Assembly: GCA_017447445.1 (NCBI GenBank)
Contig: JAFSNK010000003.1
Coordinates: 62,001-126,000 of the forward strand
Reading direction: 5' to 3'
Source of the DNA: Clostridia bacterium
GTDB taxonomy: Bacteria > Bacillota > Clostridia > Oscillospirales > CAG-382
DNA: 64,000 bases
The notes under the pieces were generated by a model that saw only the letters and a list, made by a program, of their open reading frames with translations, ran no database searches and had not been told where the DNA came from. The position numbers were made by a program, and so were the translations under genes. Each line of letters opens with the position of its first letter. Position 1 is the first letter of the stretch. Positions 1 to 64,000 of the stretch are shown in pieces.

Positions 1-2
1 TC

Positions 3-692
3 TGCGCCCTGCCGGGCTACGACCTCACGCTGCGCACCGCCGCCGACCCGTTCTGCGGCGCGTTGAAAGACAAGCTCGGGGCGGAGACCGAAAAGCGGTT
101 TTCAATGCTTATCAGCGCGCTTTCGGAACACGGCGCGGGTTCGTTCCGGGTGTTCGACGCCGCGAAGGTCATACGCCCGGTGATCTCCGCGGCGGACAAG
201 CTTCTGGGCGAGCGCGGCTATTCCGCGTTCTGGCACGCCGTGCCCACCGACCTTTACACCGAGGGAGGCGAGGACGGATTCGCCGCGATCATCGCCGCTT
301 CGCTCTGCGCCTGCGCCCGCGTTTCCCGCGATGGGTGGGTGGACGTGCGCGGCAGCGCCGACGGCAGGAGCGCCCGGATAACCGTTTCCGCGTCCGCCGG
401 GGAAGAATTCGTTTCTTCCGCCGCTGAAGGGGAGTTCCCCGCCGACGGTATGTTCGGCAGCGGCTCGCTGCCGGACCTTTATCTCGCCCGGCTGATAGCC
501 GACGCGAACCGTTGGGACCTCACCGTTACGAGCACGCCGGAGGAGGGTTCGCACCGCAGGATATCGGCGACTCTCACTTTCGCGCTGTGCGGCTCCGTCA
601 CGCCCGCCGATTTCATCCTGCACGAGGACCTCGGCGACAGTATTCGCTCCGCGATGGGCATGGTCTTCGACGGATTGAAAAGCAGAAAATAA
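3..692 (+). CDS. C-terminal part of a histidine-kinase-like ATPase protein (5' truncated by window)
   Basis: The frame is open from the first bases of the window to a TAA at 690-692, so the start lies upstream. About 230 residues are visible. The last third has a glycine/serine-rich stretch (GSGSLPDLYLARLI) followed by a segment ending in a GSHRRISATL-type strand, which resembles the G2 box and last strands of a GHKL/HATPase_c fold. No phospho-acceptor His domain is visible, so it could be a sensor kinase, an anti-sigma-like ATPase or a degenerate regulator. It is followed directly by a strong terminator. The family assignment is an inference from a short motif. Confidence 0.5.
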   Translation, partial: CALPGYDLTLRTAADPFCGALKDKLGAETEKRFSMLISALSEHGAGSFRVFDAAKVIRPVISAADKLLGERGYSAFWHAVPTDLYTEGGEDGFAAIIAASLCACARVSRDGWVDVRGSADGRSARITVSASAGEEFVSSAAEGEFPADGMFGSGSLPDLYLARLIADANRWDLTVTSTPEEGSHRRISATLTFALCGSVTPADFILHEDLGDSIRSAMGMVFDGLKSRK

Positions 693-717
693 ACGCCTTC
701 GCCGCGCTTTGCGGCAA

Positions 718-760
718 AACAACGCCCGGAGCGGTTCTGCTCCGGGCGCTGTTGTTTTTT
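718..760 (+). terminator. Rho-independent terminator
   Basis: A GC-rich inverted repeat (CGCCCGGAGC / GCTCCGGGCG, loop GGTTCT) is flanked by ACAAC/GTTGT, which extends the stem, and is followed by a T-run. It ends the upstream ATPase-like gene. Its core (723-757) is repeated at 1258-1292. Confidence 0.85.
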
Positions 761-790
761 CGTGATTGCTTTCTAATGTATGCAAATTGC

Positions 791-819
791 TTGACAAACG
801 CATAATATTATTGTATAAT
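791..819 (+). promoter_or_regulatory. Consensus sigma-A promoter for the antitoxin gene
   Basis: TTGACA (791-796) and TATAAT (814-819) are separated by exactly 17 nt, a perfect housekeeping promoter. An RBS (GGAAAGGATG) lies just before the antitoxin ATG at 849. RelB-type antitoxins usually repress their own promoter; no operator could be singled out by eye. Confidence 0.85.
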
Positions 820-848
820 GCTATCGAATACGGAAAGGATGATGAAAT

Positions 849-1154
849 ATGGCAAATACCGCGGCGGTTTACGCCCGTATCGATCCGCAGTTGAAAAACG
901 ACGCGGAAAAAATACTGTTCGAGCTCGGATTGACTCCATCCGCGGTCGTGCAGATGCTTTACAGCCAGATAAAGCTTACCAGAAGCGTGCCGTTCGAAAT
1001 AAAACTTCCGCCCAAAGAGCCGCTGTCCGTTTCGGACCTCACCGCCGAACAGTTGATCGCGGAACTGCAGAAGGGAATAGATTCCGTACGCGCCGGAAGA
1101 GTCGTTCCGGTAGACGAGGTCGACGGCGTCCTTAACAAGGAATTCGGTATATGA
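849..1154 (+). CDS. RelB/DinJ-family antitoxin (orphan)
   Basis: This 101-residue protein has the typical N-terminal ribbon-helix-helix arrangement of RelB/DinJ antitoxins: a short beta strand (TAAVYARIDP) followed by two helices including ILFELGLTPSAVVQML. The C-terminal half (about residues 60-101) is the usual toxin-wrapping region. Proteins of this family bind DNA as dimers and neutralise a RelE/YafQ-type mRNA interferase. The stop codon overlaps the ATG of the toxin remnant (1151), the normal antitoxin-toxin coupling. The partner is destroyed by deletion, so this antitoxin may act only as a repressor or as an anti-toxin against toxins encoded elsewhere. The fold family is confident; present activity is inferred. 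Confidence 0.85.
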   Translation: MANTAAVYARIDPQLKNDAEKILFELGLTPSAVVQMLYSQIKLTRSVPFEIKLPPKEPLSVSDLTAEQLIAELQKGIDSVRAGRVVPVDEVDGVLNKEFGI

Positions 1155-1251
1155 ACGCCGGGTACGGAGTTGCGTATACCGACGAAGCGGTCGACGATCT
1201 GCGCGGGTCCTGTATGGGAAGCGTGATATCAAAAAGCAGTTCGGACAATAG
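1151..1251 (+). pseudogene. RelE/ParE-type toxin gene with large internal deletion
   Basis: The first about 19 codons (1151-1207) read like the start of a RelE-superfamily toxin (VAYTDEAVDDLRG). From 1207 another frame reads VLYGKRDIKKQFGQ and a TAG at 1249-1251, which looks like the normal C-terminal strand of such toxins. The middle, about 60 codons judging by family size, is missing and the two ends are in different frames. The toxin is therefore dead, while the antitoxin and its promoter look intact. Confidence 0.7.
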
Positions 1252-1257
1252 GAAAAG

Positions 1258-1292
1258 CGCCCGGAGCGGTTCTGCTCCGGACGCTGTTGTTT
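1258..1292 (+). repeat. Second copy of the 35-nt hairpin repeat
   Basis: This is identical to 723-757 except for one base (CGCCCGGAGC, loop, GCTCCGGACG, then CTGTTGTTT). The two copies bracket the antitoxin/toxin-remnant module as direct repeats. The second copy keeps the stem but lacks the long T-run, so it is a weaker terminator. Confidence 0.8.
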
Positions 1293-1298
1293 ATCACG

Positions 1299-1328
1299 GC
1301 GCGCCGTTATACGGCGGCGCCTTTTTAT
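1299..1328 (+). terminator. Terminator hairpin between converging genes
   Basis: GGCGCGCCGT-tata-CGGCGGCGCC is followed by TTTTT. The T-run is on the plus strand, so it best stops transcription coming from the TA module. It overlaps the end of the minus-strand acyltransferase gene. Confidence 0.7.
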
Positions 1329-2488
1329 TCCGCTTCTTTGCCGAAGGTCTCCACTTCATCGACGGGGATATACATTACCGAATAATGGAACTCCGTGCCG
1401 CGTTCGTACTCGGCGGCGATGCGCTGCTGCAGCGAGGAGCCCTGCCGAAGGAAACGGCAGTCCGCGCCGTATGATCCGGTGGTGGGCAGGATGTGCATAG
1501 CGCGGTTGACGCGCAGTATGTTGCTTTCCGGCGCCATAACGCGGGCGAGCTCCGGCGCGAATATCCAGGAATAGCCCGCTATCGCGCGCGGGCGGTGGTC
1601 CGGGTAGAAGTCCTTGAAGAAATCCAGCGCCAGTTTGCACGCCTCTTTTATTTTTTCCGGCGTGTATTCTATGCCGGAGGGGATGTGTATCTCCAGCGTG
1701 GGCGAGCCCTTGCGCAGAAAATCGCGCCACTCGCTTTTTTTGTACTCGCGCGCGGAGGGCGATACCTTTCCGTGCGCGGAGACCGCGTTGGCGATCACCT
1801 TCTCGCCGTCCTCGTAAAATTCGGTCTTGCCGCAGGACTTTTCTTCTTTATCCACAAGCGCGCCTTCTGAATTGAAGAAGTATTCGCCGCCGACGAGCGA
1901 CAGGTATTTTTTTCCGTCGGTAAGCACCGGGAAATCGCCGCCGAACGCGCCGGGCACGAATTTAAGTATGCCGAACATAAACATACATCCGCCCGCGCAT
2001 AGCATATTCCAGTGCCATTCCAGAATGCCCCAGTAGCCGTTTTTGTTTTTGCAGTTCTGCGAATACCCGCGGAAGGCGTTAAGATTTTCCAGATTCTTGT
2101 CCTCCGGCGGCTTTTTGTTGATAATGGTGTTCGCGAGCTGCGCGGCGACTATCACCCAGCCGACCTGCTCCTTTTCAAGCCCGGGAACGTCGAAAAGGTC
2201 GTCGGTGTAGATGTAATTCAGCCACGGCGCGCGCGATTTAACGCAGAGATGCGCCATAAAGCTGCCGCAGATATGCCCTTTGTCGCTCTCGTTCATGATT
2301 CGGGCGCATTCTTCAAGCGCCGCCTTTCCGTCCTCCGGCAGCTTCGTCGCCTCCGCCACGGCGTTTATTTCATCCGGAGCAACTATCGGCTTCGCGCGGT
2401 CGTAGTTTTTTATAAACGCGTCGTAATACTCCGCGGCGTAGGCGGGCATTTCGAAGTTGAAAAGCTTTGTCAGTTCAGCGTATTTCAT
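1325..2488 (-). CDS. NAT_N/GNAT_C-type acyltransferase-domain protein
   Basis: The 387-residue protein is probably cytoplasmic, with no signal peptide or membrane segment. The C-terminal half has HIPSG near residue 268, a CKLALDFFKDFYPDH segment, SWIFAPELARV and a SNILRVNRAMHI stretch. This pattern is typical of the uncharacterised Firmicutes family with an N-terminal acyltransferase-like domain and a GNAT-like C-terminal domain. Substrates are unknown in the family. The ATG at 2488 has a good RBS (AGGAGATT) and overlaps the 3' end of the upstream metallophosphoesterase by 14 nt, so the two are translationally coupled. The family is recalled from pattern, not from a search. Confidence 0.65.
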   Translation of the reverse strand: MKYAELTKLFNFEMPAYAAEYYDAFIKNYDRAKPIVAPDEINAVAEATKLPEDGKAALEECARIMNESDKGHICGSFMAHLCVKSRAPWLNYIYTDDLFDVPGLEKEQVGWVIVAAQLANTIINKKPPEDKNLENLNAFRGYSQNCKNKNGYWGILEWHWNMLCAGGCMFMFGILKFVPGAFGGDFPVLTDGKKYLSLVGGEYFFNSEGALVDKEEKSCGKTEFYEDGEKVIANAVSAHGKVSPSAREYKKSEWRDFLRKGSPTLEIHIPSGIEYTPEKIKEACKLALDFFKDFYPDHRPRAIAGYSWIFAPELARVMAPESNILRVNRAMHILPTTGSYGADCRFLRQGSSLQQRIAAEYERGTEFHYSVMYIPVDEVETFGKEAE

Positions 2489-3299
2489 CGTAATCTCCTA
2501 TAACGTACCTGTTCATGTTCCCGACTATCGCCTGAGACGCGACGAACTGGAAAAGGTCCTTTGTAAGGTTCGCGGCGTTGAGGTAGTGCAGATGCCCCGC
2601 CAGTACCGCGGCGATATCTTTTTCGTGCGATTTTATAATTTCTATGCAGTCCAGATTCTCACGCGGGCAGGAATCGTAGTTGAACTGGAAATACTGCCCG
2701 TTCTGCCTCAAGCGTTCCTCGTTCGCCGGGCACATTATCGGCACGTGCATTACCACCACCGCCTTCTTCCCGCCGGAAAGCAGGCGTTCCAGCTCTTCGT
2801 TCTGCTCCCGCGTTACAAGCCGGCGCGAATTGTCCAGCCCGATGATCAGCAGGTCGCCCAGATCGAGCGTCTGCACCGGTTCGCGCATGGCGGCAAGCAG
2901 GGAATCCGCGGGGATTTCCTCCGCCTTCTCGTGGTTGCCGCAAACCGCCAAAAACGGCTTTTTGAACCCGCCCAGCGCCTTGTCGCAGAACCGCAGGTTC
3001 GCCGGGCTCACGTAGTCCATCATATCCCCGGCTATCACCAGCGCGTCGCCCTTTTCCGCCTCGGCAAGCAGGTTTTCAAAATGCTTCGCCGGGGGCTGTT
3101 TCTGCCTGTCGCCGTAGGGCTCGCCGTAGCACCGCGCGAAGTCCGCGCGCACCCGTTCCCACGATTCGGTCCGCTTCAAGGCGCTCTCGCGCTCTTCTTC
3201 GGTGCTGCGCGCGTCGTATTCCGTCAAATGCGAGTCGTTCAGGTGGTAAATCACCTTTTTTCCCACGCCCTCGCACGCTATTTTGTATTCGGTAATCAT
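2475..3299 (-). CDS. Calcineurin-like metallophosphoesterase
   Basis: The 274-residue protein carries the ordered metal-binding motifs of the calcineurin-like superfamily: LNDSHL (D..H), AGDMMDY (GD), CGNHEK (GNH), a later VVMHVPI histidine and AGHLHY (GHLH). These place two divalent metals for phosphoester hydrolysis. The substrate cannot be deduced. The start at 3299 is chosen over one 17 codons upstream because it has an RBS (AGGTGAAAGGA) at the right distance. It is first gene of a two-gene operon with the acyltransferase. Confidence 0.85.
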   Translation of the reverse strand: MITEYKIACEGVGKKVIYHLNDSHLTEYDARSTEEERESALKRTESWERVRADFARCYGEPYGDRQKQPPAKHFENLLAEAEKGDALVIAGDMMDYVSPANLRFCDKALGGFKKPFLAVCGNHEKAEEIPADSLLAAMREPVQTLDLGDLLIIGLDNSRRLVTREQNEELERLLSGGKKAVVVMHVPIMCPANEERLRQNGQYFQFNYDSCPRENLDCIEIIKSHEKDIAAVLAGHLHYLNAANLTKDLFQFVASQAIVGNMNRYVIGDYDEIR

Positions 3300-3357
3300 T
3301 CCTTTCACCTCGCTCGCACCCATTCTACCATATTTCGTGCCGTAAAGCAATAATTAA

Positions 3358-3386
3358 TTGACAAGCATCGCAAAATATGGTATATT
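3358..3386 (+). promoter_or_regulatory. Consensus promoter for the histidine phosphatase gene
   Basis: TTGACA (3358-3363) and TATATT (3381-3386) are 17 nt apart. The RBS GAAAGGAA precedes the ATG at 3418. The transcribed leader is short, about 25 nt. Confidence 0.8.
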
Positions 3387-3417
3387 GTAAAACAGAATAC
3401 CGAAAGGAACTCCGTAT

Positions 3418-4071
3418 ATGCTGCTCTACATCATCCGCCACGCGGACCCGGACTACGAAAACAACACCATAACCGAATTCGGATGGGAGGAAGCGAGAGC
3501 GCTCGCCGTGTGGTTAAAGGATATAAAGATCGATAAGATCTACACCTCCCCCCTCGGCAGGGCGATCGACACCGCCCGCCCCACGCTGGAGGCGAAGGGG
3601 ATGGACTACGAGGTGCTCCCCTGGACGGAGGAGAGCATGGATTATATGCTTTCGTTCAAGGCGACTCCGGATACCGACTGCTCCTATTCCTGTTCGGTAA
3701 AGGAAGGCGTTCACGATTTCGTCGATTTCACCGGGACCGAGCGTATGGCGACTATCGAACGCATGATAAAAGAATCCGATTCGCTGCTGGAATCCTACGG
3801 CTACAAGCGCCGCGGACTGCTTTACGACATTGTTTCGCCGAACGACCAAAGCATAGCCGTTTTCTGCCACGGCGGGTTCGGCAGCGCCTGGATAACCCAC
3901 CTGCTCGGCTGCGCGCCCGGCATTATGTGGCCCGCGATCGCGCTGAACACCACCAGCGTTACGACTTTCGAGTTCCGCAACGAGGAGAAGGGCTTCACCC
4001 GCCCGGTGATGCACCGCATGGGCGAGATAACGCATATCTACAACGCGGGCTTAAGGGTGAACAACAGGTAA
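3418..4071 (+). CDS. Histidine phosphatase superfamily protein (phosphoglycerate-mutase-like)
   Basis: The 217-residue protein starts LLYIIRHADPD, the RHG/RHA phospho-acceptor motif with Ala in place of Gly. It continues with TEFGWEEARALA and YTSPLGRAIDTA (arginine of the phosphate pocket), and has the second catalytic histidine in FCHGGFGSAW. The layout matches the broad-specificity phosphatase branch rather than cofactor-dependent phosphoglycerate mutase. It stands alone between its own promoter and terminator. The physiological substrate is unknown. Confidence 0.85.
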   Translation: MLLYIIRHADPDYENNTITEFGWEEARALAVWLKDIKIDKIYTSPLGRAIDTARPTLEAKGMDYEVLPWTEESMDYMLSFKATPDTDCSYSCSVKEGVHDFVDFTGTERMATIERMIKESDSLLESYGYKRRGLLYDIVSPNDQSIAVFCHGGFGSAWITHLLGCAPGIMWPAIALNTTSVTTFEFRNEEKGFTRPVMHRMGEITHIYNAGLRVNNR

Positions 4072-4127
4072 ATATTACCCCGCTTTTTCCGCACGGGCGA
4101 AAGCGGATAAAGACAAATCAAAAATAA

Positions 4128-4158
4128 CGGCTGAAACAACGCTTCAGTCGGTATTTTT
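4128..4158 (+). terminator. Rho-independent terminator
   Basis: The stem CGGCTGAA/TTCAGTCG (one G-T pair) is followed by GTATTTTT, downstream of the histidine phosphatase. Confidence 0.7.
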
Positions 4159-4202
4159 GCGTTCCGCGCAAGCGTGAACCGCGGCTTTGCCGGGCTTTCC
4201 GG

Positions 4203-6362
4203 TCATTCGTCTTTTCCGAAATCGGCGGAATAGATATCGTAGGTGCCGAGCACGTGGCGTTTCAGCTTTGCGTAGTCGGCGGCGTGTATCTGCCTGCCGT
4301 CGGTTATCGCCAGCGCGAGCGTGCGGACTCTCCCGCCGGAATAATTCCCGAGGTAGATCCTCTTCGCCATAGCGTAATCCTCCGCGCCGATCCTGCCGTC
4401 GCCGCTGCCGTCGCCCTTCACCAGCGCGTAGATCCGCGTGCCGTCCAGGTCGACTCTCGCCCCGGTCCCCAGCACGGCGCCGTTCGGGATGACCGCGCCG
4501 TTCGCGTTTCTCGCCTTGCCGTCCTCCGCGCCGTAGTCGGCGATAAGGTCCGCGGCGGTATAGCCCTTTTCGGTTATCACGGCGTAGTATCTTCCGTCAA
4601 GCTCCATAAGCGTAAGCGGGCTGCCCGCCTTCGGCTCCGGGGCGGGGAAGCGCATATCCGCCGGGTCGAATATCGCGTTGCCCGCGTCATCGCACAGCGC
4701 GCCGCCCGCGGTACGGAACTTCGGATTGCGCTCCGCGACTGCGATCTCCTCCAGCTCGAAGCAGGTCGAAAACGCGCCGGGCTCTATTTCCTTTACGGTC
4801 TCGGGTAAGGTGAGCGAGGTCATACTGTCGCCCGCCGCGCGGAATGCCTCCGCGCAGATCTTCGTCACCGGGGCGACTCTTCCGTCCGCAAGCAGGACGT
4901 AATCGGGGATGATCACCGTGCGCACGGGGCCGAGCGACTTCACCTGCGCGTTCTCGGTCAGCTTTTTATAGTGCGCGCGCACGTCCTCCATAAATTCCTT
5001 CCACAGTATCCCCTCGTGGATAAAGGAGTTCCCGCCGTTGTAGCGCATCCAAAGCGGACATTCCTTTCCGCTCGCGTCGTTGTGCTGCAAAACGGCTTCT
5101 ATACCGAGCCCGTAGCGCACAAGCAGCTCTGCCACCAGCACGGCGGTGTTTTTCATCGTATCGCGGAAGCGGGTGTTCACCCATTCGTCGTAATCGGCTC
5201 CGGTAAAGCGCGGCATACCGTCCGGCTTCGTCGGCGCGCCCTCCACGCACATTTCTATCCCTATGCTGTTGTAGTTCATCGCGGAGCCGGCGTGCCACCC
5301 GACTATCGAATCGCCGAGCGAGTGGTATATCCCGTGCTCGTCGACGGTATAGTGCCAGGATTTTTCCTCTTTTGTGGTGTGCAGTATCGTGTTGTAATAC
5401 TCCGCGGTGGTTTTTTCCTCCATTGTAGCGGTGTTGTGAACGATTATGTATCTGATATCGTTCGCCACGCCGGACCAGTTCGGGTTCGAGCTGTTTATAA
5501 GGTCGGCGGTAACGCTTACCTCTCTGCCCAGACCACTTCCCAGCTTGTAATTCGCCGCGTCCATATCGAAGCTCACGCGGCACCTCGCGGCGGAGCCGCT
5601 GACCGCGGTCAGCGAACCCGTCGACCCGGTAACGCACACGCTGCCGTCTTTAAGCAGCTCGTATATCATCCCGTCGGCGTCGAGGAACCTGCCGTTTTCG
5701 TCCGGCCGGGCGCGCAAAGCCCTCGCCTTTACGCAAACGCCCGCCTCGTTCAGCGCGAATCCCGCGCCCGCGTCGCAGTCGACGGCGACGCGCACGTAGC
5801 GCCCTTCGAAGGCGTTTTCGCATTCGAAATAATAAATCGCCGTCTGCGTTTCCTCGGACATATCCGCGGGTGTAGCGCCCTCGCCGACGTAAACGTAGTC
5901 CTTCCCGTCCACGGAGCAGTAAAAGCGGATGCTCTTCGGTTCGGGGATGCCCTTCTTTTCCATTTTAAGCGCGCGGACGAAGAACAGCGAAAGCCCGGTG
6001 ACTCTTCTGCCGAGGTCGACAGTCACCGTCGCGGTGAAAGCCGAACCCGACCCGGCGGCTGCCCAGCCCTCGTAAGTGAGCTTTTTGAAATCCGGTCGGG
6101 TGTATATCCTGTCCGTAAGCATTTTTCCGTCGTCGCGGTGATCCGGCAGATAATCCGCGCCTCCGAGGTCGATCTCGTATTTCGCGCCGGCGTATACCGG
6201 AACGAGGTATTCATCCGTTATCCCTATGTACGGCGATCCGGGCATCGCTTTCGCCTCCTCCTCAGCTCCCGCCGCGGGGAACAGCGAAAACGCCAGCGCG
6301 AAAAGCGCCAGGCAGGAAAGTATTCTGTTCGCATAACGGCGGATAAATCTTGCGTTCCTCAT
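4203..6362 (-). CDS. Secreted N-acetylmuramoyl-L-alanine amidase with discoidin-like, LRR and dockerin modules
   Basis: The 719-residue protein begins with a signal peptide (RRYANRILSCLALFALAFSL... AAGAEEE). Next is a region resembling an F5/8-type-C sugar-binding domain (about 60-190). An Amidase_2/PGRP domain (about 300-480) follows, with zinc histidines in IIVHNTAT and LQHND and a late KECPLW Cys. A BspA-type LRR stretch (LPETVKEIEPGAF) comes next. At the C-terminus two calcium-loop repeats (GDGSGDGRIGAEDYAMAKR, then ITDGRQIHAADYAKLKR) form a dockerin-I-like module. It should cleave peptidoglycan stem peptides outside the cell. The start at 6362 has RBS AAAGGAG and gives a proper signal peptide; the longer reading upstream does not. 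Confidence 0.85.
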   Translation of the reverse strand: MRNARFIRRYANRILSCLALFALAFSLFPAAGAEEEAKAMPGSPYIGITDEYLVPVYAGAKYEIDLGGADYLPDHRDDGKMLTDRIYTRPDFKKLTYEGWAAAGSGSAFTATVTVDLGRRVTGLSLFFVRALKMEKKGIPEPKSIRFYCSVDGKDYVYVGEGATPADMSEETQTAIYYFECENAFEGRYVRVAVDCDAGAGFALNEAGVCVKARALRARPDENGRFLDADGMIYELLKDGSVCVTGSTGSLTAVSGSAARCRVSFDMDAANYKLGSGLGREVSVTADLINSSNPNWSGVANDIRYIIVHNTATMEEKTTAEYYNTILHTTKEEKSWHYTVDEHGIYHSLGDSIVGWHAGSAMNYNSIGIEMCVEGAPTKPDGMPRFTGADYDEWVNTRFRDTMKNTAVLVAELLVRYGLGIEAVLQHNDASGKECPLWMRYNGGNSFIHEGILWKEFMEDVRAHYKKLTENAQVKSLGPVRTVIIPDYVLLADGRVAPVTKICAEAFRAAGDSMTSLTLPETVKEIEPGAFSTCFELEEIAVAERNPKFRTAGGALCDDAGNAIFDPADMRFPAPEPKAGSPLTLMELDGRYYAVITEKGYTAADLIADYGAEDGKARNANGAVIPNGAVLGTGARVDLDGTRIYALVKGDGSGDGRIGAEDYAMAKRIYLGNYSGGRVRTLALAITDGRQIHAADYAKLKRHVLGTYDIYSADFGKDE

Positions 6363-6389
6363 AAAAATCTCCTTTGTTCGACAAAAAAC

Positions 6390-6418
6390 ATTATATACGA
6401 AGAAAAAACGGATTTCAA
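6390..6418 (-). promoter_or_regulatory. Promoter of the amidase gene
   Basis: Read on the minus strand: TTGAAA (6418-6413), 17 nt, TATAAT (6395-6390). It diverges from the promoter at 6433-6461. Confidence 0.75.
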
Positions 6419-6432
6419 GTCTAATTATACAC

Positions 6433-6461
6433 TTTACAAATCGATTTTGTTGTGATACAAT
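6433..6461 (+). promoter_or_regulatory. Promoter of the AI-2E-family permease gene
   Basis: TTTACA (6433-6438), 17 nt, TACAAT (6456-6461) preceded by TGTGA. The start site should lie near 6468, just before a strong RBS that serves a 9-codon upstream reading frame. Confidence 0.7.
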
Positions 6462-6478
6462 AGCAACGGAGGCAAAAT

Positions 6479-6505
6479 ATGCCTTCAATTCATTGCTGGC
6501 GGTGA
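6479..6505 (+). CDS. Possible 8-residue leader peptide upstream of the permease
   Basis: An ATG with an excellent RBS (ACGGAGG, 6 nt spacing) opens a short frame (MPSIHCWR, stop TGA). It ends 6 nt before the permease ATG and is in the same frame as it. The permease start itself has only a weak RBS (GGCGGTGA), so the leader may couple or regulate translation. It could equally be accidental. Confidence 0.3.
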   Translation: MPSIHCWR

Positions 6506-6511
6506 TACGGT

Positions 6512-7951
6512 ATGGAAAACGGAAACGGAAACGGGGGAAAGAACGAACGCGCCGTTACTCTGCGCGTGCTCGTTATATTCGCGGTCTGCTTCGCCATCCT
6601 TACCATTATATTAAATATCGACGCGGTCGGCAACGTGTTCCGCAAATTCGTCGGCATTTTAAGCCCGGTGTTTATCGGGATAATGATCGCCTACATACTC
6701 AACCCCATCTGCAAATGGCTGTCCGGCAGCTTTATGAAGTTATATAAAAAGCGCGGCAAAGTCGCGCCCGAAAAAGCCGAAACGCGCTCCCGCGGGTTCG
6801 CGGTGCTCATTTCGATGTTCCTGCTGCTTGCGGTCATCATCGCGCTGCTGTTCCTTATAATCCCGGAATTCGTCGAAAATCTGCAGAAGTTCATCAACCG
6901 CGCGCCGGATCTTTTAAAACAGGTCTACGCCTGGCTGGAGGAAAAGCATCAGGCGGACGATTCGGTTCTAAGCACCATAAGCGGCAACCTGCTTCAGTTC
7001 CTGCAGACTCTGACCGACAGGATAAACAACTGGCTGGCGGGAGACGTCACCGCGTTGATAAACACGGTCGGCAACGGCGTTATCGGCGTGGTGTCCTTCC
7101 TCTTCGACATACTCATTGCTTTCATCATCTGCGCCTACGCGCTGCTTGAAAAGAAAAGCTTCATCGCGCAGAGCAAGAAGATGATATTCGCGATTTTCAA
7201 GCCGGAACGCGCAAACGATATCCTCGAAACCGCGCGCTACGGCAACGACGTGTTCGGCAAATACATCATCGGCAAGCTGTTGACGTCGACTCTCGTCGGA
7301 GTGCTCACCTTCCTGTTCATGTCGCTGCTTAACATGCCCTATTCGCTGCTCGCCAGCGTCATTGTCGCCGTTACCAACGTCATCCCGTTCTTCGGCCCCT
7401 TCATCGGCGGCATCCCCACGGCGTTCATCATACTCATCACCGATTTCAAGCAGGGCGTTATCTACATAATCTTCCTGCTCGTGCTGCAGCAGATAGAGGG
7501 CAACATACTCGAACCGATGATAATGGAGGACCGTACCGGAGTAAGCAAATTCTGGGTGACCTTCGCGCTGCTGCTGTTCGGCGGTATGTTCGGAATAATG
7601 GGTATGATTCTCTCGCTCCCGCTTTTCGCCGTTATCTATTACGTCGCCAAAGTCTACGTCGAACGCAAGCTCGCCGCGCGCGATCTTCCGGTCCCGAGCT
7701 CGGAATACGCCGACGTCGGCGCCATAGACCCGCAGACGAACGAGCTTCTGCCCGCGCCGAAGCAGGAATCCCACAAGCCGCGGCTTTCCATCCGCAAGAT
7801 ATTCCGCGCGCTGCTCGGCAAAAAGGTCACGGATTCCGATCAGCCCGGCGAATCCAAACCGGAAGCCCCGGCGGAACGGTCCCCGGAGGCGGAGCAGACC
7901 GGAAGCGAAAAGGAACGCAAGCCGGAAAAGAAGGAAAAGAAAAACCGATAA
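6512..7951 (+). CDS. AI-2E family transporter (PerM/YdiK-like permease)
   Basis: The 479-residue membrane protein has two N-terminal helices (VLVIFAVCFAILTIILNI; LSPVFIGIMIAYILNP), an extracytoplasmic segment, and five or more helices after residue 190. Conserved stretches include VTNVIPFFGPFIGGIP and LEPMIMEDRTGVSKFWV, typical of the family. The highly charged C-terminal tail (about residues 400-479, Lys/Glu/Pro-rich) is cytoplasmic and longer than usual. The family includes exporters and Na+/H+ antiporter-like members, so the cargo is unknown. It has its own promoter and terminator. Confidence 0.9.
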   Translation: MENGNGNGGKNERAVTLRVLVIFAVCFAILTIILNIDAVGNVFRKFVGILSPVFIGIMIAYILNPICKWLSGSFMKLYKKRGKVAPEKAETRSRGFAVLISMFLLLAVIIALLFLIIPEFVENLQKFINRAPDLLKQVYAWLEEKHQADDSVLSTISGNLLQFLQTLTDRINNWLAGDVTALINTVGNGVIGVVSFLFDILIAFIICAYALLEKKSFIAQSKKMIFAIFKPERANDILETARYGNDVFGKYIIGKLLTSTLVGVLTFLFMSLLNMPYSLLASVIVAVTNVIPFFGPFIGGIPTAFIILITDFKQGVIYIIFLLVLQQIEGNILEPMIMEDRTGVSKFWVTFALLLFGGMFGIMGMILSLPLFAVIYYVAKVYVERKLAARDLPVPSSEYADVGAIDPQTNELLPAPKQESHKPRLSIRKIFRALLGKKVTDSDQPGESKPEAPAERSPEAEQTGSEKERKPEKKEKKNR

Positions 7952-7970
7952 AAGCGCATAACAACGGAAA

Positions 7971-8003
7971 AAAGCCCTTCATCGCGAAGGGCTTTATTCT
8001 TTC
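7971..8003 (+). terminator. Rho-independent terminator
   Basis: AAAGCCCTTC-atcgc-GAAGGGCTTT followed by ATTCTTT, ending the permease transcript. The A-run on the other side makes it usable for the converging SASP gene as well. Confidence 0.85.
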
Positions 8004-8022
8004 CGTCCGTGCGTTTACGGAC

Positions 8023-8211
8023 TTATTTCATACTGTTTTCGGCACGCTCGATGAGCTTTTTGACCATCTGGCCGCCTACGGAACCCGCCTGCTTGGAGGT
8101 GAGGTCGCCGTTATAACCGTCTTTCAGGTTGACGCCCACTTCGTTGGCGGCTTCCATCTTAAAGCGGTTCAGGGCTTCCTTCGCGCCGGGAACAACACTC
8201 TTCTTGGACAT
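8023..8211 (-). CDS. Alpha/beta-type small acid-soluble spore protein
   Basis: The 62-residue protein contains the family signatures ALNRFKMEAANEVGV and YNGDLTSKQAGSVGGQMVKKLI. Such proteins coat and protect DNA in the forespore and are degraded by the GPR protease on germination. The GPR site normally lies in the helix around KMEAANEVG. RBS AAAGGAG precedes the ATG. This gene is the best direct evidence that the organism forms endospores. Forespore-specific sigma-G control is expected, but I did not find a convincing sigma-G promoter. Confidence 0.95.
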   Translation of the reverse strand: MSKKSVVPGAKEALNRFKMEAANEVGVNLKDGYNGDLTSKQAGSVGGQMVKKLIERAENSMK

Positions 8212-8320
8212 CGTTTTATCTCCTTTTCGTATTAAAGCAATTATCTTTTTGCCTCGTCAATAGTTTTTGCATATACGAAAAGAATATACGTCCAATTTAT
8301 GGAAAAACGCGGGTTAGCCG

Positions 8321-9262
8321 TCAGCCGCGCGCCGTGTGCTTTTCTATCGCTTCCAGCAGGATCTTTTCCGCGTCGTTCCCCGCAATGTCCAGTCCTTCGG
8401 CAATAATGAGCCGAGTTTCGGGTATGCCGAACATATCGCGGAAAAGCGTTTTTATATATCCGTATCCGAAAAGGTTTTCGCCCGCGTATCCGCCCGCGGT
8501 GGCAACGTACCACGCCCGCTTCGCCCGGCAAAGTCCCTGCGGCACGCCGTTTTCGGCGTATCTGAAGGTCATCCCGTTCACGCAGACGTTTTCGATATAG
8601 CATTTCAGCACGGCGGGGAAGGAAAGGTCCCAGTACGGCGCGGCGATCATTATTTCCTCCGCGTCCGCGAACTGCTTTGCAAGGCCGAACATCGCGTCGG
8701 AACGGTCGCCTTTTTCGTTCAGCGCCGACCGCTTTTCCACAGTTTCGCCGTCGAGACAGCGGGGAAGTATATCATACAGCCGCACCCTTTCCGCGTCTCT
8801 GAACAGCGAATCGAGCAGCGCGTTCGCCAGCCGTCTCGTGCGGGAATCCCTGCGCGCGCACGCGTCGATGAACAGGACCTTTTCACCGCCGAAGCCGTCT
8901 TCCGTCTCCACGGCGCTTATGTAATACCTCTCCTGGAAGTTCACCGCTTCTGCGATCTCTCCGCGCGTGAAGCGCATCCCCTCCGGCGCGGCGACAAGCT
9001 TGTCCTCCACGTCGTTCGCGCGGTGAATAATGCCGATCACGCGCGCGGCGTATTCCTCGCAGGGCTTGTCAACGCCCAGCAGGTAAACGTCCAGCTCCTC
9101 GCCGTCGCCGCCGAGAACGCCGGGTATACAGCCGTAGTTAATAGGGTAAATGAGGTCGTATTTTTCTTTGTGATGAACATATCCCACCGGGCGGTCGACC
9201 GCGATCCTTACCGTCTTGCCCAAATAGCTCCGCACCTGCGTCTTGCGCTCTTCAAACGTCAT
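8321..9262 (-). CDS. Fusion of a pyrophosphatase-like domain and an NAD(P)H-dependent FMN oxidoreductase
   Basis: In the 313-residue protein, residues 1-115 match the short Firmicutes inorganic-pyrophosphatase-like family (VDRPVGYVHH, YPINYGCIPGVLGGDGEELDV, VIGIIHRANDVEDKLV). Residues about 125-313 form a flavodoxin-like NQO1/AzoR-type domain (VLFIDACARRDSRTRRLA, IAAPYWDLSFPAVLKCYIE, YVATAGGYAGENL). The frame is continuous with no internal start signal at the junction. The fusion is unusual, since the two are normally separate. It follows barstar by 9 nt with RBS AGAGGT, in one operon with barnase and barstar. Confidence 0.8.
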   Translation of the reverse strand: MTFEERKTQVRSYLGKTVRIAVDRPVGYVHHKEKYDLIYPINYGCIPGVLGGDGEELDVYLLGVDKPCEEYAARVIGIIHRANDVEDKLVAAPEGMRFTRGEIAEAVNFQERYYISAVETEDGFGGEKVLFIDACARRDSRTRRLANALLDSLFRDAERVRLYDILPRCLDGETVEKRSALNEKGDRSDAMFGLAKQFADAEEIMIAAPYWDLSFPAVLKCYIENVCVNGMTFRYAENGVPQGLCRAKRAWYVATAGGYAGENLFGYGYIKTLFRDMFGIPETRLIIAEGLDIAGNDAEKILLEAIEKHTARG

Positions 9263-9271
9263 AAAAAACCT

Positions 9272-9553
9272 CTATTTTACCTTAAAAGATAACCGTTCGC
9301 ATTTGTTCGCCGCGTCGTAAAAAACTTCAAGCAGTTTGCACCCGTATGCGCCCAGCGCGTTAAGCATAATTCCTGCGTTTTTCAGCGTTATGCTGCCGCC
9401 GTATTCGTTCAACAGGTCGTCAAGCGCGTCCAGATTCCTGCCGAAATAATCCGGGAAGTTCAAGACTGCGGCCATGTGGCTGTAGGCGGATTCGCGCGTT
9501 TGCATCGCCCTGCCGTCAAGCACGTATATCTTTTCCAAAGAATATTTTTTCAT
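9272..9553 (-). CDS. Barstar-family ribonuclease inhibitor
   Basis: The 93-residue acidic protein has the barstar pattern MKKYSLEKIYVLDGRAMQTRESAYSHMAAVLNFPDYFGRNLDAL shown in parts: the DG near residue 13, FPDYFGRNLDALDD (the helix that plugs the RNase active site) and a C-terminal strand. It should hold the co-encoded barnase-like enzyme inactive in the cytoplasm. Its ATG lies 4 nt after the barnase stop with RBS CGAGGA, so the two are made together. Confidence 0.9.
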   Translation of the reverse strand: MKKYSLEKIYVLDGRAMQTRESAYSHMAAVLNFPDYFGRNLDALDDLLNEYGGSITLKNAGIMLNALGAYGCKLLEVFYDAANKCERLSFKVK

Positions 9554-9556
9554 TTT

Positions 9557-10186
9557 CTATCCTCGTTTCAGTTCGGTAAACGTTTCGTAATGGTCGTCGG
9601 TGTAATAGATCAGCCCGTCGCTGGAATAAACTATCCGCTTCGCGCCGCGCTTGCCGCCCGCGTAGTCGACGTCGCATTCGTACCAGGTCCTGCCGTTCTT
9701 CTTCGGCAGCAGCCCTTCGCGGTTGCCGAACACGTCGCCGCCGATGGATTTCCCGGGCGCGAATCTCCAAAGGTCGCCGCCCTCCCAGCCAAGCTCCTCC
9801 GCCTGCTTTTTGGTAATAAAGTTCCGCGGCAGTTTTTTGTAAGTGCGCAGGTAAAGCGCCACGTCTTCTTTGGAGGTATAGCTGCCGTCTTCGGCGATAT
9901 TCGCCGCGGGCGCGGATCCTTCGCTTCCGCTTTGCTCGCCGCCGCTTTCGGCTTGCTGCGCCGCCTCGCTCGCCCCGGTCTGCGATTCGCTCTGCGTGGT
10001 CTGGCTGCCCGTTTCGGTCTGCGCGGAGCGTTCCTCCGCCGTCTGCGACGATCCGCCCCAGCCCAGCAGTTCGCCTATCGGCTTGCCGGTTATTTTCGGA
10101 ATAATTATCACCGCCGCGATTATCAGCACCGCGGCTATCACCGACATCAGCGTTTTGTTCTTAAAAAGCTTCGTCAACTTTTCCAT
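9557..10186 (-). CDS. Membrane-tethered or secreted barnase-type ribonuclease
   Basis: The 209-residue protein has a short basic N-terminus, one hydrophobic helix (LMSVIAAVLIIAAVIIIP, about 12-31), and a long Ser/Thr/Gln/Glu linker (about 40-95). The C-terminal about 105 residues closely follow barnase: LRTYKKLPRNFITKKQAEELGW, PGKSIGGDVFGNREGLLP, GRTWYECDVDY, and DGLIYYTDDHYETF. The catalytic Glu (WYEC) and His (DDHYETF) and the active-site arginines are present. It is probably displayed outside the cell on its N-terminal anchor or released from it. The start at 10186 has RBS CGGAGAAG and sits 28 nt downstream of the expected transcription start. Confidence 0.9.
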   Translation of the reverse strand: MEKLTKLFKNKTLMSVIAAVLIIAAVIIIPKITGKPIGELLGWGGSSQTAEERSAQTETGSQTTQSESQTGASEAAQQAESGGEQSGSEGSAPAANIAEDGSYTSKEDVALYLRTYKKLPRNFITKKQAEELGWEGGDLWRFAPGKSIGGDVFGNREGLLPKKNGRTWYECDVDYAGGKRGAKRIVYSSDGLIYYTDDHYETFTELKRG

Positions 10187-10220
10187 ATCGCTTCTCCGTT
10201 TGTTATTTTGCCTTAACTGT

Positions 10221-10249
10221 ATTTTACTGAATCCGCGCCGTTTTGTCAA
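10221..10249 (-). promoter_or_regulatory. Promoter of the barnase-barstar-fusion operon
   Basis: Read on the minus strand: TTGACA (10249-10244), 17 nt, TAAAAT (10226-10221). The leader to the barnase ATG is short. Confidence 0.8.
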
Positions 10250-10341
10250 TATTTTTTGCGATCCCGCGCGCCTCCCGGCGGGGTAAACGCCTTCTTTTTC
10301 CCGCGCCAACCGCCGCTTTCGGCGTTATCTGGCTTTTGCGG

Positions 10342-11310
10342 CTAATTCTCGAAATATTCGGTTATGATCCTGCCGCAGTACGGCGCGAAAAACGCCTTCT
10401 TTTCCTCGTGCTCCGCGTCGCTTTCCCGCGTGTGGCGAAAAACCGCGACTTCTTCCAGCCCCGCGCAGTTTTCCAGTACGGCGCGGAGGTATTCCCGGTC
10501 GGCGCGGATGCCGTGTCCCAGTACGATGATCCGCTTCGCGCGGGAGCAGTCCGGCGAAGTTTCGTCCGGCGTATTTGCGAACCGGGCGGCGTAACTGTAT
10601 TCGGGGATGCGTTTTTCCGGCTCCGCGTCCCCGTCAAGCCCGCGCGCGGAATTCGCCGCCGCGAGATACAGCTCCATGGCATCGCAGCGTTTCCGGAAAA
10701 GGTCACTTCCCGGCGTTATCCCTTGGCTCCTCAGCGCGCGGCGGAACCGCAGCATTTCGCGGCAAAGCGCTTTCGACCAGCGCATATCCTCATATCCGGC
10801 GAGGCAGGGCTCCGCGCGGTAATCATACCCCAGAAGTATGTCGTTTTCTTTCAGCGAGCCGTGCACGAAAAACACGTTGTCGGTGTAGGCGGACGCGGTA
10901 TCGGTGTAATTAAAGTTCAGCGCAAGCGTGTGCGGCGAAAGATACTTTGCCAGCGCCGGCTGTATTTCCGGCGGGTGCTTCGCCGTCTCCGCGGCAAGAT
11001 ATTCCGCCAGCAGCAAGTGTATCCGCCCGAACGATCCGCACAGCGCCTCCGCTTCGCGCCGGTTGGATTCATGCTCCGCGCCGTCGCTCACCGAACCCCG
11101 GAACAGCTTCAGAGTAAGGCGCTCCACGTTGTTTTCGAAATCGTACCAGGTCTCCGTTTCGCCGTATTTTTCGCATAAGGCGCGGAAAACGTCCAGCGCG
11201 GGCGCGCGCACCGCGTTCACAAACGATCCGTAGTCTGTTTTGTATCCGTGATTCAGGTCGAACCCGTTGCCTATCAGCGCGACGGTTTCTCCGCTTTTGC
11301 GGTTTTTCAT
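10342..11310 (-). CDS. AbiH-family abortive-infection protein
   Basis: The 322-residue protein has an N-terminal nucleotide-binding-like motif ALIGNGFDLNHGYKTDY, a central LNFNYTDT with HGS soon after, and IIVLGHGIRADREYL near the C-terminus, the ordered motifs of the AbiH family first known from lactococcal phage resistance. The mechanism is not settled for the family. RBS GGAGGT precedes the ATG at 11310. It is GC-rich like the backbone and is probably a single-gene unit. A second AbiH, AT-rich and different in sequence, lies 1.8 kb away in the opposite direction. Confidence 0.85.
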   Translation of the reverse strand: MKNRKSGETVALIGNGFDLNHGYKTDYGSFVNAVRAPALDVFRALCEKYGETETWYDFENNVERLTLKLFRGSVSDGAEHESNRREAEALCGSFGRIHLLLAEYLAAETAKHPPEIQPALAKYLSPHTLALNFNYTDTASAYTDNVFFVHGSLKENDILLGYDYRAEPCLAGYEDMRWSKALCREMLRFRRALRSQGITPGSDLFRKRCDAMELYLAAANSARGLDGDAEPEKRIPEYSYAARFANTPDETSPDCSRAKRIIVLGHGIRADREYLRAVLENCAGLEEVAVFRHTRESDAEHEEKKAFFAPYCGRIITEYFEN

Positions 11311-11492
11311 CCGCGCACACCTCCGTTCACCGGTATTTTAACACATAACGGGCGGGTTTTCAACACGAAAACGCAGCGTCCGCGCATACGTTTCCGGCAC
11401 GCGCGCCGCCGAAAAAGGGAATATGCAATAATTATGTAAAAAAATACCCCCTTGTTTTGTAACATAATTGAAAAGGTTTTGTGCCGCAGGGG

Positions 11493-11521
11493 TTGACAAA
11501 CAACAATATGGTGTATATAAT
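11493..11521 (+). promoter_or_regulatory. Consensus promoter at the head of the glycan locus
   Basis: TTGACA (11493-11498), exactly 17 nt, TATAAT (11516-11521). The stretch 11311-11492 before it, upstream of the divergent AbiH gene, shows no gene. The leader to the first ATG is about 105 nt. Confidence 0.9.
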
Positions 11522-11584
11522 ATATATGTTATAAACTATCTTAAAATGTAAAACTGTGTCCGCCGTTCGGTTGACATAATCTTT

Positions 11585-11609
11585 GCCGCGAGGCGATTGC
11601 GTCCGCGGC
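11585..11609 (+). promoter_or_regulatory. Hairpin in the leader of the small first gene
   Basis: GCCGCG (11585-11590) pairs with CGCGGC (11604-11609) around a 13-nt loop, inside the untranslated leader and about 20 nt before the RBS (CAGGAGCG). No T-run follows, so it is not a terminator. A role in regulation is only a possibility. Confidence 0.4.
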
Positions 11610-11632
11610 GGGTATAGAACAGGAGCGATATA

Positions 11633-11863
11633 ATGGATTTTCAGCTTCATCCGTCCGTAAGCAAAATAACCAGCCCCATAATCCTGCGCGTCAAAAGCAA
11701 ATATTCCGACACGTACTTCGAGCATAAATACAACAACGGCTACGAGGTTTCTACAATCATCTTCACCGACGAGTACGAGGTCAAGTCCGTCAAAGCCCGG
11801 GACAATATGATCGTCCTCTCTTTAATTGCGACTAACGATCCCGGCGCAATGGAGGAATCCTGA
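11633..11863 (+). CDS. Small protein of unknown function
   Basis: The protein has 76 residues, no membrane segment or signal, and alternating beta-prone stretches (PIILRVKSKYSDTYFEH, YEVSTIIFTDEYEVKSV, NMIVLSLIATND). I do not recognise a family. It has its own consensus promoter, an RBS, and a terminator immediately behind it, so it is a separate transcription unit unless the terminator is read through. Its position at the head of the glycan locus suggests a regulatory role, but nothing in the sequence shows that. Confidence 0.6.
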   Translation: MDFQLHPSVSKITSPIILRVKSKYSDTYFEHKYNNGYEVSTIIFTDEYEVKSVKARDNMIVLSLIATNDPGAMEES

Positions 11864-11897
11864 CGCGCGAGAGATAACCTCCTGCGCGTTGTTTTTG
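11863..11897 (+). terminator. Terminator/attenuator behind the small first gene
   Basis: ACGCGC (11863-11868) and GCGCGT (11884-11889), with an inner GAG/CTC pairing, are followed by GTTTTT. Because the glycan genes follow in the same direction with no other strong promoter seen before 11944, it may work as an attenuator. Confidence 0.75.
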
Positions 11898-11943
11898 TTA
11901 GAACGTTAAAGTTATTACGGAATCGAAACATTGGAGTTAAAAA

Positions 11944-12198
11944 ATGGGTGTCATTAACGATACTAGATTCGACGGCATTGAGCCGTTTGATAAAAAAGTG
12001 TGGCTTTCCAGTCCCACTATGCACGGCGACGAGCAGCATTGGGTAGACGAGGCGATCCGGACCAACTGGGTAAGCACCGTCGGCGAAAACATCAGCGAGG
12101 TTGAAAAGCAGTGCGCGCGGATTATCGGGCGCAAATATGCTGTCGGTCTGTCCTGCGGCACCGCTGCTTTGCATTTGGCGATAACACTTTACGTGTAA
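11944..12198 (+). pseudogene. N-terminal remnant of a DegT/DnrJ/EryC1/StrS aminotransferase
   Basis: The 84 codons match the beginning of the complete aminotransferase at 14819: WVDEAIRTNWVSTVGEN corresponds to VREAFDANWITTEGDN, and AVGLSCGTAALHL to AVGLSCCTAALHL. The frame then ends at TLYV and a stop. The PLP-lysine region and everything after it are missing, so it cannot be active. A full-length protein has about 400-430 residues. Confidence 0.85.
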
Positions 12199-12264
12199 AA
12201 CCATAAGGGCAACACTAAAGTGTGTACTAAACACTGGAATAGCATATGCAGTAGAGGATTTTTA

Positions 12265-12624
12265 ATGGTAACTTTGCAAAACAATTATAAGTATACTGAA
12301 GTTCAACTCCGGAAGAAAGTAAACGGAGTGTATAACAGAGTTATTAAAAGGTTAATAGATTTTTGCCTCGGGCTTATCTTGTTCATTATTTGCCTTCCAT
12401 TGTACTTGTTTATTACAATCGCAATTGGTTTTCAAGATGGTTTTCCTGTTTTATATCGTGCCCCGCGTGGGGGATATCATAATAAAACTTTCAAGATCTG
12501 TAAATTTCGTAGTATGGTCAAAAACGCCGATAAAATAGGGGGTTACACAACGGCGTATCACGATCCAAGAGTTACAAAAGTCGGTGCAATTCTTCGTAAA
12601 TCCAAACTAGCGCGAGTAATATGA
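12265..12624 (+). pseudogene. N-terminal remnant of a bacterial sugar transferase (phosphoglycosyl transferase)
   Basis: The 119 codons carry the membrane re-entrant/TM region (IDFCLGLILFIICLPLYLFITIAI), RAPRGGYHNKTFKICKFRSM, and then RKSKLARVI and a stop. In intact members the sequence continues with the DELPQLINVLKG block that completes the active site, so the gene breaks one or two residues before it. Together with the upstream aminotransferase remnant it repeats the gene order of the intact pair at 14819-16863. Confidence 0.8.
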
Positions 12625-13063
12625 TAAATGCATAAAAGGTCCAACTACAATTGCTGCTTAACACACTTGGTTGTACCGAGCAAGGACACGCGGTAGAATT
12701 CGCAAATGTTATATAATTACAGGAACAGAAACTGCTCCAACTAATAAGATTTTTCATTACCTATAAAACAGGCAAAACCTACCACCATCATACATTATAC
12801 CACAGGAGAAGACAATACGCAAGAATAAAATTCTACAACAGATAAAAGTCGTTTGGAAATTGTTCGATAAATCCTAATGTGCGAAATACTTTGATATTTG
12901 CTATTTGTGCTTAACTAGCTTGAGCCCAAATAAGAGTTCTCAAAAAGAAGATGCCGGCACCAAACCAGTTTCAAAAAAACTATCATTGGAGTGTAGGCGC
13001 TATTCCCCCATAAATGTTTTCAAAAGACGATGATTAGAGCATTTACGAGAACCATTTTCGGAA
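12625..13063. other. AT-rich non-coding stretch (439 nt)
   Basis: No convincing reading frame, RNA gene or terminator was found. The stretch lies between the sugar-transferase remnant and the AbiH cassette and carries the left copy of the imperfect direct repeat (12951-12991). It is most likely recombination debris. Confidence 0.6.
12951..12991 (+). repeat. Left imperfect direct repeat flanking the AbiH cassette
   Basis: About 41 nt beginning ATGCCGG and ending CATTGGAG, roughly 70% alike to 14692-14731 by eye. Both copies contain ATGCCGG, an AAACC block, an A-run and CATTGGAG in the same order and spacing. Confidence 0.6.
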
Positions 13064-14329
13064 ATGAATACGAGAAGCATGGAAGATAGAAACAGATGCA
13101 TTGATACACTTTTTGTGATTGGGAACGGTTTTGATATATGGCAGGGCTTGGGGACGAGTTATAACGAGTTTAGAGAATACTATTTAACTCATCGGGATCA
13201 AATCTTGAAGCGCCTGCATATAAAGAAACGCCAAATAGTTTGTTCTTCCGGGAAAGTGATAGAACTCAGCGATGTTGAGTTGGTCTATGGAGATCCATTT
13301 CATCCTAAAGAACTGGACAAAGAGTTTTGGGGGAATTTTGAAACATCTCTAAGTGAAATAGATACCGAAAGACTTAACCTCTTTTTCGATAAAGATCGCA
13401 AGGGCCTACGGGCAATGGAAAAGAGCGTAAGAAACGCGAAGAGAATACTGACGGAAGCCTTTTGCGGATGGATTGCATCTCTTACCATAACCAAACAAAA
13501 GAGTGAGTATGATTTTGGTAGCAACTGTGTGTTTATCAACTTCAACTACACAGACACATTGGAGAAACGCTTTGGCGTAAGCAGCAATCTGATTTATCAC
13601 ATCCACGGCGAAGCCTCGGATAAAAAATCAATTATCTTTGGACATTCAAAGCATCCGCAGCTTCCGGAGCCATTCCTGTATCGAATTGGCGGAAGATATA
13701 GAGGCTTGTACTTTGTAGATAGGCTACTATATGAAACGGACAAACATGTGCAAGATAACATCCAATCGCTTTGCATGTTTCTTGCACTCAGCGGAGCAAG
13801 TTGCGAGAGCATAAAAAACATCTATATCCTTGGACAATCAATGAGCTTGCCGGATCTTGAATACTTTGCATTTCTTGCAAGTGCTACATCAACAAAAGAA
13901 AATGCGAAGAAGGAAAGCGAATCTGCAAGTGCTGATGAGGAACAGAATGCGCTTGATGAGTTGTTCTTAAACCTTCAATATACGGTTGACCGTGTAGGAT
14001 ACGGGCTTGATGAAGATGAAATTGACGAGGAAGAACTAAAAGCCATTGAAAGAAGACGCATAAGCGAGCAGGAGGATAGATCCTCTCAGTATCAAAACCT
14101 CTTCTATAAGATGCTGAAAAAAGGACAAAAGAAAAAAGCCCTAGATATGGATGGCGATAGATGCCTACCGGATAAGCGAATAGAAGACGCTAAATGGATC
14201 ATCTCATATCATGGCGATAAATCAAGAATTTGGATTGAAAAAGTCATGGAAACACTGGGATGCAGCAACTACCAACTATACCCAACAATTGACGAATGTA
14301 TTGCTCAGTATAAGGTTTGCGTGAAATAG
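13064..14329 (+). CDS. AbiH-family abortive-infection protein (second, divergent copy)
   Basis: The 421-residue protein has FVIGNGFDIWQGLGTSYNEF near the start, FINFNYTDTLEKRF and YHIHGEA in the middle and IYILGQSMSLPDLEYF, the AbiH motif set. A long charged insertion (about residues 280-360, Glu/Lys/Asp-rich) makes it larger than the backbone copy. The start at 13064 has a poor RBS; an ATG 15 nt downstream is an alternative. It is AT-rich. With the 83-residue gene behind it, it lies between imperfect direct repeats inside a locus that otherwise makes glycan, which suggests an inserted defence cassette. Confidence 0.85.
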   Translation: MNTRSMEDRNRCIDTLFVIGNGFDIWQGLGTSYNEFREYYLTHRDQILKRLHIKKRQIVCSSGKVIELSDVELVYGDPFHPKELDKEFWGNFETSLSEIDTERLNLFFDKDRKGLRAMEKSVRNAKRILTEAFCGWIASLTITKQKSEYDFGSNCVFINFNYTDTLEKRFGVSSNLIYHIHGEASDKKSIIFGHSKHPQLPEPFLYRIGGRYRGLYFVDRLLYETDKHVQDNIQSLCMFLALSGASCESIKNIYILGQSMSLPDLEYFAFLASATSTKENAKKESESASADEEQNALDELFLNLQYTVDRVGYGLDEDEIDEEELKAIERRRISEQEDRSSQYQNLFYKMLKKGQKKKALDMDGDRCLPDKRIEDAKWIISYHGDKSRIWIEKVMETLGCSNYQLYPTIDECIAQYKVCVK

Positions 14330-14407
14330 TTAATATAAATTGACACAGAGCAACGATGATTTTCTGGGCGAAAGTAGGTTAAAGCAGCTTGCTAAGGAGA
14401 TGACAAA

Positions 14408-14659
14408 ATGAACAAGAAATATGACATCCCCGATACTCTTATGCGTTATGACGTGACCTCTATTAAGTATCCGACTGCAGAGTATATTCTTGGGAAAAAG
14501 GTGCCTGTATTTGACGAAGGCGGTCACTACAGGATTGACAACTCTCATATTTTCGACAAATTCAAAATCAAGGAGATCGTCCATGAAGGAGATACAATTA
14601 CCCTGAAGATGAGGGACGAAGAAGTGGTTTTGACGGTATGCGAAAAAGAAAACAAATAA
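14408..14659 (+). CDS. Small unknown protein in the AbiH cassette
   Basis: The protein has 83 residues with a strong RBS (AAGGAGATG) before the ATG. It is predicted soluble and beta-rich (VPVFDEGGHYRIDNSHIF, FKIKEIVHEGDTITLKMRDEEVVLTV). I do not recognise a family. It starts 78 nt after AbiH and lies inside the same repeat-bounded segment, so it may be a partner, immunity or regulatory factor for AbiH. That role is inferred from position only. Confidence 0.65.
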   Translation: MNKKYDIPDTLMRYDVTSIKYPTAEYILGKKVPVFDEGGHYRIDNSHIFDKFKIKEIVHEGDTITLKMRDEEVVLTVCEKENK

Positions 14660-14691
14660 TGATTTATTGATAACTGTTGGAGGGAAAGAGA

Positions 14692-14731
14692 ATGCCGGTA
14701 CAAAACCGGCATCTAAAAATCAACATTGGAG
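14692..14731 (+). repeat. Right imperfect direct repeat flanking the AbiH cassette
   Basis: Partner of 12951-12991. This copy also contains a perfect small palindrome, ATGCCGG-tacaaaa-CCGGCAT, which the left copy has lost or never had. No T-run follows, so it is not a normal terminator. Confidence 0.6.
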
Positions 14732-14818
14732 CACAGACACAATCATCCCGTATTTTACAGTATATCACAAAAATAATGAATAGTCAAGATACATTTTGTT
14801 TTTGCGAGGTTAATTCTT

Positions 14819-16099
14819 ATGTTTGATAGATCAAATCTTACTCCTCTGGAAAAGCATGTTCATCTTGCAATTGCAACACCTCACGAGGAAATGATGACTT
14901 ATGTCAGAGAAGCATTTGACGCTAACTGGATTACAACTGAAGGAGATAATGTCAGAGCGGTCGAAAAAATAGCGGCTGAGAAAGCGGGCGTTAATTATGC
15001 GGTCGGTCTTTCTTGCTGTACGGCCGCTCTCCATCTATGCGTAAAAGCTGCCGGAGAAAAGTTGTATGGTAAACCTTCAATTGGTAAAGGTGCTATCGAA
15101 GGAAGGCGAGTTTTCTGCTCCGACATGACCTTTGACGCCACCGTGAATCCAATTGTCTATGAGCACGGTATCCCGGTTTTTATTGATACCGAACGCGACA
15201 CATGGAACATGGATTCGGTAGCCCTTGAAAAAGCTTTTGAAATGTATCCTGATGTCAAGTTGGTGATGTTTGCTCATTTGTATGGCTTCCCAGGCCGCAT
15301 TTCAGCAATAAAATCTATATGCGAGAAGCACGGCGCACTCCTTATCGAAGATGCCGCCGAAGCAATGGGTGCTACTTACAAAGGCAAGCAGTGTGGAAGT
15401 TTTGGAGACTATGCTGCAGTATCATATAACGGCAATAAAATTATCACCGGCTCTGCCGGAGGCTGTCTGCTTACGAATGACCTTGAAACTGCGAACCGCG
15501 CTCGCAAATGGGCAACACAAGCGAGAGAAGCAGCTCCGTGGTATCAGCACGAAGAACCGGGCTACAATTATCGGCTGAGCAACATTGTGGCTGGCTGTGT
15601 CAGAGGTCAGTACCCATATCTTGAAGAGCATATTTCGCAAAAGAAAGCGGTTTGGGAGAGATACAGAGATGGGCTTAAAGATCTCCCAATCCAGATGAAC
15701 CCGTGGGATAAAGAAAACTCTTCTCCGAACTATTGGCTTAGCGCGATGATTATTGACAAAGAAGCTATGTGCAAGCAGGTCAGATCAGACAATGATGCGG
15801 CGTACATACCGGAACACGGAAAGACTTGTCCGACCGAAATTCTTGAAGCTCTGAAATACATGAACGCCGACGGTCGACCGATCTGGAAGCCGATGCACAT
15901 GCAGCCGATGTACCGAATGCACGAGTTCATCACGGTGGACGGCTCCGGCAGATGCAGAACAAACGCCTATATCGCCGGCGGAGTCGAAGATATCGGTGCA
16001 GACATCTTCCAGCGCGGTCTATGCCTGCCGAGTGATAACAATATGACAAAAGAGCAGCAGAAAGCAATCATTGAGACGATACGAAAATGTTTTGAATAA
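14819..16099 (+). CDS. DegT/DnrJ/EryC1/StrS-family aminotransferase
   Basis: The 426-residue, full-length PLP enzyme has AVGLSCCTAALHLC (cofactor phosphate), IEDAAEAMGATYKGKQCG (Asp contacting the pyridine nitrogen), and YNGNKIITGSAGG, whose Lys should form the Schiff base with PLP. Members convert keto-sugars to amino-sugars, or in some pathways aminate cyclitols and aromatic precursors. It is the first intact gene of the glycan locus, followed by the phosphoglycosyl transferase, so a nucleotide-linked amino sugar is the likely product. RBS GAGG precedes the ATG. Confidence 0.9.
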   Translation: MFDRSNLTPLEKHVHLAIATPHEEMMTYVREAFDANWITTEGDNVRAVEKIAAEKAGVNYAVGLSCCTAALHLCVKAAGEKLYGKPSIGKGAIEGRRVFCSDMTFDATVNPIVYEHGIPVFIDTERDTWNMDSVALEKAFEMYPDVKLVMFAHLYGFPGRISAIKSICEKHGALLIEDAAEAMGATYKGKQCGSFGDYAAVSYNGNKIITGSAGGCLLTNDLETANRARKWATQAREAAPWYQHEEPGYNYRLSNIVAGCVRGQYPYLEEHISQKKAVWERYRDGLKDLPIQMNPWDKENSSPNYWLSAMIIDKEAMCKQVRSDNDAAYIPEHGKTCPTEILEALKYMNADGRPIWKPMHMQPMYRMHEFITVDGSGRCRTNAYIAGGVEDIGADIFQRGLCLPSDNNMTKEQQKAIIETIRKCFE

Positions 16100-16203
16100 T
16101 GGCTTTTGACGAGTACTTTTCGAGTAATACTCTGAATGTGCTTTCTCGCTAATATACTTGTTGGCAGAGAATGTTATTCTTGAGTTAGCGGGAGATGTTT
16201 TTT

Positions 16204-16863
16204 ATGTACCAAAACTATATAAAAAGAATGTTCGATATTGTATTATGCTCAATAGCATTATTGTGTTTTTCTCCTTTATTTCTGATAACTGCACTAGCTA
16301 TAAAACTGTCAAGCCCGGGACCTGTTTTTTATTATTCTGATAGGGCTGGAAAGGACAAAAGAGCGTTTCATTTTTATAAGTTTCGTTCAATGCATATGGT
16401 TGATGAAAACCACAAACAAAAAGATTTATACACCGCTGATGCTGACAGATTATTTTGGGTAGGACGGTTGATTAGGCGACTGAAAATTGATGAATTACCT
16501 CAATTGATAAATGTTATTAAGGGAGATATGAGTATAGTTGGTCCACGCCCGATGCCTGTATCAAGCGTTGATCATCAGTATTGCGGAGAGTATGCAGAAA
16601 TACTCACTGTTAGACCAGGTTTGACGAGTGCTGCCAGTTTATTCGATTACACAGTTGGAGAAGAGTATGCAAATGATGAGGAAGCTTACAGAAGAATTGT
16701 TGTACCCCAAAAGTTGAAAATGGAACGGTTGTATATAAAGAAACAAAGTTTTAGATATGATGTCAACTTGGTTTGGAGAACAATAATAACAATTATTATG
16801 GTGGCCTTTGGGTGCAAAAAATATCCAAGGCAACCAGAGATTAAGGAAATTGAAGTGATTTGA
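16204..16863 (+). CDS. Phosphoglycosyl transferase (PglC/WcaJ-type sugar transferase)
   Basis: The 219-residue monotopic enzyme starts with a re-entrant membrane helix (MFDIVLCSIALLCFSPLFLI), then SSPGPVFYYSDRAGKDKRAFHFYKFRSM, then the catalytic KIDELPQLINVIKGDMSIVGPRP block. It transfers a sugar-1-phosphate from a nucleotide sugar to undecaprenyl phosphate, the first membrane step of glycan assembly. The short length means the PglC-type catalytic core without the extra WcaJ domains. The start at 16204 is chosen because the RBS GCGGGAG would abut the ATG at 16195. Confidence 0.9.
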   Translation: MYQNYIKRMFDIVLCSIALLCFSPLFLITALAIKLSSPGPVFYYSDRAGKDKRAFHFYKFRSMHMVDENHKQKDLYTADADRLFWVGRLIRRLKIDELPQLINVIKGDMSIVGPRPMPVSSVDHQYCGEYAEILTVRPGLTSAASLFDYTVGEEYANDEEAYRRIVVPQKLKMERLYIKKQSFRYDVNLVWRTIITIIMVAFGCKKYPRQPEIKEIEVI

Positions 16864-16878
16864 CGGGGTGACAATAAT

Positions 16879-18063
16879 ATGATAATTGATAAAGAGGGAA
16901 AAGACCGCAAAATAAGAGTATTAATATACGGAGCGGGAGGAAAACAAGCGCTGCCAATGTGTAAAGGCTTCTATTCATTAGGCTGCGATGTGACTGCGTA
17001 TTGCGAATCAAAGCTTGATACAGGCTATTTGACAAGGTTTAAAACTCGAAGTGTTTTGTACGATAAAAAATCTAAAAGTAGCTTTTATCAGTATGGAGTT
17101 CAACTAATTGAGTCTAAACAATATGACTTAGTAGTTCCAATAGGAGATGAAGGGGCGGCGTTTCTATCCAAGCATAAAAAGGAACTTGAAAAGTATTGTA
17201 AAATTGCAGTAAATGATTGGGGAGTATTTGAACAGATAATTGACAAATCAAAAACAATGAAGGTTTGCAATGATAACAACATACCCGCACCTATTACACT
17301 TATAAGCGATAATCCCCTAGAAGAAATACAAGAAGGAAGAATTGGTTTTCCTGTTGTGGTTAAACCAAAGACAGGAGTAGGATCTATTGGATTCAACATT
17401 ATTCGTGATGAAAAGAGATTAGAGGAATATCTGAAATCTTATGATAACAGCAATGGTCCGATTTTAGTTCAGGAGTATATTGAGCAAGGTGATAACCCGC
17501 AGTTTGGCGTGGATGTTTTCCGCGACAGGGATGGTATCATTCGAATGGCCATAGCTTGCAAAGTATCTAGATGGTATCCAATAGATGGAGGATCGAGATT
17601 ACACTCTATTTCCATTCATGATCCCGAAATGGTAGGTAACTGCATTAAACTTGTTGAAAAGCTCAATTATGTTGGATTTGCCAATATGGATCTTGTTTGG
17701 GATATTAACGATAAAAAGGCAAAAATTCTGGAAATCAATGGTAGAACCGGCGCGTCTGTCAAATTAGACTATCTATCTGGTATAGATGTTGCGAAACTTA
17801 TACTCCAAAACGAATTAGGGCTTACTGTTGATTCTGCCTTGGAATATCAAGATGGCAAAGAAGTCTCATGTTTTTTAGTTGATTTATTATGGTTTATAAA
17901 ATCACCAAAAAGATTCTCGACTACCCCTTCATGGTTTAATAGGAGACCAATAAAGGATCTTGTGTTCTCTTGGAATGACCCATTTCCGGCATTTGGTTTT
18001 CTTGTTACGAGTATAAAGGGATTTAGAAAATCCATGAACAAAAGAAAACGCTATAAAGGATAA
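16879..18063 (+). CDS. ATP-grasp carboxylate-amine ligase
   Basis: The 394-residue protein has a pre-ATP-grasp fold (VLIYGAGGKQALPMCKGFY), lysine-bearing strands (GFPVVVKPKTGVGSIGF), ILVQEYIEQGDNPQFGVDV, and the metal-binding ILEINGRTGASVKLDY. It resembles carbamoyl-phosphate-synthase-like and D-Ala-D-Ala-ligase-like enzymes. ATP-grasp enzymes activate a carboxylate as acyl phosphate and join it to an amine. The next gene encodes an Asp/Glu racemase, so attaching a (D-)amino acid to an amino sugar is a reasonable hypothesis. The substrate is not shown by the sequence. Confidence 0.85.
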   Translation: MIIDKEGKDRKIRVLIYGAGGKQALPMCKGFYSLGCDVTAYCESKLDTGYLTRFKTRSVLYDKKSKSSFYQYGVQLIESKQYDLVVPIGDEGAAFLSKHKKELEKYCKIAVNDWGVFEQIIDKSKTMKVCNDNNIPAPITLISDNPLEEIQEGRIGFPVVVKPKTGVGSIGFNIIRDEKRLEEYLKSYDNSNGPILVQEYIEQGDNPQFGVDVFRDRDGIIRMAIACKVSRWYPIDGGSRLHSISIHDPEMVGNCIKLVEKLNYVGFANMDLVWDINDKKAKILEINGRTGASVKLDYLSGIDVAKLILQNELGLTVDSALEYQDGKEVSCFLVDLLWFIKSPKRFSTTPSWFNRRPIKDLVFSWNDPFPAFGFLVTSIKGFRKSMNKRKRYKG

Positions 18064-18070
18064 AAAAGAT

Positions 18071-18778
18071 ATGAAAAAAATAGGAATAATAGGAGGAATG
18101 GGCCCTTTAGCTACTGTTGAGCTTTTTAGACTTATAGTAGAAAACACCGCGAGCAAAACAGATGCAGGACATATAAGACTCTTTATTGATAATAATCCCC
18201 AAATTCCAGATAGAACCGAAGCAATATTGCACAATGGACAATCACCAGTATCTGCCATTATTGAGTCTGGACATAACTTGGAAAAAATTGGAGCGGATAT
18301 ATTGCTGATACCATGTAATACGACTCATTTTTTCTATGATGAATTATCGAATGCATTTCATGCAGAGTTGATAAACATGGTTGAGGAAACGGTAAAACAG
18401 ATCTCCGAGAATGGATTGAAAACAGTAGGTTTTTTGGGAACTATTGGTACAATTAAGGGTAGGGTATACGACAAGTATTGTCAGAAGTACGGAGTGGACC
18501 TAATTCATGTTGAAGAACCCCAACAAGAACAGGTTATGGACTTTATTTATAAAGGGGTAAAAGCCGGAGCTCCGTCCTACAATTCATTCGATATGCAGAA
18601 TATAACGGATTCACTGTATGAAAAAGGTTGTGAGTCTATTATTTTGGGATGCACTGAATTGTGCTTGGGCTTTGAAATGTACAATGTTCGCGTTGGTAGT
18701 TTTACTGAACCTATGAGAGTGTTGGCTGAAAAGGCAATTATTAAAGCAGGATATGAATTAGTGAGGAATAATCAATGA
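18071..18778 (+). CDS. Aspartate/glutamate racemase family protein
   Basis: The 235-residue cofactor-independent racemase starts IGIIGGMGPLATVELFRLI and carries both catalytic cysteines: LLIPCNTTHFF and IILGCTELCLG. Family members interconvert L and D aspartate or glutamate. Specificity is not clear, but it is not the murI type by its start motif. It begins 8 nt after the ATP-grasp gene and overlaps the deacetylase gene by 4 nt (ATGA). Confidence 0.9.
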   Translation: MKKIGIIGGMGPLATVELFRLIVENTASKTDAGHIRLFIDNNPQIPDRTEAILHNGQSPVSAIIESGHNLEKIGADILLIPCNTTHFFYDELSNAFHAELINMVEETVKQISENGLKTVGFLGTIGTIKGRVYDKYCQKYGVDLIHVEEPQQEQVMDFIYKGVKAGAPSYNSFDMQNITDSLYEKGCESIILGCTELCLGFEMYNVRVGSFTEPMRVLAEKAIIKAGYELVRNNQ

Positions 18779-19458
18779 GAATACTTATTTTTGCACCGCA
18801 CCCGGATGATGAGATACTTGGCTGTGGAGGAACAATTGCAAAATATGTCTCAGAAGGAAATGATGTATATGTATGCATTGGTACATGTGGACATCCCCCG
18901 ATATATAATGATGATTTAATGAAAAAAGAGCATTGGCCGCATACATTGTTTCCAGAGATAAAACAAGCACATGATATTCTCGGAGTAAAAGAAACAATGT
19001 TTTTGGACTTCCCTGCAGCTGATATGGAAAGCGTAAAAAGATATGATTTGAATGGCAGGATAATTGAAGTTGTTCAGTCCGTTAAGCCAGAAGTCATTTA
19101 TATGCCACACTTTGGAGATATGCAGAAAGACCATCTTCTTTTGGCCGAAGCAATAATGGTTGCAGTACGTCCCAAATATCTACACAAGGTAAGAAATGTG
19201 TATGCATATGAGACTTTGTCGGAGACAGAATGGAATATTCCTCATGCGAGTAATTGCTTTATTCCAACACTATTTGAAAATATATCTGGATTTATAGATA
19301 AAAAGAAAGATGCGATGAAATGCTACAAGTCGCAATTAGGAGAGTTTCCTGATCCGCGGTCGATTGGGGCAGTTGAAGCATTAGCAAAATTAAGAGGGTC
19401 AACTATGAATGCGGGTGCTGCAGAGGCATTTATGGTGATTAGGGAGTATCGATATTAA
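18775..19458 (+). CDS. PIG-L family deacetylase
   Basis: The 227-residue protein has zinc-site motif FAPHPDDEILGCGGT at the N-terminus and HFGDMQKDH near residue 110. The family removes N-acetyl groups from GlcNAc-type sugars and related amides. In this locus it could free an amino group for acylation by the neighbouring ligase and acyltransferases. Start overlaps the racemase stop by ATGA. Confidence 0.9.
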   Translation: MRILIFAPHPDDEILGCGGTIAKYVSEGNDVYVCIGTCGHPPIYNDDLMKKEHWPHTLFPEIKQAHDILGVKETMFLDFPAADMESVKRYDLNGRIIEVVQSVKPEVIYMPHFGDMQKDHLLLAEAIMVAVRPKYLHKVRNVYAYETLSETEWNIPHASNCFIPTLFENISGFIDKKKDAMKCYKSQLGEFPDPRSIGAVEALAKLRGSTMNAGAAEAFMVIREYRY

Positions 19459-19472
19459 GAAGGAGCAATCAT

Positions 19473-20044
19473 ATGAGAGGTAAAAGGTTGTTTAGAACAA
19501 TACAGATGTATTTAACACTAAGTTCATCAAAGCGAACAGCTTATTTGCGAAAATGGAAAGTTTTTGCATCTTTAGGAAGTAACTGCTCAATTATGGATAG
19601 AAAAATACCTTTATACTCAAATTTAATAAAAATTGGCAACAATGTTCATTTAGCATCTAATGTTGAGTTCACACCTCATGATATATCCCATGTTGTATTG
19701 AATAATTGTGGATATTTACACGGGGGGGGGTAAAAGAGAAAATAGGTTGTATTGAAATTGGTGATAATGTTTTTGTTGGATCCCATTCTAATATTCTTGC
19801 AAATGTCAAGATTGGATCAAATGTGATTGTTGGCGCAGGAACGCTGGTAAATAAAGATATACCCGATAACAGTGTTGTTGTTGGCGCTCCAGCAAAAATT
19901 ATCGGATCATTTGATGATTTTGCTAAAAAGAGAGAAAATGAAAAGACGTACCCAGACTGTTTTTCGGTGGTTGGAGAAGCAATCGACCCGAAATTTGCGG
20001 AATGGTTATGGTCTGATTTTTATAAACAAAGGCAAGAGAGGTAG
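19473..20044 (+). pseudogene. Hexapeptide-repeat sugar acyltransferase, frameshifted at a G9 tract (candidate phase-variable gene)
   Basis: From the ATG at 19473 (RBS AAGGAG) the frame runs through LIKIGNNVHLASNVEFTPHD and reaches a TAA right after the G-run. The rest continues in another frame from the G-run: [23 protein letters not shown], then the classic [26 protein letters not shown], to a TAG at 20044. With 10 or 7 Gs instead of 9 the two halves join into one protein of about 190 residues with left-handed beta-helix repeats of the maltose/serine O-acetyltransferase type. As written it is OFF. A sequencing or assembly error in the homopolymer is the alternative. Confidence 0.8.
19722..19730 (+). 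repeat. Homopolymeric G9 tract (slipped-strand switch candidate)
   Basis: Nine consecutive Gs after CAC lie inside an otherwise AT-rich coding sequence. They sit exactly at the point where the acyltransferase changes frame. Confidence 0.9.
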
Positions 20045-20047
20045 TGC

Positions 20048-20686
20048 ATGAAAAAGATTTATATTGTCGGAGCTGGTGGGTTTGGGAGAGAACTCCTTTG
20101 GTGGATAAAAGATATTAATACGAAGAAACCAACTTGGGAAATTGCAGGTTTTTTGGATGATGATCCGCACGCCCTTGATGGCTATGAGTGCGATTATCAG
20201 ATAGTTGGTAGCATAAAAGAATGGGAACCGAAGGAAAATGAAGAATTTGCTCTTGCGTTAGGATCTCCCGCATTGAAACGTAAGATTGTGAAAGTATTGA
20301 AAGCTAAAGGTGCAAAGTTTGCTACTGTTATCCACCCCACGGCAATGTTGTCTGAGTTTGCCCATTATGGCGAAGGCTTCATTATGTTTCCAAATGCAAA
20401 GCTCTCGGCTAATTCTACGGTTGGAGACTATGTAACGCTTCTTTCATCACCTATAGGGCATGATACCATAATAGGTGATTATTCCGTGATCAGTGGGAAT
20501 TGTAATGTAGTGCGGAATGTGGTTATAGGGAAAGATGTATTCCTTGCTGCTGGTGTATGTGTTGCACAGGACATTCATGTTGGTGATGGTGCGTATCTTG
20601 GCCTTGGCTGTGTTGTATTAAAGGATGTTCAGCCTGGAGCAACTATGTTTGGCAACCCTGCAAGGGCGATGCCGAAAACAAATTGA
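20048..20686 (+). CDS. NeuD/PglD-type sugar N- or O-acyltransferase
   Basis: The 212-residue protein has an N-terminal Rossmann-like nucleotide-sugar site (IYIVGAGGFGRELLWWI; GFLDDDP) and a C-terminal left-handed beta-helix with hexapeptides (VIHPTAMLSEFAHYGEG, IGHDTIIGDYSVI, GDGAYLGLGCVVLKDV). This is the layout of NeuD and PglD, which acetylate the amino group made by a DegT aminotransferase on a UDP-sugar. With the aminotransferase and PGT upstream it completes a Pgl-like trio. The acyl donor could be acetyl-CoA or an acyl carrier protein such as that at 22262. Confidence 0.9.
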   Translation: MKKIYIVGAGGFGRELLWWIKDINTKKPTWEIAGFLDDDPHALDGYECDYQIVGSIKEWEPKENEEFALALGSPALKRKIVKVLKAKGAKFATVIHPTAMLSEFAHYGEGFIMFPNAKLSANSTVGDYVTLLSSPIGHDTIIGDYSVISGNCNVVRNVVIGKDVFLAAGVCVAQDIHVGDGAYLGLGCVVLKDVQPGATMFGNPARAMPKTN

Positions 20687-20698
20687 TGGAGGAAAACT

Positions 20699-22246
20699 AT
20701 GAGAAGCAGATTAGCAAGTTTGTTTTATGAAAATGCACAGGCGACACCTGAAAAACTCGCCATCTGGTGTGATGGAAAGACCGCCACCTACGAAGAAATG
20801 GCCGACCTAGTCAGCAGATACTCTAATCTCCTGCTGAGTCAAGGAGCTGTCTATGGCGACCACATTGCCATTCCTATGAATAACAGCATTGAATCTGTAG
20901 CGCTGTTTTTCTCTGCTGCCGATCTTGGTATCTGTGTCGTTCCGCTTAACCCATCTCTCCCGCTGGAGGCAATCAAGGCTGCAATGGAGGCAGGCGATAT
21001 CAAGCATGTGATCGCTCGTAAAGCATTCTATAGTGACTGCGAGAAGAGCGGTGGGCTGAATATACCAGGTTTTAAGATTTGCCTTGATCAGGAGTATCCC
21101 GGGACAGTTCCTTTTGCAAAGATTGACGATATGTCTTCCGAGCGTCCAACTATTGATCACGACGTAGATGGTAGTGAAAGCCTTATTCTTACTATGACGT
21201 CAGGTTCCACCGGAACGCCGAAGCCTATTGATATTAGCCAAGACAACAAGTATGATCGGTCTATGGCTCATATTCGCGTATATAAGATTACAAAGGAAGA
21301 CAGAATCATTGCAGCGACGCCGTTGTACCACTCTCTGGCAGAACGCCTTGTTATTCTGCCTCTAATTCTTGGAGCAACATCGATCCTGCTTCCACGCTTT
21401 ACCCCAGCTATCTGGCTCAAGTGTGTGGAAGAACAGAAACCTACGTTTACGATTGCTGTCTCAGCACAGCTGGCGCAGATTCTGGAACTGCTCAAGAGGC
21501 CTGATGCACCTCAGATTAACAGTTTTCGTAGTATCGTTTCTTCCTCAGCTTTGCTGGAAGCAAGTGTAAAGTATGAACTGATTGATCTCCTCCATTGTGA
21601 GTTCCATGAGATGTACGGCGCATCGGAGGTTTCCACAGTAACAGATATCTGTTTCCAAGAAGCCAAGGACAAGCAGAATTCTGTGGGTCTGCCCTTCGAC
21701 GAAGCGAAGATTAAGATTTTGCGCGATGAGAGCGAGTCAGATTTTGATACCGATTGTGCCCCCGGTGAAGTTGGCGAGATTGCTGTAAAGTCCAAGCTCC
21801 AGTGTAAAGGCTATTACAAGCAGGAAGCTATGATGCAGGCCGCGATGTTTGGTGATTACTTCCGTACAGGCGACCTTGGGTATCTTGATGAAGATGGCTA
21901 CCTGTACTTCGCCGGTCGTAAGAAGGAACTGATCATCACAGGTGCTATCAATGTCTATCCGCATGATATTGATGTGATTATTGGCAGATTGCCGGAAGTT
22001 GAAGAGTGCGCTGCTTTCTCGTATCCCGATGACAGGCTGGGCGAAGTTGTTGCTTTGGCTGTCGTGCCGAAAGAAGATCATGAGATTAACCTTCGAGCCC
22101 TGAGAACATATTGTGCGAGAAATCTGGCTGACTTCCAGCAGCCGCATAAGGTGTTTGTTGTGGATAAGCTGCCCAAGAACACTATGGGTAAACTTCAGCG
22201 AATGGCGATATTGGATTATGTTCGTTCCGCTGGATTAGATGATTAA
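20699..22246 (+). CDS. Adenylate-forming acyl/aryl ligase (ANL superfamily)
   Basis: The 515-residue protein has the full set of ANL motifs: P-loop LTMTSGSTGTPKP (about residue 165), EMYGASE (about 303), YFRTGDLG (about 388), and the C-terminal lysine in MGKLQR (about 497). It activates a carboxylic acid as acyl-AMP and loads it on CoA or on a carrier protein. A dedicated acyl carrier protein gene follows 15 nt later, so the acyl-ACP route is likely. In a glycan locus this suggests a specialised acyl group destined for a sugar. The acid is unknown. Confidence 0.9.
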   Translation: MRSRLASLFYENAQATPEKLAIWCDGKTATYEEMADLVSRYSNLLLSQGAVYGDHIAIPMNNSIESVALFFSAADLGICVVPLNPSLPLEAIKAAMEAGDIKHVIARKAFYSDCEKSGGLNIPGFKICLDQEYPGTVPFAKIDDMSSERPTIDHDVDGSESLILTMTSGSTGTPKPIDISQDNKYDRSMAHIRVYKITKEDRIIAATPLYHSLAERLVILPLILGATSILLPRFTPAIWLKCVEEQKPTFTIAVSAQLAQILELLKRPDAPQINSFRSIVSSSALLEASVKYELIDLLHCEFHEMYGASEVSTVTDICFQEAKDKQNSVGLPFDEAKIKILRDESESDFDTDCAPGEVGEIAVKSKLQCKGYYKQEAMMQAAMFGDYFRTGDLGYLDEDGYLYFAGRKKELIITGAINVYPHDIDVIIGRLPEVEECAAFSYPDDRLGEVVALAVVPKEDHEINLRALRTYCARNLADFQQPHKVFVVDKLPKNTMGKLQRMAILDYVRSAGLDD

Positions 22247-22261
22247 AAGGAGTCAGAGTCT

Positions 22262-22516
22262 ATGGAAAACGTAAAAGACTTTATTATTGATTACATCCAG
22301 AAAGAGTATACGATACCGGATGATATTGATATTATCAATCTAAACTTTGTGGAAGAAGGATACGTTGATTCACTGGGCTTAGTGCAGTTTATATACACAA
22401 TTGAAGACGAGTTTGGTATTTCCTTCTCTGATGACGATCTGCAAAATCCGGATATCAAGGTTGTGGGAAAGCTTATTGCAATTGTTGAATCAAAGATGGA
22501 GGCTGGAAAACAATGA
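22262..22516 (+). CDS. Acyl carrier protein
   Basis: The 84-residue acidic four-helix protein has the phosphopantetheine attachment serine in YVDSLGLVQF. It is distinct from a housekeeping AcpP (NLNFVEEGYVDS rather than the usual LGADSLD pattern) and belongs to the dedicated carrier type found with stand-alone adenylation enzymes. It overlaps the aldolase start by 4 nt. Confidence 0.9.
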   Translation: MENVKDFIIDYIQKEYTIPDDIDIINLNFVEEGYVDSLGLVQFIYTIEDEFGISFSDDDLQNPDIKVVGKLIAIVESKMEAGKQ

Positions 22517-23460
22517 ATGTTGATGGAATAAAAGTTGTAGACGCAACACTTAGAGACGGCGGATTGGTTAATGACTTTTACTTCGACGATGAGTTTGTGA
22601 AAGCGCTATATAAGGCAAATATCGAAGCCGGAGTGGATTATATGGAGTTTGGCTATAGAGCCAGCAAAAGACAGTTTGATCCTGCCGCTTTTGGAAAATG
22701 GAAGTTTACGAGTGATACAGATATATTGAATGCAATTGGAAAAAAAGATTCACGGATGAAGATTTCCATCATGGTTGACGTAGGAAGAACTGATTTCCAA
22801 GAAGACATCGGACCACGTAAAGATAGCCCGGTAGATTTATTCCGAGTAGCAACCTACATTGAAACTATCCCCGAAGCAGTTGAGATGATTAACTACATAA
22901 GCTCAATGGGCTATGAAACGACTTGTAATCTTATGGCAATAACAAAATGTACAGACGAGCAAGTTGCAAAAGCGATATATGCAATAGCCCAGACCCCTGC
23001 GCTCGCTATGTACATCGTTGATAGTTATGGTGCAATGTATCCAAAACAGACAAGGAAACTCACAAGACTCTATCATAATATTCTCGCCCCTGTAGGCAAG
23101 GAAGTAGGAATTCACGCTCACAACAATCAGCAATGTGCGTTTGCAAACACTCTTGAGGCAAAAGATCTTGGAGCGAGGTGGCTTGATGGAACAGCATTCG
23201 GTATGGGGCGCGGAGCAGGCAATTGTCATTCAGAAGCGCTTTTGGGTTATTTGAACGGAAAGAAATATCATGTTGAGCCAATTCTGAAGCTTGTAGAAGA
23301 ATGGATGCTTCCTATGAAAAATGCAGGAACTGAGTGGGGTTACAACACTTCCTATATGCTTACGGGGCTTACCAACCAGCATCCGAGAACGGCGATAGCA
23401 GCGACGAAAAAGAAAGATTATCAGTTTACTGAACAGTTTAAGGTTCTATCATATCAATAA
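22513..23460 (+). CDS. HMGL-like (DRE-TIM) aldolase
   Basis: The 315-residue TIM barrel has the metal/catalytic motif VVDATLRDGGLVND at the N-terminus, YIVDSYGAMYP, and the metal histidines in GIHAHNNQQCAFAN. The family includes 4-hydroxy-2-oxovalerate aldolase, HMG-CoA lyase and isopropylmalate-type synthases. Members similar to this one occur in polysaccharide loci without known function. It could make or cleave a 4-hydroxy-2-oxo acid used by the adjacent ligase/ACP pair. Confidence 0.85.
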   Translation: MNVDGIKVVDATLRDGGLVNDFYFDDEFVKALYKANIEAGVDYMEFGYRASKRQFDPAAFGKWKFTSDTDILNAIGKKDSRMKISIMVDVGRTDFQEDIGPRKDSPVDLFRVATYIETIPEAVEMINYISSMGYETTCNLMAITKCTDEQVAKAIYAIAQTPALAMYIVDSYGAMYPKQTRKLTRLYHNILAPVGKEVGIHAHNNQQCAFANTLEAKDLGARWLDGTAFGMGRGAGNCHSEALLGYLNGKKYHVEPILKLVEEWMLPMKNAGTEWGYNTSYMLTGLTNQHPRTAIAATKKKDYQFTEQFKVLSYQ

Positions 23461-23498
23461 TAATATACTGATTTGGAAGGGTATGGGAGATAAAGCAT

Positions 23499-24674
23499 AT
23501 GAAAGATATAGTAACTGTGGGTGTTGTTGGTGCTGGTCGAGCACTGGAACTTCATGACTTCGGATACAAAAGATCAAACATTCCCTGCCGATTGAAAACG
23601 GTTATGGCAAGACGAGCCGAACAAATAAACATGGCAGTTGAGCGTTATCGTTTTGAAAAAGGGACAAATAACTACGATGACCTTTTGAATGATCCAGAGA
23701 TTGATGTCATTGACATCTGTACTCCACCGTATGTCCATAAAGAAGAAATCATCAAGGCAATGCGAGCGGGAAAACATGTTATTTGCGAGAAACCTCTTGT
23801 TGGATATTTTGGCCGTCCTGGTGACCCAGAGCCTATTGGAGAAAAAGTTTCGAAGAAGTATATGTTTGAGTGTTTGTTGAAGGATCTTGATGAGCTTAGA
23901 GCAGTGCGCGATGAAACAGGAAAACGTTTTATGTATGCGGAGAACTTTGTGTACTCACCTGCAGTTCTTAAGGCGGGTGAGATCATCCGCGCTAAGAAGA
24001 GCCGAATTCTTTATATGAAAGGCGAAGAAAGCCTAAAGGGTTCGAGCTCTGCTGTTGCCGGTGAATGGAATAAAACCGGTGGGGGTATTTTCATGCGAAA
24101 TGGCGTCCATCCTTTGGGAGCTATTTTATATCTTAAAGAACAGGAGTCCATATCTCAAGGTCATAATGTTACCGTTAAGAGCGTTATAGGGGATATGGGC
24201 TATGCGACAAAAAGACTATCAGAACATGAGCATAGGCATATCGCAGCCCGCCCTCATGATGTGGAAGATGCGGGGACAGCAATCATTACATTTACCGATG
24301 GTAGCAAAGCAACAATAATCTCCACAGACAACTTGCTTGGTGGTAGCAAGAATTATGTGGAAATCTATGCGAACGACACCGCTATTAACTGCCGCTTAAC
24401 AATGAATGATGCTATGGAAACGTATATGGTGGACGATGAGGGTATGGACGGGGTTTATCTTTCTGAGATGCTTCCTATTGTCACTGGATGGAACAAACCA
24501 TTCGTAGCAGATGAGATGCTTCGTGGCTATTGTAACGAGATTGTGGATTTTATGGGAGCTGTCATGGAAGATCGTGAGCCAGAGGGGTGTTTTGATTTAG
24601 CCGCTCAGGTTATGAAAGTTACATATGCAGCCTATTACTCCAATGAAGAAGGTAGAAGAATTGATTTGTGTTAA
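23499..24674 (+). CDS. Gfo/Idh/MocA-family NAD(P)-dependent oxidoreductase
   Basis: The 391-residue protein has a Rossmann start (VGVVGAGRALELHDFGY), DICTPPYVHKEEIIKAM, and the family EKP motif (HVICEKPLVGY). The C-terminal catalytic domain includes NGVHPLGAILYL with a likely catalytic His. Family members oxidise or reduce sugars, inositols and cyclitols. Its place between an aldolase and a dehydroquinate-synthase-type cyclase parallels the oxidoreductase (RifL) used in aminoshikimate pathways, but that is an analogy only. Confidence 0.9.
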   Translation: MKDIVTVGVVGAGRALELHDFGYKRSNIPCRLKTVMARRAEQINMAVERYRFEKGTNNYDDLLNDPEIDVIDICTPPYVHKEEIIKAMRAGKHVICEKPLVGYFGRPGDPEPIGEKVSKKYMFECLLKDLDELRAVRDETGKRFMYAENFVYSPAVLKAGEIIRAKKSRILYMKGEESLKGSSSAVAGEWNKTGGGIFMRNGVHPLGAILYLKEQESISQGHNVTVKSVIGDMGYATKRLSEHEHRHIAARPHDVEDAGTAIITFTDGSKATIISTDNLLGGSKNYVEIYANDTAINCRLTMNDAMETYMVDDEGMDGVYLSEMLPIVTGWNKPFVADEMLRGYCNEIVDFMGAVMEDREPEGCFDLAAQVMKVTYAAYYSNEEGRRIDLC

Positions 24675-24704
24675 AAATGACTTTTCGACTGAGGAGTTAA
24701 TGTG

Positions 24705-25766
24705 ATGAGACGGATTCATGTTGAGGTGTCTAAGCCATACGATGTGTTGATTGGAAGAGGCTTAATCGGCAATATTTCGGGGATAATTAATCCAGTTCTG
24801 AACAGTAGACAGGTTGCAATTGTTACCGATGACATTGTTCAAAAATGTTATTTAGATAGAGTAGTAGAAAACCTTGAAATAGCTGATTTGAAGGTCTGCT
24901 CTTTTTCGTTCCCCAACGGAGAACAGTCAAAAAACATCGAGACACTATCCTCTATCCTCGAGTTTTTAGCATCAAATCATATACGGCGAAACGATACACT
25001 TGTTGCACTCGGCGGTGGGGTTGTCGGCGATATTGCCGGGTTGGCAGCATCATTGTATATGCGAGGCGTCAATGTAATTCAAATTCCAACAACGCTGCTC
25101 GCTGCGGTTGATTCTTCTGTCGGCGGAAAAACAGCTGTTAATCTATTACATGGGAAAAACCTGGCAGGGGCTTTTTGGCAACCGAGCATAGTTGTCTGCG
25201 ATGTTGATATTATTGAAGGGCTTCCCAATGATATTTTTTCTGAAGGAATGGCAGAAGTAATCAAGTGCAATGTGATTAAAGATTTGCCGATCATTAGTTG
25301 GATTATTGGGAATACACTGAAAGACCATCTTGAAGATGTCATCTATAATTGTGTTGAATTAAAACGAGAAATAGTTGAGCAAGATGAATATGATAATAAG
25401 GGAATAAGAAATGTTCTAAATGTAGGACACACTATAGCACATGCTATTGAGAAACTAAGCGACTATACGATTTCTCATGGCAGAGCTGTCGGTACAGGCA
25501 TTGTAATAGAGGCTCAATTAGCAAATGAACTAGGAATATGTGATGCTAATACTGTCAATGCTTTAAGATTAGCCATTAGTAAATTCAACCTTTGTGTTGA
25601 TATTTCATGGAGTAACGAAGAATTATTCAACGCCATGCAAAATGATAAAAAGAACCGAAGCGATCAGATTGTATTTGAGTTGCCAATTTCGCTTGGAAAA
25701 TATAAAGAGATAAGGCTTAATAAAGAACAAATACTGTCCCTTCTTAACATTGCTGTAAAATATTGA
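24705..25766 (+). CDS. 3-Dehydroquinate-synthase-type sugar phosphate cyclase
   Basis: The 353-residue protein has NAD-binding ALGGGVVGDIAGLAAS, IPTTLLAAVDSSVGGKTAVN with GKNLAGAFWQP, and metal ligands in AEVIKC (Glu), NVGHTIAHA (His) and ISHG (His). Substrate-binding Lys/Arg/Asn positions typical of DHQ synthases (ELKREIV, GIRNVLNVGH, DKKNR) are kept. One oddity is HGRAV where nearly all DHQ synthases have HGEAV. A housekeeping aroB would normally sit with other shikimate genes, so this copy probably makes a special carbocycle for the glycan. The ATG at 24705 is preferred over the GTG before it because of RBS spacing. Confidence 0.9.
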   Translation: MRRIHVEVSKPYDVLIGRGLIGNISGIINPVLNSRQVAIVTDDIVQKCYLDRVVENLEIADLKVCSFSFPNGEQSKNIETLSSILEFLASNHIRRNDTLVALGGGVVGDIAGLAASLYMRGVNVIQIPTTLLAAVDSSVGGKTAVNLLHGKNLAGAFWQPSIVVCDVDIIEGLPNDIFSEGMAEVIKCNVIKDLPIISWIIGNTLKDHLEDVIYNCVELKREIVEQDEYDNKGIRNVLNVGHTIAHAIEKLSDYTISHGRAVGTGIVIEAQLANELGICDANTVNALRLAISKFNLCVDISWSNEELFNAMQNDKKNRSDQIVFELPISLGKYKEIRLNKEQILSLLNIAVKY

Positions 25767-25853
25767 AGGTCAACTTTTTTTCAGACTTTTATGCGATGTT
25801 TTCTTGAATCAGGCAGCTTGGCTAAAGAATATTCTGACGTGGAGAGTAAAGTT

Positions 25854-26909
25854 ATGGAAACAATTGGATTCATTGTCCCAGTTTATAAGGTTTGTGAGGA
25901 ATATTTAAAACAATGTGTATTTAGTTTGATTAATCAAACATACAAGGATATTGAAATAATACTAGTCGACGATTGCTCTCCTGATAGATGTGGCGAACTT
26001 TGTGATGAGCTAAAATGCAAGGACAATAGAATTAAGGTGGCGCATCATCTAAGCAATAGAGGTCTTCCTGAAGCTAGAAATACAGGAATTAGTATTTCAA
26101 CTGCTAAGTGGCTTGCATTTGTGGATTCCGACGATTGGCTTGATCTCAATACTGCGGAGACACTAGTATCAGAAATAAATAAACAAAGAGCCGATATATA
26201 TATTTTTTCCGGATACAGGGAGTTTGATGGTAAAACATTAGAATGCGCATTTACTTTTGATAGTGAACGGTTATTTAGCACTTATGCTGAACGTAATGAG
26301 TTAGAGGAAAGATATTTACTTGACCAATCAAGAATCAGAGTTCCTAATTCATTTTCACTTCAATCAGCATGTATTAGGCTTGTTTCTCGCAGCTTGTTCA
26401 GTGAAGGATTGAAGTTCATAGATGTAAAATATGCAGAAGATGCTTTGTTTCACTTGTATTCAACGGAATACGCTAACAGTGTAAAGTATATTAGGCAAAG
26501 GTTTTACCATTACCGAGATACTAATGGGAGTATGGTAAATAGTTTTAGACCAAATGCTGAAAAAGAACAGATTTCAGTTTTGCGAGAAATATGGAAATTT
26601 GCAAATACATATAATAAAGATGATAGGTTTAAAAAGAATATTTCGCTGGTTGCATTTTTGGCAATGCAGAACTGCGTTTGGCAAAAGTATTTTCATCCAA
26701 GTTATAACAAAAGCATTAGAATAAGACAAAAAGAATGCAAAGAACTGTTCCACACAGAATACTTCAAAGACGTCTATAATAATATATCTATAAAAGACTT
26801 GGCAACTAATCAAAAGATAAAATATGTTCTGTTTAGGTTGCGATTATACAGTTTGGCGAATTGGTTAAGAAGTCGCCAAAAGATATTATTTGGCGAGAAA
26901 AGTCAATAA
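25854..26909 (+). CDS. Glycosyltransferase family 2
   Basis: The 351-residue GT-A enzyme has IGFIVPVYKVCEEYLKQCV, the nucleotide-binding ILVDDCSPD, RGLPEARNTGI and the metal-binding FVDSDDWLD. It lacks transmembrane helices and has a basic C-terminus, fitting a peripheral membrane enzyme that extends the lipid-linked glycan. The start is placed at METIGF because an RBS (GTGGAGAG) precedes it; the upstream 21 codons look unlike family members. Confidence 0.9.
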   Translation: METIGFIVPVYKVCEEYLKQCVFSLINQTYKDIEIILVDDCSPDRCGELCDELKCKDNRIKVAHHLSNRGLPEARNTGISISTAKWLAFVDSDDWLDLNTAETLVSEINKQRADIYIFSGYREFDGKTLECAFTFDSERLFSTYAERNELEERYLLDQSRIRVPNSFSLQSACIRLVSRSLFSEGLKFIDVKYAEDALFHLYSTEYANSVKYIRQRFYHYRDTNGSMVNSFRPNAEKEQISVLREIWKFANTYNKDDRFKKNISLVAFLAMQNCVWQKYFHPSYNKSIRIRQKECKELFHTEYFKDVYNNISIKDLATNQKIKYVLFRLRLYSLANWLRSRQKILFGEKSQ

Positions 26910-26924
26910 GAGATAGGAGTTCGC

Positions 26925-28136
26925 ATGAACGTTAACAATAGAATTTCTGTTAGGATAAACAAATTATCGATAAGCATTCAGGATCTGCTTCTATATATTG
27001 TGTATGGTTTTGTCATAACGAGTTCAATTGTAAACAAGAATGCACATGCTTCAGGATATGTTTTTATGATACCAGCAATATTGGTAACATATGTTTATTC
27101 TTTTCTTATATGCAATCATAAGAACATAAAAAAAAGCTACTACATTTACTTGTTTTTTATAGGAATTACTTTGATTTTTTCCACATTGTTTTCAACAACA
27201 CTACCAGAGACAAAATATGAGATAATTCTATCGGTTCTTATTTGGCATTTGTTCTTCATTGCTTTAACGCAAATAGAATACTCAAAGATTAATGTTATTT
27301 CGATATTCAATATTTATCTGATCATCGCAGTTATATTAAGCGTTATGGGCCTTGCAAACGCTTATAATGGAGTTGTCAACGAGGCTGGAAGGGCAAGCAT
27401 ATTTGTCTTTGGAATAAGAAAAGACGGCAACTATTTTTCAGCTTTTTTAGCACCTGGTTTTTGCTATGCTTTTTTCAGATTTTTGTTTGTTAAGCGTAAA
27501 ACATGGTACTATCTAATAGCTGGCGTTATTATACTATTAGGCATCTATATGACTGGGTCAAGAGCTGGCTTTGCTTCTGTTATTTTATCGGCGGTTATAC
27601 TGATTGCTGCTTTTTTGTTTAAGACGGGTTTTACTGCAAGGAAGCTGATAATTTTCTGTTTTATTACAGCGTTTGTTGTCCTCTTGTATAGGTTTTTTAG
27701 TAATACAAATTTATTCCAAAGGATGCTAGCTTCTGACAGTTACTCGAATGATATTCGACTCGTGATTTGGGGGAAGGCAATAGAAGCATTTAAGATTAGC
27801 CCGATCTTTGGTTCAGGAAGAGGTTCAGGCGAGTATTTTGCAAGGATGGCAACAGCACACGTAATACACAATTCATTTATTGAACTTCTGTGTGATCAAG
27901 GAATAGTTGGAGTTCTGCTTTTCTTATGTTTATTTGCAAAAATGTTTTTCGTTAAAAAATCAAATATAGTTATTATGATTGCATTTTTTGTAAGTTGCTT
28001 TGCACCGCTGTTTTTTATTAGTGCATATCAAACATGTGGATGGTGGCTCCCGATTGCTTTGTGTCTAATAATGGCGGAGAAATTACAATCCGAAGATGCA
28101 AGTGTGGTATTCGATGTTAGTAAAAATATTGACTAA
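26925..28136 (+). CDS. O-antigen ligase/Wzy-type polymerase
   Basis: The 403-residue protein is very hydrophobic with about ten to twelve membrane helices. The large loop contains GSRAGFAS and later FGSGRGSGEYF followed by HNSFIELLCDQGIVG, the arginine- and histidine-bearing Wzy_C pattern. It should polymerise lipid-linked repeat units on the outer face of the membrane, together with the flippase at 29368. Confidence 0.85.
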   Translation: MNVNNRISVRINKLSISIQDLLLYIVYGFVITSSIVNKNAHASGYVFMIPAILVTYVYSFLICNHKNIKKSYYIYLFFIGITLIFSTLFSTTLPETKYEIILSVLIWHLFFIALTQIEYSKINVISIFNIYLIIAVILSVMGLANAYNGVVNEAGRASIFVFGIRKDGNYFSAFLAPGFCYAFFRFLFVKRKTWYYLIAGVIILLGIYMTGSRAGFASVILSAVILIAAFLFKTGFTARKLIIFCFITAFVVLLYRFFSNTNLFQRMLASDSYSNDIRLVIWGKAIEAFKISPIFGSGRGSGEYFARMATAHVIHNSFIELLCDQGIVGVLLFLCLFAKMFFVKKSNIVIMIAFFVSCFAPLFFISAYQTCGWWLPIALCLIMAEKLQSEDASVVFDVSKNID

Positions 28137-28232
28137 TCAATTGCGGCACCAACATCGTCATCAAATTGAGTCATGCATTAGTTCTATTTTCAATTATTGT
28201 TATATTTTAAGTCTTTTAGGGTGGCGAAGGAT

Positions 28233-29354
28233 ATGAAATTACAGTTTAAACAGTTGATGGCACGAATGTTATTTAAAACAATGAGAGTGTTCCCCATAGA
28301 CAAAAAGAAAGTTGTTTTTTCGAGCTTTAGAGGTAAATACAATGATTCACCGCGGATTATCTCCGAAGCATTGAGCAGAACTGGAAAAGCTAAACAAGTT
28401 TGGATCGTAAATGAAGGTATTGATGTTCCCGAGAGTATTACAAAGGCAAAGCCAAAATCAATTTCTTCCCTATACCATCTGGCGACCGCTAGAGTTTGGG
28501 TTGATAACTCTAGAAAAGAAATATGGGTTTCAAAAAGGAAAAAACAGTTTTATATCCAAACATGGCATGGTGGTGTCTGTATAAAAAAAGTCGAAAAGGA
28601 TGCGGAAGACAGGTTGCCCCCAGTTTATGTAGAAAGCGCAAAAAACGACTCCAAGATGGCAGATATCTTTGTGTCAGAAGCGGAATGGAGGACTAGAAAT
28701 TACCGCTCGGCTTTTTGGTACGAGGGGGAAATAGTAAAAGGTGGCATATCCAGGAAGCAGAGTATTGACGAAGCTCATGCTAGAAAAAAAGTTCTGGATT
28801 TTTTTGGCATTAACGATAATTGCCATTTTGTATTGTATGCACCCACATTTAGAAATAACCACGATTTAACTTGTTATGATATTGATTACCACGCTCTAAT
28901 AAATTGTCTTGAAAAAAAATATGGCGGAGATTGGAGAATAATAATTCGACTACACCCAAACATTTCAGATAGTGAGAATCATTTAGTATATTCGGAAAAA
29001 GTGCTAAATGGTTCAGATTATCCGATTCTTAATGAGCTTTTGGCTATTTCTGATATGTTAATTACCGATTTCTCAGGGTGTATGTTCGATGCCGTCAGAA
29101 GAAAACTGAAACTCGTACTATATGCGTCGGATTATGATGATTATTTGAAAAATGAACGAGGATTGTATTTTGATTTATCAAACTTCCCAGCACCACTTGC
29201 AAAAAATAATTCTCAATTATTAGATATTGTTAACTCGTTTGATGTGAAAAAATACGAAGAAGATTGTCAGAAAATGATAGATCAATTAGGCTTTTATGAT
29301 GTCGATGCGACACCATTGATTGTCGATAGAATTCTGAGTGTAATACTCAAGTAA
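28233..29354 (+). CDS. CDP-glycerol glycerophosphotransferase family protein (TagB/TagF-like)
   Basis: The 373-residue protein has YIQTWHGGVCIKKVEKD, VLYAPTFRN, IIIRLHPNIS and MLITDFSGCMFDAV, the ordered signature of the TagB/TagF family that moves glycerol phosphate from CDP-glycerol. With the TagD homologue at 30914 it points to glycerol-phosphate decoration or linkage of the glycan. Start chosen at the second ATG (RBS GAAGGA region); upstream codons are poorly supported. Confidence 0.88.
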   Translation: MKLQFKQLMARMLFKTMRVFPIDKKKVVFSSFRGKYNDSPRIISEALSRTGKAKQVWIVNEGIDVPESITKAKPKSISSLYHLATARVWVDNSRKEIWVSKRKKQFYIQTWHGGVCIKKVEKDAEDRLPPVYVESAKNDSKMADIFVSEAEWRTRNYRSAFWYEGEIVKGGISRKQSIDEAHARKKVLDFFGINDNCHFVLYAPTFRNNHDLTCYDIDYHALINCLEKKYGGDWRIIIRLHPNISDSENHLVYSEKVLNGSDYPILNELLAISDMLITDFSGCMFDAVRRKLKLVLYASDYDDYLKNERGLYFDLSNFPAPLAKNNSQLLDIVNSFDVKKYEEDCQKMIDQLGFYDVDATPLIVDRILSVILK

Positions 29355-29367
29355 TGGAGGGGCTAAA

Positions 29368-30828
29368 GTGTTTGCCTCGCTAAAAAAAAGATATGGGCAA
29401 CTGTCAAAACCGATAAAAGCATCAATATGGTTTTTGATATGCTCTTTTCTCCAAAAAGGTATTTCTGTTTTCGTGACTCCAATATTTACGAGACTTCTTA
29501 CAACAGAAGAATATGGTGCATATGATGTTTTCAATTCATGGTTGAATATTTTGACAGTGCTTGTTACCTTAAATCTGTATGCAGGAGTTTATACACAGGG
29601 ATTGGTTGTTTTTGAGGAAGACCGAAAAGTATTTTCGTCTACATTACAAGGATTAACACTGGTTCTAACTCTCATTTGGACGATTGTTTACACGCTGTTT
29701 TCCGGTTTTTGGAATAATCTCCTTTCCCTTACCACGGTCCAAATCTATGCTATGTTATTAATGATGTGGTCAACCGCGGTTTTTGGCTTTTGGGCAGCAA
29801 GTCAGCGTGTTCAGTTCAACTACAAGTTATTGGTGCTTGTCACAATTATCATTTCAATCCTTAAGCCTTTAGCAAGCATTTTGCTCGTAATTAATTCAAA
29901 TGATAAGGTAACAGCACGAATTCTTGGAATAACTTTTGTTGAAGTACTTGGATATAGCGCATTCTTTTTTATTCAGTTGTTCAGAGGAAAAAGGTTTTTT
30001 TCTAAGAAGTACTGGATTTACGCATTAAGCTTTAATTTACCTTTGGTTCCACACTATCTTTCTCAAACCGTTTTAAACGGTGCAGACAAAATAATGATAG
30101 AAAGCATGGTGGGAAAATCTGAAGCGGGCATTTATGGATTAGCTTATTCGATTTCCAATTTGATGATGCTTTTTAATATTGCATTGCTGAATACGCTTAA
30201 CCCATGGATATATCAAAAAATTAAAAGGAGAGAAGAAAAAGACATAGCACCTGTCGGATATGGGTGTCTGATAGGTATAGCAATTGTTAATATGCTGCTT
30301 ATCATTTTTGCTCCAGATTTAGTTCGACTGTTCGCGCCGATTGAATACTATGACGCAATTTGGACAATTCCGCCAGTAGCAATGAGTGTGTACTTTATTT
30401 TTTCATATAGCTTATTTGCCGGTTTTGAGTTTTATTATAAAAAAACGAAAATGATAATGGTTGCAAGCGTTGTTGCTGCACTTATGAATATTGTGTTAAA
30501 TTATATATTCATTAATCTATTTGGGTATATTGCGGCAGGCTATACTACACTTTTTTGTTATATTATCTATAGCGTTGGTCATTATCTCTTCATGAAAAGA
30601 GTATGCAATAAGTATTTGAACGGAAGTATTGTTTATAGGCCAAAGACACTTTTACTTATTTCAATGACCTTCATAACATTAGGCTTTATTATACAGTTTA
30701 CATATTCTTCTAATATCGTTAGATACATTGCCGGAGGAGTAATGCTGGCGGGTATTCTTTTATTCCGAAAACGTATTGTTGCTGCGGCAAAAAATCTGTT
30801 ATCATTGAGAAAGCAAAAGCAATCATAA
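29368..30828 (+). CDS. Wzx-type polysaccharide flippase
   Basis: The 486-residue protein has about 12-14 membrane helices. It starts FLICSFLQKGISVFVTPIFTRLLTTEEYGAYDVF, the standard beginning of the oligosaccharide flippase branch of the MOP superfamily, with LPLVPHYLSQTVLNGADKIMI in the middle. It should flip undecaprenyl-linked repeat units outward. It uses a GTG start with RBS TGGAGGGG. Confidence 0.92.
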   Translation: MFASLKKRYGQLSKPIKASIWFLICSFLQKGISVFVTPIFTRLLTTEEYGAYDVFNSWLNILTVLVTLNLYAGVYTQGLVVFEEDRKVFSSTLQGLTLVLTLIWTIVYTLFSGFWNNLLSLTTVQIYAMLLMMWSTAVFGFWAASQRVQFNYKLLVLVTIIISILKPLASILLVINSNDKVTARILGITFVEVLGYSAFFFIQLFRGKRFFSKKYWIYALSFNLPLVPHYLSQTVLNGADKIMIESMVGKSEAGIYGLAYSISNLMMLFNIALLNTLNPWIYQKIKRREEKDIAPVGYGCLIGIAIVNMLLIIFAPDLVRLFAPIEYYDAIWTIPPVAMSVYFIFSYSLFAGFEFYYKKTKMIMVASVVAALMNIVLNYIFINLFGYIAAGYTTLFCYIIYSVGHYLFMKRVCNKYLNGSIVYRPKTLLLISMTFITLGFIIQFTYSSNIVRYIAGGVMLAGILLFRKRIVAAAKNLLSLRKQKQS

Positions 30829-30913
30829 TAGGTGAAGAAATAGTATACTATCATGTAGAAATCTTTGAAATATCAATCATTAGTTCTATATACGAGGAGG
30901 TATTAAATTATCT

Positions 30914-31342
30914 ATGGTTATTGGTTATACAACAGGAGTTTATGATATGTTTCATATAGGACACTTAAACGTCCTGAAAAACGCAAAGAGTCAATGCGAC
31001 TACCTAATCGTTGGCGTAAGCACCGACGAACTTGTCCAGAAAGAAAAGAATAAAACTCCAGTAATTCCTTTCGTAGAAAGATGTGAAATTGTGTCAGCAA
31101 TTAAGTATGTTGACAAGGTTGTTCCGCAAACCAACAAGAATAAAAAAGAAGCATGGGAGAAGTATCATTTCGACAAAATGTTCGTTGGAGACGATTGGAA
31201 AGGGACCGACGTATGGAATCGATTTGAAGAACAGTTTAAGCCTTTGGGAGTTGAGATTGTTTACTTGAAACATACCGACGGGATTTCAAGTACACAGTTA
31301 ACTGGAATAATAAAAGGAATGCTTGACAATCATTCAGATTAA
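30914..31342 (+). CDS. tagD: Glycerol-3-phosphate cytidylyltransferase (TagD)
   Basis: The 142-residue protein has the nucleotidyltransferase HIGH motif in GVYDMFHIGHLNVLKNAK, then FVGDDWKGTDVWN and the C-terminal GISSTQL. It makes CDP-glycerol from CTP and glycerol-3-phosphate for the TagB/F-like enzyme upstream. Length and motifs match TagD from Bacillus closely. RBS GGAGG lies somewhat far (about 12 nt) from the ATG. Confidence 0.92.
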   Translation: MVIGYTTGVYDMFHIGHLNVLKNAKSQCDYLIVGVSTDELVQKEKNKTPVIPFVERCEIVSAIKYVDKVVPQTNKNKKEAWEKYHFDKMFVGDDWKGTDVWNRFEEQFKPLGVEIVYLKHTDGISSTQLTGIIKGMLDNHSD

Positions 31343-31370
31343 GCAATGTTTAGATTACGGTACCGGGGTT

Positions 31371-32507
31371 ATGGAAAAAGTTGTTAATACTTTTATGGCA
31401 ATTATCCGAAGTGCGATCATGGAAACAAACGAAGATATAGACGTGTCACATATTAACTATGAAGCATTATTATCATTATCCAAATTTCACGATCTTGCAC
31501 ATGTTATTTACTATGAATTGAATAAACGAATTGAGAATTGGGAAGGGGACACACACAACAGATTTAAACAGCAGTATGATAATTCCATATATCGATTTGT
31601 TAAACGAGATTTAGCTATAGAACAAGTTAAAGAAGCGTTTGAGATGGCGCATATTGATTATATTCTACTTAAAGGATCTTATTTATTAAAGCTTTATCCC
31701 CAACCTTGGATGAGAACTAGCTCGGATGTAGATGTATTAGTCAGGAAAGAGGATATAGACAGAGCTATTGTAACGTTAAACAAAAAAGGCTTTGTTCAGT
31801 TTTTAGAGACATCGAAAGACATCTCGTTCTATACACCCGAGCATTATCATATTGAACTTCATCATTCTTTAATGGAGGAGGGCATCTTTGATAATGCAAA
31901 TCAGTTATTAAATACAATATGGGATTGTGTAGAACCAAACGTATCCAAGTATGAAAAATACATGAGTGGCGAGATGATATATTTTTATCATGTGGTACAT
32001 ATGGCAAAACACTTTAAAAACGGAGGATGTGGAGTACGATTTTTTATTGACTTGTGGCTATTAAACCATACTATTAGTTTTGACAATGATAAAAGAGTTG
32101 CACTGATAAAATCAAGCGGTCTGGATTCATTTGAAAAAAAGGTACGACTATTATCAGAAAAGTGGTTTTCAAGAAATGAAGATTTCTCGGATATTCAAGA
32201 GATAGAAAAATATATATTTGAAGGCGGTACATACGGAAATCTAGATCATAGTGCAGCAATAAGAAAGAATAACGCTCGGAATATGTTACTCTATTATATG
32301 AGAAGGGTATTTCAACCATATTGCATTATGAAGAACTCATATCCGAAACTTCGTAAGTATCCTATCCTTCTCCCGTTTTTTTGGGTTGCTCGCTGGTTTA
32401 ATATTCTTGACCCGAAAGTAAGACGAAATGCCAAAAACGAAATAAAGATTATTCGTGGAAATACCAATGAACAAATAGAGCTATTGTTTAATGAATTAGA
32501 GATCTGA
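31371..32507 (+). CDS. Nucleotidyltransferase-fold protein (NTP_transf_5-like)
   Basis: The 378-residue protein has ILLKGSYLLKLYP and RTSSDVDVLV, a GS..D.D nucleotidyltransferase active-site pattern, followed by EHYHIELHHSLM. Members of this family occur in capsule and teichoic acid loci, with no settled reaction. An earlier TTG at 31323 has a better RBS (AAAGGAATGC) and would add 16 residues while overlapping tagD, so the exact start is open. Confidence 0.75.
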   Translation: MEKVVNTFMAIIRSAIMETNEDIDVSHINYEALLSLSKFHDLAHVIYYELNKRIENWEGDTHNRFKQQYDNSIYRFVKRDLAIEQVKEAFEMAHIDYILLKGSYLLKLYPQPWMRTSSDVDVLVRKEDIDRAIVTLNKKGFVQFLETSKDISFYTPEHYHIELHHSLMEEGIFDNANQLLNTIWDCVEPNVSKYEKYMSGEMIYFYHVVHMAKHFKNGGCGVRFFIDLWLLNHTISFDNDKRVALIKSSGLDSFEKKVRLLSEKWFSRNEDFSDIQEIEKYIFEGGTYGNLDHSAAIRKNNARNMLLYYMRRVFQPYCIMKNSYPKLRKYPILLPFFWVARWFNILDPKVRRNAKNEIKIIRGNTNEQIELLFNELEI

Positions 32508-32524
32508 ATCGAGTACGAAGAAGT

Positions 32525-33562
32525 ATGAATATATTATTAACAGGCGGAGCTGGATACATTGGCTCCCATACACTCATTGAGTTAATTAGCGAACATCACA
32601 GCGTCGTTGTGGTGGACAACCTTTCTAATTCTAATAAGGAATCGCTTACACGGGTGGAGCAGATAACCGGTGTTAAGATCCCTTTTTACGAGGCGGACAT
32701 TCGAGATAGAGATGCGCTTGAGGTAGTGTTCTCTGCACACAATTTCGATTGTTGCATTCATTTTGCTGGGCTGAAAGCGGTTGGTGATTCCGTAACACAT
32801 CCGTGGGAATACTACGATAACAATATCGGTGGTACACTTGTCCTCGTGGATGTTATGCGTAAGCACGGTTGCAAGAATATCATCTTCTCGTCATCCGCTA
32901 CTGTGTATGGCGAACCGTCGATGATCCCGATTACCGAGGAATGTCCGAAAGGACACTGCACCAATCCTTACGGTTGGACAAAGTGGATGATTGAAGAGAT
33001 ATTGACCGATTTGCATACTGCCGATGTTAAAAAGGATGATTCTAACCCATGGAATGTTGTTTTGTTGCGGTATTTCAATCCCATAGGCGCGCACAAATCA
33101 GGCTTGATTGGCGAGAATCCAAATGGGATTCCCACCAATCTGATGCCGTACATTACGCAGGTGGCGGTTGGCAAACTTGATAAACTGCATGTGTATGGCA
33201 ATGATTACAATACGCCTGACGGGACTGGCGTTCGTGATTATATCCATGTGGTAGATTTGGCACGTGGTCACGTCAAAGCGTTGCAAGCTATAGAAAACAA
33301 CTGCGGCATCGCTGTATATAATCTCGGTACTGGCAAGGGCTATAGCGTGTTGGATGTAGTTCACGCTTTTGAAGAAGCCAACAGCGTCCAAATTCCTTAT
33401 GTTATTGAACAGCGCCGTCCAGGGGATGTAGGTATTTGCTACTCTGCATCGGACAAAGCGTTCATTGAACTTGGTTGGAAAGCACATTATGATATTGTCG
33501 ATATGTGCCGAGATAGTTGGAAATGGCAAAAAATGAATCCCAATGGTTATGAGTCATTGTGA
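32525..33562 (+). CDS. galE: UDP-glucose 4-epimerase
   Basis: The 345-residue extended SDR protein has ILLTGGAGYIGSHTLIEL (NAD-binding), the catalytic SSSATVYG with YGWTKWMIE (Tyr/Lys), and TPDGTGVRDYIHVVDLARGH, diagnostic of GalE. It interconverts UDP-Glc and UDP-Gal (or the GlcNAc forms) and supplies the glycan. It closes the glycan operon. Its GC content is higher than that of the preceding genes. Confidence 0.95.
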   Translation: MNILLTGGAGYIGSHTLIELISEHHSVVVVDNLSNSNKESLTRVEQITGVKIPFYEADIRDRDALEVVFSAHNFDCCIHFAGLKAVGDSVTHPWEYYDNNIGGTLVLVDVMRKHGCKNIIFSSSATVYGEPSMIPITEECPKGHCTNPYGWTKWMIEEILTDLHTADVKKDDSNPWNVVLLRYFNPIGAHKSGLIGENPNGIPTNLMPYITQVAVGKLDKLHVYGNDYNTPDGTGVRDYIHVVDLARGHVKALQAIENNCGIAVYNLGTGKGYSVLDVVHAFEEANSVQIPYVIEQRRPGDVGICYSASDKAFIELGWKAHYDIVDMCRDSWKWQKMNPNGYESL

Positions 33563-33583
33563 TCATCATATAGGAGAGTAATG

Positions 33584-34720
33584 ATGATAAAAAGGATTCC
33601 AGATGCTGCTAGGCAGGGAATTGTAGACAAATTGGTTTTATTAGGCGATGTATGTGGCAGTATTGGTTCATATAGAGCATTTTTTGAAAGGGTTTACCCT
33701 GAATGCAAAACAATAGAGTTTAATAAAACTACACTGGCTGCTGAAATTGGTCGTCATTGTGATGTCTTCAAAGGTGACTGGGGAGACGAGAGCGGCATGT
33801 TCAGTGTTGTTAAGATTCTGGATTGGTCAGATGATCAATTTCTATTCTTTTGTCAAGAATACGTTAATCCTGTATTTAATAGATATGAGTGGGATGAGGA
33901 GAATGAAGAGAGAGTTAATCTTCAACCAAAATGTGTTGAGGCTATCAACCTTTATTTGTCTGATTGCGGTTATGAATTAAGAGAATGTGGTAAGATTGGG
34001 GATAAAAAAGAGTATAGACTTTTCGAAACTTACGGAGTTCACGGTTCAATTCAAGGCATAGTTTTTGCGGCAGTTGGAAAGCCAGATGTAGTTTTCACGG
34101 ATTTTTTGAATCAAAACATAAGAATACCAAGAAATAATAAAAAGTATTTAGTGTATGATCAGACAATTGAAAACGAAGGGCTGAAATGGAAAGCATTGAA
34201 AGATTGGTACAACACTAATCGAAGCGAATCAGACCCAGAGTTTATTACAAGATTAAAAGATAGTGTTGACCATTGTGGCTCGCCAATAGAAAAATCATTC
34301 TTTTCAATCTATCTTGATATCGTTGAAGAGTATGGTGAAAGCGTTCCAGCGTTGCTCCCACAGGTTTATCTTCACTATGATACAAAAACTCAACGTGAGA
34401 GAACAGAAAGAATTTTTGAACATCAATGTATGGATTTTCTGATAATATTATCAGAAAGTAGAAGAATCGTCATTGAATTGGATGGCGTTCAGCACTATGC
34501 AGAGGACGAGGAGATTAAGATTAGTGACAGACCATTCCCTGTTCATATTGCGTCTACATCTAGGTATGCCTCAATGGTTGCTGAGCAACGAGAAATGACC
34601 CTTTCAGGATATGAAGTTTATCGGTTTGGAGGAAAAGAGTTTCAAAACGATAATATTGCTATTGTTGTAAAGACTTTTTTTTCTGACTTGTTTAAAAAAC
34701 ACGGATTAGCAATTGAATGA
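33584..34720 (+). CDS. Probable defence protein: AbiJ-NTD3-like domain plus restriction-type nuclease
   Basis: In the 378-residue protein, the first about 110 residues (GDVCGSIGSYRAFFERVYP, LAAEIGRHCDVFKGDWGDES, DDQFLFFCQEYVNPVFNR) resemble the N-terminal domain of AbiJ-related proteins. The C-terminal part has SPIEKSFFSIYLD, FEHQCMDFLIILSESRRIVIELDGVQHYAEDE and QREMTLSGYEVYRFGGKEF, which fits a DUF559/PD-(D/E)XK nuclease with E..D..I.ELDG..H as catalytic core. No membrane segments. It sits at the junction between glycan locus and mobile element, followed by a WYL regulator. Domain names are recalled from pattern. Confidence 0.65.
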   Translation: MIKRIPDAARQGIVDKLVLLGDVCGSIGSYRAFFERVYPECKTIEFNKTTLAAEIGRHCDVFKGDWGDESGMFSVVKILDWSDDQFLFFCQEYVNPVFNRYEWDEENEERVNLQPKCVEAINLYLSDCGYELRECGKIGDKKEYRLFETYGVHGSIQGIVFAAVGKPDVVFTDFLNQNIRIPRNNKKYLVYDQTIENEGLKWKALKDWYNTNRSESDPEFITRLKDSVDHCGSPIEKSFFSIYLDIVEEYGESVPALLPQVYLHYDTKTQRERTERIFEHQCMDFLIILSESRRIVIELDGVQHYAEDEEIKISDRPFPVHIASTSRYASMVAEQREMTLSGYEVYRFGGKEFQNDNIAIVVKTFFSDLFKKHGLAIE

Positions 34721-34760
34721 TAATAGGATTATTAAGCGAAAGAATAGAAACTAAGCAATT

Positions 34761-35735
34761 ATGAAGAACTATAATCGCCTCCTTCTGATTCTGAAATACC
34801 TCCATGATAACACCGATGAGGATCATACCGCTTCGATCAAGGACATTAACGAGTTTCTTGTAAAGCAGTATCTTGACGCAAACCGCAAAACCGTCGTTGA
34901 GTGCATCAGCGAGCTACAAGAAGTTGGTTACGATATTTGCTGTGTTCGCAGTACGCAGAACCGATACTATATGCGAACCCGTCCGTTCACGCTGGCAGAG
35001 GTGAAGCTGCTTGTTGACGCCGTTCAATCCAGCCGCTTCATTTCCGAAGAACAAAGCCGGGAAATCGTCGAGAAACTTTCTACTATCGTCGGAGCGTACA
35101 AGGGAGATATTCTGAAAAGGCATCTGTACATCGGAAGCCGGGCAAAGTCAAATAATGAGCGGCTCACGGAGTACGTTGAGAAGATCCAGACCGCGATCAC
35201 GAACAACAAGGAAGTCATCTTTCAATACTTTGACTACACGCCGGACAAGCAAAAGACGCTGCGGCGGGAAGGAAAGATTTATCACTTCTCTCCGTATGAC
35301 CTGATCTGGAACAATGATATGTACTATGTTGTCGGCTGCGGCAGGCATAACACGGTCTTGAAGTACCGAATTGACCGCATGACGAATCTGGAACTCTTGG
35401 ATACGGACAGATTCCCTATGCCGGAGGGGTACGATATTTCCGATTTCTTTGAAAAAGAGTTCTCCATGATGGCAGGGGAGATCTGCACCGTTGAATTACT
35501 CTGCAACAATGAACTGATGGGCAGCATCATCGACAAGTTCGGCGAGGACGTGAAAACAGAGATCGTAGACAGCGAGCATTTCAAAGCGACTGTCGAGGTG
35601 GAGTTGAGCAAGACCTTTTACGGATGGGTGTTCTCCTCAGCCGGTTCGATGAAGATACTCTCTCCGGAAGCAGCAATAATTGGATTTAAGGAGACTGCAC
35701 TGAAGTTCTTTGAGGACATAGGAGAGCCATTATGA
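34761..35735 (+). CDS. WYL-domain transcriptional regulator
   Basis: The 324-residue protein has an N-terminal HTH (SIKDINEFLV, NRKTVVECISELQEVGYDI), a WYL domain (VIFQYFDYTPD, YHFSPYDLIWNNDMYYVVG, YRIDRMTNLELLD) and a C-terminal WCX-like region (VELLCNNELMGSIIDKFG). WYL regulators sense ligands such as nucleic acids and often control defence genes or mobile elements. Here it could serve the nuclease just upstream or the element. No clear RBS is seen before the ATG. Confidence 0.9.
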   Translation: MKNYNRLLLILKYLHDNTDEDHTASIKDINEFLVKQYLDANRKTVVECISELQEVGYDICCVRSTQNRYYMRTRPFTLAEVKLLVDAVQSSRFISEEQSREIVEKLSTIVGAYKGDILKRHLYIGSRAKSNNERLTEYVEKIQTAITNNKEVIFQYFDYTPDKQKTLRREGKIYHFSPYDLIWNNDMYYVVGCGRHNTVLKYRIDRMTNLELLDTDRFPMPEGYDISDFFEKEFSMMAGEICTVELLCNNELMGSIIDKFGEDVKTEIVDSEHFKATVEVELSKTFYGWVFSSAGSMKILSPEAAIIGFKETALKFFEDIGEPL

Positions 35736-35819
35736 GACGAAACGTTGTGCGCTTCCTGCTTTTTAAGCCGAATACGCCCATTTCTGAACGAAATCATACT
35801 AAAAAATGAACAAATGCTA

Positions 35820-35847
35820 TGAGGTGGGTAAAAAGTTCCACACCTCA
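35820..35847. repeat. Inverted repeat behind the WYL gene
   Basis: TGAGGTG (35820-35826) and CACCTCA (35841-35847) around a 14-nt loop. No T-run follows. It lies just before the terminator/promoter of the LexA-like gene and could be an operator or an element-end feature. Confidence 0.5.
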
Positions 35848-35856
35848 ATTTGCCCA

Positions 35857-35883
35857 AACCCGTTGACAACAGCGGGTTTTTTT
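35857..35883 (+). terminator. Terminator overlapping the lexA-like promoter
   Basis: AACCCG (35857-35862) pairs with CGGGTT (35873-35878), followed by seven Ts. The loop contains the TTGACA box of the next promoter, so stopping upstream transcription and starting the next unit share the same bases. Confidence 0.7.
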
Positions 35884-35891
35884 GTTATCAT
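35863..35891 (+). promoter_or_regulatory. Promoter of the LexA-like gene
   Basis: TTGACA (35863-35868), 17 nt, TATCAT (35886-35891). The palindrome CGAACATTAAGTTCG starts 5 nt downstream, at the expected transcription start. Confidence 0.75.
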
Positions 35892-35896
35892 ATACA

Positions 35897-35911
35897 CGAA
35901 CATTAAGTTCG
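35897..35911. promoter_or_regulatory. LexA-box-like operator
   Basis: CGAAC-attaa-GTTCG is a perfect palindrome with the half-sites of the Gram-positive SOS box (CGAAC/GTTYG), although the spacer is 5 nt instead of the usual 4. It overlaps the start of transcription of the LexA-like gene, so autorepression is likely. Confidence 0.65.
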
Positions 35912-35928
35912 ATATTGGAGGAACCAAA

Positions 35929-36570
35929 ATGAGAGTCATAGACGAAGAAAGACTGAACAAGGTGCTCAAGTGCATCCGCGAGCATCAGGAAAGCGGGAAA
36001 GCGCCGACCTATCGGCAAATCCAAAAAGAGTGCCGGATCGCCTCTCTTTCAACGGTTTCTCTCTATGTAAACGAACTGAAAAAAAGAGGACGTATTGAGA
36101 CGGAAACGCAGGGAGGCTGGAAACAGATAAGGACACCTTCTTACTTCCAACCTTCCGAGAGTCATATCACGCATCTGGTCGGGGCTGTCCATTGCGGACC
36201 GCCGACGGAGGCAATCGAGAACATCGAGGCTTGCGTCGCACTTCCGAATGAGATTTTCGGCGACGCCGAGCACGTTATCCTCCACGCCGAAGGACCAAGC
36301 ATGATCAAACGCGGGATTTTCAACGGGGACCTGCTCGTAGTCAGGCGGACGCCTTATGCGGAATACGGTGATACCGTGATTGCTATGTTGGAGGGCGGAG
36401 AAACGACCTGTAAGGTATATGAAAAAGGTAAGAATGGTCCTTATCTGAGAGCTGCAAACGATGAAGAAGTCAATGGAAAGCGAAAGTACGACGTTTACCC
36501 GCAGGGCGAATGGTCGATATACGGAATAGTGGACTATGTGATCCACGCGCCAGTTTATGATGAGTTATAG
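35929..36570 (+). CDS. LexA/UmuD-like self-cleaving regulator
   Basis: The 213-residue protein has a LexA-type winged HTH (PTYRQIQKECRIASLSTVSLYVNELKKRG split over residues 27-55) and an S24 peptidase domain with Ser124 (EGPSMIKRG) and Lys162 (TTCKVYE). The cleavage bond is Cys89-Gly90 in GAVHCGPP, where LexA has Ala-Gly and UmuD has Cys-Gly. It probably represses the element and is cleaved when RecA is activated by DNA damage. The start at 35929 has RBS TGGAGGAA and follows the promoter and operator; an earlier in-frame ATG lies upstream of the promoter. Confidence 0.88.
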   Translation: MRVIDEERLNKVLKCIREHQESGKAPTYRQIQKECRIASLSTVSLYVNELKKRGRIETETQGGWKQIRTPSYFQPSESHITHLVGAVHCGPPTEAIENIEACVALPNEIFGDAEHVILHAEGPSMIKRGIFNGDLLVVRRTPYAEYGDTVIAMLEGGETTCKVYEKGKNGPYLRAANDEEVNGKRKYDVYPQGEWSIYGIVDYVIHAPVYDEL

Positions 36571-36584
36571 GAGAAAAAGGAAAA

Positions 36585-36791
36585 TTGCAAGAGATTATGG
36601 TTTATACGCCGGAAGCGCACATCCCAATCGCCGGTGTGACTGTAGATCACGGAGTGTATTATCTTGAGTTTAAGAAGAATCGGTCGAACGCCTATGAAAC
36701 GATCACGTTAGATCAGCTTATCTACCTGATTGTTCAGGCGGTAGAACGGTACAATTACGGAGGAACCGACGAGAGGTACTACCGGAATTAA
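36585..36791 (+). CDS. Small conserved-looking element protein, function unknown
   Basis: The 68-residue protein begins IMVYTPEAHIPIAGVTVDHGVYYLEF and ends with an ITLDQLIYLIVQAVERYNYGG helix. No membrane helix or catalytic motif. A TTG start at 36585 has RBS AAAAAGGA; the ATG at 36597 is the alternative. It directly follows the LexA-like gene, so it is probably co-transcribed. I do not recognise a family. Confidence 0.6.
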   Translation: MQEIMVYTPEAHIPIAGVTVDHGVYYLEFKKNRSNAYETITLDQLIYLIVQAVERYNYGGTDERYYRN

Positions 36792-36880
36792 CAGGTGTAG
36801 GCCCCCCAAGCGAGGGAGCCACACATAGAGATAATAAAAAAAGAGTAAATAGCTCAATTCGAGCTGAACCAAGCGAGTTT

Positions 36881-36926
36881 AGCCGGGAGAGTATTCGATA
36901 CCATACGAGTATTTTCCCGGCTGTTT
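36881..36926 (+). terminator. Long hairpin, probable terminator or leader structure
   Basis: AGCCGGGA (36881-36888) pairs with TCCCGGCT (36915-36922), with inner TCG/CGA pairing, followed by GTTTCT. It precedes the RBS of the next gene. Another small hairpin, AGCTC-aatt-cGAGCT, lies at 36851-36865. Confidence 0.55.
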
Positions 36927-36948
36927 CTATCTTCAAAGGAGGTTGAAC

Positions 36949-37140
36949 ATGAACAACAGGGTCGTTCCGGGCAAAGTCCCGAAAGAAAAAGAAGAGCAAG
37001 CCCGTCTTGATGAGGCGATGCGGCTTTACAAGGTGATAGATTCCATTACAGCGAAGGGCTGCGACGCCGAAGTCAAGCGTGTCAAGGGCAAGCTCAAGGT
37101 ACAGACGGTCAAGAAATCGGAATCGGTTTTTCTTGACTGA
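36949..37140 (+). CDS. Small basic element protein, unknown
   Basis: The 63-residue protein is rich in Lys/Glu: KVPKEKEEQARLDEAMRLYKVIDSITAKGC, then VKRVKGKLKVQTVKKSESVF. RBS AAAGGAGG sits 6 nt before the ATG at 36949; a TTG 6 nt earlier is inside the RBS and is rejected. It may bind nucleic acid, but no family is recognised. It is enclosed by hairpins on both sides. Confidence 0.6.
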   Translation: MNNRVVPGKVPKEKEEQARLDEAMRLYKVIDSITAKGCDAEVKRVKGKLKVQTVKKSESVFLD

Positions 37141-37190
37141 GCACAACCGAATAACGAAGCCACTTACGAAGCGGCGTAAGTGAAGAACCA

Positions 37191-37252
37191 AGCGGGGTTG
37201 ATCGACTGCAGCGATGCTGCGGCCTTTTGACCCCGCTTTTCTTATTCTTTTC
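37191..37252 (+). terminator. Large terminator hairpin
   Basis: AGCGGGGT (37191-37198) pairs with ACCCCGCT (37230-37237), with inner GCAGC-gat-GCTGC, followed by TTTCTTATTCTTTT. A separate hairpin CACTTAC/GTAAGTG (37161-37182) stands before it. Confidence 0.7.
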
Positions 37253-37584
37253 GCCGTTTTAGCTATCACAAAAAACAATATTTGAGCCTGAATGCATGCG
37301 GGCAAAGGATATTCACACCGAAGTTTTGCAGAAGAAAACTGCGAAAAACGGATGCGGAATACCCTTGATCTCGTGCGCTCTCATGGCGTTCTGACGGGTC
37401 CGGGGTGAAGCATCATCTCGGACCCTTATCTTTTGCCCGCTGCCGGATGGCCGGAAAGGACCGGCAATGAAAAAGCAGTGGACGGCGTATGCCGCTAGGT
37501 ACCCGTGATCTCCGGATTTTGATTTTCAGCTACCCCAAACCAACAAAAATCAAAATTCAAAAAAATCAAAGGAGATCACAAAAA
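37253..37584. other. Hairpin-rich non-coding stretch (332 nt)
   Basis: No supported gene. A 32-codon ATG frame at 37296-37394 lacks an RBS. Inverted repeats include GGGTCC/GGACCC (37397-37425) and nested GCCGG/CCGG-CCGGC repeats near 37442-37467. The last 60 nt are A-rich and contain the RBS (AAAGGAG) of the sigma-like gene. Confidence 0.5.
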
Positions 37585-38049
37585 ATGAGTTGGAACGATG
37601 GTTACGAAAGAAAAAAGTTCATGGCAAGGATGAAGAAGCAGGCGGAGGAATACCGCGCCGCCGGTATGAGCGAAGAGCAGATCCAGGCGATGTATGAGTT
37701 CGACCTTGGAGTGTACAAGAGCGACAGGGCTTACTATTCGCACACACAGGAATACGAAGCGAGCAGCTTTGACGAGGGCGTTGATGATTCTGACAATGCC
37801 CTGCTGAACCGAAATGCCGATGCGTTCTCGGTGTCATACGAGGAACGGTATTTTAACGATTCAGATCCGTTTGAGATCGGCTTTGAGGACGAGCGATTGA
37901 ACAGGATCGTTGAAAAGTTCAATAATCCCCGTGATATTCGCATTTTGAAAATGCTTTCGGAGGGGATCACCGAAGCTCAGATTGCCGTTGAACTCGGCGT
38001 TACAAATCAGGCGATTTCAAAGCGAGTGCAGAAATTCAAAGGAATCTGA
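37585..38049 (+). CDS. Sigma-factor-region-4-like HTH protein
   Basis: The 154-residue protein has an N-terminal charged helical part (YERKKFMARMKKQAEEYRAAGM), an acidic middle, and a C-terminal HTH (RILKMLSEGITEAQIAVELGVTNQAISKRVQKF) typical of sigma-70 region 4 or RinA/ArpU-like phage activators. No region 2 is visible, so it is probably an activator rather than a true sigma factor. RBS AAAGGAG is 9 nt before the ATG at 37585. It may drive the pilus or transfer genes. Confidence 0.75.
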   Translation: MSWNDGYERKKFMARMKKQAEEYRAAGMSEEQIQAMYEFDLGVYKSDRAYYSHTQEYEASSFDEGVDDSDNALLNRNADAFSVSYEERYFNDSDPFEIGFEDERLNRIVEKFNNPRDIRILKMLSEGITEAQIAVELGVTNQAISKRVQKFKGI

Positions 38050-38129
38050 AAAATATTTTTTCGATTTTGGTTGGGATTTTGCCATTCTCGCTGCCTACCT
38101 TTTGAGAGGACAAGTTAAAAACTCTCGGA

Positions 38130-38505
38130 AATGATCTTTGAAAATTGAATATGCAGGCATCAGATACGTTACTTGTGCCGAAGGAAACTTCAAGCCGGAC
38201 TGTAGGTGCGCCATGACCTCCCAACGGGAGCGAGCGATAAAACCTATACAGCAAAGGACGGGTTGCTCCCGACCGGGCAATAACAGGCGCAAGGAATAAT
38301 GATACTTCCGTAATTCGCGGCTCGGCCACAATGAAGGCGGAGAGGTGAGACTCCTATGGAACCGGTCAGCAGCCGGTCGTCTGATGAACTCCTTTTGTAC
38401 ATTTGGGGGCGGGGACGAATTAAATGTAATGACCCAAGCGCAGAACGAAAGTTCCGCGCCTGGGTGAGTTGAAAGACTCAAAAAAAGGAAGGAGAGAAAA
38501 CGATC
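38130..38505 (+). ncRNA. Candidate structured RNA or cis-acting DNA region before parA
   Basis: At least six stable hairpins are packed in about 375 nt: CTGTA..GGT/ACCTATACAG (38200-38251) enclosing CTCCC-aac-GGGAG; TTGC..CCC/GGG..CAA (38263-38280); GGAG/CTCC (38339-38354); ACCGG/CCGGT (38361-38377); a 13-bp stem with a GAAA loop (38432-38465); and GAGT/ACTC (38466-38479). The parA RBS follows directly. No reading frame explains the conservation of pairing. It could be a leader RNA, a riboswitch-like element, or a replication/partition origin. I cannot assign it to a known RNA class. Confidence 0.5.
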
Positions 38506-38507
38506 GA

Positions 38508-39335
38508 ATGCATAAATGTAAAGTAATCGCCGTGGCAAATCAGAAAGGCGGCGTCGGAAAGACGACCACGACCTTCAACCTCGGCGTGGGACTTGCCCGC
38601 CAGGGCAAAAAGGTACTGCTCATCGACTGCGACCCGCAGGGCGATCTGACTATCTGCTGCGGCTATCAGGATAACGACAGCATTGAAATGACGGTCTCGA
38701 CGGTCATGGAGAAGATCATTTCCGACGAGGAGCTTCAGCCCGACGAGGGCATCATACATCAGCCGGAGGGCGTGGATTTGCTGCCGGCGAACATCGAACT
38801 GTCAAGTATGGACTTGCAGCTCGTTTCGACTATGAACCGCGAGCGCATCATGAGCATCTACCTTGACGGCGTAAAGGATAAATATGACTACATCCTGCTC
38901 GACTGTATGCCGAGCCTCGGCATGATTACCGTCAACGCCTTTACCGCCGCCGATTCGGTCATCATTCCCGTGCAGGCGCATTACCTGCCCTTGAAAGGTA
39001 TGACGCAGCTCACCAAGACGATCAACAAGGTTCAAAGGCAGCTCAATCCGAAGTTGAAGATCGAGGGGATTCTGCTCACGCTTGTCGCCGAGAACACCAA
39101 TCTTGCCAAGACGACCGAGCAGACCATCCGCGACTTCTACGGGAGCAGTATCAAGGTATTCGAGACACATATCCCTATGGCAATCAAGTGTGCGGAGATC
39201 AGCGTCGTCGGCAAGAGCATCTATTCCTACGACGGCAACAGCAAGGTTGCCAAAGCCTATGAGAACTTCACGAAGGAGGTGATCGAGCTTGGCGAAAGGC
39301 AGCGCATTAATAATGAACCTACCCTCAGTCGATGA
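38508..39335 (+). CDS. parA: ParA-family partition ATPase
   Basis: The 275-residue protein has the deviant Walker [20 protein letters not shown], Walker A' [11 protein letters not shown] and Walker [12 protein letters not shown]. It is the Soj/ParA type lacking an N-terminal HTH. With ParB it should help keep the excised element in dividing cells. The start at 38508 follows RBS GGAAGGAGAG. It overlaps parB by 47 nt. Confidence 0.95.
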
Positions 39336-40236
39336 CCTTTTCTCAACAGAAGAAGAGCGCCAGGAGGCAAAGCTCAAAAAGCTGTATGACATCCCGCTTT
39401 CCGAGATCGACGATTTCCCGGATCATCCCTACCGCGTCCTCGACGACGAGGATATGCAGGCGCTCATGGACAGCATCAGTGAGCGCGGCGTTATCACGCC
39501 GGCTATGGTTCGCCAAAAGGAGAACGGCAGATACGAAGTGATCTCCGGTCACAGACGCAAACGCGCCTGCGAGAAGCTCGGTCTTGAAACCCTGCGCTGC
39601 GAGGTCGTGGACGTGACCCGCGATGAAGCCATCATATTGATGGTTGACAGCAACAGCCAGCGTTCCGAAATCGCTCCTTGCGATAAGGGACGAGCCTACA
39701 AGATGAAGCTGGAAGCGATCAAAAGATTGCCGGGAAGACCACCGAAAGAAAATTGTGACCCACTGGGGCACAATTTTGATGCTCCGCGTTCCGTGGAGAC
39801 ATTGGCTGAAGATTCTGCTGACAGTAAAACACAAATTCAGCGATATATCCGTTTGACCTATCTCGTCCAAGAGCTTCAAGACTTTGTAGACGAGGGCAAG
39901 ATCAAACTGCGTCCAGCCGTGGAGCTATCCTATTTGGATGAAGAAAGCCAGCGCGACGTGGTTGACCGCATCGATGAAACCGAGGCGTTTCCTTCCCACG
40001 CTCAAGCCATACGCTTGCGCAAGGCGTATGAGGAGGGCGACATCAACTACGAAAAAGTCATGAAGGTTATGGCTGAGGAAAAGCCAAACCAAAAGGTCAA
40101 AATCAAGATTTCGTTTGACCGCTTAATGCCATATATCCCGAAAGGGTTTACTGATGATAAGGTCGAGGACTTTGTGATCAAAGCCGTCGAGCACTATCAC
40201 AGGTATTTGGAGCGACAACGTGATCAGGTGAGGTAA
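39289..40236 (+). CDS. parB: ParB-family DNA-binding protein
   Basis: The 315-residue protein has a ParB nuclease-like/CTPase N-domain ([47 protein letters not shown]) and a central HTH region ([21 protein letters not shown]). The C-terminus has a dimer helix. TTG start with RBS AAGGAGGTGATC, an almost perfect match to the 16S 3' end, located inside parA. A 29-nt inverted repeat is embedded in the coding sequence at 39749-39777. Confidence 0.92.
39749..39777. repeat. Inverted repeat inside parB
   Basis: AAAATTGTGACCC and GGGGCACAATTTT are 13-nt arms with one mismatch around ACT. It lies in the variable linker between the N-domain and HTH of ParB, and could be a ParB binding site or a hairpin acting on the mRNA. 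Confidence 0.6.
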
Positions 40237-40252
40237 AAGGAATGTGCGCACA

Positions 40253-40284
40253 GGCTGAAACAAAGCGTTTCGGTCTTCTTTTTT
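40253..40284 (+). terminator. Terminator of the parAB operon
   Basis: GGCTGAAAC-aaagc-GTTTCGGTC (two G-T pairs) followed by TTCTTTTTT. Confidence 0.75.
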
Positions 40285-40339
40285 ACCCCGCCCCGGCACT
40301 CATATACAGAAAATCGAAGAAAGGAGGAACACAACCGAC

Positions 40340-40639
40340 ATGAAGTTCAAAGTTAAGGTACGCAAGCTCATTGAGAACGGCAAGCCTCTCAAGGCGACCT
40401 GCTCTGTCACGATGGATGACCAGTTCACCATCCACGGCGTCAAGGTCATCACCACCGAGAAGCACACCTTCATCGCCATGCCTTCGGAGTCCTACACCGA
40501 CGCCGACGGCAACGAGAAGTTCCGTGACGTTTGCCACCCCATCACTTCCGAGCTCCGCCAGGAGATGGAAGACGCGGTTCTCGCCGCGTACAACGAGAAG
40601 GTCGTCGAAGAGAGCCTCAAGGCTATCGAAAACGCCTGA
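40340..40639 (+). CDS. spoVG: SpoVG family protein
   Basis: The 99-residue protein follows SpoVG: ATCSVTMDDQFTIHGVKVI, FIAMPSESYTDADGNEKFRDVCHPI, SELRQEMEDAVLAAY. SpoVG binds RNA or DNA and tunes developmental genes in Firmicutes. Mobile elements often carry extra copies. RBS AAAGGAGGAA. It stands between the parAB terminator and the pilin genes, so it may regulate pilus expression. Confidence 0.88.
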   Translation: MKFKVKVRKLIENGKPLKATCSVTMDDQFTIHGVKVITTEKHTFIAMPSESYTDADGNEKFRDVCHPITSELRQEMEDAVLAAYNEKVVEESLKAIENA

Positions 40640-40702
40640 TCACCGCCGGCAATCCCAGATGCAACCAATCAACATCCAATAAAATGAAAGAGAGGTACGA
40701 GA

Positions 40703-40936
40703 ATGAGAAAGTTTTTCCGTAAGCTCAGGGACAAGGCGGATCTCGCCCTGCTGAACCTGAAGGCTGCTGTCGAGAACAAGGAGGCGGAGGGCTACGTTGA
40801 CTCCGGCGTCAAAATCCTGATTGCCGTTGTCATCGGCGCATTGCTCCTCGCCGGTCTGTATGCCCTGTTCAACACGACCATCATGCCTACGGTCACGAGG
40901 AAGATCACCGACCTGTTCAATTACTCCGGCAATTAA
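40703..40936 (+). CDS. Flp-type pilin-like protein, copy 1
   Basis: The 77-residue protein has a basic amphipathic leader (KFFRKLRDKADLALLNLKAAVENK), then EAEGYVDSGVKILIAVVIGALLLAGLYALF, a single hydrophobic helix preceded by a Gly, and a short polar tail. The layout fits a small Tad/Flp prepilin cut after the Gly of EGYVD by the peptidase at 42036. It resembles a family annotated as DUF6133 in similar elements (recalled). 67 of 77 residues are identical to the next protein. Confidence 0.75.
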   Translation: MRKFFRKLRDKADLALLNLKAAVENKEAEGYVDSGVKILIAVVIGALLLAGLYALFNTTIMPTVTRKITDLFNYSGN

Positions 40937-40990
40937 GCCGAACCAACCAACCACCAACAACCTATAAAAAATGAAAGAGAGGTATAACAA

Positions 40991-41224
40991 ATGAAGAAGT
41001 TTTTCCGTAAGCTCAAGGACAAGGCTGATCTTGCCCTTCTGAACCTGAAGTCCGCCGTCGAGAACAAGGAGGCGGAAGGCTATGTCGATTCCGGCGTCAA
41101 GATCCTGATCGCCGTGGTCATCGGCGCACTGCTCCTCGCCGGTCTGTATGCACTGTTCAACAGCACGATCATGCCGACCGTGACGAGCAAGGTCCAGGGA
41201 CTCTTCAACTACAACGGTCATTGA
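40991..41224 (+). CDS. Flp-type pilin-like protein, copy 2
   Basis: Tandem duplicate of the preceding gene: same 77-residue length, same EGYVDSGVKILIAVVIG core, and differences mostly in the polar C-terminus (SKVQGLFNYNGH against RKITDLFNYSGN). The untranslated leaders also match (ATGAAAGAGAGGTA before each start), so the duplication included the RBS region. One could be the major pilin and the other a minor form. Confidence 0.75.
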   Translation: MKKFFRKLKDKADLALLNLKSAVENKEAEGYVDSGVKILIAVVIGALLLAGLYALFNSTIMPTVTSKVQGLFNYNGH

Positions 41225-41246
41225 TCGGACAAGCAACCCTACACGC

Positions 41247-41276
41247 GGGGGGCGATGCCTTCGGGCATCGTCCCCT
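41247..41276 (+). terminator. Strong UUCG hairpin after the pilins
   Basis: GGGG-cGATGCC-ttcg-GGCATCG-tCCCC is very stable but is followed by TTAATC rather than a long T-run. It may partially terminate or stabilise the pilin mRNA 3' end, giving more pilin than downstream machinery. Confidence 0.6.
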
Positions 41277-41301
41277 TAATCTAACCACAAGGAGGTAAAA
41301 A

Positions 41302-42024
41302 GTGAAGAAAATCATAGCATTGCTGCTCGCTGTCGTCTCGCTCGCGCTCTGCCTGACAGGGTGCGTGTATGAGGAGTTGGGCGTAAAGCTCAATAAGGAC
41401 GGCACGGGCAGTATCGAAACAACCATCGGGCTGAAAAAGGAGTTTGTAAAGCAGCTCACGGAGCTGGGAGGCTCCGATCCCTTTGACGGCAAGGAAACGA
41501 CCGAGATCGAATACGACGGCGAAACCTACATCGCCTTTACCGATACCAAAGAGTACGAATCCTTTGAGGATATGGAAAAGGCGCTGGCGGAAATGACCTT
41601 TGATTCAAACGGCATGGAGAGCACGTTCACCTCTCAGCCGGATGACGACACGGGCGTTTCGCTTCAGACCGAAGACGCGACAATAAAACCTGAGACGCTG
41701 TTCTTCAAGAATGTGAAGATTGAGAAGGACGGCTCGAACTATGTGTTCGACGCCGTGCTGAACGCGGCGGAGGGAACGGTCGAGGGTTACGACCTGAGCG
41801 ACATTCTCAAGGTCAATATCTCGGTCGAGATGCCTGCGAAGATCACGAAGTATAAGAACGGCAAGGTGGACGGGAAGAAGATCACGTTCGACCTCTCGGA
41901 CATGAGCAAGGAAACCGAGTTGTATGCGGAGTGCAAGGTGTCCTCGCCCGTTCCCGCCATCATCGGGATCGTGCTGGCGGTCACCGCCGTCGCTGCATTC
42001 ATCGTTCTGAGAAAGAGAAAGTAG
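41302..42024 (+). CDS. Membrane-anchored lipoprotein (LppM-like) in the Tad operon
   Basis: The 240-residue protein has a lipoprotein signal (LLLAVVSLALCLTGCVYEE, lipobox LTGC). The soluble part contains VKLNKDGTGSIETTIGLKKE and NVSVEMPAK-like strands (NISVEMPAKITKYKNG), resembling LppM/DUF3153 domains. A C-terminal helix (AIIGIVLAVTAVAAFIVL) ends with RKRK, so the protein is held at both ends on the outer face. Its role may be in pilus assembly or stability, inferred from position. Confidence 0.8.
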   Translation: MKKIIALLLAVVSLALCLTGCVYEELGVKLNKDGTGSIETTIGLKKEFVKQLTELGGSDPFDGKETTEIEYDGETYIAFTDTKEYESFEDMEKALAEMTFDSNGMESTFTSQPDDDTGVSLQTEDATIKPETLFFKNVKIEKDGSNYVFDAVLNAAEGTVEGYDLSDILKVNISVEMPAKITKYKNGKVDGKKITFDLSDMSKETELYAECKVSSPVPAIIGIVLAVTAVAAFIVLRKRK

Positions 42025-42035
42025 AGGTATAAGCA

Positions 42036-42674
42036 ATGGTGGTGATCCGACCCGTAAACCCGCATATTTTTGATGCCGTATTTCAGCTTGACGCAGGCTT
42101 TATCGTAGGCTCCGTGCTGATCCTGCTTCTGTCCGCGCTCGCGGCCCTGGCAATGGCCAGATACGCATCGGGACGCTTTGAGACGAACAAGAAGAAGACG
42201 GCGCTTTGCTTCACGGTCTTTGGCGTTTGCGTCACGCTCATCATGATCTGTTTTTTTGGATGTACTGCAATTGCGGTCAAGGGCATATTCCTCGCCTACA
42301 TCCTCGCATTTTCCTCCTTTGAGGACGTCAAAACGCGGGAGTGCGACGATCACCTGCACCTCATGATCGTGATTGCAGCGTTCATCGGAACAGACCTTAC
42401 CAACCTGCCGGGTATGATCCTCGCTGCCTTCTTCGCCGGAGGCGTAATCGTCCTTTCCAAGCTCATCGGAAAGGGCAAGATCGGCGGCGCAGACATCAAA
42501 CTGGCGGCGGCGAGTGCGTTCCTGCTGGGCTTTGACCGGGGTATCCTCGGCCTGCTCGCAGGGACGCTGCTTGCCGTTTTAGTCAACATTTTTAAGAAGA
42601 ACAGAAAAGCGGGATTCCCCATGATCCCGTATCTCGCTGCCGGGTTTACGGCGGCATATTTTATCCAAGGATAA
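42036..42674 (+). CDS. A24 prepilin peptidase (TadV/CpaA-like)
   Basis: The 212-residue integral membrane protein has six or so helices. The catalytic aspartates are in FSSFEDVKTREC and KIGGADIKLAAA (the GxGD motif reads GGAD here). It has no N-methylation zinc domain, as in TadV. It should trim the small pilins (40703, 40991) and pseudopilins (47563, 47987). Confidence 0.88.
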   Translation: MVVIRPVNPHIFDAVFQLDAGFIVGSVLILLLSALAALAMARYASGRFETNKKKTALCFTVFGVCVTLIMICFFGCTAIAVKGIFLAYILAFSSFEDVKTRECDDHLHLMIVIAAFIGTDLTNLPGMILAAFFAGGVIVLSKLIGKGKIGGADIKLAAASAFLLGFDRGILGLLAGTLLAVLVNIFKKNRKAGFPMIPYLAAGFTAAYFIQG

Positions 42675-42689
42675 GGAGGAAAATGCAAA

Positions 42690-42839
42690 ATGAAGTATTT
42701 AGCAGAACTGTTTGACCTCACGAAGAGGTACGTCAAGGCTTGCCGCCGTTCGAGGAAATTCAAGAAGATGATGACCTCGAATGTGCGGAAAATGCTCAAG
42801 AAACACCAAAACGCGGGAAAGGAGGTTGTAAACGCATGA
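42690..42839 (+). CDS. 49-residue basic protein between prepilin peptidase and CpaB
   Basis: An ATG at 42690 with RBS AAGGAGGAAA reads 49 codons rich in Lys/Arg (LTKRYVKACRRSRKFKKMM, VRKMLKKHQNAGK). It ends ...VVNA with TGA overlapping the CpaB start (ATGA). Spacing and overlap are those of a real operon gene. It has no membrane helix and is strongly basic, perhaps a cytoplasmic membrane-surface or nucleic-acid binder. I do not recognise it. Confidence 0.7.
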   Translation: MKYLAELFDLTKRYVKACRRSRKFKKMMTSNVRKMLKKHQNAGKEVVNA

Positions 42840-43690
42840 AGAACAGAACAGTCATCGGCGTGATTTGCATGGTGCTGGCGATTGCCGTCACCTTCCTTGT
42901 CGCTCCGCTTGTCAACCAGCTCTCGACCGACACGAGCGAGGTCATCCGTCTTGCGGAGGACGTGAAGCAGGGCGTTCAGATCACCGCTGACCATCTGGAA
43001 GTGGCAAGAGTGAAGACTGATTCGATCCCCTCCGGGACGCTGAACGACCCGAAGGACATCATCGGCAAGTACGCCGCGTCACAGCTTTACGCGGGAGATT
43101 ATCTGACCGTCGCCAAGCTGACGGGTGAAGCCAATACCGCAAGCGACGTGTTTGCGTCTCTTGACGGCACGAAGGTCGCGGTCTCCGTGACCATCGACAC
43201 CTTTGCCGCAGGCCTTTCGGGCAAGCTCGAAAACGGCGACATCATCTCCATGATCGTTGTGGACAAGGAAACCGGCAAGGCGTCGATCCCCGCCGCACTC
43301 CGTTATATGAAGGTCATCACGACCACGACTTCGGGCGGTATCGACCAGGATAGCATTGTGAAGAACGAAGACGGGAGCTATGAAATCCCGAGTACAGTCA
43401 CTCTGCTTGCCAATACCGAGCAGGCGAAGCTGCTTGCCAAGTATAACGCGGAAACTACGCTGACCGTTGCTCTCGTCTATCGCGGAAGCACCGAGAACGC
43501 AAAGAAGTTCCTTGATGTTCAGGACGAGTTCTTCGCAAACGGTTGGTCCGCAGAGGACGAGGAGAACGAGCCCGAAAACGGCGAAAATGTTTCGCCCGGC
43601 GGGATCGATCCCGTTCAGCAGGCGAACGACATCATTAACGGCAACGCAGACTACTACGATGTGGAAGAGGCGGTGATCGGAAATGGGTAA
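42836..43690 (+). CDS. cpaB: CpaB/RcpC-like pilus assembly protein (SAF domain)
   Basis: The 284-residue protein has an N-terminal membrane anchor (TVIGVICMVLAIAVTFLVAPLV), then an SAF-like domain (EDVKQGVQITADHLEVARV, ASQLYAGDYLTVAKL) and a second domain with VAVSVTIDTFAAGLSGKLENGDIISMIV. The acidic C-terminal tail is cytoplasm-distal. It is the periplasm/wall-side partner of the Tad machine. It overlaps the 49-residue gene before it and the ATPase after it. Confidence 0.88.
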   Translation: MKNRTVIGVICMVLAIAVTFLVAPLVNQLSTDTSEVIRLAEDVKQGVQITADHLEVARVKTDSIPSGTLNDPKDIIGKYAASQLYAGDYLTVAKLTGEANTASDVFASLDGTKVAVSVTIDTFAAGLSGKLENGDIISMIVVDKETGKASIPAALRYMKVITTTTSGGIDQDSIVKNEDGSYEIPSTVTLLANTEQAKLLAKYNAETTLTVALVYRGSTENAKKFLDVQDEFFANGWSAEDEENEPENGENVSPGGIDPVQQANDIINGNADYYDVEEAVIGNG

Positions 43691-44405
43691 ATTGATCGCT
43701 GTCTGCGGCTCGCCGAACTCCGGCAAGACAACCGCAGCACTCAAGCTCGCACAGGAGATCTACAATCAGAAGAAGACCTCCGTGCAGTTCATCTCGCCCG
43801 ACCTGAACGTACCCTGTATGGCGTATCTGTTCCCGAACGGTAAGGACTCGGAACTGTATTCGCTCGGCGTTGCGCTCGATAAGACCGACATCTACAAGGA
43901 GGACGTGCTTCGCCAGACGGTCAACGTCAAGACGATGCAGAACTTTGGGTTCCTCGGCTTTAAGCTCGGCGAGAACCGCTATTCCTATCCCCGTCCCACA
44001 GAGGACAAGATCGTACAGCTTTTCACTGTGCTGAAGGACAGCGTGGAGTACGTCATCTGCGACTGTACCTGCGACCCGGACGACCTCGTTTCGTCCATCG
44101 CCAAGCGCGACTGCGATATTGCCGTGCAGATGTTCAGTCCCGATATGAAGTGCATCTCCTACTACGCTTCCTGCGTCAATCAGTTTCTTCTGATCGACGG
44201 AAAGAAGCTGAAGGTGCTGAACGTGATGGACATCGACATATATGTGCCGATCCACGAAACGGAAACCCACTTCGGCGGTATGGACTTCAAGCTGCCGTAT
44301 GAGCGCAATCTCAAGCAGCAGATGATCACCGGAACGCTCTCGGAGCGCATCGGAAAATGCAAGTACAGGAGTGAGATCGAGCGGCTGGCGAAGGCGGTGA
44401 TGTAA
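43683..44405 (+). CDS. TadZ/CpaE-like ATPase
   Basis: The 240-residue P-loop protein starts LIAVCGSPNSGKTTAALKLA (Walker A GSPNSGKT) and has YVICDCTCDPDD as Walker B-like. No receiver domain precedes it, so it is a short TadZ type. TadZ places the pilus machine in the cell. Overlaps CpaB by 8 nt and CpaF by 1 nt. Confidence 0.8.
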   Translation: MGKLIAVCGSPNSGKTTAALKLAQEIYNQKKTSVQFISPDLNVPCMAYLFPNGKDSELYSLGVALDKTDIYKEDVLRQTVNVKTMQNFGFLGFKLGENRYSYPRPTEDKIVQLFTVLKDSVEYVICDCTCDPDDLVSSIAKRDCDIAVQMFSPDMKCISYYASCVNQFLLIDGKKLKVLNVMDIDIYVPIHETETHFGGMDFKLPYERNLKQQMITGTLSERIGKCKYRSEIERLAKAVM

Positions 44406-45742
44406 TGGCTAAGAGTGTATCTTTTGTTTCCCTTCTTCAGATGGTACAGGAATACATCAGCCAGAACTACGCCGCCGCCCTGTCCGACAAAAGAAAGCTC
44501 GGACAGCTCCGTTCCTACATCGACAAGTATCTCTCCGACACCGGCTACACGGTCGAGGGCTTCACCACGGACGAGCTTTCAAAGAAGCTCTATTTCGAGA
44601 TGGCGGAGTATTCGATCCTGACGCCCTATCTCGGCAAGGAGAGCATCGAGGAGATCAACATCAACGGATGGGACGACATCTGCGTTACCTTCAGCTCCGG
44701 CTATATGCTGAAGCTCCCCGAACACTTCTACAGCCCGCAGCACGCGGTGGACATTGTGAAGCGTCTGCTTCATCACTCCGGCATGATCATCGACAACGCC
44801 ACCCCGATGGCGCAGGGACATTTGCCGGGAAATGCCCGTGTGACTGCGCTGAAGGAGCCCATCGTGGATGCGGACAGAGGTATTTCGGTCTCCATCCGTC
44901 TGCTCCATCCGTCAAAGGTGACGAGAGAGCAGATCGTGAACGGCGGAAACGCGACACAGAAGATGATCGACTTTCTGTGTATGTGCCTCCGCTATGGGGT
45001 TTCTTTCGTTGTGGCGGGTGCGACAAGCTCCGGCAAAACGACCCTTCTCAATGCGCTTCTCACGTCGGTCCCGAACAACAAGCGTATCTTTACGATTGAG
45101 TCCGGCTCCCGTGAGCTTTCCCTTGTGAGCGTGAAGCACGGCAAGGTCGTGAACAACGTGGTACACACGCTTTCCCGACCGTCCGATAACCCTGCGTATG
45201 ATATTACGCAGGAGGATCTCGTCGTGGCGTCTCTCCGCTTCAACCCGGACATCGTGGTCGTCGGCGAGATGCGCGACACCGAAGCTTATTCCGCCGTGGA
45301 AGCGTCGCTGACGGGACATACCGTGGTCTCCACGGTCCACGCTTCCGCCGCTGACGCCGCGCACATGCGCCTCGCCCTGCTTTGTCAGAAGCGGTTTCCG
45401 ATCAATTTCCAGACCTCGCTGATGCAGGCGGGACAGGCTTTTCCCATCGTCGTGTACGCCCACAAGCTGGAGGACAATTCCCGTAAGATCATGGACATCT
45501 CGGAGTGCGTGATCCTGCCGAGCGGCGAGCGAGAGTATCACACGCTGTTCCGCTACAAGATCACGAAGAACGAGCTTGTGAACGGCAAGTACAAGATCGA
45601 GGGTAAGTTCGAGCAGCCCGAATACATGAGCGACCATCTGAAAGGAAAGCTCATGCAGTTCGGCGTTCCCGAAGAGCTGCTTTCGCAGTTTTTGAAGCCG
45701 AAGGCTCCGGCGAAAAAGAAGAAGGAGGCGGTGAGCGCATGA
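44405..45742 (+). CDS. tadA: TadA/CpaF secretion ATPase
   Basis: The 445-residue protein has EEININGWDDICVTF (N-domain), FVVAGATSSGKTTLLNALL (Walker A), DLVVASLRFNPDIVVVGEMRDTEAY (Asp/Walker B box) and GHTVVSTVHASAADAAHMRL (His box), the standard TadA/CpaF set. It powers pilus polymerisation. TAATG overlap at the start, ATGA overlap with TadB at the end; fully coupled. Confidence 0.95.
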   Translation: MAKSVSFVSLLQMVQEYISQNYAAALSDKRKLGQLRSYIDKYLSDTGYTVEGFTTDELSKKLYFEMAEYSILTPYLGKESIEEININGWDDICVTFSSGYMLKLPEHFYSPQHAVDIVKRLLHHSGMIIDNATPMAQGHLPGNARVTALKEPIVDADRGISVSIRLLHPSKVTREQIVNGGNATQKMIDFLCMCLRYGVSFVVAGATSSGKTTLLNALLTSVPNNKRIFTIESGSRELSLVSVKHGKVVNNVVHTLSRPSDNPAYDITQEDLVVASLRFNPDIVVVGEMRDTEAYSAVEASLTGHTVVSTVHASAADAAHMRLALLCQKRFPINFQTSLMQAGQAFPIVVYAHKLEDNSRKIMDISECVILPSGEREYHTLFRYKITKNELVNGKYKIEGKFEQPEYMSDHLKGKLMQFGVPEELLSQFLKPKAPAKKKKEAVSA

Positions 45743-46662
45743 TCCTACAGGTTATTACATCCGTCTTTCTCGTTATCGCCATTGCGATCTTCTTCGGACT
45801 GACGCCGGAGCGCATCACGGACGACCTGATGAACGTCATCACGCCGAATGATACGATGAAGGACAAAGCGAAGAACGTCAGAGGAAACAGAAAACGCCAC
45901 AGGCTGTACAAGCTCTTGGTCAGCATTAAAGGCGCACTTGCCTCCACGGGCAAGAGCCGTCAGTTCACGATTGCGATCTGCGCCTCCGTCGTTCTCTTCG
46001 GCGTCGGCGTCATACTTTCCATTCTCATCGACAACCTGTTTCTGATGCCGGTTCTTGCGGTGACGCTGGCCATGCTCCCGTTCCTCTATATCACGAACAC
46101 CCTTTCCTATTATGAAAAGCAGACGAAAGAGGAACTGGAGACGGCGCTGTCCATCATCACGACCTCGTATGAACGCTGCGATGACATCGTGCAGGCTGTA
46201 AGGGAAAACACACAGTACATCAAGCCGCCGCTCCGCGAGGTGTTCCAATCCTTTGAGGGTGAGGCAATGGCGGTCACATCCAACATCAAGACTGCACTCT
46301 ACAATCTGAGAGAGAAGATCGACAACGAGATCTTCCGGGAGTGGGTGGATACGCTCATTCTCTGCCAGGATGACAGAACGCTCAAAGACACCCTGCACCC
46401 CGTCGTGCAGAAGCTGGCAGACATCCGTATCGTCAACAACGAGCTTGCGACGATGCTCGCCTCTGCCCGCAACGAATACTGGATGATGGTGGCGCTGGTC
46501 GTGGGCAACGTGCCGCTTCTGTATCTTCTCAACAAGGATTGGTTCCACACGCTCATTGATACCGTACCCGGCAAAGCGGTCTGCGGCGTCTGCGCGCTCG
46601 TGATCTTCATCACGGCGATCTTCATGAAGCGGTTTACCAAGCCGATTGAGTACAAACGGTAA
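45739..46662 (+). CDS. tadB: TadB-like inner membrane platform protein
   Basis: The 307-residue protein has an N-terminal helix, a pair of helices at about 70-115 (FTIAICASVVLFGVGVILSI; LMPVLAVTLAMLPFLYI), a cytoplasmic T2SSF domain with ALSIITTSYERCDDIVQAVREN, and two C-terminal helices. It pairs with TadC as the platform on which TadA acts. Start overlaps tadA by ATGA. Confidence 0.88.
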   Translation: MILQVITSVFLVIAIAIFFGLTPERITDDLMNVITPNDTMKDKAKNVRGNRKRHRLYKLLVSIKGALASTGKSRQFTIAICASVVLFGVGVILSILIDNLFLMPVLAVTLAMLPFLYITNTLSYYEKQTKEELETALSIITTSYERCDDIVQAVRENTQYIKPPLREVFQSFEGEAMAVTSNIKTALYNLREKIDNEIFREWVDTLILCQDDRTLKDTLHPVVQKLADIRIVNNELATMLASARNEYWMMVALVVGNVPLLYLLNKDWFHTLIDTVPGKAVCGVCALVIFITAIFMKRFTKPIEYKR

Positions 46663-46676
46663 AGGAGGTTGAGAAC

Positions 46677-47546
46677 ATGATCCAAGCTATTATCGGTATC
46701 CTCTGCGGGATCGGATTGTTTTTCGTTCTCGCGGACGTGTACCGTATTCCGTATTTCAAGACCTCCAAAGCTGTGGAGAGCCTGTCAAAGAAGCAGAAGG
46801 ACAAGACCTCCGGGCTGAACCTCTTTCTTTCCGGCATTGCCGAGAAGATTGCAAAGCATTTGAAGCTCAACGAGTTCAAGCGCGCACAGCTCGAAGCCGA
46901 CCTGAAAACGGCGCAGATGGATATTACGCCCGAAATGTTCAAGGCGAACGCCATCGTTAAAGCCGGTATCATCGGCGTGTTCGCCATTCCCGTCGCGTTC
47001 ATCTTCCCGCTGTTCGTCCCGATCGTTCTGTTCCTGGCGGTGTTTCTGTATCGCATGGAATCGAAGAGCGTGTCCAAACGTATTAAGGCGAAGCGTGAGA
47101 GAATCGAGTACGAGCTGCCGCGCCTTGTCTCCAATATTGAAAAGACGCTCGCCCACAACCGTGACGTACTCTATATGCTGGAGAGCTACGCACAGAATGC
47201 GGGACCGGAACTGAAACACGAGCTTCTGATCACCGTGGCGGATATGAAATCCGGCAACTATGAGGGTGCGATCACGAGGCTTGAAAGCCGCGTCGGTTCG
47301 TCCATGATGAGCGACGTGTGCAGAGGCCTGATCGGCATTCTTCGCGGCGACGATAACCGGATGTATTGGGCGTCGCTTTCCCTCAAATTCAATGACACCG
47401 CCCGTCAGCAGCTTCGCCTGAAAGCGCAGAAGGTCCCGAGAAAGGTCAAGCGCCTTTCGATGTGCCTGCTTCTGTGCTTCATGCTCATTTATATCGTCGT
47501 CATCCTGGAGCAAATTATGACGAGTTTAGGCGTCTTGTTTATGTAG
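46677..47546 (+). CDS. tadC: TadC-like inner membrane platform protein
   Basis: The 289-residue protein has an N-terminal helix, the helices IIGVFAIPVAFIFPLFVPI and a C-terminal LCFMLIYIVVILEQIM. The T2SSF domain contains ELPRLVSNIEKTLAHNRDVLYMLESY. RBS AAAGGAGG 9 nt before the ATG. It is the second platform subunit beside TadB. Confidence 0.87.
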   Translation: MIQAIIGILCGIGLFFVLADVYRIPYFKTSKAVESLSKKQKDKTSGLNLFLSGIAEKIAKHLKLNEFKRAQLEADLKTAQMDITPEMFKANAIVKAGIIGVFAIPVAFIFPLFVPIVLFLAVFLYRMESKSVSKRIKAKRERIEYELPRLVSNIEKTLAHNRDVLYMLESYAQNAGPELKHELLITVADMKSGNYEGAITRLESRVGSSMMSDVCRGLIGILRGDDNRMYWASLSLKFNDTARQQLRLKAQKVPRKVKRLSMCLLLCFMLIYIVVILEQIMTSLGVLFM

Positions 47547-47562
47547 GAAGGAGCGTGAAGAT

Positions 47563-47976
47563 GTGATAGGAAAACTGATGAAATCCAAGCGCGGCGAGGG
47601 CTACGTCGATGTTTGCGTTGGGGTCATTGTATTCGTTATGCTTCTTGTGATCGCTATTAACATTTTCAGCTTTATCACACTGAGAGTGGAAATGGATCAG
47701 ATCGCAGAGGAAATACTGGACGCTTCGACCTACAGCGGGTGCTTCGGCGCGGATTTCCAGGATGCGTATGAACGGATGCTGGAGCAGTATTATGACTTCG
47801 ACGTCGATTTCAGTGCGGACGAGTATTACAACAGCACATATAAGCGAGTTCAGCTTGGTCATGCCATGACGATCACGGTTTCGGTTGACACTTATGTGAA
47901 GGGGCTTGGAGCTTTCAAGATCCCCGTCACGCTGACCGTGACCCGAAGCGGCTTGTCGCAGAAATATTGGAAGTGA
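47563..47976 (+). CDS. TadE-like pseudopilin (DUF4320-like)
   Basis: The 137-residue protein has a short basic start, then KRGEGYVDVCVGVIVFVMLLVIAINIFSF shown here in motif form: EGYVD before a single helix. A soluble pseudopilin domain follows, with DQIAEEILDASTYSGC. It shares the EGYVD motif with the pilins, so it is probably processed by the same peptidase. GTG start at 47563 (RBS GGAAGGAG); an ATG at 47578 is possible. Confidence 0.8.
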   Translation: MIGKLMKSKRGEGYVDVCVGVIVFVMLLVIAINIFSFITLRVEMDQIAEEILDASTYSGCFGADFQDAYERMLEQYYDFDVDFSADEYYNSTYKRVQLGHAMTITVSVDTYVKGLGAFKIPVTLTVTRSGLSQKYWK

Positions 47977-47986
47977 GGGTGAGGCA

Positions 47987-48457
47987 ATGGGAAACAAAAG
48001 AGGAGAAGGATATGTACAGGTTTGCGTTCTCGTCTTGATACTCTGTCTCATCCTTTCGGTGTTTCTGACCTTTGTATATGCCGTCAACTTCGTCAAGATC
48101 ACAGAGCGCAACGCCGAAACGGTGCTTGAGAACTATGTGATGAAGAACTCGATCCGCATCTATAACTCCATCAAGCAGGGGACAAACGAGACGGACGCCA
48201 TTGACGCCGGGGAGTATATCACTGACTTGACGAGCTTTTGCACATTTAACAAAATCCGGGATCGGCTGTATCATTATGACGGAGACGGAAACGTGGATTA
48301 CTACATTTCTGAACCGACCGTCAGATTCGCTGAGAGAAACAAGCTCAAGCTGATAGTAAGCTATACAACCTACGTCCCGATCTACTTTGCGGGAACCCAA
48401 GTCACAACAGCAACCATACCGGTAACGGTAAAACTTAATCTGGAAGGAAAATTCTGA
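47987..48457 (+). CDS. Second pseudopilin-like protein (TadF position)
   Basis: The 156-residue protein has GNKRGEGYVQVCVLVLILCLIL, again EGYV followed by one hydrophobic helix, then a soluble beta-rich domain (KLKLIVSYTTYVPIYFAGT, TIPVTVKLNLEG). It sits 10 nt behind the TadE-like gene. No family beyond pseudopilin-like is recognised. Confidence 0.75.
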   Translation: MGNKRGEGYVQVCVLVLILCLILSVFLTFVYAVNFVKITERNAETVLENYVMKNSIRIYNSIKQGTNETDAIDAGEYITDLTSFCTFNKIRDRLYHYDGDGNVDYYISEPTVRFAERNKLKLIVSYTTYVPIYFAGTQVTTATIPVTVKLNLEGKF

Positions 48458-48482
48458 AAGAACCAAAGGAGGAATGAAGAGA

Positions 48483-49202
48483 ATGAAAGACAAGAAACTG
48501 ATCGTATGGGCGGCACTGGCTGTTTTTGCAGTCGGACTGCTCATTACCGTAATCATCATGGGAAGCACCGGCAAGACGCCGGAAGGTGAGATCACAGCGT
48601 CCACCGAACCCGAAAGCACCGTCCATGTCAGTGACATTACAGTCGAAGATCCGACGCAGAGCGGAACTGGAACAGAACCCGTGATCGAACCCGAAGATCC
48701 CACCGAGGAAACCGAGACGGGTGCGCCGCTCACGCTGGAGGATGAGCCGCTTCCGCCCCGTCCGACGCCGACTCCCGGCGAGGAAGCCGATCCTGTTGAC
48801 GATCCCGTCACAGGACATACGCCCGGAGACGACGGACCGGGAGACACCAATCCTGTGACGGAGCCAAATGAACCATATAGCTGCGGTACGCCCGGTCATC
48901 ACTGCGACAGCCCCGAAACCCACGCCTACATTCTGAACCTCGAAACGCAGGGCTGTCCGTACTGCGGAAGGCACGACTGTCCGAGCTTCTATGCGACCGA
49001 CGAATGGGGGACTGCGGTATATGACCCGACCAAATGCCCAAGCTATGACGTTCACAACGATCCCGTCTACTACTGCCAGCACTGCCACAAGCCCTGCGGC
49101 GACGGAACGCACGGAACCTGCGTGAGATTTGTGAACGCCTGCTACTGCCCGCTCTGCGGCAAATGGGTGGAGGCATGGAGCTGTCATTCATGTGAAGAAT
49201 AA
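48483..49202 (+). CDS. Single-pass membrane protein with Pro/acidic stalk and 15-Cys head
   Basis: The 239-residue protein has one N-terminal helix (IVWAALAVFAVGLLITVIIM), an extended Pro/Thr/Glu/Asp stalk (about 30-130), and a C-terminal head with 15 cysteines and many histidines. These are arranged as CPYCGRHDC, YYCQHCHKPC and CYCPLCGKW pairs, like several zinc knuckles or ribbons. It faces the outside. Similar proteins occur in such pilus clusters (DUF6550-like, recalled). Start at 48483 suits RBS AAAGGAGG better than the ATG 9 nt upstream. Confidence 0.75.
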   Translation: MKDKKLIVWAALAVFAVGLLITVIIMGSTGKTPEGEITASTEPESTVHVSDITVEDPTQSGTGTEPVIEPEDPTEETETGAPLTLEDEPLPPRPTPTPGEEADPVDDPVTGHTPGDDGPGDTNPVTEPNEPYSCGTPGHHCDSPETHAYILNLETQGCPYCGRHDCPSFYATDEWGTAVYDPTKCPSYDVHNDPVYYCQHCHKPCGDGTHGTCVRFVNACYCPLCGKWVEAWSCHSCEE

Positions 49203-49275
49203 TAATCGAACAGGGCAATGGAAAGGCTCGACAGAAAACGTCGGGTCTTTCTTTTTGTCCGGAAAGGAGAAGTGA

Positions 49276-52254
49276 ATGAAGAAACTGACGAGAGCTTTTG
49301 CATTGTTTTTGCTTGCCCTAACGGTTTTTATGTGTATCTCCGTTCCCGCTTCTGCGCTTTCATGGGACGGAAGTTCGGAGGGCGGAGGCGGTCACGGTAC
49401 GGATGCCGGTCCAAACGGATACGCCATCCGTTATGTGACGAATAAGAACCTGCTCGGCTACCGCTTCAGTTGTGTAGACCGATACGGGAACAACAAGGTC
49501 TCAAAGGTCATTGACGTGTTCCGAAGCACAGATGATGCGCCGTATGCCAACCAAGCCTGTGACTACGACTATAAGTTCACGACCAAGTATAACAAGAAGC
49601 AGCTCATCAACAATCAGAACTGCAACTACAGTACGAGCGTCAATTCGACCTGGTGCTATAAGCAGAGCGAGATGGGCTTCGCATCCTCGCTCCCGGAACC
49701 CGACGGGCTGGAGACATGGCAGAACAACACGACAAATCTCAACAAGGTGCTGTCAAAGCTCGGCATCGGCTCGATTGAAAACCTGAACTACGGGGACAAA
49801 ATCCTGATTGAACAGATCTACGACATCCGACTGGAAAGCGTGTATCATGCGCTGACCGTGACGGAGACAGCGATCTACGGCAAGCACATCCTCGGCGCAT
49901 ACAGCGACGGCGGATCGAGCAGTACCTCGGAGAGCTGGGGCTTTATCTCCAGCTATGTGAACAAACACTACCCCAATGCGCTCTTTACGCCGGACGGACA
50001 GGGCTTGTGGACGGGTGCTTCCGCCTCAAGCTCTCGACTCATGTTCTATACCATCATCAACAGCGGCTACGGTGTCGGTATCGCCTACACAGAGGAACAC
50101 GAGGACTTCTCACCCGTGCTGTCCGTAAAGGAGTGCCGAGCGTACAAGGGGACAAAACCGACAAAGAACTTCCATTATGGAACGAGCACCGGTAACGCTT
50201 GGGGAAACTGGACGTATGTGCAGGACTACCCGTGCTCCGGCGACAAGATCTTCTTCTCGGTGAACTTCCCGAAGGAGTCGCAGAACATCGCGGTCTGGCA
50301 GTATGTGTGGATCGACGGCACGTTGGTAGATAACCGATACGGCTACTCGGATAATCTTGAATGGTTTGATGTGGCTGCATCTGTAACGACCGTGCCTAAC
50401 AACAAATCCTACTATACAGTGAAAGCGCGTGTGGACTGGATCGAGGATAACGGAACTGTCAAGAAATACGGGGCTGAAAAGACCTTCTATATCCCCGTCA
50501 AGCCGATCACGACCCGCGACAAGGTGACGGCGTACAATGAGCTCGGCAACGCACAGGCATATACGACCGGCTCTGCAACGACCGGCAAGCTGTACTTTGG
50601 GCAGAAGGTCACGTTCCAGTATCAATATGGAGCGACGACCGCATGGGATTCAAACAACAACGTCCGAGCTATCGCTTACTATTTTAACAACTCAAACTGG
50701 AGCCATATCTACACGGGCAACAGCAGTGGTGAAGATGTGAGCGTGGACAACGTCGTTCTCAGTTCGACCAAAACCTACACGAAGAACAGCAGCATCGGCT
50801 CATACGTCATACCGCTGACCGCGAACAACTACGCAAACTCGTATAAGCTGCGCTTCGATCTCAAGACCGCCTGGTCGAAAGACCCGTCGCATACCACGCA
50901 GAGCAGCACCTTCTATCTGCCCATCGTGAAATCCGACGTGGCGATCACGGATATGAAGCTCGTGGACAGCACAGGTCATTACGCCGACCTTGAAAACCTG
51001 ACCGTCGGCGAGACCTACACGATCCGGTATGCTTATAAGAACAACACCGACTGCACCGTGTTCGTCAAGGGCTACGGCCCCAATAAGAACCAGCTTCCCG
51101 GCGTGTATGCTATTGAACCGAACGGTACGATAGAGATCGACGGCGGCACACATGTTGCACCGGACGTTCGGGATTACACGATCTGGGGCGGCGTCTATCT
51201 CAGCACAGTTGAGAGAGGCAATACGGATTACGAGACAGACGGAACGAACAACGAAAAGCTGTTTAACTGCCATACGAACCCGCTGCTCGGTATCACTCCG
51301 ATCATGCCAAACGCACTGTACCGTGAGAGTACACAGGTCATATCCACCTTCCGCGTATGGAATTACGCAGAGCGCAACGTACTCCCAAGCGACAACGTGA
51401 CGGTCAAGATCAGAGTGTACAAACCCGGAGCGACATCTCCGTTCTATATTACGACCAAGACCGTAGTTATTCCGGCAATCGGCTCCAACATTGTGTATTG
51501 CAAATGGACGGTCCCCTCCGGATTGGGCGGTAAATCGGTGCGCGTCGTGGCGGAGCTGTATGAAAAGGGCGAGTTCGTGGAGAGCGCAACGATCACACAA
51601 GCGACCACGCCATACACGATCTATACGACGCCGGATACGCAGTACGAGGAGAACGCACCGAGAGGCTTCACGATCCCGTTGGCAACCTCCATCACCTACA
51701 GCGGCGCATTGTGGAAAGAGTATGAGTATGACGGCGTTGGCGGTCTGCGGCTCAAAACCTATGAGGTCAAGATCACGAAGACCTCTCCGCAGACAATCAC
51801 ACCTGCAACCGGCGAGACGGCGTACAAGAAAAACGGCTATTGGTTCATGAAGTCCGGGTATGGGTTTGCCATCCAGTCGAGGATCAATCTGAATCTCGTA
51901 CATACGGCGATGGGGTCACTCACAAGTTCAACCACGGCGACATCATCCATGTACACGCTTCCGCAGTACGCCTATGTGCTCTACCCGGAGTACAGATATG
52001 TTTTCGGTGAAGGCACTACTTCGACGCTCATCAAAACAAACGGTGAGGCGTATTCCTACTTCGAACTGCGTCCATATCTCGATTACGGACGGGTCCACTT
52101 CACGCCGCTCTGGTATCCGAACGGAAACTATACCGTAAAGATTATCCAGACCGATTGCTGGACGCCTGCCGGTATGATCCAGCAGATGATCGTTCCGACC
52201 GCAATCAAGATCGATGGCAATGCGTATGACGACTTCTACGCGGGACGGAGGTAG
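49276..52254 (+). CDS. Large secreted beta-rich protein, probable pilus-associated adhesin
   Basis: The 992-residue protein has a clear signal peptide (AFALFLLALTVFMCISVPASA, cleavage near ALS). The long exported part is rich in Thr, Ser, Asn, Tyr and Gly with repeated Ig/CARDB-like strands (DVAITDMKLVDSTGHYADL, LTVGETYTIRYAYKNNTDC, VISTFRVWNYAERNVLPSD). No LPXTG motif or C-terminal anchor is seen, so attachment may be through the pilus or the Cys-rich protein. As last large gene of the Tad operon it is a candidate tip adhesin. No sequence family recognised end to end. Confidence 0.75.
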   Translation: MKKLTRAFALFLLALTVFMCISVPASALSWDGSSEGGGGHGTDAGPNGYAIRYVTNKNLLGYRFSCVDRYGNNKVSKVIDVFRSTDDAPYANQACDYDYKFTTKYNKKQLINNQNCNYSTSVNSTWCYKQSEMGFASSLPEPDGLETWQNNTTNLNKVLSKLGIGSIENLNYGDKILIEQIYDIRLESVYHALTVTETAIYGKHILGAYSDGGSSSTSESWGFISSYVNKHYPNALFTPDGQGLWTGASASSSRLMFYTIINSGYGVGIAYTEEHEDFSPVLSVKECRAYKGTKPTKNFHYGTSTGNAWGNWTYVQDYPCSGDKIFFSVNFPKESQNIAVWQYVWIDGTLVDNRYGYSDNLEWFDVAASVTTVPNNKSYYTVKARVDWIEDNGTVKKYGAEKTFYIPVKPITTRDKVTAYNELGNAQAYTTGSATTGKLYFGQKVTFQYQYGATTAWDSNNNVRAIAYYFNNSNWSHIYTGNSSGEDVSVDNVVLSSTKTYTKNSSIGSYVIPLTANNYANSYKLRFDLKTAWSKDPSHTTQSSTFYLPIVKSDVAITDMKLVDSTGHYADLENLTVGETYTIRYAYKNNTDCTVFVKGYGPNKNQLPGVYAIEPNGTIEIDGGTHVAPDVRDYTIWGGVYLSTVERGNTDYETDGTNNEKLFNCHTNPLLGITPIMPNALYRESTQVISTFRVWNYAERNVLPSDNVTVKIRVYKPGATSPFYITTKTVVIPAIGSNIVYCKWTVPSGLGGKSVRVVAELYEKGEFVESATITQATTPYTIYTTPDTQYEENAPRGFTIPLATSITYSGALWKEYEYDGVGGLRLKTYEVKITKTSPQTITPATGETAYKKNGYWFMKSGYGFAIQSRINLNLVHTAMGSLTSSTTATSSMYTLPQYAYVLYPEYRYVFGEGTTSTLIKTNGEAYSYFELRPYLDYGRVHFTPLWYPNGNYTVKIIQTDCWTPAGMIQQMIVPTAIKIDGNAYDDFYAGRR

Positions 52255-52256
52255 GA

Positions 52257-52340
52257 ATGAAGACGGCGATTACGATTATGCTTATCGGGTTCATTATCTT
52301 CGGCTTCATCTTTTTGAGGTCGAGGAAAAAGAAGAAATAA
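52257..52340 (+). CDS. 27-residue single-helix membrane microprotein
   Basis: The ATG at 52257, with RBS GGAGG, lies 2 nt after the adhesin stop. The peptide is one hydrophobic helix (ITIMLIGFIIFGFIFL) ended by RSRKKKK, so it should insert with the C-terminus inside. Its tight spacing behind the adhesin suggests a linked role. Confidence 0.6.
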   Translation: MKTAITIMLIGFIIFGFIFLRSRKKKK

Positions 52341-52389
52341 CGACAGCGGGCGGCATCGAGAGGTGCCGCCCGAACCATTGGAGGAAGAA

Positions 52390-53013
52390 ATGGAAAAGGA
52401 AAAAAGAAAGATTGGCGATTATGAGGTGCTGACGAGCATCCGCATCGGCGAGTACGAGATCGCGCTGCTCCAGAACGAAGAAGCGCCGCGAGATGAGGTG
52501 TACCTGTGTGCTTTCATCGAAAGCAACGGGATGTTTGAACGCTGTACCGAGTGCATGGCCTCGGACAGTTTTACGGACATCGCCACACTCTACGGCGAGC
52601 GTGTTTCAGAGAAAGCCGAGGAGGTTCAGAAACAGATCGAACAGGAAGCGAAGCTCGTCGGCGACGATACCATGCTAACAAAGAGCGACTGTGTTCCGAT
52701 TGACGAAAACAGCTTCTTGTCCGGCAAGGTCATCGTACTCAAGCCCGAAGTGTTAAGACCCGAATACCGCAGGCAGTCGCATCAGCTTCTGCTCTGCACG
52801 GGCGGCTTCGGCTCCTACCCGAAAGCGAGAGGACGTACCTGCTTCTGCGTCAATCTCCTTGACGGACGGGACACGAGCTGGTGGAGGCAGGACGTACTCG
52901 GCGTTTTGCCGGAGGATAAACTGCCGGCATGGGCAAAGGACGTGTATGAACAGAACAGGACAAAGATCATGGACAAGCAAATCGAAAAAGAAGTAAGAGA
53001 GGAGGCAAGATAA
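52390..53013 (+). CDS. Conserved element protein, unknown function
   Basis: The 207-residue cytoplasmic protein starts MEKEKRKIGDYEVLTSIRIGEYEIALL, continues ESNGMFERCTECMASDSFTDIATLYGERV and SGKVIVLKPEVLRPEYRRQSHQLLLCTGGFG, and contains GRDTSWWRQDVLGVL. I recall similar proteins in clostridial conjugative elements but no function. RBS TTGGAGGAAG before the ATG at 52390. Confidence 0.75.
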   Translation: MEKEKRKIGDYEVLTSIRIGEYEIALLQNEEAPRDEVYLCAFIESNGMFERCTECMASDSFTDIATLYGERVSEKAEEVQKQIEQEAKLVGDDTMLTKSDCVPIDENSFLSGKVIVLKPEVLRPEYRRQSHQLLLCTGGFGSYPKARGRTCFCVNLLDGRDTSWWRQDVLGVLPEDKLPAWAKDVYEQNRTKIMDKQIEKEVREEAR

Positions 53014-53442
53014 GTGAAGAAAATGGAATTCATGCGGGGTGCCGCAAAGGTCATCTTTGAGTTTTACGCAAAGCTGTATGAAAAGGAAGAGGTCACTTCG
53101 ATCAGCATCAAAACCAAGAAGCAGCAAGGGACTTATCAGGTCAGTATGGACGGCGGATTCTTCAAACTGTTCACCTACATGACCGGAACGATTTCGTATT
53201 GCCACGGATCATCGTTTTTCAAGAGTCATTCCGATTATACCACCTATTATACCTACAATGAGAGCGACGACCATGAAGCGGTACTGAAGCAGTTCGCCGC
53301 CGACCTGAAAAAGCTCAAGGGTCTTTTGTCGGAGGTATGCTTCTTCTCATCGGACGACGGACAGCTTTCCGATCTCATCATCTTCGAGTACGGAAAGCCA
53401 GTCATGTTCAATCCGAAATATCGCGGTATGAGGGAGGAATGA
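53014..53442 (+). CDS. Unknown small element protein
   Basis: The 142-residue protein uses a GTG start (RBS GAGGAGG, 8 nt); ATG 9 nt later is possible. It contains EVTSISIKTKKQQGTYQVSM, FTYMTGTISYCHGSSFF and AADLKKLKGLLSEVCFFSSDDG. No motif of known function and no membrane helix. It directly abuts its neighbours on both sides. Confidence 0.65.
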   Translation: MKKMEFMRGAAKVIFEFYAKLYEKEEVTSISIKTKKQQGTYQVSMDGGFFKLFTYMTGTISYCHGSSFFKSHSDYTTYYTYNESDDHEAVLKQFAADLKKLKGLLSEVCFFSSDDGQLSDLIIFEYGKPVMFNPKYRGMREE

Positions 53443-53445
53443 TCT

Positions 53446-54387
53446 ATGGACTTTGAAAAAAGAGCAATGACCGAAGCGGAGGATAAGTATTCCTTCAGCC
53501 AGAGTTCGCAGATCTGCGCACAAACCGGCTTGATCGGCTATCTCCGCGCAGATATGGACACCGACGGCAACGGGTTCTTCAGTTCGTGGAACGACTGGCG
53601 AAAGGACTTGAAAACGCAGGAGTTCAAAGACGAGTTCGATGCGGTCATCAATTCGCTCCGTGAGGAGGGCGACATTCTGCACAACCGTTCCGCGCTCGCC
53701 AAATACTGCTATTCCACGCCGCAGGCGAAGATGAAGACAGATCAGGATTATTACGGCGTCCGCGTCGATACCGAGAAGTACGCCTATCTGCTTCGCCTGA
53801 ACCCGAACAAGGGCGAGTATAACCTGTACTGCTACTGCTATCGCCGAGACTGGCTCGACAGCCACATAATTCTGGCGAAGCGCGGCATCCGTTTCATCGA
53901 CCTGCACTACAAGGAAAAGTTCAGAATCCGAGACGGTGATATGATCCGCATTACAACCTCCGACGGGGAGAGCTTTGACCGTATTTGCCGCTATGTGGAC
54001 GACTATCACGTCGAGGTCGGACAGAATCTGTTCCACATCTGTGAGTTTGCCGAAAGGATGGAGGCAAACGGAAGCAAGGTCATTCCTCTTCGCTCGGATC
54101 TGCCCGAACAGTGCTACGCCGTTCACGGGGAAACAGGTGAGGTCATCATCGTCAAGAAAGGCGAAACGGGTTACTTCCCGACAGACGTCAAGACTTCGGG
54201 CAAAGAGAAAAGCCGGGAACTCGTCGATGAGTACAACAAGAAGCTTGGCGTCAGCAAGGCAAAAGCCGCAGCAATGTATTGGGGCTCGCTCTACGGTTTC
54301 GATACGCCGGGAGCCGACCCCGCGAGCTTCGATAGGGACGGGAACCTGCTGAAAAGAGAAAGAAAGGAACGGGAGTACGAGCGATGA
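53446..54387 (+). CDS. Element protein with polyvalent-protein-type domain, unknown function
   Basis: The 313-residue protein has SQICAQTGLIGYLRADMDTDG, KFRIRDGDMIRITTSDGESF followed by CRYVDDYHVEVGQNLFHICEFAERMEANG in motif form, and a C-terminal ELVDEYNKKLGVSKAKAAAMYWGS. I recall this arrangement from element proteins of gut Clostridia, close to the large polyvalent-protein families, but no biochemical role is known. It overlaps the following zinc-finger gene by 4 nt. Confidence 0.7.
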   Translation: MDFEKRAMTEAEDKYSFSQSSQICAQTGLIGYLRADMDTDGNGFFSSWNDWRKDLKTQEFKDEFDAVINSLREEGDILHNRSALAKYCYSTPQAKMKTDQDYYGVRVDTEKYAYLLRLNPNKGEYNLYCYCYRRDWLDSHIILAKRGIRFIDLHYKEKFRIRDGDMIRITTSDGESFDRICRYVDDYHVEVGQNLFHICEFAERMEANGSKVIPLRSDLPEQCYAVHGETGEVIIVKKGETGYFPTDVKTSGKEKSRELVDEYNKKLGVSKAKAAAMYWGSLYGFDTPGADPASFDRDGNLLKRERKEREYER

Positions 54388-54593
54388 TGGACACCTGTGT
54401 ATGCTGCGGCGAATATGTACCGGAGGGCAGGATGGTCTGCCCTCTTTGCGTAGCCAAGTATATGGAGAAGGAGGAAAAACCAAGTGGAGAAAACGGATCA
54501 TCTGATCTGGTCAAATTACAATCTGGATTACGACGACTGGAAGGACGACCTCGAAGCCGAGCACCCCGATTTATCGGAAAGAGAACGCATTGA
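54384..54593 (+). CDS. Small zinc-knuckle protein overlapping the next gene
   Basis: The 69-residue protein has CVCCGEYVPEGRMVCPLC near the start (two CxxC pairs), a rubredoxin-like zinc knuckle. The rest (SGENGSSDLVKLQSGLRRL...) overlaps the following gene by 110 nt in another frame and looks unconstrained, so the functional part is probably only the first 35 residues. It starts with ATGATG overlapping the previous stop. Confidence 0.6.
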   Translation: MMDTCVCCGEYVPEGRMVCPLCVAKYMEKEEKPSGENGSSDLVKLQSGLRRLEGRPRSRAPRFIGKRTH

Positions 54594-55029
54594 CCTCATG
54601 TATCAGATCAACAGCGATTATCTCGACGACGAGCGCGTCAATCTCAATATCCCGCTTTCACGCCCGATCCTCGTGATTGCAGACTTGGGACTTTGGTACG
54701 GTCGAAGGCAAGGCTACAAGGAAATCGAAAGCGGGAACATCCGTGACTGTCTCTACGATGATAACGATTACGTCACATGGTTCGTGGACAAAAACGGCGA
54801 CCTTCGCTGCGACTCGATCCATCACGACGGCACGAATCATTACCTTTACCGTACTTACAAGGATGGCGTGAGCGAGGAGCAGATAGAAAACCTCAAATGG
54901 AAGCTTTACAACGGACAGGCGACACACAAAGACATCACCCGTATCACCCGCCGCCTCGGTGACGAGATCGGCAAGGTCTACGGTTGGGAGTTCCCACAAA
55001 GACAGCCAAGAGAGGTGGTGGCAAGATGA
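54484..55029 (+). CDS. Unknown element protein
   Basis: The 181-residue acidic protein begins LIWSNYNLDYDDWKDDLEAEHPDLS and contains RPILVIADLGLWYGRRQGYKEIESGNI, then HHDGTNHYLYRTYKDGVSE. GTG start with RBS AAGGAGG. The pattern WSNYNLD..W is recalled from element proteins of unknown function. Overlaps the next gene by ATGA. Confidence 0.7.
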   Translation: MEKTDHLIWSNYNLDYDDWKDDLEAEHPDLSERERIDLMYQINSDYLDDERVNLNIPLSRPILVIADLGLWYGRRQGYKEIESGNIRDCLYDDNDYVTWFVDKNGDLRCDSIHHDGTNHYLYRTYKDGVSEEQIENLKWKLYNGQATHKDITRITRRLGDEIGKVYGWEFPQRQPREVVAR

Positions 55030-55391
55030 GCAGAGGTGTGGATATACGAACGGAGGAGTTCGAGGACGTGACGGTCTTCGACAGACCGATGCTGTTTACC
55101 TGCCTTCGCTGCGACCGCAGTACGCTTCCGAAAGGGATGTTCCTGTATGAAGTGCGGCACGACGACGATCAGCAGGGGATTCCCTGTGAGATCGCCGACC
55201 ACATCCTCGTCAATCATTGGGGAACGCTCATCACAAATAAGCCAATCGCATTGAACAGCGGACAGATCGGAGAAAGACCGTACCGCCTGATCAACGAGGA
55301 AACCGACTGGAATTATGAAGGCACAACAACGACCCTGACGGAGTACATGCAAAGGTGTCCTCCGCAGAGAGAAAGAGAATATGTGAGGTGA
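55026..55391 (+). CDS. LPD28-like small element protein
   Basis: The 121-residue protein has VFDRPMLFTCLRCDRSTLPKGMFLYEVRHDDD, then VNHWGTLITNKPIAL, the pattern I associate with large-polyvalent-protein-associated domain 28 from mobile elements. The molecular function is unknown. ATG at 55026 with RBS AGAGGTGG, overlapping the preceding stop. Confidence 0.7.
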   Translation: MSRGVDIRTEEFEDVTVFDRPMLFTCLRCDRSTLPKGMFLYEVRHDDDQQGIPCEIADHILVNHWGTLITNKPIALNSGQIGERPYRLINEETDWNYEGTTTTLTEYMQRCPPQREREYVR

Positions 55392-55398
55392 AACCGAA

Positions 55399-55716
55399 AT
55401 GAACAAAAAACAAGAGATTTGCGAATATCTCAGTAAGTTCCACCGGGGCAAGGAAAAGGCTGTGTTCAGCCGTGAGCTTCAGCACATTTTCCGCCTCGAC
55501 GGAAGAAACATCCGGCGCAACGTGGCTAAGCTCCGGCAGGAGGGGTATCCGATTTGCAGTGATGAGAATGGCTACTACTATGCCGAATCACAGACCGAGA
55601 TCAATCATACGGTCGGCAGGCTCAACTGCCTCGTTACCGCCGTATCCAATGCCCGGACGGGACTGCTCTACGCAACAGCCAACCGTCCTATGGAGATCAC
55701 AATCAAGCTGGGCTGA
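55399..55716 (+). CDS. Winged-helix DNA-binding protein
   Basis: The 105-residue protein has an HTH: AVFSRELQHIFRLDGRNIRRNVAKLRQEGYPICSDENGYYYA in motif form, that is a helix pair followed by a small wing. The C-terminal half is a short helix (VGRLNCLVTAVSNARTGLLYA). It lies just before the giant methylase/helicase and may regulate it or act in element DNA processing. Confidence 0.75.
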   Translation: MNKKQEICEYLSKFHRGKEKAVFSRELQHIFRLDGRNIRRNVAKLRQEGYPICSDENGYYYAESQTEINHTVGRLNCLVTAVSNARTGLLYATANRPMEITIKLG

Positions 55717-55731
55717 AAGGAGGAATGAGAA

Positions 55732-58700
55732 ATGCCGAGTAAGTACAGTCTGACATTGGAGCTGTCCTCCTACACGGCAAGAGAGATAGCAAAGAAGCCG
55801 CAGACCTATATGGCGTTTTTGAGGACTGCGGCGAACAACTACAAATACAGCTTTGCGGATCAGATCCTCATCTTCGCACAGAAGCCGGATGCGACCGCAT
55901 GTGCCGAGATCGAAATGTGGAATCGGCTCGGAAGATGGGTGAACAAGGGAACGAAAGGGATCACCCTTCTCGTTGACCGGGATATTCCCTACAAGCTGCG
56001 CCACGTCTTCGATCTCTCCGACACCAACAGCCGATACGGATATGAAGTGCGGCTTTGGAGGATGGAGGATCGGTACAGAGATCAGGTCGTCGAGAACCTT
56101 GAAAACAGCTTCGGCGAGATCGAGGACAAAAGCTCCTTTGAACAGGCGGTCATCGGGATCGCCGAGCAGATCGTCCAGGACAACTATACCGACTATCTGG
56201 AGCAGCTCCGGGACGTCTGCGCCGACAGCTTCCTTGAAGAGCTTGACGAGGACAATCTGAGAAAAGAGTTCCGTGACATGCTGACCGACAGCGTGGCGTT
56301 TCAGGTCCTGACCCGCTGCGGGTATGACGCGGCAGAGGTGTTTGACCGTGAGAGCTTTACGGCAATCTGCGACTTCAATACGCCCAAGACGCTCTCGGTC
56401 ATCGGAAACGCATCGAGCGATATTTCCGAAATGGTGCTTCGGGAGATCGAGGCGACCGTCCGCAGCGCCGCCCGGGAGGAGCAGAAAAATCGCACATTTG
56501 CGGAAAACGAGAAAACCGACAATAATATTAGTGGAAATAAAGAAATCGAAAGGAGCGATGAACATGGAACTGACCTACAGACAGGAGGGCGATTACCTTC
56601 TTCCGAACCTCGAAGCGCCGGAGAGCCCGAAGATCGGGAAGTATGGAATGCTGCGGCATCGGTTTCTCAGAGAGAACCGGAAAGCGGTCCTCAACGGGAT
56701 GCAGATGTCGGGCGAGCTGAACCGGCATCTGGAACAGATCGACCGGGAGGCGACGGAGATGGTGGAGCGCCTGACCAAGCAGATGGCCAAGGAGCAGGGC
56801 GTGAACGAGCAGATGAAAGCGACCGATCAGATGAAGTGGGTCGGGATGATGAACTCCCTGAAAGCATCGGCGGAGGAGATCGTTCTGAAGGAACTCATCT
56901 ACAGCTAAGCGGTCACGACTTCAACGCCCGGAGCGAGATAGATTACTATTACGCGCCGGACGCGAAGAACGAGCTGCTGCGCAACTGCCTCGCATTAAAA
57001 GATCACAGAAAAGAGATCGCCGCGTTTTTTGAGGTCGAGACCGACCGAAGAAAGCGCGGTGATTTCATTAAGACCTTTTTTGACAACACCTACGTCGAAC
57101 ACATCCTCGAAAACGGCGAGCGTGTGGGCTACCGAGCCTACGACGACCTGCTGACGATCTGGCACGGCAGCTACCTTTCCCGCGACAAGGAGGACTTCCT
57201 GCCGTGGTGGAGAGTTGCATCCGCCATCGAGGGACAGATCCTGCTCGATACCTGGCTGGCTCCAGATGAAAAGGAGCTGATCTCGGTTGACGGGCAGATC
57301 GCGTTTATCGACAGCATTGCCGCACAAAAGAAAAACGAGTTTGCCATCCCACAGGCGGCTATCGACTATGTTCTCACGCGAGGAAGCGGCGTCAGCCAGG
57401 GCAAGATGCGCATTTATGAACAGTTCAGGAAGCAGGAACCGGCTGACAAGAACATTGTATTTCTGAAGAACGAGTACGGGATCGGAGGCTACTCCGACCC
57501 GATTCCCGAAAGCGGTTATTGGGAGGATCACGACGGAAAAGGAATACAGCTTCGCAAAGGCGAAGCAAAGGTTCTGCTTCCATGGAGCAAGGTCGCCAAG
57601 CGCATCGGTGAGCTGATCGCCGCCGACCATTATCTGAACCGTGCGGAAAAAGAAGCCTACCCCGCTTTCTTAAAAGAAGCGGAAGACAGGAAAAAACGAG
57701 CAGAAATCGCCGACCGCTTCAATTCCGTCGTGGAGGACTTCAATGACTTTGAACGCCAGCTTCACAATGAAGACGCTGTGATCGGTGGACACGAGGCGCA
57801 GTATTATTCCTCGGAGTTCCGGATGGGCAATCGGGTCATCAAAGGTTACAGTCGAAATCCCGACGAGTACGTCCTGCCCAATATGCGAAAGGCGATGGAG
57901 CGTATCATCGCGGAAAACACCCATCTGACCGAGAGAGCACAGGCTGTGCTTGCGGAGCTTGACAGCGACGTTTGCAAGCCCTTTGAGCTGACCGAAACGG
58001 AAAAGAACCCGCCGCCCGAACCGAAGAAGAAATACCGGCTCTCGCTCGGGGATACCGTGTACATCGGGTCAAAGGAATACGAGATTTTGTCTTTGAACGA
58101 CCCTGTATCTCTGTTTGACCCCAAGTTCCCGATCATTACGGAGGAAATGCCGAAAGCGGAGTTTATGGCGAAAGTCGCCGAGAACCCGCTGAACGACAAC
58201 CACCTTGAGATCGTGGAAGAACTGCAGGAAAGCAAAACCGATACGCCGTTAAACGAGTACCGCATCTTTGTCGATACCGATGAAGAAACGGTCAGATGGA
58301 TGCGATACTACAATGACCCGGATCGCGGACCGCAGTACATTACTTCGATTGATACGTTTGAGCAAATCCACGAAGCTGCGGAAGACGCCTCGTTTGAAAC
58401 GGATGAGGGGGTTCAATCGTTCATAAATGAAATCTCCGAAATGGCTGATGAAGAAATTGCAGACAATCATACGCCGTTCTTCAAAGAGGCAGAGCTTGAT
58501 TTTGAAAGCGATCCCGATTATATCGGGCTGACAAAAGAAAGCCTCCAAAAGATTTGTGACAGAGTTGACTCTTTCCTTACAGACAGGCAAGCCGAAAAAG
58601 ACCTCAATGCGCACGAAGCCGAATACGGTGCAGACGGAACAAGAGCGTTCCGTGAACCCGAAAAACTACCCGTATATGACCGAACGACTGAGATCCTCTA

Positions 58701-61700
58701 CGCCGTCCTTCACAAGCTCAACATGGATGACGTCGGGCTGGACTTCGAGGGCGAGGACGTTATTGCATTCGACGAGGACAATCAATGGAAAGGCAAAGAG
58801 TTTTTCCACTTCTTGATCGACGAGTGCTTTGTCTTCGAGAACGACGGCAGCGTGGTCGGGTTAGACAATGAACTGCTTGCGGACTTCACAATGCTTGCCG
58901 CTCACAACGGCGTGCTTCTCTTGGACAACAGGCTCTATAAGCCGTGGCGTGAGTATATGCAGGCGAAGTTCGATTTCCCGGACGCTATCGTGCTGTATAA
59001 GATCGGGGACTTTTATGAGGTCATGGGCAACGACGCCGAGAAGATCGCGGAAGAATTGTCGCTTAACCTCGGTTCAAGAAGTATTCAGCTTGACAAACGT
59101 GTCCCCATGTGCGGCTTCCCATACCACAAATTAACGGAATACGTCAATCTGCTGGATGAAAAGGGATACCGTATCGCAATCTGCGAGGACGGAAAAACAC
59201 TGATCGCAAAGGTCCAAGACCGGGAAAGTGACCTTGACCGGGCGAAGGAACTGATCAACGCATACTGTGTGGATGAGTTCGGACAGGAGGCTGATTTCAG
59301 CAATCTCAAAGAGGTCGGTCTTGCCTACACGACAGTCACGGACGCTGACTTTGAAACACAGGTCAACGCAAATCTTGTGGACTTCACCATCGACCGATAC
59401 GTCGCCGGTGTTCTTGTAGATCAGTGGCGTTACAACAGCCTGCGCGAGATGTGCGACTATCTTGAAAACCTCGACTTCAACGGGCTGACCGACTATACCG
59501 ACGAGCAGATCGAACTGGCTGAAAAAGGAACGGAGCAGAAGCCGACAGAGGAAACGCCGAAACAGAGCGAACCTGCGCCGGTCGAGCTTGCTCCGCCAGC
59601 TCAAAAGAAAGTCAAACGCGACCTTGCTCCGCACGTTCTGTATCCGGAAATCAAATCCGATTATCGGACGAACTTCAAGATCGAAAACGAAGACATCGGC
59701 GTAGGCACTCCGCTTGAACGTTTTTATCACAATATCAGGGCGATCCAACTTCTCCATAAGCTGGAGGATGAACACCGTCTTGCCAATACCATTGAGCAGA
59801 GAGTTCTTTCGGATTACGTCGGTTGGGGTGGGTTATCTGAGTTCTTCGAGGAAACCAATCCGCACTATGAGGAGCTCAAAAAGACCTTGACCGACGACGA
59901 ATACGCTTCGGCGCGTGAGTCTTCGCTGACCGCGTTCTTCACGCCGCCCGTCGTCATCAAAGCGATCTATCAGACGCTTGAAAACATGGGCTTCAAGAAC
60001 GGCAACATCCTGGAGCCCTCGTGCGGCATCGGCAATTTCATGGGACTCATCCCCGACAGCATGAGCGAGTCGAAAATCTATGGCGTCGAGCTTGACAGCA
60101 TTTCAGGCAGGATCGCACAGCAGTTGTATCAGAAGAACAATATCGCCGTGCAGGGCTTTGAAAGCACTGAGCTTCCTGACAGCTTCTTTGACGCGGCGGT
60201 GGGCAACGTCCCTTTCGGTCAGTTCAAGGTGCCGGATAAGAAATACGACAGGTACAACTTCAACATCCACGACTATTTCTTTGCCCGCACTCTGGATAAG
60301 GTTCGACCGGGAGGCGTGATCGCATTCATTACCTCGCGCTTCACGATGGACAAGGAGAACCCCGCCGTCAGAAAGTATATCGCACAGAGAGCTGACCTGC
60401 TCGGCGCGATCCGATTGCCGAATGATACGTTCAAATCGGCGGCAGGAACCGATGTGACGACGGATATTCTATTCCTGCAAAAGCGGGACAGGCTGATCGA
60501 CGTCGAGCCCGATTGGGTGCATCTCAACACCGACCCGAACGGGATCACGATGAACCAATACTTCATCGACAACCCGGATATGGTCGTCGGTGAGATGAAG
60601 CTGAAAAGCGGACCATTCGGACCGGAGCCAACCTGCGAACCGTATGAGGATCAGAGCCTTGCGGACGGACTGAATGAGGCGATCCAGAACATCCACGCCG
60701 AATTTACCGAGGTGGACTTCGACGACCTCGTGAACGACGGCGAGGACAAGAGCATTCCCGCCGACCCGAGCGTCCGCAACTTCTCGTATACCCTTGTGGA
60801 CGGCGTGATCTACTACCGAGAAAACAGCCGCATGACTCCGGTCGAGGCTTCGGTCACGGCGGAGAACCGCATCAAGGGCATGATCCGCATCCGCGACTGC
60901 GTGAGAGAGCTGATCGAGTATCAGACGGAGGACTATCCCGACGATATGATCGCCAACAAGCAGACGGAACTCAACGAACTGTACGACAGCTTCTCTAAAT
61001 CCTACGGACTCATCAACTCCCGCGCCAACAGCTCCGCGTTCAACTCGGACAGCTCCTACTTTCTCTTATGTTCCCTTGAGATTCTCGACGATGAAGGGGC
61101 GTTTGTACGCAAAGCGGATATGTTCAACAAGCGCACGATCCGTCAAAAGATCGTCGTCACGAGCGTGGATACCGCGTCGGAGGCTCTGGCTCTTTCACTG
61201 GCTGAGAAGACGAAGGTGGATATGCCGTACATGTGTGAGCTGACCGGCAAGACGGAGGAGGAAATCGCCGAGGAACTGCAAGGCGTCATCTTCCTGAACC
61301 CGCTGTATGGATACGGCGGAAGCGGCGGCGACAAGTATGTGCCTGCTGACGAGTATCTGTCCGGCAACATCCGGGAAAAGCTCGCAGTAGCGAAACGGAG
61401 CGCGGAGCTTCATCCCGAAGACTACAATATCAACGTGCAGGCACTCGAACAGGTGATGCCGAAAGACCTAACGGCAAGCGAGATTTCTGTCCGACTCGGT
61501 TCCACTTGGCTCCCCGTGGATGACATCAATGAGTTTATGTGGAATCTGATGGATACGGCATGGTGGCAGCGCAGGAATATCACGGCGCATTTTGCCGCCT
61601 ATACCGGCGACTGGAGCATCGAGGGCAAATCTTACGACAGAGGCAACGTCAAAGTCAACAGCACCTACGGCACGAGCCGCGTCAACGGTTACAAGATCAT

Positions 61701-64000
61701 CGAGGAAACGCTGAACCTCCGCGACGTCCGCGTCTTCGACTATATCGAAGACGAGAACGGACGCAAGACGCCGGTCCTCAACAAGAAGGAAACCGCAATC
61801 GCGCAAGGAAAGCAGCAGCTTATCAAGGAGGCGTTTGCCGATTGGATCTGGAAGGACCCGAACAGGCGCGCAAGGCTGACGAAGCTCTATAACGAGAAAT
61901 TCAACAGCACCCGTCCGCGCGAGTATGACGGAAGCCATCTGAACTTTGTCGGGATGAACCCGGAGATCACGCTCCGACCGCACCAGGTCAATGCCATTGC
62001 ACACATCCTCTACGGCGGAAATACGCTGTTGGCACACGTCGTGGGGGCAGGCAAGACCTACGAAATGGTAGCCGCAGCACAGGAGTCGAAACGGCTCGGC
62101 TTGTGCCGCAAAAGCCTTTTCGTAGTTCCGAACCACTTGATCGAACAGTGGGCGTCGGAGTACCTGCAACTCTATCCGAGTGCGAATATCCTTGTTGCAA
62201 CCAAGAAGGACTTTGAAACGAAGAATCGCAAGAAGTTCTGCGGGCGCATTGCCACCGGCGACTACGACGCGATCATTATCGGTCACTCGCAATTCGAGAA
62301 GATCCCAATGTCGGCTGAACGGCAGATCGCCATGCTCCAGCAACAGGAGCAGGAGATTTTGCAGGGCATAGAGGAACTGAAGCACAACCGCGGTGAACGC
62401 TTTTCCATCAAAGCGATGGAGAAGGCTCGCAAATCCGTGAAGCAGAAGCTCGACAAATTGAACGACCAAAGCCGTAAGGATGACGTCGTGACCTTTGAAG
62501 AGTTGGGCGTTGACCGGCTGTTCATTGACGAGGCGCATTTCTACAAGAATTTGGCCGCGTTCACGAAAATGCGGAACGTCGGCGGTATCAGCCAGACCGA
62601 AGCGCAGAAAAGCTCCGACCTGTATATGAAGTGCAGATACCTTGACGAGCTGACGGGAGGCAGAGGCGTTGTCTTTGCCACAGGCACCCCGATCTCCAAT
62701 TCGATGGTCGAGATGTACACGATGCAGAAATACCTGCAATACAATACGCTCCATCGGAACGACCTCATTCATTTTGATTCCTGGGCGTCCACCTTCGGCG
62801 AGACGGTCACGGCAATCGAGCTTGCCCCGGAGGGCAACGGCTACCGGGCGAAAACCCGCTTTGCAAAGTTCTACAATCTCCCCGAACTCATGAGTATGTT
62901 CAAGGAGGTTGCGGACGTGCAGACGGCGGATATGCTCAATCTGCCCGTGCCGAAAGCAATCTATCACAATATCGCACTGAAACCGTCCGAGCAGCAGAAG
63001 CAGATGGTCGAGGGGCTGTCCGAGCGCGCAGAGCGTGTGCGAAATCGCATGGTCAATTCCAGCGAGGACAATATGCTCTGCATCACAAACGACGGACGAA
63101 AGCTCGCACTCGATCAAAGACTTCTCAATCCGCTTCTTCCCGACAGCGAGACCGGTAAGGTCACGGCCTGCGCCGAAAACGTATATGAGATATGGAAGCG
63201 CACCGAGAAAGACCGTTCCACGCAGCTCGTGTTCTGCGACTTGTCTACGCCGAAGAACGACGGCTCCTTTAACGTGTACGACGATCTGAAAGCAAAGCTG
63301 ATTGCAAGAGGTATCCCGGAAGAAGAGATCGCATTCGTTCACTCGGCGGAAACCGAGACGAAGAAGAAAGAACTCTTTGGAAAGGTGCGAAGCGGTCAGA
63401 TCCGCGTCCTCATCGGCTCCACCTTTAAGATGGGAGCCGGTACGAACGTGCAGAAAAAGCTCATCGCCGAACACCATTTGGATTGTCCGTGGCGACCGGC
63501 TGACCTGCAGCAGCGCGAGGGACGTATTATCCGTCAGGGCAACGAAAACCCGGAGGTCCATATCTACACCTATGTCACGGAGAATACCTTCGACAGTTAT
63601 TTGTATCAGCTCGTCGAGAGCAAGCAGAAGTTTATCGGTCAGATCATGACGAGCAAGTCGCCTGTGCGTTCCGCGGAAGACGTGGATGAGCAGGCGCTTT
63701 CCTATGCCGAAATCAAGGCGCTCTGTACCGGCAATCCGCATATCAAGGAGAAGATGGACCTCGATATCGACGTGTCGCGCTTGAAGCTGCTGAAAGCAAA
63801 CCACCTGAGTCAGCACTATGCTCTGGAGGATAAAATACTGAAAGAGATTCCGCAGCGAATCGCATCCTTTGAACAGCGCATTGCAGGCTACAAGGCGGAC
63901 ATCGCTCATGCGTCGGAGAATACGCACCCGAACGAGGACGGCTTCTCGCCGATGGTCATTCAAGGCGAGACCTTCACCGACAAGAAGGCGGCGGGCTCTG
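55732..64000 (+). CDS. Giant DNA methylase/SNF2-type helicase of the mobile element (3' truncated by window)
   Basis: The frame is open without a stop from the ATG at 55732 (RBS AAAGGAGGAA) to the window end, more than 2,756 residues. Order: ArdC-like N-domain (YMAFLRTAANNYKYSFADQILIFAQKPDA split, 1-90); a low-complexity linker (278-392) that is double-coding with tnpV; MutS-domain-I-like segment (about 1074-1155, KIGDFYEVMG); N6-adenine methylase (LEPSCGIGNF about 1426, GNVPFG about 1491); SNF2-like helicase (HVVGAGKTYEM about 2103, DEAH about 2265, QREGRIIRQG about 2593). Such proteins are typical of clostridial conjugative elements and may protect incoming DNA. Confidence 0.92.
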   Translation, partial: MPSKYSLTLELSSYTAREIAKKPQTYMAFLRTAANNYKYSFADQILIFAQKPDATACAEIEMWNRLGRWVNKGTKGITLLVDRDIPYKLRHVFDLSDTNSRYGYEVRLWRMEDRYRDQVVENLENSFGEIEDKSSFEQAVIGIAEQIVQDNYTDYLEQLRDVCADSFLEELDEDNLRKEFRDMLTDSVAFQVLTRCGYDAAEVFDRESFTAICDFNTPKTLSVIGNASSDISEMVLREIEATVRSAAREEQKNRTFAENEKTDNNISGNKEIERSDEHGTDLQTGGRLPSSEPRSAGEPEDREVWNAAASVSQREPESGPQRDADVGRAEPASGTDRPGGDGDGGAPDQADGQGAGRERADESDRSDEVGRDDELPESIGGGDRSEGTHLQLSGHDFNARSEIDYYYAPDAKNELLRNCLALKDHRKEIAAFFEVETDRRKRGDFIKTFFDNTYVEHILENGERVGYRAYDDLLTIWHGSYLSRDKEDFLPWWRVASAIEGQILLDTWLAPDEKELISVDGQIAFIDSIAAQKKNEFAIPQAAIDYVLTRGSGVSQGKMRIYEQFRKQEPADKNIVFLKNEYGIGGYSDPIPESGYWEDHDGKGIQLRKGEAKVLLPWSKVAKRIGELIAADHYLNRAEKEAYPAFLKEAEDRKKRAEIADRFNSVVEDFNDFERQLHNEDAVIGGHEAQYYSSEFRMGNRVIKGYSRNPDEYVLPNMRKAMERIIAENTHLTERAQAVLAELDSDVCKPFELTETEKNPPPEPKKKYRLSLGDTVYIGSKEYEILSLNDPVSLFDPKFPIITEEMPKAEFMAKVAENPLNDNHLEIVEELQESKTDTPLNEYRIFVDTDEETVRWMRYYNDPDRGPQYITSIDTFEQIHEAAEDASFETDEGVQSFINEISEMADEEIADNHTPFFKEAELDFESDPDYIGLTKESLQKICDRVDSFLTDRQAEKDLNAHEAEYGADGTRAFREPEKLPVYDRTTEILYAVLHKLNMDDVGLDFEGEDVIAFDEDNQWKGKEFFHFLIDECFVFENDGSVVGLDNELLADFTMLAAHNGVLLLDNRLYKPWREYMQAKFDFPDAIVLYKIGDFYEVMGNDAEKIAEELSLNLGSRSIQLDKRVPMCGFPYHKLTEYVNLLDEKGYRIAICEDGKTLIAKVQDRESDLDRAKELINAYCVDEFGQEADFSNLKEVGLAYTTVTDADFETQVNANLVDFTIDRYVAGVLVDQWRYNSLREMCDYLENLDFNGLTDYTDEQIELAEKGTEQKPTEETPKQSEPAPVELAPPAQKKVKRDLAPHVLYPEIKSDYRTNFKIENEDIGVGTPLERFYHNIRAIQLLHKLEDEHRLANTIEQRVLSDYVGWGGLSEFFEETNPHYEELKKTLTDDEYASARESSLTAFFTPPVVIKAIYQTLENMGFKNGNILEPSCGIGNFMGLIPDSMSESKIYGVELDSISGRIAQQLYQKNNIAVQGFESTELPDSFFDAAVGNVPFGQFKVPDKKYDRYNFNIHDYFFARTLDKVRPGGVIAFITSRFTMDKENPAVRKYIAQRADLLGAIRLPNDTFKSAAGTDVTTDILFLQKRDRLIDVEPDWVHLNTDPNGITMNQYFIDNPDMVVGEMKLKSGPFGPEPTCEPYEDQSLADGLNEAIQNIHAEFTEVDFDDLVNDGEDKSIPADPSVRNFSYTLVDGVIYYRENSRMTPVEASVTAENRIKGMIRIRDCVRELIEYQTEDYPDDMIANKQTELNELYDSFSKSYGLINSRANSSAFNSDSSYFLLCSLEILDDEGAFVRKADMFNKRTIRQKIVVTSVDTASEALALSLAEKTKVDMPYMCELTGKTEEEIAEELQGVIFLNPLYGYGGSGGDKYVPADEYLSGNIREKLAVAKRSAELHPEDYNINVQALEQVMPKDLTASEISVRLGSTWLPVDDINEFMWNLMDTAWWQRRNITAHFAAYTGDWSIEGKSYDRGNVKVNSTYGTSRVNGYKIIEETLNLRDVRVFDYIEDENGRKTPVLNKKETAIAQGKQQLIKEAFADWIWKDPNRRARLTKLYNEKFNSTRPREYDGSHLNFVGMNPEITLRPHQVNAIAHILYGGNTLLAHVVGAGKTYEMVAAAQESKRLGLCRKSLFVVPNHLIEQWASEYLQLYPSANILVATKKDFETKNRKKFCGRIATGDYDAIIIGHSQFEKIPMSAERQIAMLQQQEQEILQGIEELKHNRGERFSIKAMEKARKSVKQKLDKLNDQSRKDDVVTFEELGVDRLFIDEAHFYKNLAAFTKMRNVGGISQTEAQKSSDLYMKCRYLDELTGGRGVVFATGTPISNSMVEMYTMQKYLQYNTLHRNDLIHFDSWASTFGETVTAIELAPEGNGYRAKTRFAKFYNLPELMSMFKEVADVQTADMLNLPVPKAIYHNIALKPSEQQKQMVEGLSERAERVRNRMVNSSEDNMLCITNDGRKLALDQRLLNPLLPDSETGKVTACAENVYEIWKRTEKDRSTQLVFCDLSTPKNDGSFNVYDDLKAKLIARGIPEEEIAFVHSAETETKKKELFGKVRSGQIRVLIGSTFKMGAGTNVQKKLIAEHHLDCPWRPADLQQREGRIIRQGNENPEVHIYTYVTENTFDSYLYQLVESKQKFIGQIMTSKSPVRSAEDVDEQALSYAEIKALCTGNPHIKEKMDLDIDVSRLKLLKANHLSQHYALEDKILKEIPQRIASFEQRIAGYKADIAHASENTHPNEDGFSPMVIQGETFTDKKAAGS
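56564..56908 (+). CDS. tnpV: TnpV-like protein, read out of frame inside the methylase/helicase gene
   Basis: The ATG at 56564 has a good RBS (AAAGGAGCG, 7-8 nt). The 114-residue product, with GDYLLPNLEAPE, KYGMLRHRFLRENR, ATEMVERLTKQMAKEQGV and DQMKWVGMMNSLKASAEEIVLKEL, matches the TnpV family of transposon-associated proteins in length and pattern. It lies fully inside the giant gene in the +1-shifted frame. In the big protein the same bases give a Gly/Asp/Arg/Glu-rich linker, suggesting that tnpV is the constrained frame. Function of TnpV is unknown. Confidence 0.85.
   Translation: MELTYRQEGDYLLPNLEAPESPKIGKYGMLRHRFLRENRKAVLNGMQMSGELNRHLEQIDREATEMVERLTKQMAKEQGVNEQMKATDQMKWVGMMNSLKASAEEIVLKELIYS

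Follow-up and report, generated by a model that had tools for sequence, protein, structure and literature searches.

Gene content of the glycan island

Five consecutive genes on the plus strand lie close together in the window, the whole stretch of 64,000 nucleotides of DNA from a Clostridia bacterium that was analysed. They encode an adenylate-forming ligase (20699-22246; PF00501, PF13193; AMP-binding 1.9e-60), predicted to activate and load an acid; a dedicated carrier protein with a DSL phosphopantetheine site (22262-22516; PF00550, PP-binding 2.2e-8); an HMGL-type, DmpG-like pyruvate aldolase homologue (22513-23460; PF00682, HMGL-like 3e-24), the predicted maker of a 2-oxo-3-deoxy acid; a Gfo/Idh oxidoreductase (23499-24674; PF01408, GFO_IDH_MocA 2.2e-18), predicted to act as ketone reductase or dehydrogenase of the acid; and a second, dedicated 3-dehydroquinate (DHQ) synthase (24702-25766; aroB TIGR01357 342.6 bits, cut-off 305). 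An ORF check of the window found all five intact and at the coordinates first reported, with intergenic gaps of 15, -4, 38 and 27 nt in that order. A PglD homologue precedes the ligase gene by 12 nt, and a glycosyltransferase gene follows 24 nt downstream of the DHQ synthase. The module is placed between sugar-modifying genes and GT2/Wzy/Wzx genes. The sequence-only reading had described five consecutive, tightly coupled genes in this position, and coordinates, gaps and profiles agree with that description.

The genes beyond the module (25791-30828, plus strand) comprise glycosyltransferase, polymerase-like, CDP-glycerol phosphotransferase family and flippase-like ORFs, which would use the decorated sugar. 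PF04464 was matched at 28197-29354, and the names GT2, Wzy and Wzx come from sequence reading only. The Wzx/Wzy-type island was probably acquired horizontally, since its GC content is 33-47% and that of its flanks 53-56%. Among 40 relatives searched, two had a long form of the aldolase that was about 29% identical, and the remaining matches had E values of 5e-10 or weaker. Near the left edge of the island, two proteins starting with GNGFD (13064-14329, and 10342-11310 on the minus strand) resemble, by sequence alone, AbiH-type defence proteins. Short remnants of a DegT aminotransferase and a sugar transferase at 11944-12624 represent a decayed second copy of the start of the glycan locus.

The probable acceptor sugar

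The DegT aminotransferase (14819-16099, plus strand; PF01041 1.7e-71) is PglE-like and predicted to be a UDP-4-keto-6-deoxy-GlcNAc 4-aminotransferase. Its best solved relatives are 1o61/4ztc (3.4e-58), which we take to be the sugar aminotransferase PglE of C. jejuni, and it is 59% identical to its counterpart in a locus of Lachnospiraceae IMSAGC_019 (L065). It is followed by a PglC-type phosphoglycosyl transferase (16195-16863, plus strand; PF02397 2.7e-53), predicted to transfer the first sugar to the lipid carrier. A full-length PglF-type dehydratase of 644 aa is encoded elsewhere in the genome. The acceptor is probably UDP-4-amino-4,6-dideoxy-GlcNAc, as suggested by this dehydratase together with the PglE-like DegT, the PglD/VioB-like acyltransferase and the PglC-like transferase.

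Two other features of this region deserve mention. The gene for a hexapeptide acetyltransferase (19473-20044) occupies two frames that overlap (19473-19733 and 19706-20044) and looks frameshifted, since its counterpart in L065 is a single ORF of 196 aa. At 16879-18778, an ATP-grasp ligase is followed by an Asp/Glu-type racemase that scores 206 bits with the profile of the cysteate racemase CuyB (cut-off 190). The pair may possibly provide a second decoration of the same glycan, a D-amino acid amide.

Predicted activation and transfer of the acid

Orthologues of the ligase occur in six other clusters with 51-74% identity, and the TSGSTG and PKNxMGK motifs are kept. Its best profile matches are fatty-acid-type ligases, every one of them below its own cut-off. 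The DSL site of the carrier is invariant in all seven clusters. The gene directly upstream of the ligase (20048-20686, plus strand) encodes a PglD/NeuD/VioB-type N-acyltransferase (TIGR03570 170 bits, cut-off 160.8), the predicted enzyme for moving the carrier-bound acid onto the sugar amine. Its closest solved structure is VioB (7txp), and it is 70% identical to the counterpart adjoining the ligase in L065.

The locus therefore holds the elements of carrier-dependent N-acylation of the RfbKL/wfp-like kind, namely a locus-specific carrier with an intact DSL serine, a ligase, a PglD/NeuD/VioB-type sugar N-acyltransferase and a 4-aminotransferase. The proposal that ligase and carrier form an acid-activation pair feeding the glycan is supported, with the core kept in seven loci and a PglD-type N-acyltransferase adjacent in two of them, the window and L065. 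Carrier-dependent acylation of the glycan, taken as such, is likely.

A canonical second DHQ synthase

The housekeeping AroB of the genome reaches 289 bits on TIGR01357 (cut-off 305) and is 33% identical to the DHQ synthase of the window. It carries a chorismate-mutase-like N-terminal extension and lies in an operon read as aroA, aroQ, aroE-like and aroC. The single PF00793 DAHP synthase of the genome is found on C3, near this housekeeping aroB; apart from DAHP synthase and AroB, the gene names of the aro operon were assigned by reading. If the window cyclase had been the only aroB of the genome, it could have served general metabolism. The presence of the second AroB in an aro operon leaves the sequence-only proposal unrefuted.

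Motif inspection and alignment to the DHQ synthases of V. cholerae and other solved examples showed that metal, phosphate and carboxylate/substrate-site residues are kept in the window copy (D137, K143, N153, E185, K188, K221, R236, N240, H243, H247, H259 and K316/K317); these residues bind zinc, phosphate and carboxylate in DHQ synthases. The protein scores 214 bits to DHQ synthase 3okf, 126 to the DOIS 2d2x and 84 to the cyclase 4p53. A sugar phosphate cyclase of the C7N/DOIS type was rejected, the protein being closer to DHQ synthases than to inosose or valiolone-type cyclases. From its aroB score, the kept residues and this sequence nearness, the window cyclase most likely makes 3-dehydroquinate.

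The aldolase and the Gfo/Idh enzyme

The aldolase is 69% identical to the copy in L065. By fold, its model comes closest to 3dxi and DmpG-type pyruvate aldolases (TM about 0.8), with Claisen-type synthases at 0.6-0.7. The DmpG/HMGL pyruvate aldolase fold is accompanied by the metal/Arg motif (R14-D15, H201, H203), and Leu18 occupies the position where DmpG has a histidine following RDG. Assignment as a 4-hydroxy-2-oxovalerate aldolase was rejected, since the curated profile gave 107 bits against a cut-off of 286 and Leu18 replaces the catalytic His; the window protein is a relative only.

In other glycan loci, members of the aldolase family stand beside KdsB or KdsC homologues (L062, L063, L168), and from these neighbours the family members probably make 3-deoxy-ulosonic acids. 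Fold and the KdsB- and KdsC-like neighbours of its relatives indicate that the window aldolase likely forms a 2-oxo-3-deoxy acid; that this product is DAHP is a guess. A role as a general replacement of DAHP synthase was discarded, since 23 of the 25 genomes examined also carry a PF00793 DAHP synthase; nearly all of these genomes had been picked for carrying the aldolase family, and the two without PF00793 may be incomplete. Assigning function from neighbours was likewise abandoned: some homologues lie in trp operons, but neighbour clustering of 80 loci gave no consistent partner. Stand-alone homologues in or beside trp operons, with gene names as read from the ORFs, occur in L059-L061, L110, L112 and L134. 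Forms of about 530 aa are found in glycan loci of Bacillota and on a Leisingera plasmid, with a KdsB-like synthetase adjacent in L062 and L168 and a KdsC- or HAD-type phosphatase in L063 and L168. These longer forms are candidates for a non-homologous replacement of KdsA/NeuB in the synthesis of ulosonic acids.

The Gfo/Idh protein is a constant member of the core, with 59-79% identity to its six counterparts. Its predicted fold has a pLDDT of only 49.8.

Sister clusters

Among the best 80 loci of the many retrieved by a genome scan with the aldolase alignment, the module was present only in L065. The gene set there includes DegT, a PglC-like transferase, an FkbH-type protein, a hexapeptide transferase, PglD, ligase, carrier, Gfo/Idh and aldolase. 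The last five stand in the order PglD-ligase-carrier-Gfo/Idh-aldolase, with identities to the window of 70, 74, 61, 59 and 69%. The locus has no DHQ synthase. Its genome gave no DHQ synthase match either, not even for a housekeeping copy, and is therefore probably incomplete, which leaves little weight to the absence. The FkbH-domain protein of L065 (2304-4106; TIGR01686 281 bits) suggests a second carrier-loaded acid (glyceryl) in that glycan.

A search with the ligase across genomes yielded five further clusters (L147, L148, L157, L159 and L158). The first four share the order Gfo/Idh-ligase-carrier-DAHP synthase. Their dedicated DAHP synthases are without a regulatory domain, and the three tested scored 328-401 bits (DAHP-synthase cut-off 267.75). 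The enzyme of L148 (7940-8794) has lost active-site residues, KPRTS being changed to KLGTS and GARNM to RANNM; the L148 genome holds five DAHP synthase matches. Near the core of the same four clusters lies a protein of about 350 aa that gave no Pfam or PDB match; it looks like an acyltransferase from its sequence and was given no weight. Nonulosonate-type genes are near the core in three of these four. An FkbM-type methyltransferase was confirmed by profile in L147 and L158, and similar proteins occur in L148 and L157. In L158, ligase, carrier and Gfo/Idh (79% identical to that of the window) are followed by transposases, with neither aldolase nor DAHP synthase nearby.

The core of ligase, carrier and Gfo/Idh was therefore found together in six other loci and in more than one gene order, which is more than a chance neighbourhood. 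It is joined by the aldolase in one, by DAHP synthase in four and by neither in one, and each of the six clusters having either enzyme, the window among them, has exactly one of the two. DHQ synthase is present only in the window, one of seven clusters. Whether the genes co-occur elsewhere had been named as a decisive point. Outside the window the complete set of five did not turn up, but sub-sets of it do co-occur. The core is rare: it was absent from 149 genomes of a Treponema order, where the ligase was sought in order to connect the module with known acyl groups of flagellin, from 288 genomes of Bacteroidota and from the plasmid collection, and no new cluster came from another 283 genomes in the class of L065. 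Early shikimate enzymes appear to have been recruited twice, separately, to the same core, as DAHP synthase in the sister clusters and as DHQ synthase in the window.

A proposed acid pathway and its alternatives

The genes may form an acyl-donor pathway that N-acylates an amino sugar of a surface glycan with a DHQ-derived carbocyclic, quinate-like acid. This is our preferred reading, held tentatively and at somewhat less than even confidence, and all its substrates, products and the order of its steps are inferred. The aldolase would join pyruvate and a phosphorylated aldehyde, at best guess erythrose 4-phosphate, into a DAHP-type 2-oxo-3-deoxy acid, a step that would fall to the dedicated DAHP synthase in the sister clusters. 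The DHQ synthase would cyclise this product to 3-dehydroquinate, and the Gfo/Idh enzyme would reduce the ring ketone to a quinate-like carbocyclic acid. The ligase would adenylate the acid and load it onto the carrier protein, and the PglD homologue would pass it on to a UDP-amino sugar, at the 4-amino group installed by the PglE-like DegT. The PglC-like enzyme would then begin the repeat unit, to be completed by glycosyltransferases, Wzx and Wzy.

Derivation of the acid from 3-dehydroquinate is the simplest reading because the consecutive DAHP and DHQ synthase steps were recruited separately to a shared core. Quinate is suggested as the ligase substrate because reduction of the 3-dehydroquinate ketone would yield this carboxylic acid, which a ligase could load. 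Several points count against the proposal. Six of the seven clusters have no DHQ synthase and would have to rely on the housekeeping enzyme, unless they can do without this step. The residue losses in the L148 DAHP synthase, the missing DmpG His of the aldolase and the DAHP synthases of most aldolase-bearing genomes also weigh against it, as do the profile matches of the ligase, which are of fatty-acid type and below cut-offs.

The main rival, which we consider unlikely, is a linear acid. From a 2-oxo-3-deoxy acid made by the aldolase (or DAHP synthase), the Gfo/Idh enzyme would reduce the 2-oxo group to give a 2-hydroxy-3-deoxy acid, which ligase and carrier would activate and PglD attach, with the DHQ synthase serving something else or a second product. 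The 2,4-dihydroxybutanoic acid of V. cholerae O1, handled by the RfbL ligase and RfbK carrier, is a precedent, and no DHQ synthase is needed, in keeping with the six of seven clusters that have none nearby. The flagellin of T. denticola presumably bears a linear hexanoyl group of the 3-deoxy type, which also favours a linear acid, although a search of the accessible literature gave no paper describing it. A linear acid does not explain why the operon has a dedicated DHQ synthase of its own, canonical throughout; that cyclase normally acts on DAHP, the compound made by the sister enzyme.

It is improbable that the island simply brought the DHQ synthase along as a spare aroB unrelated to the ligase/carrier module. 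Its occurrence in a single cluster, its place as the last gene of the set beside a glycosyltransferase and its closest solved relatives, which are ordinary DHQ synthases, would suit this view. Only 27 nt separate it from the Gfo/Idh gene, however, the genome already holds an aro operon, and sister clusters recruited the enzyme that acts one step earlier in this pathway.

DAHP synthases without a regulatory domain are common in natural-product clusters. An aromatic acid such as hydroxybenzoate, drawn from a shikimate pathway in which the extra DHQ or DAHP synthase merely raises flux, would fit those of the four sister clusters, the replaceable supply role suggested by the active-site loss in L148 and a weak match of the carrier to the model of the petrobactin carrier AsbD (24 bits, cut-off 100), but is the least probable reading, since the clusters read showed no recognisable dehydratase, aromatase or chorismate lyase and the Gfo/Idh reductase would not be required.

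A carbocyclic or aromatic acyl decoration had been suggested at the outset. The carbocycle is probably right, on the strength of the canonical DHQ synthase and the four sister DAHP synthases rather than of any analogy through DegT, and no dehydratase or lyase for an aromatic acid was seen in the locus. A wider extension of the DHQ-derived proposal is doubtful: a quinate-like acid made by shikimate-recruited enzymes, a decoration not described before, would be attached through amide bonds to amino sugars, both those of surface polysaccharides and, where sister clusters lie near nonulosonate-type and flagellar genes, those of flagellar glycans, with the aldolase as a natural pyruvate-dependent stand-in for DAHP synthase.

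If the DHQ-derived proposal is true, it would link the shikimate pathway to the diversity of surface glycans and add a new class of N-acyl group to those of bacterial glycans. The three-gene signature of ligase, carrier and Gfo/Idh would offer a way to find producers, and a function would be suggested for a widespread family of HMGL-type aldolases, of which the solved structure, 3dxi, bears no more specific name than 'putative aldolase'.

Comparison with known systems

Enzymes of the Gfo/Idh and DegT families, together with a cyclase of the DHQ-synthase fold, are found in aminoshikimate (AHBA) and C7N cyclitol pathways, and the sequence-only reading had drawn an aminoshikimate/cyclitol analogy through DegT. 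This analogy is not supported. The cyclase of the window is a DHQ synthase of canonical type, the DegT protein has 1o61/4ztc as its closest solved relatives and so resembles PglE rather than an AHBA synthase, and neither an aminoDAHP synthase nor a kanosamine kinase was recognised among the ORFs of 14.8-33.6 kb. The Leisingera plasmid locus L168 and similar glycan loci use the same aldolase family, but in the longer form of about 530 aa and with a CMP-ulosonate synthetase, hence for a sugar unit and not an acyl group.

Closer likenesses are found in carrier-dependent N-acylation of surface glycans, of which the locus appears to be a variant, with precedents for the N-acylation and none found for the acid pathway. 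The literature search, conducted mostly without subscription papers, gave no report of this gene set. The view that no described surface glycan has it therefore holds for the complete set within the literature searched, but not for the part made up of ligase, carrier and N-acylation, which has precedents (PMC12208996, PMC6519341).

In Flavobacterium psychrophilum, a PglD homologue is predicted to move the R-group from a locus-specific carrier to UDP-Qui2NAc4N (PMC6519341), which is also the probable acceptor in the window. As far as that source could be consulted, the O-PS R-group genes wfpC-G have PglC-, PglE/F- and PglD-type genes and a locus-specific carrier in common with the window, whereas the acid comes from fatty-acid-type condensing enzymes and no ligase-aldolase-cyclase set is reported.

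The tetronate module of V. cholerae O1 (rfbKLMNO, VC0248-VC0252) shares with the window an adenylate-forming ligase and a carrier inside a glycan locus; an HMGL aldolase, a Gfo/Idh enzyme and a DHQ synthase are not known from it. In that O-antigen locus, ligase and carrier activate a hydroxy acid, which becomes the acyl group of a 4-amino sugar (PMC12208996, PMC3441752). The acid of V. cholerae O1 is linear, whereas that of the window is predicted to be carbocyclic.
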